Source of the DNA: Ichthyosporea sp. XGB-2017a
Taxonomy: Eukaryota; Opisthokonta; Ichthyosporea
Assembly (NCBI GenBank): GCA_002811675.1
Contig: PDIM01010337.1
Coordinates: forward strand, 125,989 to 189,988
Direction: 5' to 3'
Length of the DNA stretch: 64,000 bases
Shown here: positions 1-64,000 of the stretch, one piece after another
Layout of the letters: every line of letters begins with the position of its first letter
Numbering within the stretch: position 1 is the stretch's first letter
The notes under the pieces: generated by a model
What the model was told of the DNA's origin: nothing
The model's database searches: none
Seen by the model: the letters and a program-made list of their open reading frames with translations, nothing else
Position numbers and translations under genes: made by a program

Positions 1-342
1 TGTTTTTGTTTTTGTGTTCATTTCTTTGTTGTTGATTCAAATTAGATTTAATTCCTTTCCTTCACTTCTCTCTCACAAACACTCTCTCTTTCTTTCTTTA
101 TTACCTTTGTTCCACGCACACACACACACACACTCACCGTCCTTCCCACTCCCCTCCGCCTTCTCACATATTTTTTGTTGCACTACTGTTGTTTTTCAAA
201 TCTGGTTGAAGAGGGGTGAGAACTAAGAGGGAGGATATATATTTGATATCTGTTGTGTGTCACATAGTACTGCTGTTGGTTCTAAATAGATTTGGGGATT
301 TATTGTGTTGTGATTTTATTTTATTTAATCGTAGTGCCTAAC
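1..342 (+). other. 5' leader / promoter of the SETD2-like gene
   Basis: Pyrimidine-rich, T-rich DNA without a credible coding region. It holds a short (CA)n microsatellite at about 114-135. The open frame running into the methyltransferase from 292 begins at TTG, so the part before the ATG at 343 is taken as leader. Confidence 0.5.
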
Positions 343-2837
343 ATGGCGGAAAATAATCATGACGAAAATGCCCAGACCATGGGTAAAGGAAATAAGGAAG
401 AAGTACCCCCTCCTTTCGAGGTTGTTAAAGAAAATAACTACATATGCGACCCACCTGCAGTAGAGAAATCTATGAAATGTAGCTGCACGTTTGATCCGGA
501 AGTGGACGATATATCGGAGGCATGTGGACATGGTTGTGTGAATCGGGCTATTTTAGAGGAGTGTAATCCAAGGAAGTGCCCCTGTAACGAGTATTGTCAA
601 AATCAAAGGTTTCAGAAATCTGAGTTTCAGGAACATGAAGTATTTAAAACTTTGAAAAAAGGATGGGGAGTTAGAGCAGTTACGGATATACCAGAAGATG
701 CTTTTCTAATTGAGTATTGTGGAGATGTGATGAATAAGTCTCAGTTTCTTGGTCGCGTGAGAGAGTATGACAACGAAGGGCGAACTCATTATTATTTTAT
801 GAATCTGCACAAGGATCTCATAATTGACGCAACTAGAAGGGGAAACAATTCAAGATATTTGAATCATAGCTGTGATCCAAACTGTGTTACGCAGAAATGG
901 CATGTTAATGGGGAAATTAGGATTGGTTTGTTTGCAAAAAAAGACATAAAGTGTGGGGAAGAACTCACTTTTGACTACAAATATGAACGATATGGACAAA
1001 AGGCGCAAGAATGCTACTGCGAATCAGCTAACTGTAGGGGAACTTTGGGACAGAGTAGAAACACTAATCAATTGTCAGACAACCAGAAACTTGCCAGTAT
1101 TAAGAAAAAAATGAAAAGTGGAAATTTGAAAATGGAAGAGATTTTGGAATTGCCTTTTGAGCAGCAAATGGAATACCTTACGGAAAATGATCGGCTGGTG
1201 GATAAAAAGAAAGTTCTTCCTTTTGTGCAAATGTGGCTGGAATTTGTGGATATGGAAAGTGAATATAGGTTTCTTCTTTTACCTGTCGTTTTGGCAACAA
1301 CTGATGAAGGATGTCTCAAGGAGTTTTTGCGTTATCGTGGTCTTGGTCTTATTCGTGTGCTGTATACGGACGAAAAAAGCGGTGAAGCGGTTAAAGATGA
1401 AGTTTTAAAGTGCTTAGGTAGCCTCCCAGTTACCCATCAGAACACTGTAGAAGATTCGGGGTTTTTTCAGGTGCTTGAAGATGCGCTAGAGAGGGATGGC
1501 ACGTTAGAAGGGAAAGTCCAACCAATATTGGAGAAGTGGAAGTCTCTTCCCAAAAAGTATGTGATACCTAAAAGAGCAAGAAGGAAAAGTAATAACCCGG
1601 AGTCGAAAGAAGTAAGTACGACTGCTACGTCGGCGAACTCCACCCCAAACCTTGCCAAACAGGCCTCTTCAATGAACACACCTAATGAGAGTGGTTCTAG
1701 CCAACCAAAATCTTCACCATATTCATCGGGTATTAAGCGGTCTTATAATGACTATAACAAGCATGGGAACGATCGCGATAGGCTCAGCAACAAAAAAAGA
1801 TCCTTTTCAGAAAATCACCGGGATAGGGACCAAGGAGGATTTAGGGACCGGGACCGAGGGAATTACGAAAGGGGACCTCGCCGTGGCTCGTTTTCTGGAG
1901 GCTCTGATAGAGGAGGGCTAAAGTGGAGAGATGACAAAGACCATGGGCAGCGTGGAAACGAGAAAGATAATTCGAATGCCCCTCTTCCTCCTAATTGGGA
2001 AGCATATGTTGATGAGACGTCTGGGGAAACATATTATTTCGATAAGGACACTAATACTACTACTTGGGAAAGGCCTTCTGCCAAGAAGATTTTGTCTGTT
2101 GCTGATAGACCGATAAGATCTGGTCTACAAGGCCTAAGCAATCCTGTTGCTGTTGCAGAAGCAGCGAAAGAAACATCTTTTGTAAACTTGAAGAAACTTG
2201 AAGATAGGCGAGACAAAAGGGGGGATTCCAATGCTCATAAGGACTCTAGTAAGCATAGGGATAGAAAGTTATCGAGCTCACGAGATGAGACTGAAAAGAA
2301 ATCTAGTCACCACCATTCCAAGCACGATTCTTCGAAATCAAAGAACAAGAGCAGTCATGAGCATTCTAAGAGCGACCAGAAGAAAAGCAAGAAAAGAAGT
2401 AGCAAAGAAGAAAAAAAGGACCCGGAGGCTGAGAAGGATAAGCTAAAGGAGTTCCAGAAAAAAGCACATAGTTTATTGTATAAATACTTGGGGGAAAAGT
2501 ATATGGAAGAGGATTGCACTGTTGCACGTATCACTTGTAAAGAAGATCAAAAATATTTGTCACACACTGTAAGTATATAGGAGCGTCGACTGCTGTGAAA
2601 AGTAAAATACTAATTGATGGGAGACTAATTTACGTTACTAAATTGATGTGTGTATAGTTTTCGAAAGAATTAACGAAAAAAGAGCACAAGTCGAACTCGA
2701 AGAGTTCGAAGTTTCATATTGATGAAAAGCATAAAGAAAAAATGAAGGAATATTGCGACCACCAAATGCGCAAGCTTTCAGAGAAGCATGGCCAAACTTA
2801 TGTCCGTAAGTCTAGTCATGTGTCGCCCACTTCGTGA
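343..2837 (+). CDS. SETD2: SETD2/Set2-like histone H3K36 methyltransferase (two exons)
   Basis: Nuclear lysine methyltransferase expected to modify histone H3 K36 behind elongating RNA polymerase II. Exons are 343-2568 and 2658-2837; the 89 bp intron has a GTAAGT donor and TAG acceptor, giving 801 residues. Domain order: Cys-rich AWS (about 45-92), SET (93-217, with the SAM/catalytic RYLNHSCDPNC segment at about 171-181), post-SET with the CYC...C zinc cluster (to about 237), a basic Arg/Asp-rich stretch, a WW domain (about 547-580, LPPNWEAY...TTTWERP), a Lys/Ser-rich segment, and a C-terminal SRI domain (about 695-790) that binds phosphorylated Pol II CTD. The SRI domain is split by the intron; the second exon restores its last helix. 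ATG 343 has a strong context (aacATGg); the upstream in-frame extension starts at TTG. It is far shorter than human SETD2 and nearer yeast Set2 in size, but has WW before SRI as both do. Confidence 0.95.
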
Positions 2838-3318
2838 AGAACGGTGAAAGAGCTGGAAACTCGTTTGAGCAAAAACGACCATTTTTATTTTTTTACCTTT
2901 TACAACAAATAAAAACCCAATCATTTTCTTTCAGGGAGGGACCGGAGTCCGGACGATTTCTTTCTTTTTTAAAAAAGAGGCGTTACCGTGGCAACGAAGG
3001 CTTTTTTTACAATGAAAAAAAGCCTCCCTGAAAAAAAGGCCAGAATTCCCAACTTTTCAGTGTGCAAGAAAAATGGAAAAATAGGGGAAAAAGAAGAAAG
3101 TTTTTTCTTTATATAATTTTGTGTGAGAAAGCCCTCTTTCACACACATTTCATTTCATTTATATTTATTCGCTTGAACTTTGGGCTTACGATTTGGTGTT
3201 AATTTGATTTATATTTAAAGAAGCAGCTTTGCTTTAAGTCTTTTTTTCTTTTTTTTGATTTTAATAACCATTCACCAAAGAGTATATTTTATATTTTTAG
3301 AGCAATAATACAATCAAC
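2838..3318. other. spacer between SETD2-like gene and dynein gene
   Basis: 481 bp between two genes on the + strand. It holds an AATAAA polyadenylation-like signal for the upstream gene near 2908, the X-box at 2982-2995, homopolymer-rich DNA, and the dynein 5' leader. No further gene seen. Confidence 0.5.
2982..2995 (+). promoter_or_regulatory. RFX X-box upstream of the dynein heavy chain gene
   Basis: GTTACCGTGGCAAC fits the X-box consensus GTNRCC-N(0-3)-RGYAAC exactly, with a 2 bp spacer. It lies 323 bp before the dynein ATG. RFX factors drive ciliary genes in animals and several of their unicellular relatives (established knowledge); its action here is inferred. Confidence 0.7.
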
Positions 3319-6300
3319 ATGTCTGATGAAGCAGACGATGAAACAAAGCAGGACGCGCCTACAGCACAAAGTGAAGGAGTTGATTTACGTTTCTCTTTCA
3401 TCAAAGATGCATATCTGAACGCTTCAAAGCTCAAAGAAGATAAGTGGAATAAGAGCTTTTCTGTTCCCGAAAATATTGATGTCCTCGTAGCCTTCTATGA
3501 AAAAGAAAACCCAGGAATTTTGGTCGTGTACCAAAATGCCAAAGATGATATAGAACCATCACTTGGCACTTTCCCAAAGAGCTTCAAAAAGAAAACCCTT
3601 TATTTCTGCCGTCGAAATCCTGGGACCCCTCTTTCAAAAGATAAAGTGACTTCACCAGAAGTGGTAAAAAATGAGGTATGCTTTGGTGAATTTGGGCCAA
3701 ATCCTTTAGAACATCTAGTTACACTGATAGACAGCGTGTTTCTCCCATTAGTGACTAACGAAAAGAATCATACAGGATGGCCCATTGTCGTTGTTAATGA
3801 CGTACTTCGCCATTTCTTTAAAATCAAAACGGTAGTTCAAGTTATATCTGGTAAAGTAAAGGGAAAAACAATTTTGCCACTGCCTCCTGGAAGCGGTTCG
3901 CCAACCGATGGAGAGAAGCAGATCCTACATCAATTGGAATCAGCGGTTATTGATTGGACACATCAGATTAAAGGGGTGATTAAAAGTAACTCAGCACAGC
4001 CACTTCTTGAAGGTCTTGAGCCAGGTCCACTGGTAGAATGTGATTTTTGGGCTGCAAAATGCGCAAATTTGACGTGCATCTACGAACAACTAAAAGACAA
4101 GAAAATTCGAAAGATAGCTGCCATTCTCTCACGCACCAAAAGCAGTTACTTTCCAGCTTTCAAACGAATTTTCCAGGAGGTTGTTGCGTCGTTGAATGAG
4201 GCTAGAGATATTAACATGTATCTGCAGGCTTTTAAACCTTTCGCCGAGCAGTTGCTAGAATCCACAGAGTTTGCAGAAGCAGAGCAAATCTTCAATCCAA
4301 TGATGTACACCATATCACTGGTTTGGAAAAACTCACAATATTACAATACACCAGCTCGACTCCTTGTACTTCTTCAAGAAGTATGCAATGATGTCATTGG
4401 CAAGATGAAATCTTTTGTTGCACCAGAGGAAATTTTTAAACTAGAGCCAGAAGAAAGTTTAATGAGAATTAAAGGGGCAATCAAAGCCCTTGAAGAATTG
4501 AAACAGAGTTTTCTTTCTACCAAAGAGAAAATGAGCACCAGTTCTGAAGCAAAACCATGGGAATTTGACCATTCTCAGATTTTCGAAAATGTCAATCGCT
4601 TTCAAGAGAGATTGGATGTACTTGAAGGACTATTCTTGACCGTTTTAGAATTCAATAAGTTGGAGAAGATTGAAATTGGTGGAATTCAGGGTAAACTGCT
4701 CAACAAGCAGCTTCAAGAAATATTCACTCAGTTTCAACAAGAATTTGCCCACTTTGGCACAATCACATATGATTGTTTCGACCCGAAGATTGAAACCTTT
4801 AGTCAAGATATCTCAAACTTTTCCAAAAATATGGAAAATTTGGAGAAGCAGATTGGAACCCTTATTACAAAGGCATTTGATGATTGCAGTTCACTGCAGG
4901 GTATATTCAAGCTTTTAGAAAGCTTTTCTGGGCTCATTGAGAGGAAAATAATTAAAGCAGATCTTGAAATTAAGTACAGATTAATCTTGTTGGGCTTTAG
5001 AGAAGAAATGTTTAGCGTCAAAGGCATTTTTGAAAAATACAAAACTTTACCACCAGTACATCTTAATTTTCCTCCCTATGCTGGAGCTTTGTCCTGGTGC
5101 CATGAGCTTATCGAACGAATTGACTTGCCCGCCAATCGTCTGAAAGCGCTAAAATTAGATATAAGTGAGACAGAAGACGGTGTGATGGTATTTGAGGAGT
5201 ATGAGGCCCTCCGAAAAGCCCTCATGGAGTATCAGGGGGAGACATATGCTCAGTGGGCAGCCACAATTGAAGAGAACTCCAAACAGGACTTAAGCCGATC
5301 TCTTATCTGCAAAAAGAGCGAGGAGGATGCTCACTTACGTGTCAATTTTAGTGATACGCTTATTGCCCTATTGAGAGAAGTAAAGTACTTGTCTATGATT
5401 GAAACAGAAATTCCCGAATCAGCATCTCAGGTGTTTGAAAAGGACGATACTTTTCGACAATACCGAGGAAACTTTCAGCTTATTGTTAAGCAATACAATG
5501 AGATTAAAGACACTCTATTGGATGTCGAGGCACCCTTAGTTACTTCAAAGTTAGAGGCCATAGACAAAGAGCTGGAAAAAGGATTAGAGTCAATGAATTG
5601 GGAAAGTGCAGGAGTAGTTGAATACGTCGACAAAACCAAAGAAATCGTTTTAGATTTGTCTTCGAGACTTCATAAGGCCAAATCCAACGTAATAGAAACG
5701 GAAAGCATTATGAAGAAGTGGATGCAACCACTCTATGAAAGAAAGGATGGTAAAAAAGCTTTGGACATGGAAGTCAAAGATAAACTTGCTGCCCGCTATG
5801 AGCAATTTGGTGCTGACAATGAAAAAATACATTCGCTTCTGAAAGACAGCATGGAGGCCCTTTATGGCTCCGAAGGAGACGAAAACTGGAAAGCTTACTG
5901 CGTTTACTTCGAGTCATTAGTTCTTGATGGGATTGTTCAAACTATAATGAGTTCTTTGAAGTATCTGTCAGACAATATGGAAGAAAGCTATATTAAAGAA
6001 CATGATCTAGAGCCTTTAATACTAGCAAAGTTTGAGCTTGTTGTTCCTAATCTAATCTTTAGTCCCGAAATGGACGAAAATTCGGACGCTGGCTTTTTTG
6101 GTATTATTCAAGACATGTTTGACAACATTTACAAAGTATCCTCGATTATTAAAAGGTTTACAACTAGCACACCGGGGGAAGACGTGTTTTTCCCAGAAGT
6201 GTCTGAGAATAGTTTTCTAAACACTTTAAAAGATTCCATTTTACAAAAAGCATATGATGGGATGAAGGAGGCCAATATGTATAGACTTAGCATGGGAGAC

Positions 6301-9300
6301 TACGCTTATTTGTGGAAGGGAGATAGAACAGAATTCATGCGCCAGTTTGTTGTATATGGCCACGTTCTTTCGGCTGAAGAAATTGAAGCAGCAGGTGAAG
6401 CTGGCCCAGTAGCAAACCCACCAAAATTGGAGGACTTTGATCAACAGATATCTTCATATGAAAGCATCTATGTAGAGGTTATGGCTCTAGCAGAATCCAA
6501 GACATTTGTTGGCTGGCTCAAGATAGATGCGCAACCGTTCAAACAAAGTTTGGGAGTTGTTGTAAAGAAATGGAGCTATGCTTTTATTGAATATATGCAT
6601 GAAAAGGTTACACAGAGTTTGCGAGAATTGGAACAGTTCATTCAAACTATTACACCGACATTGGGGAAAAGCTTCGAAAATGCAGATTATGACACTCTTG
6701 TTTCTGCTATGGGCGTTCTCTTTGACATCAAAAATAGAACAGACGAAACTGATAACATGTTTGAACCTCTCCATGATACGATTTCGCTACTATCAAAGTA
6801 TAAAGTTGATGTTCCTGATGAAATCCATACTTTGCTTCAAACCCTGCCCGAGGAATGGACGAAAACAAAGAAATCAGCTTACGTTCTCAAGCAAACAGTT
6901 GCTCCACTGCAGGCAGGAGAGGTTGCGAAACTGAGATCGAAAGCAGACAAATTTCAGTTTAGTGTCCACGAATTCCGAGAGGACTTTCGAAAGAGAGCTC
7001 CATTTCAATTTGACATGCGTGAGGAAGAATCCTATGCTCTCCTTGATGTGTGCTTGTTAGATGTGATAGAGATGGAAAATCAAGCTCAAGAATTATTGCA
7101 GTCCGCAAGTCTATTTGAAGTTGCTGTTCATGAACACAAGCAGCTAAAGGACTCGCGCAAGGATTTGAAGATGTTAAAAAATATGTGGGATATGATTGGT
7201 CTTGTGAGACACTCATTTAAAGAATGGCAGCAAACTCTTTGGTCTGAGATTGACGTTGACTTCATGGAAATGGAGAGTAAGAAATTTGTCAAATCTATGC
7301 GATTGCTAGATAAGGAAATGAGAGCATGGGACGCCTATAATGGATTAGACAAGTACTGCAAAAATATGATGACTTCCCTACGGTCTGTAGGAGAATTGAG
7401 AAACCCTGCCATTAGAGATAGACATTGGAAGGCGGTAATCAAATCTACCGGAGTTAATATATCAATTACCGATACAACTAAGCTTGAAGATCTCATGGCT
7501 TTGGAGCTACATAACTTTGAAGATGAAGTAAAGAATATTGTAGATAGAGCAACCAAAGAGCTCAATATGGAAAAGGTTTTGGGCGAGATGGAAAAAACTT
7601 GGTCAGCCATGGAGTTTACATTTGACAAACACGAAGGAACTGGTACCCCTCTGCTTCAGTCTTCTGATGAATTAGTAGAAGCCCTGGAAGACAATCAGGT
7701 TGCTCTACAAACTTTAAGTACGTCAAGATTTGTGGACTACTTCATAGATGAAATAACAAAATGGCAAAAGTCTTTAGCTAATGTTGATCAGGTAATGGGC
7801 ATATGGCTTGAAGTCCAACATACTTGGACACACTTGGAGAATATCTTTATTGGCTCAGATGATATTAGAGCACAGCTGCCAGAAGATTCTAAGCGCTTTG
7901 ATGGTATTGATGCTGACTTTAAAGAGCTCATGAAAGATGCAGAAAATACACCCAACGCCGTAGAGGCTTGCGGAAAGAAAGGCATTTATGAAAAGCTCGA
8001 AGACATGCAGGGAAGATTATCTTTATGCGAGAAATCACTTGCAGAGTACTTGGAAACCAAACGTCTTGCATTTCCAAGATTTTATTTTGTTTCTCCGAAC
8101 GACTTGCTTGATATTTTGGCAAAAGGAAATAACCCTTCTGCCGTTTCCGTTCATTTAACCAAGTTGTTTGACAATATCGCGTCTTTGGAATTTGATGAAT
8201 CTGGCAAGCAAGCCAAAGGAATGTATAGCAAGGAAAATGAGTATGTTCCATTTAAAGACACATGTTCTTGTACAGGGGCCGTAGAAAATTGGCTCAACAA
8301 ACTCATTGACTCTATGAGAGAAAGTTTAAGGCATTATCTGGGGGATTCTACAGTTACCTATGAAGAAAAGCAAAGAGAATCCTGGCTATTTGATTACCCT
8401 GCCCAAATTGCTCTTGCTGGAAGTCAGATTTGGTGGACAACCGAGGTAAATATTGCATTTGGGAGACTGGCCGAGGGCTACGAAAATGCCATGAAAGACT
8501 ATCATAAAAAAATCATTACTCAGCTCACTGGTTTAATTACCCTTATTCAAGGAGAATTGAAACCCAATGACAGACAAAAAATTATGGTCATGTGCACAAT
8601 CGATGTCCACGGCAGAGATATTGTAGCAAAGCTTATTAGAGAAAAGGAAGAAAATTCTGGTTGCTTCAGCTGGCAAAGTCAACTGAGAATTCGATGGGAC
8701 GACGAAAGCAATGATGCCTACACAAATATCTGTGACGCTGTATTTCGCTATAACTACGAGTACCTGGGAAATACTCCGCGATTGGTCATAACAGGATTGA
8801 CCGATAGATGCTATATCACTCTGACACAATCCCTTCATTTGGTCATGGGAGGTGCACCTGCTGGACCAGCTGGAACCGGTAAGACTGAAACTACCAAGGA
8901 CTTAGGGAGGGCCTTGGGAATTATGGTTTACGTATTTAATTGTTCCGAGCAGATGGACTACAAGTCTTGTGGAAATATCTACAAAGGACTTGCTCAGTCA
9001 GGAACTTGGGGCTGCTTCGATGAATTTAATAGAATTTCAATTGAAGTGCTTTCTGTGGTTGCTACCCAAGTTAAATCTATTCATGATGCTATCGGTGCCA
9101 AAAAGAAGAGATTTGTCTTCCAGGGAGAAGACATTCCTCTTATTCCGACTGTTGGTGTTTTCATTACGATGAATCCTGGATATGCTGGAAGAACAGAATT
9201 GCCTGAAAACATGAAAGCCCTGTTTCGTCCTTGTTCTATGGTGGTACCAGATTTTAATGCCATCTGTGAAATTATGTTAATGGCGGAAGGTTTCATTGAT

Positions 9301-12300
9301 GCGAAGCTTCTTTCTAGAAAATTTGTGACCTTGTATTCTCTCAACAAAGAACTTCTCTCCAAACAGGACCATTATGATTGGGGTTTACGAGCTGTCAAGT
9401 CTGTTCTGGTTGTTGCGGGTAGTTTGAAGAGGGCAGATAGGGATGTTCCAGAAGAGCATGTGCTGATGAGAGCTCTTAGAGATTTCAATACTCCAAAGAT
9501 TGTTACAGATGATATGCCTGTGTTCATGGGTCTCATCAATGACTTGTTTCCAAAATGTGACATTCCACGAAAAAGGGATGCAAAGCTGGAAGAAACTATT
9601 AAGAAAGCTACAGTGGAACTTGGGCTTCAAACGGAAGAAAATTATATTCTCAAAGTGGTCCAGTTGGATGAACTTTTGGCAGTTAGGCATTCAGTCTTTA
9701 TTATTGGAGGTGGAGGTGCGGGTAAAACTCAAGTGTGGAAAACGCTTGCAAAGGCCTATTCAAACTCTGGAAACAAAACTGTTGTGTCTGATTTGAATCC
9801 TAAAACAACCTCGAATGACGAGTTGTACGGATATATCAGTGCAGCTACTCGTGAATGGAAAGACGGCTTATTCTCTTGCATTATGAGAGATCTTGCTAAT
9901 CTTCCCGGAGATAACTCAAAATGGATCATGTTAGATGGAGATATTGATCCAATGTGGATAGAAAGTCTTAATACTGTTATGGACGATAACAAAATCTTGA
10001 CGCTAGCCAGTAACGAGCGCATTCCTGTCACTCCTCCTATGCGACTTATCTTTGAAATTGGCCATTTGAGGTGTGCTACCCCTGCAACAGTATCCAGAGC
10101 AGGTATTTTGTTTGTCAATCCATCTGACCTTGGTTGGAATCCTTATGTGACAAGCTGGATAGAGCGTATCGAAGAAAACTCTCAAAAAGCTAATTTAACT
10201 GTTCTTTTTGAGAAATATGTTCCAGCCTGTTTGGAAGCGTCAAGGTCAAGGTTTAAGAAAATCACTCCTATAAGTGAGTTTAGCATGATTCACACACTGT
10301 GCTGCTTACTTTCAGGACTGCTTACAAATGAAAATACACCAAATGGATGCGACAAGGAATGGTATGAGATTTACTTTACTTTCGCTTGTATCTGGGCTTT
10401 TGGTTCAGCTTGTTATCATGACCAAGTCAATGACCATCGCTTGGAATTTAGCAAGTGGTGGACTACGGAGTTCAAATCAATTAAATACCCCTCATCCGGA
10501 ACAGTCTTTGATTATTATGTGGACCAAGAAACAAAGAAATTCTTGCCTTGGAGCGAGAAAATAACCCCATACAACCATGACCCGGATATGCCCTTGCAGG
10601 ATGTTCTCGTAGCAACTTCGGAAACAATAAGAATTCGCTTTGTTTCGGACATTCTTGCTGAACAAGGAATCCCTATTATGTTAATTGGAAATGCTGGATG
10701 CGGTAAAACTGTATTAATCAAAAACAAGTTGGCTGAATATGGTGACGACAAAATGGTTGTTAATGTGAGTTTTAACAACTACACGACAGCTGCTATGCTA
10801 CAAGGTGTTATGGAAGCTCCGCTTGAGAAAAAGGCTGGTCGAAACTACGGTCCACCTGGGTCTAAAAAATTGACCTACTTCATTGATGATTTTAATATGC
10901 CTGAAGTTGACACATACGGAACCCAACAGCCACATACTCTATTAAGGCAGCATCTTGATTACAAACATTGGTACGACAGACAAAAGCTTGTTCTAAAGGA
11001 GATTCATAACATCTCTTATATTGCAGCCATGAATCCAACATCAGGAAGTTTCACAATCAACCCTCGACTTCAGCGTCATTTTTCAGTTTTTGCTGTTAAC
11101 TTTCCCGGGACAGAGAGTCTTCAACAAATTTATTCATCTTTGTTTTCGGCTCATGTGCAAAGTTTTGCCCCAGCTGTTGTTAAATGTGTTCCGAAGTTGA
11201 TGGAAGCCGCTCTATCTTTAAACAAACGGGTAATGTCTTCTTTTCTACCAACGGCTATCAAATTTCATTACAACTTCAATCTGAGAGATCTTTCAAATAT
11301 TTTCCAAGGGTTAATGTTTTCAACCGCAAACACTTGTAAGACCCCAATGGATCTGGCCCGTCTCTGGACTCACGAGTGCATGCGAGTTTACGGAGATAAG
11401 CTCATTGATAACTTCGACAGAGAGACGTTGAATAGACTTCAGAAAGAGCATTCAAAGAAGTACTTCGACGATTTGCCCGAAGAAGAATTGTACAACGAGC
11501 CATTGATTTTCACGCACTTCTCCGAAGGAATCGGCGATCCAAAATACTTGCCGGTGCCCAACTGGGGACAGATAAACAAAATTCTAGAAGAAGCTTTGGA
11601 ACAATACAATGATACCAATGCTGCAATGGACTTGGTTTTGTTTGAAGATGCCATGAGACATATTTGCAAAATTAACAGAATTATGGAAAGTGCGAGAGGT
11701 AATGCTTTGCTTGTTGGTGTTGGCGGAAGTGGAAAGCAAAGTTTAGCTAGACTAGCGGCTTTTATCAGTGGATTAGAAGTATTCCAAATTGCATTGAGGA
11801 AAGGTTACTCTCCAGCTGATTTCAAGGCTGATATCGCGCAATTATATATGAGAGCTGGTATTAAAGGAGAAGGCATTGCCTTTCTCTTGACTGATCAACA
11901 GGTGGTGGACGAACAATTTCTGGTGTTTATCAATGACTTACTGTCGTCAGGAGTAATTTCTGACTTATTTGCTGATGATGATTTAGAATCTTGTATAAAT
12001 GGCGTTCGAAGTGAAGTCAAAGGCCAGGGGATTATTGACAGCAGAGAAAATTGCTGGGATTTCTTCATCGCGAAGGTTCGGCGAAACTTAAAAGTTATTC
12101 TCTGCTTTTCTCCAGTAGGTAGTACTTTGCGGGTTCGAAGCAGGAAATTCCCTGCATTGACGAGTTGTGCCGCAATTGACTGGTTTAGTGAATGGCCAGA
12201 AGAAGCGTTGATATCGGTAAGTCAACGGTTCATTCAAGAAAGTGAATTAATTCCAGAAGATTTGAGAGTGAGTGTGTCACATTTTATGGCCCATGTCCAT

Positions 12301-15300
12301 AAGTCCGTCAACGAAGCTAGTCAAAGGTATCTTGTATCAGAGAAACGGTACAATTACACTACACCAAAAACATTTTTGGAATTGATTAAATTGTACAAAG
12401 ATCTTCTTTCAAAGCAAGGTGCAAATCTAATAATGAAGATGGAGCGTTTGGAAAATGGACTTACGAAACTAGAAAGCACTGCCCAGCAAGTTGATGATTT
12501 GAAAGCAAAGTTAGCTACTCAGGAAGTAATTTTGAAACAAAAGAACGATGAAGCAGATGCACTTCTTCAACGAGTAGCCGTTGACACAGAAAAGGTTAAC
12601 GCGGAAAAAAAGATTGCTGAGGGCGAGGAACAAAAGGTCGCTGAAATTACTAAAGAAGTCTCTCAGCAACAAGCCGATTGTGAAAAGGATCTAGAGGCTG
12701 CCGAACCTGCTCTTGTTGCCGCGCAAGAGGCTTTGAACACTTTGAACAAAAATAATTTAACAGAATTGAAATCCTTTGGTACACCCCCAGACTCAGTCGT
12801 AATGGTCACAGCCGCTGTTATGGTGCTGCTCAACCCACCAGGTAAACTTCCAAAAGACCGAAGTTGGAAGGCTGCCAAAGGTATGATGAACAAAGTAGAC
12901 AGTTTCTTGGACGCTCTTATTACTTTTGACAAGGAGAATATTGATAAAGTCAATCTTACTGAGGCCCAAAACAAATACTTGACGAATCCCGAGTTTGACC
13001 CCGAATTTATTCGCTCAAAATCTGCAGCCGCTGCTGGTCTTTGCTCTTGGGTGAAGAACATTATTGGTTTTTACCTCATATTTTGTGATGTTGAGCCTAA
13101 AAGAAATGCCTTGGCAGCTGCTAATCAGAAACTAACTGAATCGCAAGAAAAACTTGCTGTTATCAAGGCTAAAATCGAAGAGCTTGATGGAAATTTGGCA
13201 GAGCTCACAGCAGCATTTGAGAATGCAACAAATGAAAAGCTACGCTGTGAAGAAGAGGCTACCTCTACACAAACGACTATCGTTCTTGCAAATCGACTTG
13301 TTAATGGCTTGGCTTCAGAGAAGATTCGATGGGGAGAAACTGTCCAATCTTTTAAAAAGCAAGAGGAAACTTTGGCTGGAGATGTGCTCTTATCGACGGC
13401 ATTTATCTCATACGTTGGATGTTTTAGCAAGAGTTACAGAAGTGATTTACTTGACAACAAGTGGAGGACATTTCTGAAAGAACAGAACCCAATAATCCCA
13501 TTAACCGAAGACTTGGACCCCTTGGAACTATTATGTGACGATGCCATGATTGCTACCTGGAACAATGAGGGTCTTCCGACAGATAGAACGTCAATTGAAA
13601 ATGCTGTTACTCTGGTGAATGCAGCTAGATGGCCGCTTCTTATTGATCCCCAGTTACAAGGGGTTGAATGGATAAAGAAAAGAGAGGGTGATAGTTTGCG
13701 GGTTGTGAGAATAGGAGCAAAGGGTTACCTTGATACTCTTGAGAAAGCTGTTTCAGCCGGTGATGTTGTTCTTCTGGAAAACATTGGCGAAGCTTTAGAT
13801 CCTGTATTAGATCCTCTTATAGGAAGAAATACAATCAAGAAAGGAAAGTATATCAAATTTGGGGACAAAGAAGTAGAATACGACAGCAGATTTCGATTGA
13901 TTATTCAGACCAAGCTCGCGAATCCTCATTATCCCCCTGAAATTCAGGCCCAAACAACGCTAATCAATTTCACAGTCACACAAGAAGGTCTAGAAGATCA
14001 GCTGCTAGCTGACGTCGTAATTAATGAAAGACCTGATCTTGAAAAGACCAAAGCTGAACTGACAGTGCAACAAAATGAGTTCAAAATTAAGTTAAAGGAT
14101 CTGGAAGATGCACTTCTTTCAAGATTATCTGCGGCCGAAGGAAATTTCTTAGGTGATACAGCCTTGGTTGAGAATTTAGAAATTACAAAACGAACTGCAG
14201 CAGAGATTGAAGAAAAAGTAAAAGATGCTAAGGAAACTGAGAAAGATATTAACTTAACTCGTGAATCCTACAGACCTGTAGCTGCTCGAGCGTCTTTGCT
14301 CTACTTTTTGCTTAATGACCTACAGAAGATAAATCCCATGTATCAGTTTTCTCTGAAAGCCTTTAATGTAGTGTTTCACAAGTCCATTGTCAGCGCTGAG
14401 GCAGATGAAGACGTTAAGCAGCGTGTTCTAAATTTAATAGATTGCGTGACATATTCCGTCTTTATTTACACAACCAGAGGCTTGTTTACCAAGGACAAAC
14501 TTATCTTTACAGCCCAGATGACATTCCAAATCCTCCGTATGAAGAATGACATTAACGAAATTGAGCTGAATTTCTTACTGCAGTGTCCCATTGTTTTAAA
14601 TGTCCGAAGTCCAGTAGATTTTCTCTCAGATTATAACTGGGGGGCTGTGAAGGCTGCCTCAAACTTGGAGGAACTTAGGAACTTAGCCAATGATTTGGAG
14701 GGCTCTTCAAAGCGATGGAAGAAGTTCTGTGAGTCAGAATGTCCTGAGCGCGAAAAGTTCCCTCAAGAATGGAAAAACAAAACTACGCTAGAGAAGCTTT
14801 GCGTTCTAAGAGCCATAAGACCAGATAGGATGACATATGCAGTGACTGATTTTGTTGCCGAAAAACTTGGGACAAAATATGTTGAATCTGCCGATGTCGA
14901 ACTCAGCAAGTCATTTGAGGAAGCGAGTCCGAGCACACCCATGTTCTTTATTTTATCACCAGGAGTTGACCCTACGAAGGCTGTCGAACTTTTGGGTAAA
15001 AAGATGGGATTTAGTGAAGATGCAAATTCCTTTCATAATGTGTCCTTGGGACAAGGCCAAGAGGTTATCGCCGAACAGAAACTTGAGCTAGCATACAAGG
15101 AGGGCGGCTGGGTAATGCTTCAGAATATTCACTTAGTAGTGAAATGGCTACCGCAACTAGAAAAGAAGTTAGAGGCTGTCGCTGAGGGTAGTCATCCTGA
15201 CTTTAGAGTTTTTCTTTCTGCTGAGCCAGCTGGAAATCCAGCAGCGCACGTTATTCCCAATGGCATTCTGCAATCAAGCATAAAGATTACGAACGAACCT

Positions 15301-16701
15301 CCCACAGGAATGAAGGCTAATATGGCCCGTGCTTTGGGATTATTTAGTCAAGAAACTCTTGAAATGTGCTCTAAAGAAGCCGAGTTTAAGAGCATTTTAA
15401 TATCCATGTGCTACTTTCATGCTGTTGTTCTTGAAAGAAGAAAGTTTGGACCACAAGGCTGGAATCGACCTTATCCTTTTACCAATGGGGACATTACAAT
15501 ATGCGTAAATGTCCTGTATAACTACTTAGAGGCGAACTCTAAGGTGCCTTGGGCAGACCTGAAATACATTTTTGGTGAAATTATGTACGGAGGGCACATT
15601 TCAGATGACTGGGATAGGCGACTCTGTTCCACATACCTTGATGTGTATCTTAAAGAAGAGCTTCTAGAAGGTGAATTAGAATACGCTCCTGGGTTTTCAG
15701 TTCCTCCCAATAGTGACTTTAAAGGATATAAAGAGTATATCGAAACGTGTATGCCAGCAGAGTCTCCAATGTTGTATGGTCTTCACACAAACGCAGAAAT
15801 AGAATTTTTAACTCAATCGGCTGAGGCTCTTTTTAAGACTATCTTCGAGATGCAGCCAACAATTACTGCAGGAGGAGAGGGATCTAGCCGCGAAGAAAAG
15901 GTCAAGGGAATTTTGGACGATATTGTTGAGAGGTTACCAGATAACTTCAGCATGATGGAACTCATGGCCAAAGCAGAGGATCGCACCCCATATGTTACTG
16001 TTAGTCTTCAGGAATGCGAACGTATGAACATATTAGTATCAGAGATGAGAAGGGGCCTGAAGGAACTGGATTTGGGTCTTAAAGGGGATTTAACAATTTC
16101 GGATGCAATGGAAGAATTGATGACGAGTCTATTTCTCAACAAGGTTCCGGTAACATGGGCTAGTCGAGCTTATGCATCTGAGCACACACTCGCTATCTGG
16201 TACGGAGATATGCTTCAAAGATATCGAGAACTTGACCAGTGGACTGGTGATTTTAATTTACCAAATGTGGTTTGGCTCCCTGGTTTGTTCAACCCTCAGT
16301 CATTTTTAACAGCCGTTATGCAAGTCACTGCCAGAAAGAATGAATGGCCTCTTGACAAGATGACTGTTACTGTTGACGTTACAAAGAAGAACAAAGAAGA
16401 TATGAACGCCCCTCCTAGGGAAGGGTCATACATTCACGGTCTGTTCATGGAGGGCGCTAGATGGGACGTACAGAGTAGTTTAATTCAAGAATCTCATGTG
16501 AAAGACTTAACACCAGCAATGCCGGTGATTTATGTCAAAGCTATTACAGTGGATAAAGCTGAAATGAAGGGGGTTTATCAATGCCCCATATATAGAACCA
16601 AAATGAGGGGGCCCACTTACATTTGGACTTTCAATCTTAAAACAAAAGAAAAACCTCACAAGTGGACGTTGGCTGGGGTTTGTATCCTTTTGAGCGTCTA
16701 A
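3319..16701 (+). CDS. DNAH9: axonemal outer-arm dynein heavy chain, beta type (DNAH9/11/17-like)
   Basis: Motor subunit of the ciliary outer dynein arm; hydrolyses ATP to slide doublet microtubules. A single uninterrupted frame of 4460 residues, the full length of the family (human DNAH9/11/17 are about 4460-4520). N-terminal tail (DHC_N1) and linker (DHC_N2) precede the AAA ring. P-loops are visible at AAA1 (GPAGTGKT, about 1849), AAA2 (GGGGAGKT, about 2130), AAA3 (GNAGCGKT, about 2457) and AAA4 (GVGGSGKQ, about 2800; K followed by Q). An antiparallel coiled-coil stalk with the microtubule-binding tip occupies about 3030-3330, followed by AAA5, AAA6 and the C-terminal domain. The C-terminus (PHKWTLAGVCILLSV) resembles the beta-class ending. 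AATAAA lies at 16727-16732. Absence of any intron over 13.4 kb is notable. The class assignment to beta rests on length and C-terminal similarity and is less certain than the dynein call. Confidence 0.96.
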   Translation: MSDEADDETKQDAPTAQSEGVDLRFSFIKDAYLNASKLKEDKWNKSFSVPENIDVLVAFYEKENPGILVVYQNAKDDIEPSLGTFPKSFKKKTLYFCRRNPGTPLSKDKVTSPEVVKNEVCFGEFGPNPLEHLVTLIDSVFLPLVTNEKNHTGWPIVVVNDVLRHFFKIKTVVQVISGKVKGKTILPLPPGSGSPTDGEKQILHQLESAVIDWTHQIKGVIKSNSAQPLLEGLEPGPLVECDFWAAKCANLTCIYEQLKDKKIRKIAAILSRTKSSYFPAFKRIFQEVVASLNEARDINMYLQAFKPFAEQLLESTEFAEAEQIFNPMMYTISLVWKNSQYYNTPARLLVLLQEVCNDVIGKMKSFVAPEEIFKLEPEESLMRIKGAIKALEELKQSFLSTKEKMSTSSEAKPWEFDHSQIFENVNRFQERLDVLEGLFLTVLEFNKLEKIEIGGIQGKLLNKQLQEIFTQFQQEFAHFGTITYDCFDPKIETFSQDISNFSKNMENLEKQIGTLITKAFDDCSSLQGIFKLLESFSGLIERKIIKADLEIKYRLILLGFREEMFSVKGIFEKYKTLPPVHLNFPPYAGALSWCHELIERIDLPANRLKALKLDISETEDGVMVFEEYEALRKALMEYQGETYAQWAATIEENSKQDLSRSLICKKSEEDAHLRVNFSDTLIALLREVKYLSMIETEIPESASQVFEKDDTFRQYRGNFQLIVKQYNEIKDTLLDVEAPLVTSKLEAIDKELEKGLESMNWESAGVVEYVDKTKEIVLDLSSRLHKAKSNVIETESIMKKWMQPLYERKDGKKALDMEVKDKLAARYEQFGADNEKIHSLLKDSMEALYGSEGDENWKAYCVYFESLVLDGIVQTIMSSLKYLSDNMEESYIKEHDLEPLILAKFELVVPNLIFSPEMDENSDAGFFGIIQDMFDNIYKVSSIIKRFTTSTPGEDVFFPEVSENSFLNTLKDSILQKAYDGMKEANMYRLSMGDYAYLWKGDRTEFMRQFVVYGHVLSAEEIEAAGEAGPVANPPKLEDFDQQISSYESIYVEVMALAESKTFVGWLKIDAQPFKQSLGVVVKKWSYAFIEYMHEKVTQSLRELEQFIQTITPTLGKSFENADYDTLVSAMGVLFDIKNRTDETDNMFEPLHDTISLLSKYKVDVPDEIHTLLQTLPEEWTKTKKSAYVLKQTVAPLQAGEVAKLRSKADKFQFSVHEFREDFRKRAPFQFDMREEESYALLDVCLLDVIEMENQAQELLQSASLFEVAVHEHKQLKDSRKDLKMLKNMWDMIGLVRHSFKEWQQTLWSEIDVDFMEMESKKFVKSMRLLDKEMRAWDAYNGLDKYCKNMMTSLRSVGELRNPAIRDRHWKAVIKSTGVNISITDTTKLEDLMALELHNFEDEVKNIVDRATKELNMEKVLGEMEKTWSAMEFTFDKHEGTGTPLLQSSDELVEALEDNQVALQTLSTSRFVDYFIDEITKWQKSLANVDQVMGIWLEVQHTWTHLENIFIGSDDIRAQLPEDSKRFDGIDADFKELMKDAENTPNAVEACGKKGIYEKLEDMQGRLSLCEKSLAEYLETKRLAFPRFYFVSPNDLLDILAKGNNPSAVSVHLTKLFDNIASLEFDESGKQAKGMYSKENEYVPFKDTCSCTGAVENWLNKLIDSMRESLRHYLGDSTVTYEEKQRESWLFDYPAQIALAGSQIWWTTEVNIAFGRLAEGYENAMKDYHKKIITQLTGLITLIQGELKPNDRQKIMVMCTIDVHGRDIVAKLIREKEENSGCFSWQSQLRIRWDDESNDAYTNICDAVFRYNYEYLGNTPRLVITGLTDRCYITLTQSLHLVMGGAPAGPAGTGKTETTKDLGRALGIMVYVFNCSEQMDYKSCGNIYKGLAQSGTWGCFDEFNRISIEVLSVVATQVKSIHDAIGAKKKRFVFQGEDIPLIPTVGVFITMNPGYAGRTELPENMKALFRPCSMVVPDFNAICEIMLMAEGFIDAKLLSRKFVTLYSLNKELLSKQDHYDWGLRAVKSVLVVAGSLKRADRDVPEEHVLMRALRDFNTPKIVTDDMPVFMGLINDLFPKCDIPRKRDAKLEETIKKATVELGLQTEENYILKVVQLDELLAVRHSVFIIGGGGAGKTQVWKTLAKAYSNSGNKTVVSDLNPKTTSNDELYGYISAATREWKDGLFSCIMRDLANLPGDNSKWIMLDGDIDPMWIESLNTVMDDNKILTLASNERIPVTPPMRLIFEIGHLRCATPATVSRAGILFVNPSDLGWNPYVTSWIERIEENSQKANLTVLFEKYVPACLEASRSRFKKITPISEFSMIHTLCCLLSGLLTNENTPNGCDKEWYEIYFTFACIWAFGSACYHDQVNDHRLEFSKWWTTEFKSIKYPSSGTVFDYYVDQETKKFLPWSEKITPYNHDPDMPLQDVLVATSETIRIRFVSDILAEQGIPIMLIGNAGCGKTVLIKNKLAEYGDDKMVVNVSFNNYTTAAMLQGVMEAPLEKKAGRNYGPPGSKKLTYFIDDFNMPEVDTYGTQQPHTLLRQHLDYKHWYDRQKLVLKEIHNISYIAAMNPTSGSFTINPRLQRHFSVFAVNFPGTESLQQIYSSLFSAHVQSFAPAVVKCVPKLMEAALSLNKRVMSSFLPTAIKFHYNFNLRDLSNIFQGLMFSTANTCKTPMDLARLWTHECMRVYGDKLIDNFDRETLNRLQKEHSKKYFDDLPEEELYNEPLIFTHFSEGIGDPKYLPVPNWGQINKILEEALEQYNDTNAAMDLVLFEDAMRHICKINRIMESARGNALLVGVGGSGKQSLARLAAFISGLEVFQIALRKGYSPADFKADIAQLYMRAGIKGEGIAFLLTDQQVVDEQFLVFINDLLSSGVISDLFADDDLESCINGVRSEVKGQGIIDSRENCWDFFIAKVRRNLKVILCFSPVGSTLRVRSRKFPALTSCAAIDWFSEWPEEALISVSQRFIQESELIPEDLRVSVSHFMAHVHKSVNEASQRYLVSEKRYNYTTPKTFLELIKLYKDLLSKQGANLIMKMERLENGLTKLESTAQQVDDLKAKLATQEVILKQKNDEADALLQRVAVDTEKVNAEKKIAEGEEQKVAEITKEVSQQQADCEKDLEAAEPALVAAQEALNTLNKNNLTELKSFGTPPDSVVMVTAAVMVLLNPPGKLPKDRSWKAAKGMMNKVDSFLDALITFDKENIDKVNLTEAQNKYLTNPEFDPEFIRSKSAAAAGLCSWVKNIIGFYLIFCDVEPKRNALAAANQKLTESQEKLAVIKAKIEELDGNLAELTAAFENATNEKLRCEEEATSTQTTIVLANRLVNGLASEKIRWGETVQSFKKQEETLAGDVLLSTAFISYVGCFSKSYRSDLLDNKWRTFLKEQNPIIPLTEDLDPLELLCDDAMIATWNNEGLPTDRTSIENAVTLVNAARWPLLIDPQLQGVEWIKKREGDSLRVVRIGAKGYLDTLEKAVSAGDVVLLENIGEALDPVLDPLIGRNTIKKGKYIKFGDKEVEYDSRFRLIIQTKLANPHYPPEIQAQTTLINFTVTQEGLEDQLLADVVINERPDLEKTKAELTVQQNEFKIKLKDLEDALLSRLSAAEGNFLGDTALVENLEITKRTAAEIEEKVKDAKETEKDINLTRESYRPVAARASLLYFLLNDLQKINPMYQFSLKAFNVVFHKSIVSAEADEDVKQRVLNLIDCVTYSVFIYTTRGLFTKDKLIFTAQMTFQILRMKNDINEIELNFLLQCPIVLNVRSPVDFLSDYNWGAVKAASNLEELRNLANDLEGSSKRWKKFCESECPEREKFPQEWKNKTTLEKLCVLRAIRPDRMTYAVTDFVAEKLGTKYVESADVELSKSFEEASPSTPMFFILSPGVDPTKAVELLGKKMGFSEDANSFHNVSLGQGQEVIAEQKLELAYKEGGWVMLQNIHLVVKWLPQLEKKLEAVAEGSHPDFRVFLSAEPAGNPAAHVIPNGILQSSIKITNEPPTGMKANMARALGLFSQETLEMCSKEAEFKSILISMCYFHAVVLERRKFGPQGWNRPYPFTNGDITICVNVLYNYLEANSKVPWADLKYIFGEIMYGGHISDDWDRRLCSTYLDVYLKEELLEGELEYAPGFSVPPNSDFKGYKEYIETCMPAESPMLYGLHTNAEIEFLTQSAEALFKTIFEMQPTITAGGEGSSREEKVKGILDDIVERLPDNFSMMELMAKAEDRTPYVTVSLQECERMNILVSEMRRGLKELDLGLKGDLTISDAMEELMTSLFLNKVPVTWASRAYASEHTLAIWYGDMLQRYRELDQWTGDFNLPNVVWLPGLFNPQSFLTAVMQVTARKNEWPLDKMTVTVDVTKKNKEDMNAPPREGSYIHGLFMEGARWDVQSSLIQESHVKDLTPAMPVIYVKAITVDKAEMKGVYQCPIYRTKMRGPTYIWTFNLKTKEKPHKWTLAGVCILLSV

Positions 16702-16726
16702 GCTAAATATTCAAAATTAAAAAACA

Positions 16727-16738
16727 AATAAATTTATT
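16727..16738. terminator. adjacent polyadenylation signals of convergent genes
   Basis: AATAAA (16727-16732) for the dynein gene is immediately followed by TTTATT (16733-16738), which reads AATAAA on the - strand. The latter is 262 bp past the stop of the - strand gene, so its use is uncertain. Confidence 0.4.
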
Positions 16739-16999
16739 TCGCTAAATATTTCGCAAGCAAATACTATGTACACTGCCAAGTATGACTCTAACATGCTTAA
16801 CGGTGTATATGAGTTCCCGTATTAAAGGCGAAACCTGGGGGCTCCCAAAAAAAGAGAATGGCTCAGCCTTCGACCAGACCAAAATATCACGATCTAAGAT
16901 TTAGTTCTCCTAAATGCGGGGAAAGACAAGTGTTTGATAAAACCTTATTAAGACTACGATTCAAGATGGATATATGTTGTACAAAGTTGTAGTTGAGTA

Positions 17000-17923
17000 T
17001 TAAGCATGTTCCTCTACCTTTTTAGCCCCTTTCACTTCATTGTCGACCAAAGAACCAGTCTCCGGTGGGATGGGAGCTCTGTAAAACGGAAAATCAAGAA
17101 AAAGAGTACTTTTCAATGCTACAGGAAGGTTTACGTAAACAGAAGGAGGAAAGGGAATAATGCAGCTAGTCTGCTTGCGGTACTGAGCAAACAAGGGGTT
17201 GCTTCCAAACTTCTTAGTATGCCCTTTTTCTATTAGTGGAATACCAGAAAGAAAAAGCAAGAGAAATGTGATGAAAATTGGTCCCAGAACAGCAACCCAC
17301 TCATCCGAGCTCAAAATTGAGGAACAGATGGCAAAATTTCCCCACCAAAAGCATAACTCCCCGAAGTAATTTGGGTGCCTGGAAAACTGCCATACGCCTA
17401 CCGAGCAGTACATATCTTTTTTTTCAGGATTTAACTTAAACATCAACTTTTGGTGATCTGCGATGCTTTCGAAAAAGAAGCCAAAAACGCAAAGCGCAAT
17501 CCCCAAATAGTCATTCCATGCGAAATCTGGATTAGCCGAAGAAGTGTTTAAATAAGTCGTGGGTAGTGAAACCAGCCACACCCAAAGTAGTTGAAGTATC
17601 CAAAAAATGATAATTCTAATAAGTTTGTGACTTAATCTATTGTCCCGATCCCACTTGATTATTCTAAACAACAGAAATCCAGACAACCGAATGCCCCATA
17701 CCATAACAAACGCAGTCACCAAAATCTGTCTTAAGTGAAAGTAATCACCAAGCAATAAGGTCACCAAAGCCAATATGACAAAGTTAGTTCCACCCGCCAG
17801 ATCAGTAACCTTTTGCGTATTAAACAGGACAGTCACCACAAAGAAAGTAAACTGATACCCGATACATAACAAAACAGTAAGCCCCAAGGAATGGGGATCT
17901 CCGGGGATAACTTCGCCACCCAT
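17000..17923 (-). CDS. DUF1295 / steroid 5-alpha-reductase-like membrane protein
   Basis: 307-residue polytopic membrane protein of the DUF1295 family, related to 3-oxo-5-alpha-steroid 4-dehydrogenases and isoprenylcysteine methyltransferases. Several hydrophobic helices cover the first 190 residues and a further pair follows the conserved SRHPNYFGE motif. The family signature continues with a Trp-rich helix and a C-terminal soluble tail. Members are thought to act on sterol or lipid substrates in ER-type membranes, but substrate here is unknown. The start at 17923 (ATGGGTGGCGAAG) is the first ATG; the open frame to 18013 begins at TTG. It converges with the dynein gene and diverges from the kinase gene. 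Confidence 0.88.
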   Translation of the reverse strand: MGGEVIPGDPHSLGLTVLLCIGYQFTFFVVTVLFNTQKVTDLAGGTNFVILALVTLLLGDYFHLRQILVTAFVMVWGIRLSGFLLFRIIKWDRDNRLSHKLIRIIIFWILQLLWVWLVSLPTTYLNTSSANPDFAWNDYLGIALCVFGFFFESIADHQKLMFKLNPEKKDMYCSVGVWQFSRHPNYFGELCFWWGNFAICSSILSSDEWVAVLGPIFITFLLLFLSGIPLIEKGHTKKFGSNPLFAQYRKQTSCIIPFPPSVYVNLPVALKSTLFLDFPFYRAPIPPETGSLVDNEVKGAKKVEEHA

Positions 17924-18534
17924 CCCGACTTGATCAAATTGTTTAGTTGAGCTTACTACTCTAACTCTCTCGTGTTTCCCTCCTCTACAGTGCAATCGAC
18001 TCAAAATACACAAGCACTTGATACATTGTCAAGAAATATTTGTTGAACTACTTGTATTATAGAAAACCGATCAGCTGCCGAGTGCCGCAGCCATTTTCAA
18101 TGACTCATAAAGCGACAGGAATTATTCATTGACACTAGATCCACCGAGGAATAGATCTAGAGAATGGGATTGTACCAGTACAGGGCCACCCTAGTCCCTA
18201 CCATAGCCAGGTTCATTTTTGAGGCAAAAAAGGAGAGAATCAGCTTATCACACACAACTCACAAGTGGAACAAATAGCAGTTTACCTTTTTCTTTCTTTT
18301 ATTTTTTCTTTCTTTTGAGCTGTTTCTTTTTTTTTTTCTTTTCTTATTACTGCTGTAGTTTTGGATTCCCATCTAGGAGAAAATATTGTTAGAATTGTTT
18401 TATCAACAAAAGAGTATGTTTGAGGAAGATGCCAGTCAGGGTAGATCGGCATCACGACGGGCGCGTGTACCGCTTCTGTCCCGAGCATGGGGGGAGTGTA
18501 TATGGTTTGTCTTGAATGCCCATGGAGTGATAGC

Positions 18535-18542
18535 TGACGTCA
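18535..18542. promoter_or_regulatory. CRE palindrome (TGACGTCA)
   Basis: A perfect 8 bp CREB/ATF consensus site, about 0.6 kb upstream of the DUF1295 gene and 1.1 kb upstream of the kinase gene. Function is inferred from the motif only. Confidence 0.35.
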
Positions 18543-19227
18543 CAGAGAAATGCGGACCACAAGTTTGCTATATAGTTGAAGCAGTGACAGGAATTGGTTT
18601 GATTTAGGTGAAGAAAGGTTGTGATTGTTCAAATATTTATTTGACCTAATGAATATATCTTCACTTAACTTGCCGTTTTCTACCTTGCTCTTAAAGGCAA
18701 TTATTATTTCAAAGTGGTCAATGGATATTTGGGAGCCATTATAGTTCGCCATGATAAATGGGTGACATTCATCCACCTCATCTATGTCATCGAAACGAGA
18801 GTGTTCCATAATTCGCAAGTGCAGCGCTGTTCTTGGGTACCTCCCTTCAGATACTCAAACGCCCTTCGTGAAACAAGCGCGGTGCGCTGAGGGTTGATGC
18901 ATTTCCTAATTTCTTAGTCTTTCAGGCGCTCCAATTAGGGGGGGACGAGAACTCGTTCTTCCGCACTTTCATTCTTCTCAACACTCGCAAAATATTTCAA
19001 ACTGAACAAATTTCACTTGCACGCATGAAGTACATGGAACAGACACGACATCTGCAATGGCACTTTTCAAAAGAGCAACATGCAGTCATGTCAACAAGAG
19101 ACAAAAAGGCAAAAAGTTATCCTAATTAGCCAAGTGGCCACTACATTCATAGCTATATAATTCATTTCAAAACTCAATAATCTCAACAACGTAATTAAAT
19201 AAATAAAAGAACACCTCCCAAGTCCCA

Positions 19228-19579
19228 ACCAATCGGAACACAAAGAAATAAGCGATTTTCCCAAATTTATTTCCTTCTGATTGGCTTAATGCACAGGCAA
19301 GCACCAAATATGATCGTGAGTCCTCATATTCTCTACACTCTGATTGGCTAAAAGAGGTGGCTGGTACAGGCTATCACATGCACTTTCAATTACAATATTA
19401 TTTGATAATTAAATTGGATATTTCTTCAATCTCCACACGTTTTTTCCAAATTACAGTGACTTGTAAGTTGTATGTACTGTACATACTGTACTGTTATTAT
19501 TCAGCTGACTTGTCAAGCTTTGGACTTTTTTGCTTTGCTTTGCTTTTGAGTTATTTGTTATTTGGCTGATTTAGATTGG
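19228..19579. promoter_or_regulatory. cluster of four CCAAT boxes
   Basis: CCAAT at 19228-19232 and ATTGG at 19280-19284, 19343-19347 and 19575-19579. Three of the four are followed by C or G in the NF-Y-preferred way (GATTGGCT). They precede the kinase ATG at 19665 by 86-437 bp, consistent with an NF-Y-type promoter. Confidence 0.45.
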
Positions 19580-19664
19580 CTTTAGTTGTTTTATTTAGTT
19601 TTATTTGGGCATTTGTTGTACTTATTGTGAAGTTGAAACGAATCAAAAGGAAAAAGAGGAAGAT

Positions 19665-20918
19665 ATGCCGCCGATTTTATTACGGTTGAAGAAGTATTCG
19701 ATTGGGAAAACAATTGGAAAGGGGGCTGAAGGGATTGTAAAGCTGTGCACTGATAAGTCAACAGGTGATAGATATGTTATTAAAATATTTAATGCAGATG
19801 ATGATCTCGATGAGCATCCCACAGGTAGACTTTCTTGTCATCACAGCCATACTCACTTAGCTATCCCTCACGAACTTTGCATTATTCGCCTCCTAGTTGA
19901 CGACGTTCATCAACACGACCACATTATCAAGTTGCAAGATATTGTGCATGAAAATGGGAGCTGGTATGAAGTACTGGAATATTGCTCGAAAGGAGATCTT
20001 GTAAGAACATTAGACGCTCATAAAGGAGCAGTTCCTGAGTTTGATTGTCAAAGAATATTTAAGCAAATTGTGAGTGGACTTCGATACATGCATAGCAGAG
20101 GGGTTTCCCACAGGGACATGAAATTAGAAAATTGTCTTTTAGACGCATTTAGCCAAGTCAAAGTCACTGATTTCGGTAAGAGCGTCATTTACTTAGACGA
20201 CAACAGTGACAAGATTAAATTTTGGGAGCCGGTTGGGACTTTGGCATACATGGCCCCCGAAGTATTCTATGGACGTGGGTACTACGGTGATGAAGTTGAT
20301 GTGTGGTCAGCTGGGGTTGTGTTATTAACACTTCTGTGCGGTGATATTATGTGGGAAAAGCCCGACTTAGACGATGAAGACTTTAAATGGTATGCAAATG
20401 GGCACCTTTTTCGGAGTTACACCTTTTCTGAGTCTTTGAAAGATTTGCTTTCAAAAATGTTGGAAATTGATCCCACCAAAAGAATCACGCTAGATGAGGT
20501 AGTGAAACACCCGTGGTTTCAGGTCCGCAGCATAAGAGGGGTGCACACATGCTTCGAATCACGACCAGGGGCTTTAATTCGCACAAATTCGAATAGTAGT
20601 AGTAAGAGCACAGAGAAGAAAAGAAGTAAACACAGTAGCCTTCGAGAATGGTGGGATAAAATTCGGGTGTCTTCCAAGACGAAGAAAAAGCAGCAAGCTG
20701 CCGAACAAAAGGCTGTACGCATGTTAATGCGAAATTGCTCTCAATGCGACAGAATGGAAAAAACCTCTCGAGAAAATATCGCCCTGAACAAGCAGAGCAG
20801 CCTTCCTCCGCGAGAATTGGAGCTTCGGCACGACCTCAAAAGGGCGTCATTGGTACGCCACTCAAGCCTTGACCCACAACATCGCATATCTCAAAGCACT
20901 GTTGCAATGGAACTGTAG
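19665..20918 (+). CDS. Ser/Thr protein kinase, NPR/HAL-like CAMK group
   Basis: 417-residue protein kinase. All catalytic landmarks are present: glycine loop IGKGAEGIVKL, the VAIK-type lysine in YVIKIF, the catalytic loop HRDMKLENCLL, DFG, and MAPEVF. The hinge region WYEVLEYCSKGDL and the overall pattern resemble fungal Npr1/Hal4/Hal5 kinases, which control plasma-membrane transporters; that role is only inferred. The kinase domain fills about residues 8-287. The tail is Ser/Lys-rich, with basic stretches and several RxxS sites (RHSSLDPQ). The upstream in-frame extension MGICC... starts at TTG, so ATG 19665 (gatATGccg) is chosen. No intron. It converges with the neugrin-like gene; an AATAAA lies near 21059. 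Confidence 0.9.
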   Translation: MPPILLRLKKYSIGKTIGKGAEGIVKLCTDKSTGDRYVIKIFNADDDLDEHPTGRLSCHHSHTHLAIPHELCIIRLLVDDVHQHDHIIKLQDIVHENGSWYEVLEYCSKGDLVRTLDAHKGAVPEFDCQRIFKQIVSGLRYMHSRGVSHRDMKLENCLLDAFSQVKVTDFGKSVIYLDDNSDKIKFWEPVGTLAYMAPEVFYGRGYYGDEVDVWSAGVVLLTLLCGDIMWEKPDLDDEDFKWYANGHLFRSYTFSESLKDLLSKMLEIDPTKRITLDEVVKHPWFQVRSIRGVHTCFESRPGALIRTNSNSSSKSTEKKRSKHSSLREWWDKIRVSSKTKKKQQAAEQKAVRMLMRNCSQCDRMEKTSRENIALNKQSSLPPRELELRHDLKRASLVRHSSLDPQHRISQSTVAMEL

Positions 20919-21225
20919 CTCTCAAAATTCGGGCTTTTTGTCTATATTCCTTTCAAGGAAAGTTTGTCACGATCTCTGACTGCTCTCTTATCTCCTTTTG
21001 TATAAACTAACTTAACTTTCCAAGCAGAGCATTGGCAATGCCATTAAAGGAATGAAACAATAAAGCTATTTAAGCAAGCAATAAGAAGTCTTACTGATTT
21101 ATTAATATTAATCATATACAATACGATTTTCGGTGATTAATTTCTATGTACAAGGCTCAAAAGTACAGTGCATCTGGAGATATTTTCTTACTTTGCCCTT
21201 CCCTTTCCCATCTTAAGCTCAAGAT

Positions 21226-22194
21226 TCAAAAGCTGGAATCGTACAGCGGTTCAAGAATTTCAACAACTTTACCATTTTCAGGAGAGTTCGGCATATGTTT
21301 CCCTTCTTCTCTGCCCTTCTGCTTTTGGCCAGGTTCCCCAGCCGATCCCTTTGTCTTTCTTTTCGCTGAATTCAACTTCATTTGCTCTTCTGCCCTTTTC
21401 TTTTGGGCGGCTTCTACTTTTGCAAGTCTTTTCTCATCTGGCTCAAACTTGGAATGTAAAATTCGCGATACTGCCTGATAAGAGATTTTAAACTTTTCAG
21501 CAAGCTGCCTCTTTGTCAAACCAACTTGACGCATGCGCTTTAAATTAGTCATGTCTTCTCGAGAAAGGACCTTCTTCGGTTTCCAAGGCCCAGTGCGCTC
21601 TTTACTCTTGCTATTCTTTTTGCTGCTCATCCAACTTTCTTGCTTTCTTTTCTTTTTTTCTTTTTCTTTGGAATAAAGCCCCGCATGATTCAAAGCACCC
21701 TCCCCTAGTCTACTTTTCACTTCTGAACCAGAGTAATTCTTGTTTCGCTTATCTGACGATGGTAAAATGAATTTCCGGCTAAGCTTTCCTTCACCATGAC
21801 CATTCTTTGGCTCAACATCTTTCTCTTTGTCAACTTCCCCAAACGGCTCACAATCCATGAATGCTTCTTTCATAAACTCCCTTTCTTGAGTTTGCAATAT
21901 TTTTTCTCGAACAGACTCAAGCTCTCTTGATTTATGCACCTGGAGAGTTAGGTTTTCGCTCTTTGACTCGGGCCTTAAATTACAAAGAGATGGCTCTTCA
22001 TTAAGAACCAAGATTCCGTCTCGAACATAATGGGTGCCAGCAAACTCATTCAAATCAGGTCGACTTCCTCTAGCATTGTTTAACAAGTCTCTTACAGTTT
22101 CACCTACACTGCTATACAAGCAAACTTTATGGTTTGCGAATACCCCGCTCCTAGAGCTATGTTTGATCACACCACTGAAACTTCTCAAAAGCAT
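21226..22194 (-). CDS. NGRN: neugrin / RRG9-like mitochondrial protein
   Basis: 322 residues. The recognisable part is a helix-turn-helix-like segment at roughly 215-270 (WKPKKVLSREDMTNLKRMR, then LTKRQLAEKFKISYQAVSRI and LHSKFEP). This matches the neugrin/Rrg9 family, whose members act in mitochondrial rRNA processing or mitochondrial genome maintenance. The N-terminus beginning MLLRSFSGVIKHSSRSG is basic, Ser-rich and lacks acidic residues, as expected of a mitochondrial presequence. The remainder is Lys/Glu-rich and low complexity. The first ATG (22194) is used because the longer frame begins at TTG. It is divergently arranged with the UBX gene. Confidence 0.72.
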   Translation of the reverse strand: MLLRSFSGVIKHSSRSGVFANHKVCLYSSVGETVRDLLNNARGSRPDLNEFAGTHYVRDGILVLNEEPSLCNLRPESKSENLTLQVHKSRELESVREKILQTQEREFMKEAFMDCEPFGEVDKEKDVEPKNGHGEGKLSRKFILPSSDKRNKNYSGSEVKSRLGEGALNHAGLYSKEKEKKKRKQESWMSSKKNSKSKERTGPWKPKKVLSREDMTNLKRMRQVGLTKRQLAEKFKISYQAVSRILHSKFEPDEKRLAKVEAAQKKRAEEQMKLNSAKRKTKGSAGEPGQKQKGREEGKHMPNSPENGKVVEILEPLYDSSF

Positions 22195-22932
22195 CTTATT
22201 TCCCTTTCTTTTTCCCTCTCTCAACTTTTCCGTTACCTAAATTTCACTCCCAGATATCAATCACCACTTTCACTTCTTTCCTCTACTCCCTCCCGTACCC
22301 TTTTCAGAGCTTTCCTTCACGTTGGTTGATTACTATCCCCCTCTTTAATTGCTTTCACAGAAAATCGATTCACAATATAAAAATAACTACACGCGAGCCC
22401 TTTCAATGTAAGAAATATATACCTCTGACTCATGTACATTCTATGGACTTTTCCATACAAAGTCCAATAGTTTTGCTTTTTTGTGCATGTGGCCTGGCCC
22501 GTGGATCACAAAGCCATAGTCCGTAGTAGTTAGTACTTCCAGCCGAAAAAAAAAAATCACTTTTTTTGAAATTTCATTTTGCAAAATTCGGCGTAATTTT
22601 TTCCAATTTGAGACTGTGCGCCTTTTTTTCTTTCCTTGAGTTTTTTTGCTTCGTAGTTCGTTGGTTCTGTGGTTTTTCTTTCTTTTTTTTTGTGTGTGTT
22701 GCTGTTGTTGAATTTCAATTTGAACTTTTGTTTTTTTTTGAGTCAGGGGGATTTGCGACGTATGCTTGGAATTGAATAGGGAGATCTGATTATCGATAAC
22801 TCGTGAGGCTTGAGATATAGTGTATTGGAGTCATTGATTTCGTTGCGGTTGTGTTATAGTGGGGATTTGGATTTTTTTTTGAGTGTGTGTTGTTTGTGGA
22901 AAAGACTTTCCATATATTAACGTAGTAAGAGA
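22195..22932. other. divergent promoter region, neugrin-like gene and UBX gene
   Basis: 738 bp separating two head-to-head genes. It is T-rich towards the UBX gene, with long homopolymers. No coding region is credible and no clear core promoter motif was found. Confidence 0.4.
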
Positions 22933-24711
22933 ATGAATCAAGAAGAGATAATTTCGAAGTTTAAAGAGATTACGGGAATCACAGACGATGGTTTTTGTAG
23001 AAGTATTCTTGAATCGTGCGGCTGGAGCCTTGAAAGTGGAATAGGCATTGTTTCTGATCCCATGGACGGTGCTTCTGTGCCTTTCGAAGCTCCAGTTGCG
23101 AACAACCAAGCTGTGACTGAGAGTGATGATCTTGCTGTCACTGGAATGGGGCTGAGTGAGGCTGTTTCAAACGAATTGAGGACCAGCGCGGGAGATCAAT
23201 ATTCGTTTGCATTGCATTATGTTGACTCTGACCACCGTTTTAGCTTGCGAAAGAATGCAACAGTTGCTGATTTGAAGCAAAAAGTAGTCAGCCTGACTTC
23301 TGTAATGCCGAATGAGCAAACTTTGTTTGGTTGGCCCCGGGACGAACCGCCAAGAGACAATCAAGCACTCTCTAATTTGGGATTTGGGGATAGTAGAGTG
23401 AATGAGCTGATTTTATTTAGAGACGAAACAGCAGAAGTGAATAATTCCTTCAATGCAATATCTTCTGGGCGAAACAGTGATAATAGTGAAGACGAAGAGC
23501 AAGAATACTTTTCTCCAGCTGGCAGTGGCGAAAGTGCAGAGTCTGAAAGTGATTCCGATGACACAGATTTCTTCCACTCTGACGACGATATGGGAAGTGA
23601 CGTGTTTGAAGTCGAATCTGATGCGCAAACTTCTGGAATGGACAAGATACCTATGATCGCTGAAACTATGACAGATGAAACTAGCGGCACAGTTGCATTC
23701 TCATCGTCGTTTGACTATAGATATGGCCCGATTCACATTCCCTTCTTTCAGGGAACTCTTCAAAGTGCGATAAAAGAGGCGCGCTCTGACTGTAAATTTG
23801 TCTTAATATATTTGCATTGTGATGGCGGACTGGAAACTCCCCTTTTTTGTAGTCATGTACTATGCTCTGAAGATTTGTCTGCTATTGTGAATGAAAATTT
23901 TATTGTGTGGGCATGGGACGTAACTTCGCGGACTCAAAGAGCGAGGGCTTTAAATTTCATTAAATCTAGAATTGACCCAATGTTTCAAGATAATTTATCG
24001 GCCGAAACATTTCCCTTCTTGATGATCCTTGCAAACACTGAAGGGCGACCTACAATGGTAAAGAAACAAGAAGGCTTTCTAAGCATTGAAGAGTTGGTTG
24101 TTCTTTTGACAGAAGTGACGCAAAGTCACAAAGATGAGCTATATAGAATTCGCGAACAAGATATTGCTATGGAAAGAGAAAGAAGGGCGAGGGAAGATAT
24201 AAAAACTGAGCAAGACAGAGCATACAAAGAGTCTCTGGAAGCTGATAAAAGAAAGGCTTTAGAAAAGGAAAGGGAGCAAAGGGAGGAGGAGGAAAGGTTG
24301 CTAGAAGAAGCAAAGTTAAAAGAAGAAGCAGAGGTGAGTATATGGTTTTTTCAAAAAGCACTAGTATTTTTTGCGAATACTAATTTTTATTTTAATGCTT
24401 GGTTTATTAAATAGGAGAAACTCCGTCAGCTTGCAGTATCTATCCCAGATGAACCCGATTCTTCATGCACTGAAAAAGTTTCAAAGCTCCTTTTCAGATT
24501 TCCCAATGGGGAAAAAAAGGAGAGAAAATTCCTTGCATCATGTCAACTGGAAACTATTTTTGCCTATGTTGCTTCTCAAGGATTTGATATTGAGGAGCAT
24601 GATCTCATTCTTAATTTTCCGAAAAGATTTTTAAAGAAAATGCCGCCAGGTGAATCCTTAGAGAAAAACGGATTGTTTCCCGCTGAAACAATATTTGTTC
24701 AAGAAGAATAA
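22933..24711 (+). CDS. FAF1: FAF1-like UBA-UAS-UBX protein (p97/Cdc48 adaptor)
   Basis: Ubiquitin-pathway adaptor expected to bring ubiquitylated clients to the p97/Cdc48 ATPase. Exons 22933-24333 and 24415-24711 flank an 81 bp intron (GTGAGT...ATAG, with a TACTAAT branch-like site), giving 565 residues. Order: UBA-like helices (1-45), a ubiquitin-like fold (about 95-155), an acidic Ser/Glu/Asp linker, a UAS thioredoxin-like domain (about 260-400), a charged coiled coil (about 410-470), and a C-terminal UBX domain encoded by exon 2 with the FPKRFLKKMPP loop in place of the classical FPR loop. Without the intron the protein would end in unrelated residues at 24414. FAF2/UBXD8 is the alternative; the absence of a hydrophobic hairpin favours FAF1. 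Confidence 0.88.
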
Positions 24712-25517
24712 TCAACTCAATGAAGCTGCAATTTACCTTGCGTTAAATATTTAACGAGTCGACCCCTTTAGTACTGGCTTTGGTTTGACACCCCAGCTGG
24801 GTACGACGCCTTTTCACCGTAATGTAAAAATACATGTTATTATAAGGCGCATATTTCACGAGCGTGCAGCGCGTTTAATTCGCATAATTGTAGGACAGTG
24901 TAAAATTGTGTGTACATGTACTGCACACATAATTATCTGTACAAAAATAGAACAGAAAAGCCGTCAGAAGACAAAGAGCATCATGAGGGCGCAGCCGTGA
25001 GTCAATGCAGGACAGCTTCAGTTCTGTTCTAAATATAACCATGACAACATGTACAAATTAAGGGAAAGTACTATGTTGTGTATGAAAGCATAAAATAAAC
25101 GAACAAGCTCGACTCAATTCTTTCTATGGCATTGTCCATAGGGAAAATGTAAATTCTGGCACAAACTTTTCATTGTTTCTACAAGGGCTGGCACAAATAA
25201 GGGAAAAATGAAATAGTCTGCCTTGAAAAGTTTTTTATTTTTCTTTTATATTTTTCCTTCTGTACCATTTATTTGTTTTTCTATTAAATATATAATTTCT
25301 TTCTTTATTATAGCTGTACAGTTTTTTTTGTTTTTTTTTCTCGTCGCTTTGAGCTCTTTGCAGTTGGTTTTGTTTTTATATTTCTTTGAGAAGGGGTAAA
25401 ATCTCTCAAAAAGTACTTTTTGGACGGAATAATAGGAAGAAGAGGGGTAGTTAATAACAAGAAATCATAATCGAATAGCTTTCCTGCTTTCAGTGCACGT
25501 ATCTTTCAAAAAAGAAG
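24712..25517. other. spacer before ODAD2/ARMC4
   Basis: 806 bp between two + strand genes. It contains the X-box-like site at 25035-25048 and a T-rich leader. No gene was seen. Confidence 0.4.
25035..25048 (+). promoter_or_regulatory. degenerate X-box upstream of ODAD2
   Basis: ATAACCATGACAAC has the 6-2-6 layout of an RFX site. It fits the relaxed pattern RYYNYY-AT-RRNRAC with one mismatch in the left arm. It lies 469 bp before the ODAD2 ATG. On its own it is weak; the similar sites at two other ciliary genes in the window support it. Confidence 0.4.
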
Positions 25518-28500
25518 ATGGGTAACACTTTCACTTCATCGTTGAATTGGACCAGTAATCGGTTTGGCTCCACAGCTGGAGGCGACTCCGGTATTGGATC
25601 CAGCGCGTCGGAAAAGCTGGAGCTCTCGGTGCGCAATAAGAAAATGATGGATGAAATCCTTGCTTTTGTTCAGAAATTAGAAAAGGATCACCCTAAAGAA
25701 GCGCTTGCTGAATTTACGAAGCCTATGGAGTGGAAAACTGTTCTTCGCCCAAGCGATTTAACAAGCTCAAGGCACTCTTCAGAGTATGATACCTCTTCTG
25801 AGAATGGAAAGACGGTCGTATCTACTGTTGAGTTGAGGGTGGCCGACCAAAAACCAATGATGCAACTTGAAGAGCACGGCGAAAACATTTATGTAGTTAA
25901 AGTCAGTTCATTTAAATATTTGCTTCGATGCATATCTTACGCCGGGGAACGAAAAACGAGGGAATTGCAAAACTGCCTAGAGCAGAACAAAGATCCGATG
26001 ATCAATATTATTGGTTTTCCTCAAAGTACACCGGGCTCGGCTATGTTAGAATGTTACGAGAGATTGCAATTGCAAAGAGAGAAAGGCATAGAAAATGACG
26101 AAGAATTAGAAAGGCAAGAGAACACTTATAGACTTCTCTTAGTTCTGAACAAAGAAGATGTTCACCTTATGCAATCTGCTGTAGAGCAGTTAGCAACAGC
26201 AGCAAGATTGAGCATGGCTTCAGTCACTGAAGAACTAGAGCTATTCCAACAGTTCCAAGGTGATCAAAGTGACAATCCTTTGAAAAATATTGAGTGGGAG
26301 AGTGATTACGTATTTGCCAACGGCTGCCGTGCTCCACCTTGGAGACAGGTATTTGGGGAGCTCTGCTACATTCGTATAACCCCCAGCGATGGCGAAAAGT
26401 TCATTGTTTCTGTTACTGCAAAAGGGTATTTTGTAAACAAGGGGTATGATACAGACGTAAAAGGAAATAAGAAGCTCAATTACGAACAAGATTCCGAAAT
26501 ATACAAAACATTAATGGAGCTTATGAAAGCAAAGTCGAAACATTTTGCATCCAAAATTGGAAACCAAGACTTTTTGCTGAAGGCGGGAGATTTCAACATG
26601 GACCAGGATAAGGGAATGTCTTCTGGAGACGACGAAGAAGAAGACAAAGACGGAGTGGATGTTCGAAATCAGAAAAAAGCCAATGGAGTAAAAACTACAG
26701 TAAAAAAGAAGCGTGCTGGAGCTCCTGCGGCCAAGAAAGCTGCTAATCCCTCTACGAAATGGAAGAATCTCAGTGCCATTGAAGAGCCACAAAAGACAAG
26801 AACTGTGGGTAACGCAGGAACGTCTGGTGGCCACGGAAAGGCCAAGTCAACTGCCCATCCACGTCATCGTCGCCATCAAAGTGTTGATGACAGCGAAAGT
26901 GACAGCGAAGAAGATGAAATGGAAGAAACACACGACAAAAAGAGACAGGAGCAGAGCACCGAGTTACCAGCGGAATATTGGCAAATTCAAAAACTTGTCA
27001 AGTATCTAAAAGGTGGTAATCAGACTGCTACAATCATTGCCATGTGCTCTTTGAGAGACTTTGACTTGGAAAATGAAATGAACCAAATTGCGATTAGAGA
27101 TGTAGGTGGTTTGGATGTATTGGTTAATCTCCTTGATACTGAAGTGGTGAAATGTAAAACTGGTGCCCTTCAAATCCTTAAGCAAATTACCAAAAATAAC
27201 CAAATTAAAAGAGCGATCGCGGATATCGATGGTATGCAACCTCTTGTTCATTTAGTAAGTGATAAAAATGAGAACCTGCAATGCCTAGCAGCGGAAACAA
27301 TAGCAAATTGTACTAAATACATTAGGAACCGACGAGCTCTTCGCAAATATGGTGGTGTCAAGAAGTTAGTGGCGCTTTTGAAGCAAACCCCTGGACAGCA
27401 AAATGATGATCTCGCAAGAAGTGGGGCGCTTGCCTTGTGGAGTTGTAGTAAAAGTCAAAAAAACAAAGACTCCCTTCGGCAATGTGGGGCTATTCCTCTC
27501 TTGGCTAACCTACTTCAATCTGATAATGAGGAACTTCTCATTCCCGTTGTTGGTATCCTTCAGGAGTGCGCCTATGATCCCAAATACAGGGTTCTCATTA
27601 GATCTTCTGGAATGATTCATTTTCTTGTGAAGAACGTGAGCAGCGAAAATAGAGAATTACAAACGCACTGTGCAAGTGCAATTTTCAAATGCGCTGAAGA
27701 TGAAGAAACTCAAAATTTAGTTCGCGAGTACAACGGATTGGAGCCACTGGTAAAGCTTTTGTACGTTACTGATAACAAAGAACTACTGTCTGCCGCAACA
27801 GGGGCAGTTTGGAAATGTGCCGTGAACAAAGAAAATGTTTCGAAACTTCAAGAGCTGCACGCGATTGATCAGCTTGTCAATCTTTTAAGCGATCAGCCTG
27901 AGGACGTACTTATAAATGTAGTTGGAGCAATAGGCGAGTGTGCTCAAAATCCTGAAAATAGGAGAAGCATTAGGGGCGCCGGAGGGATTCCCGCCATTGT
28001 AAACCTTCTTACAGGAACAAATCAAGCTCTTTTGGTTAATGTAACTAAAGCCGTGGGTCAATGTGCTTTGGGTTCACCAGAAAATATGGCCATTATCGAT
28101 AAGCTCGATGGTGTGCGTCTTCTGTGGTCACTGCTTAAGTCACCAAACCCTGAAGTTCAAGCAAGTGCTGCGTGGGCCATTTGCCCTTGCATTGAAAATG
28201 CGAAAGATGCCGGAGAAATGGTGAGATCTTTTGTTGGTGGTTTAGAGCTCATCGTTAGTTTATTAAAATCAGACAACATCGAGGTTCTTGCATCAGTGTG
28301 TGCTGCAATTGCAAACATCGCAAAGGACGAAGAGAATTTGGCTGTTATCACTGATCATGGTGTAGTTCATATGCTTGCTAAATTAGTCAAAACGAACCAT
28401 GATAGACTCCGAAAGCCATTAGCCGAAGCTATTGCCCGATGCTGTCTTTGGGGAAACAATCGAGTGGCCTTCGGAGCTGCTGGGGCAGTTGCTCCATTAG

Positions 28501-28727
28501 TTAAATATTTAAAATCTCCCGATGAAGAAGTTCACAGGTCGACAGCAAGGGCCCTTTTCCAATTATCTCTTGATGGTGATAACTGCATGACAATGCACGA
28601 AAGCAGTGTTGTCCCATATCTCCTAACTTTGGTTGGTTCACCAGACGAATCCCTTCAAGAAGCCGCCGCTGGCTGCTTGGGCAATATTAGGCGCCTCGCC
28701 TTGAGTTTCGAGAAAGCGTCAATTTAA
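25518..28727 (+). CDS. ODAD2: outer dynein arm docking complex protein ODAD2 (ARMC4)
   Basis: 1069 residues in one exon, close to human ARMC4 (1044). The C-terminal half (from about 490) is a continuous run of armadillo repeats (VVKCKTGALQILKQITKNN, VLINVVGAIGECAQNPENR, LLVNVTKAVGQCALGSPENM and so on). The N-terminal half holds a charged conserved region and a Lys/Glu-rich linker (about 360-480). The protein docks outer dynein arms on doublet microtubules. It starts MGNTFTSS, a possible N-myristoylation signal (G2, S/T at position 6). ATG 25518 follows AAG. It is convergent with CFAP20 223 bp away, so two ciliary genes are adjacent. ARM-repeat proteins are diverse, but length, N-terminal half and genomic setting favour ODAD2. 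Confidence 0.88.
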   Translation: MGNTFTSSLNWTSNRFGSTAGGDSGIGSSASEKLELSVRNKKMMDEILAFVQKLEKDHPKEALAEFTKPMEWKTVLRPSDLTSSRHSSEYDTSSENGKTVVSTVELRVADQKPMMQLEEHGENIYVVKVSSFKYLLRCISYAGERKTRELQNCLEQNKDPMINIIGFPQSTPGSAMLECYERLQLQREKGIENDEELERQENTYRLLLVLNKEDVHLMQSAVEQLATAARLSMASVTEELELFQQFQGDQSDNPLKNIEWESDYVFANGCRAPPWRQVFGELCYIRITPSDGEKFIVSVTAKGYFVNKGYDTDVKGNKKLNYEQDSEIYKTLMELMKAKSKHFASKIGNQDFLLKAGDFNMDQDKGMSSGDDEEEDKDGVDVRNQKKANGVKTTVKKKRAGAPAAKKAANPSTKWKNLSAIEEPQKTRTVGNAGTSGGHGKAKSTAHPRHRRHQSVDDSESDSEEDEMEETHDKKRQEQSTELPAEYWQIQKLVKYLKGGNQTATIIAMCSLRDFDLENEMNQIAIRDVGGLDVLVNLLDTEVVKCKTGALQILKQITKNNQIKRAIADIDGMQPLVHLVSDKNENLQCLAAETIANCTKYIRNRRALRKYGGVKKLVALLKQTPGQQNDDLARSGALALWSCSKSQKNKDSLRQCGAIPLLANLLQSDNEELLIPVVGILQECAYDPKYRVLIRSSGMIHFLVKNVSSENRELQTHCASAIFKCAEDEETQNLVREYNGLEPLVKLLYVTDNKELLSAATGAVWKCAVNKENVSKLQELHAIDQLVNLLSDQPEDVLINVVGAIGECAQNPENRRSIRGAGGIPAIVNLLTGTNQALLVNVTKAVGQCALGSPENMAIIDKLDGVRLLWSLLKSPNPEVQASAAWAICPCIENAKDAGEMVRSFVGGLELIVSLLKSDNIEVLASVCAAIANIAKDEENLAVITDHGVVHMLAKLVKTNHDRLRKPLAEAIARCCLWGNNRVAFGAAGAVAPLVKYLKSPDEEVHRSTARALFQLSLDGDNCMTMHESSVVPYLLTLVGSPDESLQEAAAGCLGNIRRLALSFEKASI

Positions 28728-28950
28728 ATGACTTAATAAAAACAAAATACTTCAAAAGAAGCTTGCAAGCGAACAATCTTCACAGCAATCACAGATGTCA
28801 AAATCACTATTCAAAAGCATTTAAATTGTGTTATATGGTTTGGAAATTTATTTTAGTCTGCATTTTGTTCTTTTGTAGGATTTTAATTTCTTTCGATGCG
28901 TGTTTGTCTATGATATGAAGTTAAGAACATCGTACAGCACAGTTTCCTTT

Positions 28951-30008
28951 TTACTTCTTCAAAGGCAAGAAAAGTTTAAACTCGGGTGGAAGTTCGTCCT
29001 CAGAGTAAAGTCTGTCCGAAAAGTAAACGCGTCGAATGCGGCAGTTGGCATGGATTTGGACCCTGAGGGTCTCAATGTAATTCGTACCATAAGCACGTCG
29101 AGTAAAATCAGAAAGATTAAATTGAATTTGATTCCATCCGTCATCCAGACGCATAGGCATTGTGCAAATAAACGGCTTGACACGTGTGGTTGATTGGTAA
29201 TTCGAGGCTCGAAATCTACGACGTACGTTTTTATCGTCAAGCACCTGAACTTCGAAAGTGAAATATTTCTTTAAGTTTTTGATGATCATCACAAGAAACG
29301 GAAGCTTGACGCCTAAAGTCTGCAGTACCCAACATCGAAAACAAATACGGTAACATAGACACTATGGTTAGTAAACAAACACAAATCAAATAAAAACACT
29401 TTTTAAGACAACAATATACCTTTTTAGGTTCTGCAGGGCACGTGATGTAGTTGGTGCTAACATTTGTTCCCATGATTTCAATCACCAAAGACTGAATATC
29501 GTTATCAGTGATTCTTTTTATATGCCCATTGCGTACTTCAAACATCCAATGAAAAACAAACACAACACAAATACATTTCTTGAGTTAGAACACACTCTTT
29601 TAACTCTCTTTTCATGCATCATTCACTTTCCAGTTGACGAACACATTGTTCAAGCAGAGTGTTTGTAAACTCACAGTCTAACTCCCTCACCTTTTTTGTC
29701 CCAGATTTGTAACGGTTTGCTACCTATGCTGTATAGGATAGACAGGAATCCTGACTGTTAAAAACAACCGCATCCATTTTGAAGGAAAAAGAAAACACAA
29801 AATAAAACAATGAAGATTTAGCTTTTTTTCTCTTTTCTCTTCGCACATCACATTTTGTACTCATTCTAATAGGCTCTTCCCAGTTCAAGGAAAAGTCCAT
29901 AGGCATCTCGATTCGCCTCTTTGAACAACAATTCTGTCTCTCTCTGCTATCCCCCCGTCCCCTTTTCTTTCCTCAGTTTGCTCTTACCTGAAACGTATTT
30001 TTAAACAT
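28951..30008 (-). CDS. CFAP20: CFAP20 (Bug22) cilia and flagella protein, four exons
   Basis: Highly conserved inner-junction protein of the axonemal doublet microtubule. The gene is broken into four exons on the - strand: 29988-30008 (MFKNTFQ), 29691-29754, 29420-29535 and 28951-29319. Introns are 233, 155 and 100 bp, all GT..AG. Joined, they encode 189 residues (human 193) that align end to end with the family: [53 protein letters not shown], then the near-invariant [20 protein letters not shown] block and [12 protein letters not shown] terminus. The tiny first exon was recognised from its family start and GTAAG donor. With three introns it is the most interrupted gene in the window. Confidence 0.96.
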
Positions 30009-30339
30009 GATTGACCAAAACTCCCTCCTCACTTCTTTTCTTCTTCTTTTCTTCTTTTTCTTCCTTTCCAAATCCTCGTTTTCCTTTAATACACAAAAAC
30101 AAGAATGAATCAATCCCCCCTACTATTTAAATTTCTAAATGTTATTCTTTTATTGATCAATGCCAATGATCAATTTTCATCCAACAACAAAAATAAAATA
30201 AAAGAAAATAAAAAACAAGAAAAAGAAAAGATACAGATAAAAAGGAAGGAAAAAGAAAAGAAGCGCACTGAAGAAAAAAAGAAAAGCCTATAAAAAACTT
30301 TTTTCAAACAGAAAATGAAAGAAAATATGTAAAGATATG

Positions 30340-30353
30340 GTCTCCATGGCAAC
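30340..30353 (-). promoter_or_regulatory. X-box-like RFX site upstream of CFAP20
   Basis: On the CFAP20 strand the site reads GTTGCCATGGAGAC. The left arm is a perfect GTNRCC, the spacer is the favoured AT, and the right arm fits the relaxed RRNRAC. It is 332 bp upstream of the CFAP20 ATG. Confidence 0.5.
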
Positions 30354-30402
30354 GGGCAAGGTAAAAGAGACTCTCTGGTGGATTTTCCGATGATTTTAAC
30401 CT

Positions 30403-30843
30403 CTACAATAACTCGAAGAAATTCTGGTTCACCCAACTTGCCTTTTTTGGGGTTTTCATTGCAAAAGGGGATCCTCGGTACCTTATTTTAGTTCTTTTCA
30501 GTTTAAAACCAAATATATAAGAGGCATCAATTAAATTCAGGTACAGCTTTGAATTCAATGACTTAAGTGCGTTTATTACTGAAGAGCATGAACAGTCTTC
30601 TGATTGCAGTTTGAAATATCGGCGTGCATAAGGACGATGCTCTATGCTCAGTAGATGATTTCGTCGGTTCTTTGTTAAATTTTGGAATACCACTTTCCCA
30701 TTAAACTCCGAAAACGGAATAAAACTCCGAAAAACGGAAGGGAATTGTGAGGTGAGATGTGTTTTTAACAGATTGTTGTCGGAAGCTTTATCATAGATTA
30801 TGTAGACCGAATTTCCATTATTTTTAAGTTCACGATCGGTCAT
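30403..30843 (-). CDS. hypothetical ORF, 146 residues
   Basis: An ATG-initiated frame (MTDRELKNNGNSVYIIYD...) of 146 codons in a region otherwise lacking genes. It is basic, with mixed composition and no low-complexity runs. I recognise no domain. It lies directly upstream of CFAP20 on the same strand and overlies the far side of the CFAP20 promoter. It could be a lineage-specific gene or chance. Confidence 0.3.
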   Translation of the reverse strand: MTDRELKNNGNSVYIIYDKASDNNLLKTHLTSQFPSVFRSFIPFSEFNGKVVFQNLTKNRRNHLLSIEHRPYARRYFKLQSEDCSCSSVINALKSLNSKLYLNLIDASYIFGFKLKRTKIRYRGSPFAMKTPKKASWVNQNFFELL

Positions 30844-32744
30844 TGCTAGAATGCTACATTGCTATATGCTAATTAGGTCATGATTAAATATCGTTCTGAT
30901 GATAGATTGCTATGTTCCATATAAAAAATGGGAGTCCTTGGTCCTTTGTCTTAAATTTGTGTAAAGGATATTTGCTGGAGACACTTGGCGTACAATCTTT
31001 TTCGGGGCTATAACAATTTGACATTGTTGTGAACATCATCCACTTACCTTTGGAATGCATATATGGGATAAGGCCATGCTTGCAGTAGAGTCACAGTCTT
31101 GGAAAGTTGCAGCACACAAGTTGGTATAGAGTATAATCATTGGATACGAACCGGTGTACAGGTTGTACAGGTTCCTGTATTTTCACAAGGTTCACTTATT
31201 AGCACTTGAAGTCCAATAGACATATTCTTGTCGTGTATCCGTAATTCTATTTCCACATTCACCAGTAAATCTTTAACATTATTTCCACTATGCCGAAGAT
31301 CTACTTTGCTGATATCACTAACCAATGACTAAAATGAAACAAAAACTCACGGATAGAGTATGCCCGAAGTAGTAAGAAACAAGCAGAACTTCTCGCATTC
31401 AGTTATAGCACATCTATTTATATTTACTCAAAGGAAATGGGATAGAGTAGAATATGGAGACTGTTACAATACCCCAAATATTGCTATATTCAGAATAATA
31501 TTTTTCAAACGAATGTTACAAACCTTATTAAGTTAAGTTAACTGTGGTTGAGAGTCACACAGAGCAGAGCGTGATGCATGCGATCCAACAAGGATATTTG
31601 GACAACCTGTTCCTCTCCTGCAATACTGTTGGTGGTCCTGATTGATACACTTTTGATGGGTCAAATACAGTACAAGAATAACAGATATTTCAGCAGGAAT
31701 ACAGAGATCTTTGGTAGCGCAACATTGTAATTCAGAACTTGCCCTATCAAACCAAACACTAAGTCTAAGCCGAACTTCTGACGAACAACCACCACATGAC
31801 TCGAACCAAAATTATGTCTATAACGTTTAAAATTACTTTCAGAACACCTCCGTCGCTCTTTTATCAGCCTCTTATATAAGATGTGTTTTGAGGTCTGTTT
31901 TGATATCTTTTGCTGTTGCTTTGTTTTTGTTGAGGCATGCTGCTGTTCCTTTTGTTTATTGTACTGTGAAGCGTTTCTCTCTCGAAAAAATTATAAAAGG
32001 TACGATACTCAGCTTTTGATACTTACCAAGGGTACTTACTAAGGGTACTCCCCCGTTAAATATTGGAAACATTTTGACTTCACTTCTCTTGCAAAAGACC
32101 TTGCACTGATAAAATTTTGAGAGAAGTCGGCTTTTCTTTAGTCTGAATGGGGCAACTTGCGCAAGATACAAAAGATAAAAGGCGTTGGCTTTTGATTATG
32201 TTCCCCGAAGTTCACCAAAGCCGTGAAAGAATAGAGAAGACCTCGGATATAGTTCTTCTATACAAGGTTTTAAACTATTGGTTAATTGCCATCTACGCGC
32301 CATTGAGAAGATAAAGTTTGTAAGCCAATTAAGAGAATGAAAATTCCTCCATTCACTCTGAACAATAAAAGCAATTACGCGCAACGCTACGCATTCTACG
32401 AAGACTTTAGTGATAGGCAATACGTGCTCTTGCTCTTAGCTGCATCCATTGATAACATATTGCAACAAACAAGTGTAGCAAGCACAGTATACAACGCTGT
32501 TCAAAACTAGAAGTCCCAATACCAACTCCTTACAACAAAGAGAGCAAAGTTCCTTGAATGAAAAACCAAAAACCGAAACGACAAGTACAAAAGGCAGCTC
32601 TAGGTGAGTTATCAGAAGCAGCACAATTTGTCAAAATGAAAAAAAGAAAAAAGAAAAGTTTCACACGGTTTTCTGGTAGTAAATGTATAGGAAAGAGTGA
32701 TTTTCTATAGTTAATGTATTGGACCAGGCGAGGCCCCAAAAGGG
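30844..32744. other. gene-poor interval
   Basis: Apart from the possible Cys-rich exons, only short frames without recognisable domains occur here (for example 31956-32171, 32196-32420 and 32530-32763 on the - strand). No repeats or RNA genes were recognised. Confidence 0.35.
31137..31799 (-). CDS. possible Cys-rich exons of an unrecognised gene
   Basis: Two open stretches on the - strand look exon-like but I could not join them. The downstream one, 31328-31137, follows a good acceptor (pyrimidine tract then TTTTAG) and encodes 63 residues ending with CENTGTCTTCTPVRIQ and a stop. The upstream one, 31799-31533, has no ATG. It encodes 88 residues with ten cysteines (SCGGCSSEVRLRLSVWF..., ...CCATKDLC..., ...CRRGTGCPN). 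The cysteine spacing suggests an extracellular protein. No convincing donor links the two frames, so this may be a decayed gene or chance. Confidence 0.25.
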
Positions 32745-32752
32745 TATAAAAG
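32745..32752 (+). promoter_or_regulatory. TATA box of the eL41 gene
   Basis: TATAAAAG set in a locally GC-rich stretch (agggTATAAAAGggcccgcc). About 25-35 bp further on lies a pyrimidine-rich start region. The 5' UTR intron donor follows at 32835. Confidence 0.6.
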
Positions 32753-32834
32753 GGCCCGCCCAACCCCGCTAGTACTCCCCAGATTTTTTTTTCTTCCTCT
32801 GAATTTGCTTTTATAATTTTGTTGGTATTGTCAG

Positions 32835-33521
32835 GTAGGTTTAGTTCATTGTTTTGTGATTTTTGTGGTGTTGGTACAGACTGTGTGTTTGGAAATACGG
32901 GTGTTTTAGCGGCAGAGGTGAAGGGGTTGACAAAAGATGCTTTTGGTAGATCTCAAGATTTACATTTAGATTTCACTAGATTTAGATTTAGTTTCTTTTT
33001 TTTTTAAAAAAAGGAAAGAAGCTTAGTAGTTCTTTTTGGGGCTTATGCATGTATGGATGTTTGATTGATTGCTTTCACTTCTATCATGCGATGCTTAGTT
33101 GTCGTGGGGTATGGATGGGTATCGAGAACATCTATTCACAAGATAGTTTTCTGGATTAAAATTTAATTTAATTTTAGAAATTATAATTTAAAAGAGAAAG
33201 GGCAAAGACAGTTTTAGTTCCATCAATGCTTCATTTATCATCCTGATGATATCCTTTAGCTTAGCGATGTTTTGCTTGGGCACAATCCATCGTTAAAGGG
33301 GTACTTGTTTGTAGTGGCATTGGAACGTGAGGGAACTTTTTATTAAATTGTCGTTTCAGTTGTTGGTTGAGAACTTCTGAAATTTATTTCAAATGTACAT
33401 TTATAACGCCTTTACGCATTTTGTTCCACACATGAATGTCTTGCCTTGAGCTGTATTGTTCACTTTTGTCTAAAGAGCGTGATTTCTAACTTCATAATGT
33501 ATTTTCTATTTTTGTGTGCAG
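32835..33521 (+). other. RPL41: 5' UTR intron of the eL41 gene
   Basis: GTAGGT donor and TTTTGTGTGCAG acceptor immediately before the ATG context. At 687 bp it is much longer than the coding-region introns in this window (81-233 bp). I looked for a box C/D or H/ACA guide RNA inside and found none convincing. Confidence 0.6.
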
Positions 33522-33522
33522 A

Positions 33523-33600
33523 ATGAGAGCTAAGTGGAAGAAGAAGAGAGTAAGACGTCTGAAACGTAAGAGAAGAAAGATGAGACAGAGATCCAAGTAA
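33523..33600 (+). CDS. RPL41: 60S ribosomal protein eL41
   Basis: A 25-codon gene, one of the shortest eukaryotic protein genes. The product starts MRAKWKKKRVRRLKRKRR and ends KMRQRSK, differing from the human 25-mer at two positions. It binds rRNA at the ribosomal subunit interface. The ATG follows a TTTTTGTGTGCAG|A acceptor by a single base, so the coding region lies in exon 2. Exon 1 is non-coding, ending at a TCAG|GTAGGT donor at 32834/32835, which makes a 687 bp 5' UTR intron (32835-33521). The TATA box is at 32745 and AATAAA is at 33784-33789. The identification is certain; the intron is inferred from the splice motifs. Confidence 0.96.
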   Translation: MRAKWKKKRVRRLKRKRRKMRQRSK

Positions 33601-34204
33601 ACGCATAGCAGGTTAACCTAACTTAAAGTGTGCGTTGGATTTCACATCTTTTCAGTACTTCTCTGAACTAGGACTAGATTTTAAGGGCGTCGGGATGAAG
33701 GGCTGCACCCAGGTTTTATTGTAGTTTGTTTTTCTTTTGGGAACCAAGGATATGATGACCTTGCTAGCTGGTTTTTGTTCTGGAATAAATGGAAACGTTT
33801 AAATGCTCTTAAAAAGGTGTTGCCTCTCTTCTTTGTTAAGCATGTTTTTGACATTTATTTAGAATTCTTTGGTTAAGTTAGTTTCTTTTTTTATAAATGT
33901 TTTCTATTTTTTTTTTCTATTTTTTCCCTTTTGGCTATGTCCTGTGTTTACCGAGAGGAGAGTGGAGTATTGCAAAAGAGAAACACAGAACGAGAGTGGC
34001 TAAGGGACTTTTTTTCCCCCAAGTAAAGTGAAGTAATGAAGGAGGAATTAAGGGTGCCAATAAATTATGCCTTAGAGTATTGATAAGAAAAGTAAATGGC
34101 CTTTGAGCCTAGGAAGCTAGGCATCTGCAATGAATACAATTATACACACATAAAGACCATACATTATAAGTTTGACCCGCAACTCTTTAAAGATGACGCT
34201 TAAC
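33601..34204. other. convergent spacer, eL41 and RAB5
   Basis: 604 bp with the eL41 3' UTR and polyadenylation signal (33784-33789), a T-rich middle, and the RAB5 3' UTR. No gene was seen. Confidence 0.4.
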
Positions 34205-34959
34205 TTAGCAGCAACCACCCTTCTTCCTTTGCCCTTCTTCACCATCTGCTCGCACAAGCTCCACCTTGCCTCCCTGCCCTCTATTAGCAGCCGAGGAAGC
34301 ACCGGCTTCATTCTTAGGGAGTTTCTTAGCAATGGCCAAAAATATTTCATTTACATTAAATGCAGTTTTAGCGGATGTTTCCATAAATAGCAGTCCGTTA
34401 TCTTCAGCATATGATCGCGCTTCTTCGGTTTCAATCATTCGCTTGTTGCTCAAATCTTTTTTGTTACCTGCAAGTGCGATAACAATGTTAGGTGAAGCTT
34501 GTCTTTGAAGTTCTTTGACCCAGGTCTTTGCTCTATTAAATGTATCGTTATTTGTTACATCATACACAACTATGGCAGCCTGAGCACCTCTATAATACAT
34601 TGGCGCTAGACTGTGATATCTTTCCTGTCCTGCCGTATCCCAAATTTCAAACTTCACAGTAGTATCATCTAAACATACAGTTTGTGTCAAAAAGGCTGCA
34701 CCAATTGTACTCTCCTGATATTCATGAAACTGTCCCTTAACGAATCTCAAAACAAGACTAGATTTACCAACCGCTGATTCACCTATATGCAATGCAATAA
34801 ACCAAAACTCAACTGCATTAATAAACGATTTCTCTACATAACATGTAAAATTCATCTTCTACTTCAGAACGTTAACTTACCCAAAAGCACTAGCTTGAAC
34901 TGGCACACTTTGCCCCCAGGAGCAGCAGCTCTTGGCGAATTTCTAGCTCCCGCAGACAT
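34205..34959 (-). CDS. RAB5: Rab5 small GTPase (two exons)
   Basis: Early-endosome Rab GTPase. Exons 34881-34959 and 34205-34782 flank a 98 bp intron that splits the G1 loop ([13 protein letters not shown]). The result is 218 residues (human RAB5A 215). G motifs: GESAVGKSS (P-loop), the switch I region with [16 protein letters not shown] (switch II), GNKKDL, and ETSAKT. The Rab5-specific switch and interswitch sequence [20 protein letters not shown] is preserved. The C-terminus KKGGCC provides the double-cysteine geranylgeranylation site. The open frame read without splicing would begin with unrelated residues. It is divergent from the glutamate 5-kinase gene. Confidence 0.97.
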
Positions 34960-35817
34960 TACGATAAAAACAAAAAACAATCACAACAATGAACGGATTA
35001 TATATGATTCAAAACAATCAAAAAAATAAAAAACCCTCTTTTTCTAATACAACGAAGGGTACGATTTGTGACAAGAAGCAATTTCCGTAAATCAAACCCT
35101 TTACAATGACATAAAAATCAGGGATCCCTTTTGACAAATCCAAAACAAACTCTAATGACACAAAAAACAATCAACAATCCAAACAAACCAACAAAAATTA
35201 AAACTTGACACCGGCTGCTGCTGCCTGCAAAGAAAAAAAAAATTACAACCTCCTTGACACGTCCCAATTTTTCCCCCCCGTTTTTCGGTTTGAAGCATTA
35301 ATTATTGAAAAAGTTTTTTTTCCTTTTTACTTTTTTTTTTCATCATGAGTCGAGTCGCTGTAGCCTTGTTAGCCACAAAAATGAAAATGAAATGATCATT
35401 AATTACCAATATATAGCGCAGCAATAATTTAAGTTGCTCCTCATCACGTTCGAGACTCTTCTTCTCTATTGGACCCTCCATATATTATATTAATGAGGAC
35501 TAGTAGTCTATATATAGATTTGTGAATTGTCGCATTAGTAGATAAAAAATTACTCTTATAAGGGTCTATTTAAAAAATCGATGATGTCAATGAGAAGGGA
35601 AGAAAATGAAAAATTGTACAAGCTGTGCCGTTTCTTGTCCTTCTTATTCGGTTTCGGTTGTTTGGTGGGTTTATTAGAAACAAGAAAATTTGGAAATTTG
35701 GAAATCGGTGTGCTATTAGCCCACTGTAACTGCTTTGAAGATTTCGTAGTTGTATAAGCGGCTCTTGGTGAATTTGTTTCGAGATTGGCTTTCTGAGGGT
35801 GGGGTATAGTTTCAAAG
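34960..35817. other. divergent promoter region, RAB5 and glutamate 5-kinase
   Basis: 858 bp AT-rich spacer with A/T homopolymers. It holds short open frames on the - strand (35556-35930) that overlap the kinase gene and look accidental. No gene was identified. Confidence 0.4.
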
Positions 35818-36930
35818 ATGTTCAATGCACGAGAACAAGCGAAGTGCCTTAGTTCGCCTATGCGAGTAGTTGTAAAGATTGGAAGTTCCAGTGTGGTTGA
35901 TGCTGGAACAAAACAAGTTGCTTTGTCCACTATTACAATGCTAGTGGAGACTGTTTGTTCACTTATTGATGCTGGTCATCAAGTAGTTTTGGTGTCTAGC
36001 GGGGCTGTGGGAATTGGAACGCTAAAAATGGCACTAGAGCCTGGAAATAGATGCGAGGTCACTCGTCGTGCTCTGGCTTCTGTGGGACAAGGAAGGCTGA
36101 TGCGAGTCTATGATGACCTATTCTCATATTATAACAAAAGTATAGCTCAGCTTCTGTTTACACGAAGCGATTTACAAGCAAGTGATCGGTACAAGCGCTT
36201 ACAAAGAACGGTGAACAAAATGCTTGAGCTGGGGGTAATTCCAATCATCAATGAAAATGACCCTATATCCGATCCCGATACCCAGTTCCAAGACAATGAC
36301 CAGATATCAGCTTTGCTTTCTGCTGTAGTTGACGCGGACTGGCTTTTCCTACTGACTGATGTTGATGCCCTATACACGGCAAATCCAAACTCTAATCCAA
36401 ATGCAAAGCCTATCCATGTTGTAGAAGACATCGCCCTTTTAGACAGTGCCATTTCGATTTCTGGAACAATTTCATCTTGGGGAACGGGGGGGATGCAAAC
36501 CAAAGTGAATGCCGCTCGTTTAGCGACTTCCGCGGGCTGCAAAACGGTGATTACTTCGTCTTATTGTCCTCATGACATCATTCGCATTCTGAATGGGGCA
36601 GAGAAAGGTACCGTATTTTTGCCATCAAGTAAACCAGTGAGTGATCATGAGCGATGGATATTAAATTGCTTAGCACCCAAAGGAATTCTTCAGATTAATG
36701 GGACCTTTGAAGGAGGAAATTTGAATCTCAGCCATTTGGAGAGCGTGACAGGATGTTTTAAGGAGGGCTGTTCTGTACGTATTGTAAATTCAAATGGCAA
36801 AGAAATCGCTAGGGGTCTGAGTATACTTTCGTCTGCAGAGCTTCAATCAAAATTGAGCAATGAAATGTTAACAAAGGGAGAAAAAATGGAAATTCGTGTC
36901 ATTGAAGACGAAAATTTAGCGTCCTTCTGA
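35818..36930 (+). CDS. PRO1: glutamate 5-kinase with C-terminal PUA domain
   Basis: First enzyme of proline synthesis (L-glutamate + ATP to glutamyl 5-phosphate), cytosolic. 370 residues, intronless. The amino-acid-kinase domain starts RVVVKIGSSSVVDAG and carries LVSSGAVGIG, the substrate-binding region NENDPISDPD...DNDQISALLS, LLTDVDALYT and the GTGGMQTKVNAA loop. A PUA domain follows (about 280-360; KGCSVRIV-like EGCSVRIVNSNGKEIARGL). Animals and plants carry this activity fused to glutamyl-phosphate reductase (P5CS); here the kinase stops before any dehydrogenase domain, as in fungi and bacteria. Eukaryotic base composition matches the neighbours, so recent transfer is not indicated. Confidence 0.94.
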   Translation: MFNAREQAKCLSSPMRVVVKIGSSSVVDAGTKQVALSTITMLVETVCSLIDAGHQVVLVSSGAVGIGTLKMALEPGNRCEVTRRALASVGQGRLMRVYDDLFSYYNKSIAQLLFTRSDLQASDRYKRLQRTVNKMLELGVIPIINENDPISDPDTQFQDNDQISALLSAVVDADWLFLLTDVDALYTANPNSNPNAKPIHVVEDIALLDSAISISGTISSWGTGGMQTKVNAARLATSAGCKTVITSSYCPHDIIRILNGAEKGTVFLPSSKPVSDHERWILNCLAPKGILQINGTFEGGNLNLSHLESVTGCFKEGCSVRIVNSNGKEIARGLSILSSAELQSKLSNEMLTKGEKMEIRVIEDENLASF

Positions 36931-37039
36931 AAATAAAATTTACAACAATGAAATTAAACTAAATCAGAAACCTTTATATAAAAAGGTATTTTAGTCACCG
37001 CATTCATGCATCAACTAAATCAATGAACAGGACAATGAA

Positions 37040-37660
37040 CAGGATGCAATGACAATGGTTGCTAAGTTTGGTCTACCTCACCTGTTTGTACTGTACAGAT
37101 ACTTTCAATCCAGATTGCGAATTGGTTAAGGCAGCACTTATTGATGACCAATTTCCTGCCGACCCATCAAAGCACTAATAGGTACCGTGGAATATTAACA
37201 GCAAGGTCTTCCTCACTCTCATAACCCTTCCAATATTGATTCATATGCATGGGCCGAAATCCCAGATCCAAAAGAAGAACCCGAACTGTTCAAGTTGGTC
37301 ACACGATTGTTGATTCATCATTGTGATGAATATGGTATAGATAAAAACACAAATCGTTGTAAAAAGGGTTTCCCAAAAGAATATAATAATGACGAAACCC
37401 GTTATCACGCTAATCCTTTTAAGAAGTCTCCCATTTATAGGAGAAGAGATCCTGAAAATTGATGTTTCAGTTTTAGTGTAAACCGCTACAACCACGAAAC
37501 TGAGGGAGTGGAAACGATTACATACACAAATGCAGATGTTGCTGAATATAATCCACAACTGCTATTAATGTTTCACATACATTGCACAGTGGTTATCAGC
37601 GGATGGGTGATTAAATATCTTTATAAATACATGTTTAAAGGTCCCGATTTAATGCAAGGT
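37040..37660 (+). pseudogene. decayed Helitron Rep (Helitron-like N domain) fragment
   Basis: Broken reading frames resemble the N-terminal/Rep region of Helitron Rep-helicases. DAMTMVAKFGLPHLF appears at 37043, then, after a frameshift, TFNPDCELVKAALIDDQFP. Later come YAWAEIPDPKEEPELFKLVT and NRCKKGFPKEY, then a stop inside YRRRDPEN*. After that are AEYNPQLLLMFHIH and IKYLYKYMFKG, the segment that carries the paired tyrosines in active elements. The helicase part and the HUH-rich middle are missing. At least one frameshift and several stops make it non-functional. Confidence 0.75.
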
Positions 37661-38407
37661 CAAACATATTGCAATACTTCACATTCAAATTTGATTTTGT
37701 TCATTTAGTTTGAAGAATGCTTCATGCAGTTATTTGTGTATCCTTTTGGCCTATTTCCTTGATAAAATGTTGTTGAAAAATAGGGTTAAATATTGCATGT
37801 ACTACCGGAAAAAGAAATTGCACGTGACCAAAAGTTCCTAGTTCCTTGACGTAAGGTCGCGGGGTTCCAGCCTCCATCACTATGTAGCTAGGGTCTAGCT
37901 GAGGGAAGTATGCAAAACAATGATATATACAAGTCAATGGCGCCAAAAAATTAAAAATTTCGCCTCGCGAAAACTTGCAAACTCGAGAAAGTGAGAGAAA
38001 TTCATAATTTATAAATTATACAATATATATATTCGTCGTCGTCGCCGCATGGGTCCACCCTAACCCTCCGTTATTATATTACCCTTTATCATCACTCATG
38101 ACACTCTCAGCTGTCCCCAGCCCCTCCCCTATAAATCCCCCGCTAATTCCCATCCACACTACCCCTTCCTTTTCTCGCTCCCCCCGGCCACCCCTGCACG
38201 ATGCTGCATTCGATTCGTCGCGATCGCGCCATTAATTTTGTTTTTCGCCTGATTTTTAGTACAAAATTTCTTTTTATTTTCGGCCAGTTTGTATTTTCAA
38301 GCCTTTTCTTTTTTTGTTGTTAGATTATATTTCTCTATCTTTGATCTAGTGTCGGCCGTTATATGTTAGCAAAAGTGGGAGAGGATATATAATCTATTGC
38401 GCTCATC
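37661..38407. other. spacer and promoter before the orphan tail-anchored protein gene
   Basis: About 750 bp. It includes a (TCG)n-like short run near 38034, a C-rich segment with TATAAAT at 38130-38136, and a T-rich leader. No gene was recognised. Confidence 0.4.
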
Positions 38408-39223
38408 ATGACGAGCTTAAAATCCTTGTTTCGAATGCTTGATTTTACAAGCATTAATCAAATATTGAAAAGTGGAAATGGCAGAAACTTGATTCTGTCA
38501 AAATCTTGTGAGAATTCTCCAGAGGCTTTGATTGCGCTTTATAACTTGCGTGCAAACGTAATTCCTGGGCATGTTAAAAGAAAGTATGTGTATAGCAAGA
38601 AAGGAGGGGATGTAAAAAGTATAGTCAAAGCGTTTGGGCGTAAGTTGGAAGGGGGGTTGGGAACTGTTGCTTCTGTGGGGCTTACAGCTGTGTGTGTTCT
38701 TTCTCCGAAATACGTTGTTCATGCTTACTATTCCCCAGAAAGTAATGAGATCGAATTCGACATTTCGGAGAATCGGGGCATTAGCGCTATTAGAGGAAAT
38801 AATAAGGAAATGGGCGGGGTGATATTGTCCGTTCACGGGGTACCTAATAGAGGAAAGAGCCTGGAGTTCTTTAGCCTGGCGCGAAAGGCAGTAGTTAGCA
38901 AGGGGCATGAGTTGATTCCTATTCGAAGAACCAGTTTAGTAGCTTCCAAAGCCATAAGTGAAATTGCGGACTCACCACAGAGGGTGTCTGAAGTCCCTAA
39001 CATTGCTGAACAGGAGTGTGCCAAACTAGCGGAGGTGAAGCAAATTGCCGAAGAACCACTTGATACAGAAGAGCCGCAGCAAGAGGAAGATTGTGCTCCA
39101 CATGAAAAGGTTGAAGATCGCTCCACATTTACGGAGAAGTGTGTCAAGTTAACTATGCTCATTGTAGTATATGACGTTCTAATCCTCACAACATATTACA
39201 CTTGTCAGATGGTTTTTGCGTGA
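38408..39223 (+). CDS. orphan protein with C-terminal membrane anchor
   Basis: 271 residues in one exon, starting at ATG 38408. I recognise no family. Residues 1-170 look globular (YVVHAYYSPESNEIEFDISE; GGVILSVHGVPNRGKSLEFF). A Glu/Pro/Ser-rich acidic linker follows (about 185-235). The last about 25 residues (LTMLIVVYDVLILTTYY) are hydrophobic with a short polar end, the layout of a tail-anchored membrane protein. There is no N-terminal signal peptide. It is convergent with NOP58 (198 bp between stops). Codon use resembles its neighbours, so it is probably a real, lineage-restricted gene. Confidence 0.7.
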   Translation: MTSLKSLFRMLDFTSINQILKSGNGRNLILSKSCENSPEALIALYNLRANVIPGHVKRKYVYSKKGGDVKSIVKAFGRKLEGGLGTVASVGLTAVCVLSPKYVVHAYYSPESNEIEFDISENRGISAIRGNNKEMGGVILSVHGVPNRGKSLEFFSLARKAVVSKGHELIPIRRTSLVASKAISEIADSPQRVSEVPNIAEQECAKLAEVKQIAEEPLDTEEPQQEEDCAPHEKVEDRSTFTEKCVKLTMLIVVYDVLILTTYYTCQMVFA

Positions 39224-39421
39224 AGGAGCAAAAGAAAGCTCTTAAGCATGTATAATATTTAAAGTCAATAGCCCAAAATAGCTAACGAAGTTATATTGTA
39301 AATAGAAATAAAGAATACGAAATGAAAACACGGGACAGTCATTGAACATAAAAAAAAACCATAATCAATGTGGCTTTTATTTAAATATCTTTCAAACAAA
39401 TTATACAAATACAAGAAGCAG

Positions 39422-40987
39422 TTACTTCTTCGACTTCTTCTTCTTCTTCTCAGACTTGGTATCGTCGTCGTCGTGCTTTCGCTTCTTGCTTGACTTCTCT
39501 TCTTTCTTGTCCTTCTTTTCCTTCTTCTTTTCCTTTTTCTTCTCCTCCTTTTCTTCCTTCTTCTTTTCCTTCTTATCTTCTTTATCTTTCTTTTTATCCT
39601 TCTTCTTGTCCTTCTTCTTATCCTTCTTTTCGGGGCTGCTTTCAGGTGATTTGCCAAGAGTAGAGTCTGCGGCGGTATTGTATGACTTGACTTCTTTGTT
39701 GGGTGTGTGTTTTTCTAAAGTAGGACGGTCTTTGGCACTGCCTCCTGAAGCAACAATGCCTCCTTCCAATTGTTGCAGGCGTGCTTCCACCTTTGCTCTG
39801 TTCATCATACCAATATCACTGTTGGTAGAGTCGCCCAAAGCATCACATCTAATGGAGAGAGCAGTTTTTGCAGCCAAAACACGAGAAATCTTTCCTTTGT
39901 TCTTCGCACCAGACTGGCCGACCAGGGAAGCATGGTAAATCAAACCATATTTGGGGGTCTCATGCTTCGTTTTCAAAGCTCTGAACAGGGCCTTTTCAGC
40001 ACCCAAAATCTGAACAGTCGATGCCGGCTGTTTGGCCAAATTCATCAAAGACCCAGCATGAGCGATGAGTCGGGCCCCGACAAGTTCACCCACCATAACA
40101 GTGAGGTTGGGGGCAATGGCATTCATTCTGTTTTTAAGGTAATCATACAATTCGGTTCTATATTCGTGAATAGAGACTACCTGTTCAGCAAGGCAGTTAA
40201 TATTAAACAAATCCTCGTCACTCATTTCCGTACCCATAGAAATTTGTGCGACTTCCTTAACCTCCTCTTCCAACTCTTCGGGCAAAACACTTGAAAGATC
40301 AGCATCAGCAGCATTAGAACGAAAACCCAACTTCAAGATAGTGCGAGCATATGCCATGTTGTCTGTAACAATCTTTCCCAGTTCCGGATAATGCCATCCG
40401 TACCATTCGCGTACCCTCATGGCATATGTATTGAGTTCTTTATCCAAATCATCCAAAAGAGAAATAGCTTGAACAATCATGGTATCAACTTTCTCAGGAC
40501 TAAACTTAAGCTTATAACGAGACAAGCTATGGGCTAAACCAAGGGACATAGCCTTCATCTCATTATCCCCAAGACCAGAAACGAGGGTGTTCATCTGTTG
40601 TCTGATTCCTCTGAAAAGCTCTTGTACACCAGAATCACTGACACACTTCAAGCTAAGCTTCTCCTTAATAATAGATCCCAACTTAGGATCGCAAACCCCC
40701 AGAGTGGACTTCGAATCAATTGCTTTCTTCAAAAATTTCTTTAAACCTTTGTCGAGAGTACCTTCAATCGAAGCAGTAGCAGCTGCCAAAGCTTCAGTAG
40801 TATCAGCAAACTTTGAAAAGGCCTTCAACTTAACCATCTTGTCGGCGTTTTCAGCTGTGGAAAACTGCTTGTAAAGATTATCCACATCTTTCAACTTGCT
40901 TTCGTCGAGAACCTTGAATAAGGCGTACCCGGCGGGAGTTTCGAAAAGCACGAGCATTCTCTGTCTATAGATTTCGCCAATTTCCAT
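39422..40987 (-). CDS. NOP58: NOP58, box C/D snoRNP core protein
   Basis: Nucleolar core protein of box C/D snoRNPs, which guide rRNA 2'-O-methylation. 521 residues from the first ATG (40987). Family features in order: N-terminal NOP5NT region (MLVLFETPAGYALFKVL), central coiled coil (AISLLDDLDKELNTYAMRVR, EWYGWHYPELGKI), and the Nop domain (APNLTVMVGELVGARLIAHA, GAEKALFRALK, KYGLIYHASLVGQ). The C-terminal tail is made of KKDKKKDK/KKEK repeats. NOP58 proteins usually begin at MLVLFE, which here is an internal ATG at 40957; the upstream ATG adds ten residues (MEIGEIYRQR) and has a strong context (aacATGg). Either could be used. Divergent from phosphorylase kinase across 2.4 kb. Confidence 0.97.
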   Translation of the reverse strand: MEIGEIYRQRMLVLFETPAGYALFKVLDESKLKDVDNLYKQFSTAENADKMVKLKAFSKFADTTEALAAATASIEGTLDKGLKKFLKKAIDSKSTLGVCDPKLGSIIKEKLSLKCVSDSGVQELFRGIRQQMNTLVSGLGDNEMKAMSLGLAHSLSRYKLKFSPEKVDTMIVQAISLLDDLDKELNTYAMRVREWYGWHYPELGKIVTDNMAYARTILKLGFRSNAADADLSSVLPEELEEEVKEVAQISMGTEMSDEDLFNINCLAEQVVSIHEYRTELYDYLKNRMNAIAPNLTVMVGELVGARLIAHAGSLMNLAKQPASTVQILGAEKALFRALKTKHETPKYGLIYHASLVGQSGAKNKGKISRVLAAKTALSIRCDALGDSTNSDIGMMNRAKVEARLQQLEGGIVASGGSAKDRPTLEKHTPNKEVKSYNTAADSTLGKSPESSPEKKDKKKDKKKDKKKDKEDKKEKKKEEKEEKKKEKKKEKKDKKEEKSSKKRKHDDDDTKSEKKKKKSKK

Positions 40988-42288
40988 GTTCGAATAAAAG
41001 GAAAACAAATAATATAAAAGACACAGTCAGCAAACGCACGTCAAAAACGCCAATATAGATCTTCACCACAATGGAGTCTAGCTCCCTTAATTAATGACTA
41101 CAACATAATTCTAATTTCCCATTGCCCTCTTTTCGAATATAAATCATAAACCACAACAATGCTTTCCATCCATCCATCCATCAATCCATCCCCATCCGAA
41201 TAAAGACACATAACATCAATATAAACCCCAAAACAACCTACCTTTTTATATATTTTTCTGAATCAAATCAATACAACTCTAAAGCTCAAAAGACAATTCA
41301 AAAAATATAAAAAACAAGAAAAAAAAACAAATTAAAAATAATAAAGAAGCGGAATGGGGGACTTTGTTTCTCAAAAATAATTGTAAAAGTATACTACGAA
41401 TTTCCATAGTGAAGCAAACCCCCAATAGTCATTTTCATGCATAACCCTACTCGTCCATGGAAAATGTCACATGTGACAATTATTTTGACATAAAGTCCCT
41501 ATGCATCATGTGGTATTTTGACTACATGTGGGGCCAGTGCTCTCTGCAAAAATATTAGGTTTTAATTTTTAGGGGTTTCGAAAACCTCAGTTTGTAAATT
41601 GTCGGGAAGCGAGTCTAACGTCTTATAGTTGTTGTGCAGCAAGCTGCATAGCATACCATTTATGTCTTTCTGTCTTGTCCATATCAAGGTTTTAAGAGAT
41701 TTTGTTGTTTATATTATATATTGCTCTAGTCGTTTGGCTTAATTTGCACCCAAACTTAAGGTCCTAAGCTGTAAATATTAGAGATGCTACTGCCGCGAAA
41801 CTTTGAAACCTGTGAATTAATTTCGATCACAAATGAATAACACAAAGACAGAAATCCTAGGTCGATTAAAAAAAGGAGCCGTGAATATTATGGGCATTGA
41901 GAAAAGCTATCGCTACCTACGCTTTCAACACGTTTAAGAACCTTGTTGTTTGTCCATGTTCACGTTTAAGCCATGCTCCATCACAATCAGCTGTTACCAT
42001 TGGCTTGACTTGGCTGTAAAGAAACACAATCACTTATCAGCTACCTGTAATGCTGCTTGGAAAAGGAGGCCGAAAGGGAACGAAAAACAAGTCAACAGAA
42101 ATGACAGAAAACAAGCAGACGAGTAGACATGTGTCAAGCATTTACCACAACTGCCAGGTTTAAAAAATGCGTGGTTGATGGCTCGTGGGGGATCTGGGGG
42201 GCTGGGGGGGTCACAATTTATAATACAATGAATGAATGAATTTCCGTTTTTGACCATTTTTAATTTGGTTATAATTGGAAATTTAATA
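40988..42288. other. spacer upstream of NOP58
   Basis: 1.3 kb AT-rich DNA containing a short CCAT simple repeat near 41166-41190. Only short accidental frames are seen. Confidence 0.4.
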
Positions 42289-42367
42289 TTTTGTTTTTTT
42301 CAGGGGTTTTTTTTTTTGGTTGTTTTTTGTTGACGTTGTTGTTGTATTTTTGAGGATCGAGTCTTCG
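42289..42367 (+). repeat. left copy of a near-identical duplicate at the gap edge
   Basis: 79 bp that recur on the other side of the N run at 43255-43334 (80 bp). The two differ by one T in a homopolymer. The copy stops exactly where the Ns begin. Confidence 0.85.
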
Positions 42368-43227
42368 NNNNNNNNNNNNNNNNNNNNNNNNNNNNNNNNN
42401 NNNNNNNNNNNNNNNNNNNNNNNNNNNNNNNNNNNNNNNNNNNNNNNNNNNNNNNNNNNNNNNNNNNNNNNNNNNNNNNNNNNNNNNNNNNNNNNNNNNN
42501 NNNNNNNNNNNNNNNNNNNNNNNNNNNNNNNNNNNNNNNNNNNNNNNNNNNNNNNNNNNNNNNNNNNNNNNNNNNNNNNNNNNNNNNNNNNNNNNNNNNN
42601 NNNNNNNNNNNNNNNNNNNNNNNNNNNNNNNNNNNNNNNNNNNNNNNNNNNNNNNNNNNNNNNNNNNNNNNNNNNNNNNNNNNNNNNNNNNNNNNNNNNN
42701 NNNNNNNNNNNNNNNNNNNNNNNNNNNNNNNNNNNNNNNNNNNNNNNNNNNNNNNNNNNNNNNNNNNNNNNNNNNNNNNNNNNNNNNNNNNNNNNNNNNN
42801 NNNNNNNNNNNNNNNNNNNNNNNNNNNNNNNNNNNNNNNNNNNNNNNNNNNNNNNNNNNNNNNNNNNNNNNNNNNNNNNNNNNNNNNNNNNNNNNNNNNN
42901 NNNNNNNNNNNNNNNNNNNNNNNNNNNNNNNNNNNNNNNNNNNNNNNNNNNNNNNNNNNNNNNNNNNNNNNNNNNNNNNNNNNNNNNNNNNNNNNNNNNN
43001 NNNNNNNNNNNNNNNNNNNNNNNNNNNNNNNNNNNNNNNNNNNNNNNNNNNNNNNNNNNNNNNNNNNNNNNNNNNNNNNNNNNNNNNNNNNNNNNNNNNN
43101 NNNNNNNNNNNNNNNNNNNNNNNNNNNNNNNNNNNNNNNNNNNNNNNNNNNNNNNNNNNNNNNNNNNNNNNNNNNNNNNNNNNNNNNNNNNNNNNNNNNN
43201 NNNNNNNNNNNNNNNNNNNNNNNNNNN
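42368..43227. other. assembly gap (860 N)
   Basis: Unresolved bases. Frames reported across it on both strands are artefacts. The matching flanks suggest an unmerged contig overlap or an unresolved tandem duplication. Confidence 0.95.
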
Positions 43228-43254
43228 TTTCTTCTCTCTGGTTCAAGGGCCTTG

Positions 43255-43334
43255 TTTTGTTTTTTTCAGGGGTTTTTTTTTTTTGGTTGTTTTTTGTTGA
43301 CGTTGTTGTTGTATTTTTGAGGATCGAGTCTTCG
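43255..43334 (+). repeat. right copy of the gap-flanking duplicate
   Basis: 80 bp matching 42289-42367. The right copy continues smoothly into the 5' leader and first exon of phosphorylase kinase alpha; the sequence before it (43228-43254) is not found left of the gap. Confidence 0.85.
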
Positions 43335-43442
43335 AGGATTTTAGAAGTTTTTGAGGTTATCATAGACTCGGTTGTGTTTTCTGTAGGTATTTTCTAGTTC
43401 TTCCTTGCTGAAGAAGACGAAGAAGAGGAGATTTAACACAAA

Positions 43443-46400
43443 ATGATAAAACTTTCTCATGAGAAAAGAGTCGAAAGACTTGACCATTACTTTAAAATAG
43501 GTGAGTTTATTGATTATAAGTATCATAGAAAGGTGGAAAAAGTACGCTCCTTGCGTGTGTCTGATATTAACTTACTTTCCATTCGACCTCTTTGTTTTAT
43601 TTTTTGGGGATGAAATGCTTCTGTAGTTAAACGGTTCATTCTAAATGAGCAGAGTCCCACGACTGGTCTTCTCCCAGCAAGTACAGCTGTGAATAGTCAT
43701 GGTGATTACACAGATGCTTGGGTGAGAGATAATGTTTATGCTATTCTGCCTGCATGGGGTCTTGCTCTCGCCTACCGTAAGGTCGATAATGATAAGGGTC
43801 GAACTTATGAGCTTGAGCAAAGCGTGGTGAAATGTATGAGGGGGCTTTTGTTTTCGATGTTGCGTCAATCCGAAAAGGTAGAAAAGTTCAAATATTCGCA
43901 GAATCCCGCGGATGCTCTTCATGCAAAATATAACGTTTGGACTGGGGGGCCTGTTGTTGGTGATCATGAATGGGGGCACTTGCAGGTAGATGCCACTTCA
44001 GTGTTTTTGCTTTTTTTGGCTCAAATGACTGCGTCGGGGCTGGAGATTATTTTCACGATCGATGAGGTTAATTTTGTACAGAATCTGGTGTACTACATTG
44101 AGAGAGCTTACAGAACTCCTGATTACGGCATATGGGAAAGGGGCCATAAGGGAAATAGTGGTAAACCGGAACTTAACGCGAGTTCCATTGGTATGGCTAA
44201 GGCTGCCCTTGAAGCAATTAACGGACTCAATCTCTTTGGCGAGCAAGGCAACAAACTCTCTATTATTCATGTCGATCCCGATGCCCATAATCGAAACAGA
44301 GCTATTTTATTGTCTTTCTTGCCCAGGGAGTCTAGCTCAAAAGAAACTGATAGCTCATTGTTGAGTGTTATTGGATTTCCCGCCTTTGCTGTTGGAGACG
44401 AAGAGATAGTTACTAACACTAGAAATACCATTATCGAAAAGCTTCGTGGAAGATATGGGTTCAAGCGATTTTTGAGGGATGGCCATCAGTCGGTGTTGGA
44501 AGACAGCAACCGCCTACATTATGAACCTGCAGAGTTGAAAATTTTTGAGGATATTGAATGCGAGTGGCCTTTGTTTTCGTGCTATATGCTTTTGGATGCC
44601 CTTTTCCGCGAAGACGATTTTGCAGTTAGAGAGTATTTAGAATTAACTGAAAGTGTCATGGTAGATAAAGGTGATGTGATGGACCTTATTCCTGAAGTCT
44701 ATTACGTTCCTGAGCATAATGTAGAGGCAGAAAAGAAAAATCCTCACAGTCAGGATAGGCTCCCAAATGATAATGTTCCTCTGTTTTGGGCACAGTCTCT
44801 TTACATTTTATCGAAACTTGTATTGGAGGACTTGATTTCTGTTGGCGAAATTGATCCAGTGGGAAGAAGATTGATTAAAGGTGTGCGTCCGAGACCCAAT
44901 ACCCGCCACTCGGCGTTCAATGTTCAGAAACGTGAAGATCTTGTGGTTCAAATGGTTCTTCTTTCAGATTCAGAGCGCCTAAAAAATGACCTGTCTACGT
45001 ATGGAATCCTCACCCAAACCACGAGAGAAATTGAACCTGTTCAAGTGAAAACACCTGATATACTTGTTGACTTGTACAAAGGATTGGGTGTGAATAAGAA
45101 ATTGCATCTAAGTGGTAGGCCTCCTCGGCCAATGGGTGCACTCGCAACGAGTAAAATATATCGCATTGCTGGTCAAACATTCGCTTTTACTCCACTGATT
45201 CTAAACAAAGACGACTTTTACATGTCACTGGACCAAACTCTACTCATTGACAAAATCAAAAATGAAATCAAATTTATTTGCAACAATTGGTTCATGGTTG
45301 GCCGGCCAACCATGTGCCTTATGCTTACAGAAAACATGATGCGTGGAAAACATTTTTCAAAAATGCTGGAGTTGATGGCTGAGTTCAAGCGAGGATCTTG
45401 TGAGGGCGTCCAAATTAGAGTTGGAAGACTTCAGCAATTGATTAATTGCTCTTGTGTGGAACATCTTGATTTTGTGAGGAGAGAGCAACTAGACGATGCT
45501 ATTGCTCCTGAAGAAGCAACAACCTCAACTATTCTTAAACTGGATAGACAGGGGAGTGTTCGCTTTGCTATGAACCAACGTATGCATTTCCAGAGATCCC
45601 GCAAGAGTGAGTCTGCGGATGACGAGTTAGTTGAACGTGTTCATGAACCCATGGATGATTCTGTTTTAGAAGCATCCCTCTCTTTCGATTGCCGGCTGTC
45701 AAGTGGGCCGGAATTCATGAATATGAAAGAAGAGGGGGAATTTTCGTCCGAAAATTTAGAAAACATCCCAACGGAAGATTTGCTTTTGTCTTTGGAAAAG
45801 TCAACTAATCTATGTGAGCAGGTTAACATGTTGCAATCTCTTCTTGATCGTAAAGGTCCAGATTTCGTTACAGGAATCGGATCCGCAGTTACTGTTAGAG
45901 ATCTTTTAGATGAAGTTTACAACAAAGCTGGAGAGTTGGGACTCTGGTCGATTGTTAGACAGGTAGCAAGTGTGACTACAAAATTTGTTGATTCTTTGGC
46001 TCCCTCAATTACTGAAATGTTGGTGCGAGGAAAAGAAGTTACTATAGGAACTTTTGGATTCCAAGAGTATATTATATCTGAGCCTATTAGCCCAAGTCTG
46101 CTTGTCAAAGTGCTTTACAAGCATTGCTCTTGTGCAGATAGCAGAGAGGCTGTTTTGCAGCAGGAATTGATTCTAAATATCGCGAGTTTTATCACTACCG
46201 TTCCCGCGATGTTTGCTGGTATTATGCGGATTCGTCTTGGTTGGATCATCGAAGCAATGAAATCTGAATTGCAGTTGAGCATGTCGTTAAGAGACAAAGC
46301 GGCTGCAAATGACAAGCTTATGGGCCTTAGCCCTTATGAAATTAAAAATCTCCTAAAGAGGGTATTGACTGCCAACATCGATATAGATGAACCTGAAACC

Positions 46401-47033
46401 AACACCAAGTTGACTAACAGAAGAAGCTTTGCTCCCCCCGAAGTGGATGAATTCGGATCTCTACAGTTTGATTTGCGCAAGTCTAGTGCAGACAAAGACG
46501 ACCAATACCCTGGCAAATGGATCCGTAGGCGTCATTTGGATGGATCTCTGAATAGAGTTCCGGAAAACTTCTATCCACGGGTGTGGGAAGTGCTGTCAAG
46601 ATGTCAAGGACTTGCTGTTTATGACACTGTTTTGTCTGCAAAACCTACTGTTTATGACATGACTGCAAATGAAAAAGGCTTTGCTGTTTTGGTGGAATCG
46701 ATCTTAGAAGGTATCCCGATGCCTGAGAAGAGGCAGCTGATTGTAGAGCTGTTGACTGTTCTGTCTTTTGCTTTCGATCGGTGTCCAAATATGATGGTAG
46801 ACAAGACATTGCATCTGGATGTATTGGTCGAGCGGGCAAAAGACATATATATGTGCGGAATGCCAGAAGATGAATCCGCCTCAAAAAGAGACAGTTATAA
46901 AGCTTCATTTTTTGATTTACCCCCTGCAGGTGACAGTGGGTCGACTTCTTGGTTCTTGGCTGAAGCCATTTGTCAAGACTTATCAGAGTTGCTTCCTGGG
47001 TTAAAAAAAGAAGACATTTGTGTTATTCAGTGA
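43443..47033 (+). CDS. PHKA: phosphorylase b kinase regulatory subunit alpha
   Basis: Regulatory subunit of the kinase that activates glycogen phosphorylase. Exon 1 is 43443-43500, the intron 43501-43626 (GTGAGT...TGTAG), and exon 2 43627-47033, giving 1154 residues (human PHKA1/2 about 1220-1235). The junction restores V-KRFILNEQSPTTGLLPAS, which aligns with the family start. The N-terminal GH15-like (glucoamylase-like) domain includes DAWVRDNVYAILPAWGLALA, LHAKYNVWTGG and GIWERG. The C-terminal region has RRRHLDGSLNRVPENFYPRV. The last four residues, CVIQ, form a CaaX-type farnesylation signal, as in animal alpha subunits (CAMQ). The central Ser-rich phosphorylated region is shorter than in mammals. 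Beta subunit is the alternative; the C-terminal pattern favours alpha. Confidence 0.93.
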
Positions 47034-49704
47034 GTGAGGAGTTTTTTTTGCCAGTTTGCTTTTCATATGGAAAATAAACCAAGTCTTTGAAGTGGGGCTG
47101 TATTTAATTTATTTGAACTGAAACGAATAGTTACTCTTAGTTACTTGTGGACTACCAAAGAATGCATGCGGCCGGTAAGAGATTCCTTGAAACCACAGCT
47201 CATGTTTCTTTGTTCAAAGAATCTTTTGAAGACTTTCTGGAAAGCATTAACAATCCCAGCGATTTTTTTTGTACTCCTCGGAGAAATCGGAAGAACTCAT
47301 GGTCGCTTAGCTAAATTCGAAAGCACAGAGCATGAGCGCGGAGGAGAAACAACTATAACTTACATAAACTCTTCCGAAAATCGGATCTATATATATATAG
47401 AGCCTTTCATGTCCAACCCCTGTGTAGTATAAATTGAGGGTTGGATAAAGTACGAGGCATCATATGTCTTTACATGCAGTAATGGTGATCAGCTGTACAG
47501 CATCATGTAGCAATAACAGCCTTTAACAAATGGTTCTCATGAACATATATATTATATATACATTATGCAAGATCCCTTATTCGCATTTATATAGTAAGTA
47601 CAACTGCAGAACGATGTGTATTTTTTGTACATAATTCATCAATAATAATATTAATTAGCTGATTTTAGTACTCTTCAGCAGCTACCGAATAATCCTTTCC
47701 CTGATAAGGAAGCTGTTTATTTTACCATCGACTGAGCGTTAATATATCATTATCATACCATAATTATGAAAGTAAACTGTGGTAATTAAGTCTGTATAAA
47801 ACATACGGCAGAATTCCGTCTCGCAACTCATTTCATTTAGACAATCACCAACAAAACAAGAAGTTCATTAAAGAACATTTAAGTCGCTCTGAAGACAATA
47901 GTGTTGTAGTTGTCGTGGACTAACACCCTTTTCAATAGTCAGTGTTAGATGATGTTAAAGTCATAGTATACTTGATTTATCTGCTAAGAATTTTTTTCAA
48001 ATAAGAGTTACACTCCCTCTTGACACATCAAATTCACCTAAACTGGTTGCGCGTTGGCTACTGTAGTACAAAACAGAATTTGAAGTGGATCAAAAGCTGA
48101 TGTAATAATTCAAAGATTTTGTATTATTTTACATTACGTTATAATAATTGCTACTAAAATTGGGCATAAAAACTCATGGCCTCATCAGCTATAAGCAGTG
48201 AAGATCTCACCCTAAAAGCCCCTTATAAATCGCGTAATTACATAATTTCCTTAACAAATTACATTATAATTAACATGCGTATAAATTTTAATACCATGCG
48301 TATTTATAAACACGACACCTTCGACAGCTTTTACCTGACCTGACCTGCATGACAGAACTTTATAATTCATGTCGATTTTCCTTTTCCATACAAATCTGGA
48401 AAGTTAACAATTTCAGGCGCGGGCGGCGCTGGGTGTCCAGTCAAATTTTATTCAGACATTATAATAGCACACAAAAGAAAAACTTGACAAATTACATAGA
48501 GGAACATGAAATGGCGCAGACGACGTAAGCTGAACAGCTTTCTACTGACTTATAATAAGCTATTATTATAAAGTGCAGTCGACTGCATGCGCAACTTGTA
48601 GAAGGCCGGGGAGTACAAAGCGCAAGCGCAGCTGTCGATATATAACCAAGGAGATCTCGCTTATTCTTGCATTGATCATGAGTTATAGTCGCGATCGACG
48701 CGGCGTAATATTATAGAGTGCAGCTATCATGAGTTCAACGAGGGAGTTCAAGTACGTTACACGTTTATAATTTCCTCGATTTTTATACTATGCAAATTGC
48801 AATACTGAAATTTTTAATAATTACTTTTGCTACCATAAAATTATTAATAATTATTTTTTTAATTACACAAGTGCACAAGTCACAACTCCTATAAATTATT
48901 ACAACAATTAAGTTTTTTTTTTTCCTTCTTCCTTCTCCTTTAAATTTTCTATAAAAAGTCTTTTTCTCGTAGCTGTACGTACTGGCGGCCAGAGGCGGCC
49001 CGGGGGTAGTTTTTTTTTTTTCCAGAATATTTGCTATCGAACTGCAATGATCGATTACGTCAAAATGGATCTATAAAATCATCGAAATTTCAGATTACAA
49101 AAATCGTAATTTACAGTTACTGTAATTATCAGTAATGACTTTTTTTTAACAGTTTTAATGAGTAAATATTTTTTCTTTCTTTTATTATTAATTTTTTACT
49201 AATTTTTTTAAATTGTACCTGAAAGTTGCGTGACGTTTTTGGATAGGCTGTTCAATACTATATTTTTCATGCCTCGCAATTGCACGAGTACGTCTAACTA
49301 TACAGTTCTACTATAGTGCAGACTACTAGAGTCTTTAGTTTTGGTGTGAAGAAAGTTAGTTAGTTTTTTGGTTGATTCCTCAGAAGGAGGGTGTGATTGA
49401 TTAATTAGTGTTTAGTTTTCTTTTGTTTGCTTGGTTAATCATATTGGAAAGTAGAAGAAGCTCCTTTTCTTTGTTTTTGTTGGTTTTTTTTTTGTTGGTT
49501 TTTTTGTCTTTTGTGTGCTGTTTTTTGTGTGTGTTTACACGCAGACTTTTAGGAAAGGAAGGGAAGAATCAATAGCAAGCACACAAGCAGTCGAGGGTTT
49601 AGATTGTTGTACTTGGTAATACTTTTAAAAAGAAATTAATTATTTTGGGACGTGTTATATGTATTTATAAAGAAGGAAAGAATTGCTTGTATTCATAAGT
49701 CAAA
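47034..49704. other. AT-rich intergenic region before the homeodomain-bHLH gene
   Basis: 2.67 kb, the longest gene-free stretch here. It has TA-rich runs (about 47390-47400 and 47545-47565), A/T homopolymers, and a short GC-richer stretch near 48415-48440. No protein domain, tRNA or repeat family was recognised. Its length fits an extended regulatory region for a developmental-type transcription factor (inference). Confidence 0.4.
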
Positions 49705-51849
49705 ATGGAAACATCAGACGCGAGCAATCCTCCGAAGGAAGAAAATGTCGTACAACCTCAGGCTCAGGTGCACCAGCAGGAAGAAATGAATCCAGCGCAG
49801 CAAGGCAATTCTAATCCTCCGTCCAGACCTATGAGCGTTCCGGCTGGAGCTGATATTAAGACTGAACGTAAAAGCTCTAGCGATTCAAATCAGAAGGAAG
49901 AGGGAATTAGTACATTGAGTAATGATAATGAGGGTTCTGAAGGTACAGGGGCGGATAGAGACTTTCGTAGAAGCCGAATCAGCTTTAGTAGAAAGCAACT
50001 TCATGAATTGGAGCTTGCATTTGAAAAAGATCACATGCCCTCTGTTTCTGATAGGCATGCCTTAGCGCAAAAGTTTGGACTGTCAGAAAAGAGTGTTCGT
50101 CATTGGTTTCAAAATAGAAGACAGAAAATGAGAGAAATTATGCGTAGAAATGAAAAGATCAGAATGTTTGGTGAGGCAGGTGTTCCACCTGATCAAGGAC
50201 CTTCAATGAAAAGAAAGTCGGAGGGCGGATGGGGCCATCCAGAACAGGGGTACCCGTATCCTGGAGGCCCACCCGGTCCAAATGTTCCTATGGAGTTTCG
50301 TCAGCATTATGCAATGGGTAGGTATGGACCTGAAGGCGTTCCCCCTCCAGGATATCACGGTCATCCTGGATACCTTCCGGCTCAACAGTACTCTCAGCAT
50401 GGGGGGCCTGGTAACCCAATGGACTATAGAGGTCCTCCACGTTCCCCTCGCCATGGTCCCGGTCAGGGATATCCTATGGTTCCAGGAGGGTCTCACGGAC
50501 CTCATCAAGGCCATTCACATCTCCCGCCCCCACATATTGGACATTATCCTGGTGCCCCCCCTCATCAAGATGGACATCACCAGGGTGGTCCTCCTCACCA
50601 GGGCGGCCCTCCTCACCAGGGTGGCCCTCCTCACCAGGGTGGTCCTCCTCACCAGGGTGGTCCTCCTCACCAGGGTGGTCCTCCTCACCAGGGTGGTCCT
50701 CCTCACCAGGGAGGTCCTCCTCACCAGGGTGGTCCTCATCACCAGGGGGGGCCTCATCACCAGGGGGGCCCTCATCACCAGGGGGGGCCTCCACATCAAG
50801 GTGGTCCTCCTCATCAGGGTGGTCCCCCTCATCAAGACGGTCCATCTCATCAAAGTGGCCCCTCACACCAAGGCGGCCCACCTCATCCGGGCCATCCACA
50901 AAATGGGCATCCACATCAAGGGCATCAACACCCAGGACACCAACACCAAGGAGAATTTTCTGAAGGGGAGCGTGGACGGCCATATCCACCTGAAGTAATG
51001 TATCAAAACCCTAGATATTCGAATGAGAACCTGAAGGGAAGAGAATATGGTAGCCAAGGGAAGCCAACTAGAGTGAGTCCTGTAGGCGTTTCAGGTGTCC
51101 CTGGAGATTATCGCAAGCGCCCTTCTGATAACAGAACCGAGGAAATGCATAGCAGGTATGAAAATAGCGGTGGGCCTAAGGGGGAAGGAGCTCCATTCCA
51201 AGGAAAATATACTGTGGGCGTAAAGCCGACATTTTCAGGGGGACCAGATGGGGAGAAAGTGCCTAGCATGATACCAGTTCACTACTCTGCGCCTGATAGA
51301 CAAGGAATGGTTGGGAGATATAAGCATCCAGGTCAACAAGGGGATAAGAAAGAAAATATGGAGTATGAAAACAGAGAACTTTCCAAGGTACAGGGTGCTG
51401 ATAGTAAACCCGGAACCCCGATTAAGGGCGAGATAAATGGGGCTGTCTACTCTGAAAAGTCAGACTCTATGCGAACTCCGAGTCCTAATGGAGAGCGCGG
51501 GGGTGAAACGAAGAAACGAAGCCACGCCGATGTTGAAAGAAAAAGAAGGGATGATATTGCAGAACTTATGAGCAGGCTAAGAGAAGTTATTCCGGACTGT
51601 AACGGTACCAGAGCTGTGATTTTAAGAAAAGCTATTGATTATATTAATTATCTTGAGGGCCAAGTTAAGGACTTGAAAGCAGAATATGGGGATAATCGCC
51701 CACAGCCTGTATTCAAAAGCACAGCTCAAGAAGACCAAGAAGCAAGTGAACGGCTAGCGGAATTGGCGGATGCATCTGTAGAAATTGGGAATGGGCCTGC
51801 TGCTCCTTTGACAAATGAAGCAACTGCCCCTGTTGAACAGCAGCCATAA
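49705..51849 (+). CDS. homeodomain-bHLH fusion transcription factor
   Basis: 714 residues in one exon carrying two complete DNA-binding domains. A 60-residue homeodomain lies at about 87-147; helix 3 reads KSVRHWFQNRRQKMRE and keeps W48, F49, N51 and R53, with Q50. A bHLH domain lies at about 603-660. Its basic region HADVERKRRDD has the H-E-R pattern of Max/USF-type factors that bind CACGTG or similar E-boxes; the loop is short and helix 2 ends LEGQVKDLKAEY without a long leucine zipper. The 450-residue linker is rich in Pro, Gly, His and Gln and includes a tandem array of PPHQGG-like hexapeptides (about 285-390). The N-terminal tail is acidic and Gln-rich with a sumoylation-type IKTE; a second, IKGE, precedes the bHLH. 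One continuous frame with uniform codon use argues against an assembly fusion. DNA targets and partners are unknown. Confidence 0.93.
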   Translation: METSDASNPPKEENVVQPQAQVHQQEEMNPAQQGNSNPPSRPMSVPAGADIKTERKSSSDSNQKEEGISTLSNDNEGSEGTGADRDFRRSRISFSRKQLHELELAFEKDHMPSVSDRHALAQKFGLSEKSVRHWFQNRRQKMREIMRRNEKIRMFGEAGVPPDQGPSMKRKSEGGWGHPEQGYPYPGGPPGPNVPMEFRQHYAMGRYGPEGVPPPGYHGHPGYLPAQQYSQHGGPGNPMDYRGPPRSPRHGPGQGYPMVPGGSHGPHQGHSHLPPPHIGHYPGAPPHQDGHHQGGPPHQGGPPHQGGPPHQGGPPHQGGPPHQGGPPHQGGPPHQGGPPHQGGPHHQGGPHHQGGPHHQGGPPHQGGPPHQGGPPHQDGPSHQSGPSHQGGPPHPGHPQNGHPHQGHQHPGHQHQGEFSEGERGRPYPPEVMYQNPRYSNENLKGREYGSQGKPTRVSPVGVSGVPGDYRKRPSDNRTEEMHSRYENSGGPKGEGAPFQGKYTVGVKPTFSGGPDGEKVPSMIPVHYSAPDRQGMVGRYKHPGQQGDKKENMEYENRELSKVQGADSKPGTPIKGEINGAVYSEKSDSMRTPSPNGERGGETKKRSHADVERKRRDDIAELMSRLREVIPDCNGTRAVILRKAIDYINYLEGQVKDLKAEYGDNRPQPVFKSTAQEDQEASERLAELADASVEIGNGPAAPLTNEATAPVEQQP
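50563..50880 (+). repeat. 18 bp coding minisatellite (PPHQGG array)
   Basis: About 18 tandem copies of an 18 bp unit near CCTCCTCACCAGGGTGGT. Central copies are almost identical; outer copies are degenerate (PHHQGG, PSHQSG). All keep the reading frame of the surrounding protein. The repeat makes the other frames open too, which explains long spurious frames there. Confidence 0.95.
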
Positions 51850-52697
51850 GTGCTTCGTTTACAGTTCAAAGTTCCATTTCTCTTTGTATTGTAGTTTCAC
51901 CGTCTATCACTCTCCATGTCCAGTACCTATTGAAGTTTTGCGCATTCTTGTTTGCCATTTCTAGTCATACACAGCTCAGGCTTAATGCCCTGTACTAAAG
52001 CTACCCGTTAAATAAAGCACGCATGTAAATTGCTGATTTAGAATTTCTATAGCTGAGCAATATAAACATTGTAGTTATTTCGTTCAAAGTGTGACAAAAC
52101 AACTTACTCGTCTTGGTCAATGTGCACGTTGTAAGGTTTTCATTCAATTGCAGAAGGTTACCGTTCGAATGTCGCCAATATCGAATAAGGAATATAGCAC
52201 GATTAAGCCTCAATCCTTATTACAGTGGTCCCAGGTCCTTCTCGTCTAAACTCAAGGTACTAAAATATTTGTGGATATTGGAAGTTAGAATGCTATTCGA
52301 CTTGGAACCTCAATTGATCTATATAAGGTAACTCATATTTCCTGTTTTGGACTTTTGTTGCCATGGACCCGAAATGTTCATTTTATTTATTTTCGCAGTA
52401 CGTCGTATAGTGTCGACGCGTAGCAGTTTCATTTTTATTTAGAAGTCCTTGAAGTTTTATTTTATACTTCGCTATGTTATCTTTCTGTTGCAGCTTCTGC
52501 TCTTGCATTGACTAATTCCCCCTCTTTTGAGGCTTTCATTTTAAACGGATTCGCTCTCGGCTTTGGTTTTGGTTTGATTGCGCAAAAGAGCTATTCCTAA
52601 AGTCGAGCTCCGTATTTTCCACCGTCAAAGCCCTAACGCAGCCCTAAAAAAATTGAACAACGAGCCACAAGAGCATTCAAGACACACTACTCGTGTT
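51850..52697. other. spacer and leader before the W-motif protein gene
   Basis: 848 bp. Pyrimidine tract-CAG sites near 52400 and 52491 could be acceptors of a 5' UTR intron but no matching exon was confirmed. The frame opened from 52578 begins at TTG. No other gene was seen. Confidence 0.35.
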
Positions 52698-54230
52698 ATG
52701 AACGATAGCAGTGAAGTGGCAGACATTCCAGCGGAAAAAGCTGTAAACTTAGCTCGAGAACGGTGGCAAATGGCCCTGAAAAGAGTTAAAATAGACTTAA
52801 AAATGGAAAACCTTAGTCTGGAGAATGATTCCCAAGAAACTGCTGAGACCAAGGCAGATTTAAGTGAACATACAGAGCGCCCATTGAGCAAGCAAAACTC
52901 CTCTAACAGCGTTTCAGAACAAGGTAAAAACAAAACGAAAGTACGTTATAAGAAAAGAAGTGAATCACGGGCAATGAAAATGTGGCTTTCTGCAGCAAAT
53001 CAAAAACTGCAAGAATACGAAGACATGACAAATACGGGACCCAGCGTAGTCAAGAAAACATCGAAACATCAGCTAAACGAAGTTCTTAAAATGAAAGAGA
53101 AGCAGAGTCTGTCATTAGAACAAATGAGGCGACCATACACAGGGGGGAGCATGGAACCTTCAAAAGAAAAGTATTGCAGGGACTCGGAAATAAGTGCGAT
53201 TGCAGCCGTGAGATTCCACAATATAGAGAAAAAAAGGCAGCTTGAATATGAGATCGAGTATTACAAAAACAAAGCTGAAAAAGAAAAGGCCGCACGTGAA
53301 AGGAGGCTTTTAAAAGAAAAGGCCAGGAAAGAAAAGAAAAAGAAACAAAAACTGGCAAAACAAAAGTCTCAAGCAGCAAGAAAACGCAGCGATGACGATA
53401 ATGACGATAATGACAACTATGGCGATGATAACAGAAGCAATAGTGATTGCCATGATGGAAGTGATAGCATTGGGGAAGGGAGAGGGGGATACGACGGGTC
53501 ACATGGCGATGGCTCATGTGTCGATAAAAAGGATGATGAAGGCGACAGCAGTAATGATCACGAGGGTAAGGACCAAGGAGATAAACATCAAGATAATTCT
53601 GAAAGACAAATGCAGGCGAAGGGTCCCGCCAGTGACTCCCCCTGGAAAGCGGTCAAATGGCATTTGCTCAGCAGCAAGAAAAAAGAAGCACGTTCCTTAA
53701 GTCCAGAATTGGTCAAACGTGCCCTGTATGTTAACAAACGAAGGGCTGCAAGCCAAAGTCCTCCGCCCCCAGTTTCACGAGGAAAAGATTTGTGGTCAAA
53801 ATCGAAAGCAAAGCTTCTGAAAGGACAAAACAAGAACCTCAAAATGTGGCACGATGTTACGGAAAGGTTACACAAAGCGCACAATAATGCAAAATCAAAA
53901 AATGCGGTTCAGGTGGATAAGCATGACATGTTCCACAGCGCAGAGGAATGGAAAACTATCGCCATGGAAGATTCAAAAGAACAATGGTCAACACATGAAG
54001 AGTCTTCAAGCTTTTATGAAGATGGACTTGGAAGCGCAGTTTCTCAGGCTCTTAAGGCACTTGCTCAACTTAAGCTCAAGGAAACGGCAACTATATCAGA
54101 AAAGAACACAAAGCCTGAAGAAGAACCTTTAGCTAAAGTAAAGACCTTTACCGACACGAAAGAGAAATTCAAGGGGCCATGGGAACGCTTAAAGAGTAAG
54201 CTTCTCAACGGGGAACTTGCTTCCGTCTAG
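52698..54230 (+). CDS. orphan Lys-rich protein with repeated W motifs
   Basis: 510 residues from ATG 52698; the frame is open from 52578 without another ATG. I recognise no family. A basic coiled coil (about 205-260) is followed by an Asp/Asn/Gly-rich acidic stretch (about 260-320). Short Trp-centred segments recur along the chain: RWQMALKRVKIDL, MWLSAANQKLQEY, PWKAVKWHLLSS, LWSKSKAKLLKG, MWHDVTERLHKA and PWERLKSKLLNGE. The last closes the protein. They share W, then K/R, then a Leu pair, suggesting a degenerate repeated amphipathic module. Composition favours a nuclear or cytoskeletal protein (inference). Its stop lies 37 bp from the stop of the convergent methyltransferase gene. Confidence 0.75.
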   Translation: MNDSSEVADIPAEKAVNLARERWQMALKRVKIDLKMENLSLENDSQETAETKADLSEHTERPLSKQNSSNSVSEQGKNKTKVRYKKRSESRAMKMWLSAANQKLQEYEDMTNTGPSVVKKTSKHQLNEVLKMKEKQSLSLEQMRRPYTGGSMEPSKEKYCRDSEISAIAAVRFHNIEKKRQLEYEIEYYKNKAEKEKAARERRLLKEKARKEKKKKQKLAKQKSQAARKRSDDDNDDNDNYGDDNRSNSDCHDGSDSIGEGRGGYDGSHGDGSCVDKKDDEGDSSNDHEGKDQGDKHQDNSERQMQAKGPASDSPWKAVKWHLLSSKKKEARSLSPELVKRALYVNKRRAASQSPPPPVSRGKDLWSKSKAKLLKGQNKNLKMWHDVTERLHKAHNNAKSKNAVQVDKHDMFHSAEEWKTIAMEDSKEQWSTHEESSSFYEDGLGSAVSQALKALAQLKLKETATISEKNTKPEEEPLAKVKTFTDTKEKFKGPWERLKSKLLNGELASV

Positions 54231-54267
54231 CCGAGATATACATAAATCCATTCACATCGTGGATACA

Positions 54268-55308
54268 CTACTTAGTGGCAATGACGGTGGGAAACATATT
54301 TCTTGAGTCAGGTATAATATCAATATTTTCCCTTTCAAATCCTCCACTTATTAGTTGCTCTTTCAGATTTTCAGTACTCACTGTGTTTCTCCAAGCAACT
54401 TCTAAAATTTCTTCGAGTACAACTATTTCAAGTCTCTTAATTTCCTTGTCCTCCTCTCCTAATACCCACTCCTTTTCAACAGTGCAAAAGCTGGTCACTA
54501 ATGTACCCCCCTTCTTCAATGCTTTATACAATTTTGAATAAAATTGAATAATATCTTCATTGTTGCTCATATAAAGAGTAATACCCGAACTTACGAGTAC
54601 GTCAAAAGTATCTTGGAAATCCATTGCTAGAATGTCTACTTCTTTAAGTTCGGTCTGTTCCGAAACATTCAAATTCATCGCAATCTGTCGGGCCTGACTC
54701 AAAGAATTGGGATCAAGATCCATACCAATTAGCTTGTATCCTGAAACTTTTGAATAGTCCAGTGTCAACACATCCGTAAAGACGCCACAGGGGATGCTCC
54801 CTATAACCTTATTCGGCTCAATCAGTTTTTGAATTTCTCTATCAAATATTCGAGCTCTTTCTGCTGTGCTCTGAATCAATCGAAACTTTTCCAAAAATAA
54901 TTCTTCCAAGGGATCAAGTGGCGTACCATACGGATTGAGTCCTGGAGCGAAGCGACACATGTGGTGATACGTAAATATCCGAGTCATTCTCCCATTTACT
55001 CCTTTGTTCACCAAAATAAATCTCATCAGTTCTGAGTCTGCAGCTAGTTTTAGGTAATAAAGCTTCTCTTCCAAAGGACCGTTTTCAGTATCACCCAGTG
55101 CCCGCAAGCGCTCCTCCACAGCATTGCTTCGTGCAATGACCTCTTGCAATGTTGGATTCCCATAGTGAGACAAAGAGCGCCCTTGCTTATGGGAGTCTTT
55201 AATCAACAAAGAACTTCTATAAAATCTTTTAAAAACTTGGGGAAAGCTACCCTTCGTACACAGCAAATAAAATCTGTCAAAATGAAACAAACTATTCCCA
55301 ATCATCAT
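54268..55308 (-). CDS. class I SAM-dependent methyltransferase-like protein
   Basis: 346 residues. The core (about 165-345) has the order of a class I methyltransferase: a glycine-containing motif I variant (VIGSIPCGVFTDVLTLD), the acidic end of strand 2 (YKLIGMDLDPNSLSQARQIA), the strand 3 acidic (EVDILAMDF), then FDVLVSSGITLYM and a helix ending in LKKGGTLVTSF. The N-terminal part (about 20-160) is a helical region I do not recognise. The N-terminus is basic and hydroxylated (FKRFYRSSLL), a possible mitochondrial presequence. The longer hydrophobic N-terminus begins at GTG, so ATG 55308 is used. Substrate unknown. The motif I variant and overall pattern seem closer to bacterial uncharacterised methyltransferases than to eukaryotic ones, but that is an impression from reading. 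Confidence 0.8.
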   Translation of the reverse strand: MMIGNSLFHFDRFYLLCTKGSFPQVFKRFYRSSLLIKDSHKQGRSLSHYGNPTLQEVIARSNAVEERLRALGDTENGPLEEKLYYLKLAADSELMRFILVNKGVNGRMTRIFTYHHMCRFAPGLNPYGTPLDPLEELFLEKFRLIQSTAERARIFDREIQKLIEPNKVIGSIPCGVFTDVLTLDYSKVSGYKLIGMDLDPNSLSQARQIAMNLNVSEQTELKEVDILAMDFQDTFDVLVSSGITLYMSNNEDIIQFYSKLYKALKKGGTLVTSFCTVEKEWVLGEEDKEIKRLEIVVLEEILEVAWRNTVSTENLKEQLISGGFERENIDIIPDSRNMFPTVIATK

Positions 55309-55835
55309 GATTTTACAAAACGAAAACAAAATGATAGACAGAAAAAACAAAAAGCAAAACAAAAACACAAGCCTCCGAATTTCACATATTTCCGCGAAAC
55401 GGCAGCTGATGGCAATAATTCCCTAAAGGGAATATATTTCCCCGAATTAAGCACGTACCGCGGCTTATAAACCTGGCTAGCGCTGGCGCTACTAAGAGTA
55501 GCTTGATCAGCAACTCACAATGCAAAATGGGAAAAATACTTTTTGTATGGAAGTTCCCATAAAAAAACACCCACACAATTTTTGTGGAGTTTAGGGGCAC
55601 TTTTTAGTTATAATTTTATTATTCATTTTTGTCCGAAGGTGGGTGGGGCCTTTATAATTTGTAATTTTATGATCAGTTTCTTTCTTTCTTTCTTTTTTTT
55701 TTTCTATGAAAACGTATTATTATTATTCGTGTTTTCTTTTGTCAAGTTGAACAGAATTTTTGTTTTTGAAGATTTTGAGTAAGTTAGTGATTGTAAGAAT
55801 TTTATAAGTATCAATCAAAAAGAAGATTAAACAAG
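55309..55835. other. divergent promoter region, methyltransferase and V-ATPase E
   Basis: 527 bp head-to-head spacer. T-rich towards the V-ATPase gene. No gene and no distinct motif were seen. Confidence 0.4.
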
Positions 55836-56601
55836 ATGGCTTTGAATGATTCCGAGGTTAATAAGCAAATCCAGCATATGGTTGCTTTTATCGAGCAGGA
55901 GGCTGCAGAGAAAGCTAATGAAATTAACGTAAAAGCTGAAGAAGAATTTAATATTGAGAAGATTAGATTGGTTCAGCAGGAGAAATTGAAAATCAGCGAA
56001 GCTTATGAAAAGAAAGAGAAACTTGTTGATGTCCAGAAGAAGATCCTTTATTCGAATCAGTTGAATGCTTCGCGTTTGCAGGTTTTGGAATCTCGTGACA
56101 GCCATGTGAACAAATGTATTAATGATTCTCTGGGGCAGTTGAAGAAGGGTACACAAGATCCAAACCAATATAAAAAGATGCTGAACGGACTTATTCAGCA
56201 ATGCTTGTTCCAGCTTATGGAACCCAGAGTGATTCTTAAGTGCCGTAAGGCTGATGTTTCCCTTGTCGAAAGCGCTGCTCCCGAGGCCGTCAAAGCATAC
56301 ACCAACGCGACCAACAAGCAGTGCCAAATCACCATCCAAAAAGATTCCTTCTTGCCCGAAGACTGGTAAGTGTTTTTATTTATTAGGTAGTATTAGGTAG
56401 AAAGTTTGAAAAGTGAGGAAAGAGTTTTGTGCTAATTGCTTTACGCCCAATATTTCACTTATAAATTGTAGCACTGGAGGTGTTGAATGTTTCTCTGTTG
56501 ATGGCAAAATCTCTTGCAACAACACTCTTGAGGCCAGACTTCATCAAGTCGCACAGGCTGCTATGCCTCAGATTAGAAAAACTCTGTTTAATGAACAGTA
56601 A
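55836..56601 (+). CDS. ATP6V1E: V-type H+-ATPase subunit E (two exons)
   Basis: Peripheral stalk subunit of the V1 sector, coupling ATP hydrolysis to proton pumping into endosomes and vacuoles. Exons 55836-56365 and 56472-56601 with a 106 bp intron (GTAAGT...TTGTAG) give 219 residues (family about 226-233). The long N-terminal helix (MALNDSEVNKQIQHMVAFIE, EQEAAEKANEINVKAEEEFN) forms the stalk coiled coil. The C-terminal domain holds LPEDC|TGGVECFS and NNTLEARLHQVAQAAMPQIR. ATG 55836 has AAG before and G after it. Without the intron the frame ends after EDW. Confidence 0.96.
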
Positions 56602-57496
56602 ATTATTGTAAGATTTTAGCTGTATTGTAGAAGACTATCGCATTGGGTTATTGGATGAGCGGAAGTGGGCCTGGTTATATTTCTGTGAAAGATTCGCTGG
56701 TAATATGAAAAGGCTTTTTGTTACAAAGGGGATTAAATTCCAAAAAGCGAGGGGAAAGAAGCACTTGTTTTACGGACAAGGTAACTGAAGTAGGAAAAGA
56801 TAATATATAACGAAGAGGAGAGCTAGAAAAAGGCTTTTCTAATGGAGGAGTGCAAACAATTTCCAGCTTTCTATTTGCGTATGCTCCAGGTGAACGTCGG
56901 TTTTTTAGTTTTCTGGAGTGGTGCTCTAACTGTTAAGTCCATTTCGCCTTTTCTGTTCTTCGATATCATTAATAAAAGAATATAAACCAAAAATATAACC
57001 TTTGCGTAAAGGATAAAGTCAGAGCTGTGCCATCCACCATCCATGTGAGTAAAAGACACTCTCACAGCTTTCTTTAGCAAGCACATGCACTCCTCTTCAA
57101 AAAATCAATTCAAAAATGTGCTTTATTTTCTACAGGCAATTCATTCAAAAGCCGTGTGAACAAAATAATTAAAATAATAATAGCCGTGGTTTTCTGTTTT
57201 CTACTATTTTTTTCTTTCCTTCAGTTTTTTGTTTTTGTTTTTTCCTTTTGTTTTCTTTTTTTCTTAAACAGCTTCCCTCTTACAGCCCTTAATTTGCTGT
57301 TACGCTGCTGTTTTTTTTTTAAGCATTCTCCGTCTTTTTCTTTCTTTGGCTATAATCTTTCATCGCTTTAATAAAAAGTGAGCAATAGTATGGAATGTAT
57401 GAGGAGTTCGAATTTGGCATTAGAAGGTTGTCAGATCATATTCGCAAAAGACAGACAAAAACACTTAAAGTCAATTGATCATAGACCCCCTTTTCT
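56602..57496. other. convergent spacer, V-ATPase E and TEAD
   Basis: 895 bp of 3' UTR-type DNA with T-rich stretches near 57190-57330. Short frames inside show no domain. No gene was recognised. Confidence 0.4.
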
Positions 57497-58777
57497 TTAC
57501 TCAACAAGTTTGTATATGTGGTTTTGTGTGCCATGTTCACTACCACTGACTTCAAAAACATACGCAATGCAGAGCAAGATTTCATTAGTATCATCATTCG
57601 TAACCAGCTGCAAAACCGAAAAATTCTCCAACACAGAGTTCATCATTTCCTTGTTCTCGAGAGCCTTCAGCTTTTCCACAAAACTGATCATGTATTCACA
57701 CATTGGGGAGCGTGAAAAGTTGTAACTAAATTTACCATTCTCGGGTGTAGAGTATTCCGTTTGAATCTTTTCCACGACCTGTTTCCCAAATGAGCACACC
57801 TTTGTGGAGAGCTTCATATTCATGGTTTCATCACTCACAAATTTGGATGAAATACCATAGAAACTCTGGCTTGCTTGTTCGTAGCTAATATCAGCCCAGA
57901 ATTTAACTAGAAAAAAGGCATTCTGGGGTCCCTGTGTATATCTTTCTTTCAGCCCTGGGAATTTATCATATATTTGTCTGATATCTACATATTCCATTGC
58001 GGGATCAGTAAACGCATGAGGGTTATTCAGATTGCAAAACAGATGCTTGTAGTATGAATCCGTATTATCTAAGCGATATTCCAAATATGCCGAAAAATCA
58101 ACCATTTTTGCTCTCAATCTGTCATACCCATAACCAGTATCTCCTGCAAGTTGTTGATCAGCCATTGAAGCCAGATGATTCAAATCGTAACCATTGCCGC
58201 CAGCGGCATGAGGCTTTGCGCCTTCATAGTAATGATTTCTCTCACCACTAATAATAAATAAAAATAGACATCATACAAAGGTTAGATTCCAATCCAATAA
58301 CTTATAGAAAAGTAACCAATACGCACATACACAAACAAATACATACTTTTCCCAACCATGCGGATGATCACGCTCTTGTTCATTGTTATATTCACCTTCG
58401 TAGCCGCCATTGTCTTTTTCGTCTTTGGATGCTTTTCTTGAAGTCATAGTTGCAGACACAATCTGGGCGGAAGACATTGAAGTTAAGTTATCCAAAACAG
58501 CCATTTGGGTTACTTCATCACAATTTTCACGCAGTTTCACTGTTAAATCTCTTTGCTTTTTTCTCGCTAATACTTGTATGTGGCTAGATACTTGTTTTCG
58601 GGATCTCTGCTTCCCTGTTCTCATTTTAATATACCGGGCAATAAGCTCGTTTCTTCCAAACATTTTTCCTTCATCAGACAAAATAATCTTACGCCTACCG
58701 CAAGGTGGGTATATCGCCAGTGCTTCCTCAAAAGCTTCTTCTATGTCTTTCGACCAAACTCCATCCGCTTCCGACAT
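57497..58777 (-). CDS. TEAD: TEAD/Scalloped transcription factor (two exons)
   Basis: DNA-binding effector of the Hippo pathway. Exons 58347-58777 and 57497-58247 flank a 99 bp intron (GTATGT...ATTAG), giving 393 residues (human TEAD1 426). The TEA domain is at about 5-80: [20 protein letters not shown], the [11 protein letters not shown] segment, and the recognition helix [14 protein letters not shown] glycine/asparagine-rich linker crosses the intron. The YAP-binding domain (about 180-393) preserves [26 protein letters not shown], the [14 protein letters not shown] segment with the cysteine that is acylated in animal TEADs, [18 protein letters not shown] and the [13 protein letters not shown] end. 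Conservation in the co-activator domain implies a Yorkie-like partner elsewhere in this genome. Confidence 0.97.
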
Positions 58778-61035
58778 TTTCGCAAAATGATGTTAAGTGT
58801 AAACGACTACCAAATAAAATTAAATCTCAAATGGAATAGATTGAACACAAGTGGCCAAAGCAGCTCAATATTTTCGCCCTTTCGCTAGCTGACAAAACAA
58901 ATGAACTTTCAAAAAAAAAGTTCAAATAAAAATCAAAATAGAAAACCAGAAAACACAAATAAAGAAAAAGGGAATAGCAGGAGGGAGGAGAAAAAGCTTT
59001 CTGACTCTTTTTTTTAACCCAAATCCAATATTGCAAGCAACGAACAAATCAAAGTTGATACAGTTGATTCGCAATCATCCAATCATCCAATGATCAATTT
59101 ACAAATCCTTAAACTAGCATAGAGACGATAACAAAAAGAAAAATAAAGCGACTAGTGAAAAAATAAACCAAAAAACTTTTTTTTTCAAGAGAGTCGAGTA
59201 CATGTACGCGTTAATATATAACGTAACAAAAAAAATAGATACAAAGAAATGGGCTACAGTAGCAGGGGAAAGTTTATAGCAAAAACAAAATTAGGGAATT
59301 GAAGGTGTATTCAGAACGTACCTGGGATATTATTGGTAATAATTAGTTATAATAACCATGGAAGACTCTGGTCTCTGATACTGGTTCAGAGGATGTGTCA
59401 ACCCCCCCTCTGTGTCAAATAAAATTCCCGGGAAAAGAGAAACCCAATAGGGGAGATGAAGGGCATCGTCATATCTCTATAATAAAGACTCCATACATCC
59501 ATGGTAATCTGTATTGGAATTATCATACCCAAAAATTTGAAGAATTGGAGCGCGAAAAATCTGTAGCAGACGTAGATGAGCCTGGGGGCCTGGCCTCATT
59601 TACAACTTTGTATGAAAATTCCTATAGTAATTGTTTGTTTATGATTATTTATTAATTCGTAGTTATGAATTTTCAAGTGTTATAAGTGTACTTTTATACA
59701 CCATAATTTTACACTTTGTTACACTATTACACTTTTGTATTTCTTAGGGCGACTTCATATGAATAATAAAAAATTCAAGCTTTACGACCTATTTTCGCGA
59801 GACAGCGTGGTGTGAGGTCAAGTCTCAAGAAAAGAGCGATTAAATAATGGGATTTTGAAAAAAATATATTAGAATTTAGACTAAAATATAGATTTAATGC
59901 GAGATTTAATGCTGATCTACACTTTATTACACTTTCATTACACTTTTTCCAAAATCACGAAGTGTAATGCAGGGTGTAATTTTACACCATTTCATTACAC
60001 CTAAGTGTAATGGTGTAAGTGTATAAATGCACAACACTGCTCGGCCATTGTATTATAAATTTGTAAACAAATTATTTTTGTATGAAAGATGACAGCTATG
60101 CATGATTCATGAAGCTGTACTTTACAATTTGAGGCCAAAAAAAAGAGCTGCTTAGAGACTGGGGACTGGGGTTTTAGAAAAGTTACAGAATCCACAGCTG
60201 GTCATGGCCAAGATTCTCGGTAAATGCCCGGTTCGAAAGCAAAGGTTCACCAAAGATCAGTCGAGTCCCCCCCTCGAAGGACCCTATTCGTCATGTGCTG
60301 TGATAAAAATTTACGCGTAAACTATGCGCGAAGTACAGCCCACTATAAATTCCAAACCCCAAAATTCAAAATTATTCAAAACTCAAAATTAGAAAAAAGA
60401 TGTGATCTGCAGGCGGCCACTAGAGCCATTGTGAGGTTTGTTTATAATTTGTGACTATAAAATAGCACATGATCCAAATTTATTTGTGGCTTTTTTATAT
60501 GCGGTTTATTTATTTATTTTAATTTATTTATTTATTTTTATCAGTAGCTGTTTTGTTTTGTTTTGTTGCTCAGCTGCTCAAAGCTATTTTCAGTAATTTA
60601 TATGACCCTTAATTTTTCTTTGTGCCAAAATTCCAATGGTACACACGTAACCTGCAATATAAAGAGCAGTACTGGAGACGTCCGTATGTGGTACTGTTGG
60701 TTTTTTTGTTTATTCTATTTATTTCATAATGAATGCATACACGGGTATTGTACTAAGCAGACTGGAAAGAATGGAATGGGAAGAAGCCAATTTTATATTG
60801 GGCCGAGAAGAAAGTTTGCAAAAGTGTTAATGGAAAGGTAACAGAATGTTGAGTTAGACGTGTGGCAGCCAATACAAAGTAGAGAGAGACAAGTTCTGTT
60901 TATATACAGTACGTACAGGGAGGAAAGAGAGGTGCTTGGTCGATTGCCAAAAGTATTTTCGAGGGGAGTGTTGATGTATATAGTTTCTTCGGCACATGGC
61001 AATATGTAATGTAAAAAGTAAGTAACAATCTAAAG
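58778..61035. other. divergent intergenic region, TEAD and orphan basic protein
   Basis: 2.26 kb. Contains the TTACAC/GTGTAA cluster (59708-60018) described separately and an ATG frame at 59395-59655 of 86 codons without a recognisable domain. No other gene was recognised. Confidence 0.4.
59708..60018. repeat. cluster of TTACAC / GTGTAA motifs in both orientations
   Basis: Eleven exact copies within 311 bp: seven TTACAC (first at 59708-59731 in three direct copies, later at 59929, 59937, 59982 and 59995) and four GTGTAA (59962, 59974, 60005, 60013). Some pair as inverted repeats: GTGTAATTTTACAC (59974-59987) and TTACACCTAAGTGTAA (59995-60010). A GGTGTGA lies at 59809-59815. The last palindrome resembles the T-box palindrome TCACACCTAGGTGTGA with three differences. 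It could be a binding-site array or a foldback element. Confidence 0.6.
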
Positions 61036-61851
61036 ATGACTGAGGATATAGACGAATCGCGAAAGGTGGCTGATTTGCTTCCGAAAAAGGGAAAGAAAAG
61101 GGGGAAAAAAACTGCAACAACAAGAGATAAAATTAAAGTACAAGGAAAGCCTTTGGCTGAGGCATCAACGGACAAAAAGTCTTCAAGAAAGAAAAAGAAG
61201 AAGGGCAAAAAGATTATTTCGAGTAGTAAAAAGAGTTTAGAAGCCAGCTTTTTTGCCAAATGCAATGAGAGAAGCAAGCTATCAAGCTTTCAATTGGAGG
61301 GCAATCGAATCTCCGATGATGCATTCGCGCCACGTTGTAAATCTGCCCTTTCAACAATAGGAACAGTAAATGATTTAGAGGAAACGTCGAGCTCAGAAGG
61401 GGACAGATTTAGTGGGGAGAGTTTAGAGAGTGAGCCTACACAAAGAGAGAAAATATTGGCTCAGCAGATTCTAGCAGTTGGGGATTGTGAGATTTGGAAC
61501 AGGGGTAACTTATCTTTTAAGGACCTGGAAACAAAAATGCCTTTACCTGCTGCAGAGTTATCCGTTTTTTCCGCTAAAAGTAACAATGACATTAACGCCT
61601 CGAATATGGAAATAGAGGAAGAGATTTCTATTGCAGAAGAGAATTTGGCAAAACTGGCACTGACAAACTCAGTGACTTCCAATGCGATAGAGCAAGAATG
61701 CATTCGTTGGCTGAACAAGCCAACAATGTCTCCCGAAGAGCAAGCGGAATTCTTAAAGAGCTATAAAGGCAAAAGGAGGCAGAGATACCGCGAAGCACAA
61801 TTTTCAGGGTTAAAGTTCCCCGACTTGAGCAAGGTCAAATTCGCCAAATGA
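61036..61851 (+). CDS. orphan basic protein
   Basis: 271 residues, intronless, from ATG 61036. I recognise no family. Residues 5-70 are very Lys-rich (KKGKKRGKKTATTRDK; KSSRKKKKKGKKI), typical of nuclear or nucleolar targeting. The middle is Ser/Glu-rich and acidic. The C-terminus holds a compact stretch, EQECIRWLNKPTMSPEEQAE then FLKSYKGKRRQRYREAQFSG, with a helix-forming pattern. It is convergent with SND1 (202 bp between stops). Codon use fits its neighbours. Confidence 0.68.
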   Translation: MTEDIDESRKVADLLPKKGKKRGKKTATTRDKIKVQGKPLAEASTDKKSSRKKKKKGKKIISSSKKSLEASFFAKCNERSKLSSFQLEGNRISDDAFAPRCKSALSTIGTVNDLEETSSSEGDRFSGESLESEPTQREKILAQQILAVGDCEIWNRGNLSFKDLETKMPLPAAELSVFSAKSNNDINASNMEIEEEISIAEENLAKLALTNSVTSNAIEQECIRWLNKPTMSPEEQAEFLKSYKGKRRQRYREAQFSGLKFPDLSKVKFAK

Positions 61852-62053
61852 AAGATTATTTATATCTAACTACTAATTACTCTGGTTATTGATTTTATTA
61901 TTATAATTTGGGACAATATCACATTAATGTTATTCTCTATTTTTCTAGAACGATGCAGATAATATCCAACAAAATAGCAACTCGATACTCTTCCAATACC
62001 TTGTGGTGTTAGTCACACGCAACTCCGTCTTGTACGCTCAAGGGTACGGAAAC

Positions 62054-64000
62054 TTACTTCTTTCCTCCTTTCTCAGCTACAGGTTTGTACCCAAATTCCC
62101 TGTCGTCATCAGCTGTGATATCACCGTACTCCCACATATTCACACGTTTCTTGCATGCAGCTTCTTGAAGAGACTTGTATTTAGCGGCTATGGTCTTGAA
62201 ACGTTGCTCACGAGTCCTTTCAGCAACAGCCAGCCCAGCATTCAGCATCATTTCCGATAGATCAGTCTTCGATTCTGGATCGGTCATCGTGACATAGTCT
62301 TTTCCTCCAAACGAATATTCATGATTAGCAACAAACTTTGCGTTCAGGCAGGCATCACGCAAATATCGCACAGCTTCTTCTTCCCATTCAGCCGTTGGAG
62401 GCTTTGCAATCAAGGCAAGGTAAACTTCCTTAGCCTGAGGGCGTAATGCGCGGAACTCCATTGGAAGTGCAGTAAGTCGCTCAACTCCAACAGTCTCTGA
62501 GTTACCATAATCAACATAGAATACTTGGATTTCACTGAGTGAAACCACACGTACAACTTTAGCGCGATACCATACATTATCGGTAAAGCAAGAGGCACAC
62601 ATTTCACCTGATTTGGGGGTGAACGATCCCTCTACTGGTGGGTTAGTACGGTAGTGTTCTTCAATCGAGGCCATGAGTTGATCAAGTTCGTCCGCTTCCG
62701 GGCCCAAATACTGAACCCACAACTTAAAGGCCTCCTCCACTTCCACAACGACAGTTTCTTTATAATCGATGGTCCTCTCTTTCTTTTCAACAACTTCCAC
62801 CTTTTCCTCTTCCTTGTAGTCGTGCCACAATCTAACAAATCGGTCCATAGCACTTTCTTCGGCGGAATACAAATCACGAGAGTATGGCGATCTGTCTGCA
62901 GAAAAGTGAACTTTTGCCAATCCTTCGGCCACCAAGTCAACATTTAAGTTTTTCCCGTTTACGAATAAAGTTCCGACACAGTTGCCATTCTTATCCATTG
63001 ATTCAACTTCAATGTCAACCTCTCTCTGATAAACCTTAGACCATGTAAATTCAAGCGCTTCCGCGCCAAAAGGCTCACCACCTTCTTTGTTCGCATTCGG
63101 GGCTCTGGGACAGCTAATTCCTCCCAAAAGGAAAGTAATCAAACAAGTTTCCTTGGGGAGATACAGCTTAAGTCTGGAGCCAGAAGAAACAAACTCCACA
63201 ATACCCGTCAATTTTGCAGCTCTCTCCAAAAACGGAAAGAATTGCCTAGCTTTTGCGGAATCGGCTGACAAGTCAGACACACGATGTACAGGGAGATCTC
63301 CATTGCTGTGGAGCCCCTTCTTCGATTTAATAGCACGGGCTTCAGCAACCAGCAAGTCATCATAATGGGAAGAGCGATTATCGTCATCATTTCTGTGCCT
63401 CAAAACAGTAGCATATCCCTTTGATACAAGGGCCTCAGCGATGTTGATGGAGTCAATACACACAGTGCAGCACGTCTTTGCTTCAAAACCATCAGAAGCT
63501 GGTTTAATATAATCAACAATAACATTAACTTTCTTTCCAATCAATCGCTTTCTCAAAAATTCACGAGCTTCGAAGAGATATGGCACGGTGTACAAAGAAC
63601 GCTGTCCCTTCTTATTTTCCTTCTTCTCCTGGTCAAGAGCTTCTTTCACAGATCTCGGCTGCCTAATACTTGACAAGGTAATGCGCATATTCTCTTGGTC
63701 AGGAACTTTCACAACAATAGTTTCTCCATTAGCAATTTCCACAACGGTGCCCTTGAATTCTTTCATGCCTCCTTCTACACCGGTATTATTGGGGGCATAG
63801 TTCTTCCACAGTCTAACTCTTCTAAGCTTCGCGGCCTTTTCAGCAGCTCTCAGCTTTTCTTTTCCGGTGACCACCATGCTCATACTCCAATCAACACACC
63901 TCGCCAGACCTTCGGTAACGAGAAATTCAGAAATGTTACCCGCGGGGTGAATAAGGCTACCCATAAACATGTTATTGGAAACACCTTCTAGAACTACCTG
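62054..64000 (-). CDS. SND1: SND1 / Tudor-SN (5' part beyond the window)
   Basis: RNA-binding nuclease-like co-factor of RISC, splicing and stress granules. The visible 648 codons correspond to human SND1 from the second SNase-like domain to the C-terminus. They include the end of SN2 (GSLIHPAGNISEFLVTEGLA, RCVDWSM), SN3 (RPLYDIPYM-like YTVPYLFEAREFLRKRLIGK), SN4 (SGSRLKLYLPKETCLITFLL), the Tudor domain (VWYRAKVVRVVSLSEIQVFY then VDYGNSE) and the C-terminal split SN5 ending NMWEYGDITADDDREFGYKP. The frame runs open to the last base of the window, so the start is outside; the ATG at 63970 is internal. No intron is seen in this part. Confidence 0.96.
   Translation of the reverse strand, partial: QVVLEGVSNNMFMGSLIHPAGNISEFLVTEGLARCVDWSMSMVVTGKEKLRAAEKAAKLRRVRLWKNYAPNNTGVEGGMKEFKGTVVEIANGETIVVKVPDQENMRITLSSIRQPRSVKEALDQEKKENKKGQRSLYTVPYLFEAREFLRKRLIGKKVNVIVDYIKPASDGFEAKTCCTVCIDSINIAEALVSKGYATVLRHRNDDDNRSSHYDDLLVAEARAIKSKKGLHSNGDLPVHRVSDLSADSAKARQFFPFLERAAKLTGIVEFVSSGSRLKLYLPKETCLITFLLGGISCPRAPNANKEGGEPFGAEALEFTWSKVYQREVDIEVESMDKNGNCVGTLFVNGKNLNVDLVAEGLAKVHFSADRSPYSRDLYSAEESAMDRFVRLWHDYKEEEKVEVVEKKERTIDYKETVVVEVEEAFKLWVQYLGPEADELDQLMASIEEHYRTNPPVEGSFTPKSGEMCASCFTDNVWYRAKVVRVVSLSEIQVFYVDYGNSETVGVERLTALPMEFRALRPQAKEVYLALIAKPPTAEWEEEAVRYLRDACLNAKFVANHEYSFGGKDYVTMTDPESKTDLSEMMLNAGLAVAERTREQRFKTIAAKYKSLQEAACKKRVNMWEYGDITADDDREFGYKPVAEKGGKK

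Follow-up and report, generated by a model that had tools for sequence, protein, structure and literature searches.

A single uninterrupted open reading frame in the window (the whole stretch of DNA analysed here, 64 kb in length) encodes both a homeodomain and a bHLH domain, apparently an undescribed pairing of two familiar domains. To judge from this frame, the two are likely to be fused at the protein level. Our preferred interpretation, to which we give a probability of roughly 60%, is that the product is a transcription factor whose bHLH dimer sits on CACGTG and carries two homeodomains on flexible arms, which would read nearby TAAT sites. The features on which the argument draws are as follows.

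47034..49704, no strand: upstream intergenic region of 2.67 kb, holding 11 of the window's 26 TAATTA and no CACGTG
49705..51849, plus strand: homeodomain-bHLH open reading frame, 714 codons, TAA stop
49963..50142, plus strand: homeodomain of the 60-residue type, residues 87-146, with R5, W48, F49, Q50, N51, R53 and an unusual H47
50143..51504, plus strand: linker of 454 residues (147-600), 21% Gly, 19% Pro, 10% His and 8% Gln
50577..50887, plus strand: 18-bp tandem repeat within the linker, about 17 copies, encoding GGPPHQ units
51511..51657, plus strand: bHLH domain, residues 603-651, basic region H607, E611, R615
51658..51708, plus strand: post-HLH stretch, residues 652-668, by eye a possible short coil and no long leucine zipper
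52011..52016, plus strand: AATAAA, 162 bp 3' of the stop codon, with no other AATAAA and no ATTAAA on the plus strand in 49001-53000

An in-frame stop stands just 5' of the ATG, at 49696, and the frame itself contains no N bases. The sole N run of the window (42368-43227, 860 N) lies elsewhere, and the open reading frames called across that run (42269-43363 and 42320-43300) are artefacts. Both domains match their Pfam profiles well above the cut-offs: the homeodomain over residues 88-143 (PF00046, 67.1 bits against 22.9, E 1.2e-18) and the bHLH over residues 603-651 (PF00010, 42.6 bits against 20.7, E 5.2e-11). The initial annotation, which had described one unbroken 714-codon frame holding a canonical homeodomain with WFQNRRQK and a Max/USF-like bHLH with an H-E-R basic region, is upheld on all of these points by the profile scores, the key residues of the homeodomain and the alignments of the bHLH with Max and USF2.

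The homeodomain keeps WFQNRRQK intact and has L16 and F20 in addition to the residues listed above, the position numbers being those that we take to apply to R5, L16, F20, H47, W48, F49, Q50, N51 and R53. Its best single-match sequences in the PDB are of the PRD class (Paired, 49.3 bits; Aristaless, 45.2; Pax3, 43.0), the double-homeobox entries heading the match list because each of them matches twice. The domain falls outside the TALE group, whose marks are an insertion of three residues separating the first two helices and a match to Homeobox_KN: by residue numbering there is no insertion, and Homeobox_KN reaches 19 bits, below its cut-off of 24. No LIM domain is present in the protein at E <= 1 (Pfam), which places it outside the LIM-homeodomain proteins as well. 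An AlphaFold2 model of the homeodomain (mean pLDDT 74.1) has the three helices, and the top Foldseek rows for this model include CRX, ALX4, PHOX2B and Aristaless, with a best E of 1.1e-3 and no match at or below 1e-3. TALE-like stretches occur elsewhere in the genome, a 684-residue frame carrying four Homeobox_KN stretches (L012, G000:C239, about 35640-37691) and another frame two of them (L011, G000:C107, minus strand, about 10717-12720), the 4341-residue length of the latter frame probably reflecting continuation through bases read as N.

The closest PDB matches of the bHLH are Max (3.4e-7) and then USF2 (5e-6). H607, E611 and R615 align with the basic region of Max and conform to the group B H-E-R pattern; their counterparts in Max are presumably H28, E32 and R36, where both this numbering and the rule that H-E-R marks CACGTG binders are assumptions of ours. 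No PAS, Orange or COE domain was found in the protein at E <= 1 (Pfam). AlphaFold2 places helices at residues 633-661 and 674-692 with low confidence, and its model of the bHLH is poor (pLDDT 65.9, pTM 0.26), matched nothing and is uninformative.

bHLH proteins bind as dimers, so a homodimer of this protein would carry two homeodomains. In the mechanism that we propose, one mRNA and one protein would be made from 49705-51849; the protein would act in the nucleus and homodimerise through its bHLH, the homodimer would grip CACGTG via H607, E611 and R615, and the two homeodomains, on long flexible arms, would read TAAT sites near the E-box. The arms would be provided by the 454-residue linker, which is likely to be disordered, given its composition. 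The fusion would then do in one chain what bHLH and homeodomain partners of animals do as two. In humans, composite sites are bound by bHLH and homeodomain proteins that are separate chains, with spacings of 3-6 bp named in the accessible part of PMC12119339, and the ALX4 homeodomain in the TWIST1-TCF4-ALX4-DNA structure 8osb is 46% identical to the present one over 56 columns. Because bHLH and homeodomain proteins act in this way as separate partners, the reading of composite sites, or the placing of two homeodomains on DNA, is by analogy plausible for a protein that has both domains.

We searched 25.06 Mb of genome sequence (291 contigs) for predicted sites of this kind, namely CACGTG within 15 bp of TAATTA and CACGTG near ATTAAT or TAAT, each with a reversed control. 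Taken together, composite sites are not clearly in excess: CACGTG lies near TAATTA at 28 places (reversed control, 34), near ATTAAT at 17 (28) and near TAAT at 305 (396), and the comparison of TAATTA with ATTAAT, reversed counts included, gives odds of 2.0 (Fisher p 0.12). A spacing of 2 bp is found in 7 of the 28 TAATTA places (binomial 0.0014), or in 5 of 26 when each palindrome is counted once (p 0.021, uncorrected). For TAAT the same spacing accounts for 32 of 305 places (0.0031, or 0.05 allowing for 16 spacings), against 22 of 396 in the reversed control, which has no excess (Fisher p 0.02). The symmetric motif TAATTA-N2-CACGTG-N2-TAATTA occurs at 9 places with up to 3 mismatches, 2 of them perfect, none with one or two mismatches and 7 with three, and its reversed control at 12. 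Both perfect palindromes were noticed post hoc; the number expected is about 0.004 from the densities of the window, which has only 4 CACGTG, and 0.43 (P 0.07) at the TAATTA-rich rate of the gene's own upstream region. We regard these statistics as a lead and not as evidence of binding: they are weak and suggestive, and point, as do the 11 of 26 TAATTA upstream of the gene, in the same direction as a model in which the two kinds of site are read jointly.

The two perfect palindromes (L039 1501-1522 and L040 1501-1522) are both intergenic. That on C150 sits between two divergent open reading frames, and that on C22 (L039) lies about 65 bp past an open reading frame, within a longer inverted repeat that could form a hairpin. 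Their flanks resemble one another mainly in being T-rich and of low complexity.

The absence of an overall excess would also fit a frame that encodes one protein with domains that work independently, the homeodomain and the bHLH (with a partner, for example a Max-like protein of this genome) serving different genes and the linker coupling their abundance only. A linker of 454 residues sets no spacing, and bHLH frames that appear Max-like by eye are present in this genome (L015 and L018), both of which fit such an arrangement. The mild excess of 2-bp spacing and the two perfect palindromes speak against it, and we consider it unlikely.

The region upstream of the gene is rich in TAATTA, with 11 copies against 2.9 expected, a count that none of 1000 shuffles reached; the control word ATTAAT occurs there 5 times, which 193 of 1000 shuffles reached. 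Among overlapping tiles of the window, the two over this region hold 9 and 8 TAATTA and all others 3 or fewer. TAATTA ranks 14th of 1580 6-mers by z-score in the region, where ATAATT (10 copies; 0 of 1000 shuffles), TTATAA (10; 1 of 1000) and TATATA (9; 0 of 1000) are enriched to the same degree. Since the region is so rich in TAATTA, the gene probably responds to homeodomain factors; that such factors regulate it, and that its own product may be one of them, is a reasonable supposition. A far more specific proposal can be framed, in which this protein would found a class of homeodomain-bHLH factors, its homodimer on CACGTG clamping two TAATTA at a symmetric 2-bp spacing, regulating its own promoter and representing a one-chain form, evolved among the near kin of animals, of the bHLH-homeodomain partnership for which animals use two proteins; taken as a whole we hold this to be doubtful.

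The preferred reading of one protein acting through both domains supposes that the frame is expressed as a whole. It could instead comprise two adjacent genes or transcripts that share a frame, or be spliced so that the domains end up in different products, and what speaks for this is the outcome of our protein-database searches, which gave no full-length match to the protein even though the species is included. Among proteins of about 393-1250 aa, none of 448 candidates was a relative when searching from residues 590-714, and none of 30 when searching from residues 60-170. A LIM-homeodomain protein encoded elsewhere in this genome (C134) served as the positive control and returned 10 proteins from 209 candidates, including EukProt Nk52_evm60s152, to which the C134 frame is identical over 539 residues; this match indicates that the database covers eukaryotic homeodomain proteins and this species. 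Since the homeodomain-bHLH protein was itself not returned, the public gene set probably lacks it or contains it only in split or truncated form, and a split or truncated model would escape a search filtered by protein length. This failure is the main evidence against regarding the fusion as settled.

The sequence between the two domains argues against separate genes, containing neither a stop nor, in a plus-strand scan of 49001-53000, any AATAAA or ATTAAA. Residues 399-600 of the linker are free of stops in frame 1, with 7 and 24 stops in the other forward frames, and none of 2000 dinucleotide-preserving shuffles of this part was stop-free (mean 11.1 stops). Residues 148-292 are also stop-free, as were 13 of 2000 such shuffles (mean 4.4 stops). 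Within the repeat (residues 293-398) none of the three forward frames contains a stop, which makes the stop test uninformative there. A frame open by chance across the linker is ruled out by these tests outside the repeat.

Nor does the linker resemble the T-rich introns of this genome, in so far as four of them represent it: its T content is 0.19 and its GC content 0.55 (0.29 T in its most T-rich 90 bases), compared with 0.37-0.48 T and 0.31-0.36 GC in four example introns of 87-107 bases, of which that of L009 was confirmed by protein and those of L021, L026 and L029 were placed by eye. A donor-branch-acceptor scan predicted no intron in the frame, but it recovered none of the four example introns and is thus uninformative. 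The GTGAGT at 51073 is the sole match among the donor hexamers GTAAGT, GTGAGT, GTATGT and GTACGT, and the intron density of Chromosphaera is given as 0.7 per coding kb in the accessible part of PMC5560861. On balance, a division of the two domains between different products seems improbable to us.

The initial annotation had also named an assembly join at the repeat as a way in which the fusion could prove false, and such an artefact, by which two loci would have been joined at the GGPPHQ repeat, is a very remote prospect: the domains are indeed separated by about 310 bp of tandem repeat, and a run of 860 N stands elsewhere in the window, but the repeat 24-mer, when up to 3 mismatches are allowed, has 12 occurrences, all of them within this array, in the 25.06 Mb of a probably partial genome sequence, the longest exact repeat within the array (68 bp) is shorter than the k=121 of the published assembly (accessible part of PMC5560861), if that is the same assembly, and the frame is open on both sides of the repeat.

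The sequence searched is smaller than the published 34.6 Mb (accessible part of PMC5560861), so it is probably partial and our census of its domains incomplete; within it we count at least 5 homeodomain and at least 17 HLH matches, and only the frame at 49705-51849 has both. A literature search, whose scope took in few subscription journals, found no described protein with a homeodomain and a bHLH, and none appears in the accessible parts of PMC5560861, PMC8061703, PMC6040629, PMC6981761, PMC12695648 and PMC12119339. Pattern searches of genome contigs (102 matches) and of viral contigs (14 matches), neither well suited to finding a eukaryotic gene, gave no confirmed case. The earlier statement that no described family combines these domains thus holds within the literature and the protein databases searched.

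The genome is very likely that of the ichthyosporean Chromosphaera perkinsii, a unicellular organism closely related to animals, given the identity with Nk52_evm60s152 and the listing of an Nk52 identifier for this species in the accessible part of PMC6981761; the smaller size of the sequence searched counts mildly against this assignment. The window also encodes the YAP-binding domain of a TEAD-type factor (YBD, Pfam; 57500-58183, minus strand) and a dynein heavy chain of axonemal type, which would fit a flagellated holozoan. Two further frames, both read without intron models, join a bHLH to unusual partners: one combines a bHLH with two receiver domains of the response-regulator type (L017, G000:C103, about 46167-47930; Pfam), and the other a bHLH with PB1 and CRAL/TRIO (L025, G000:C168, about 227313-228860; Pfam), though this last could be two genes run together. 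Such odd partners suggest that bHLH domains may have been shuffled in this lineage, which would make the single case less surprising and the genome more interesting. The diversity of domain combinations in Chromosphaera is the highest among ichthyosporeans according to the accessible part of PMC5560861, and the present frame adds to the unusual pairings of DNA-binding domains in this organism.

The homeodomain-bHLH protein would probably recognise two types of regulatory site simultaneously, a task for which animals are known to use two proteins. If this is true, the natural fusion would mean that a single chain can have cooperation between bHLH and homeodomain built into it, and it would offer a single-protein system for studying the spacing grammar between two types of site.

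With the bHLH-Zip proteins Max and USF the protein has in common the H, E and R of the basic region and the HLH, but no long zipper is seen here by eye, and there is a homeodomain at the N-terminal side. PRD-like proteins (Paired, Aristaless, ALX4) supply the nearest PDB sequences of the homeodomain; unlike them, this protein is without PAIRED or OAR (Pfam), has H47 and is fused to a bHLH. C134 (Nk52_evm60s152), the LIM-homeodomain protein mentioned above, likewise has a 60-residue, non-TALE homeodomain with Q50, 30% identical over the matched stretch, but carries a LIM domain and no bHLH. As for cooperation between the two kinds of domain, the bHLH here is of the Max/USF-like (H-E-R) class and that of TWIST1-TCF4, as we take it, of the Twist-like one. 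In the animal cases found (8osb and the accessible part of PMC12119339), such cooperation on composite sites involves separate proteins. TWIST1-TCF4 with ALX4 (8osb) and the CAP-SELEX pairs (accessible part of PMC12119339) bring a bHLH dimer and a homeodomain to one composite element, as is proposed here, but they do so as separate proteins that meet on DNA, whereas here both domains lie in one chain.
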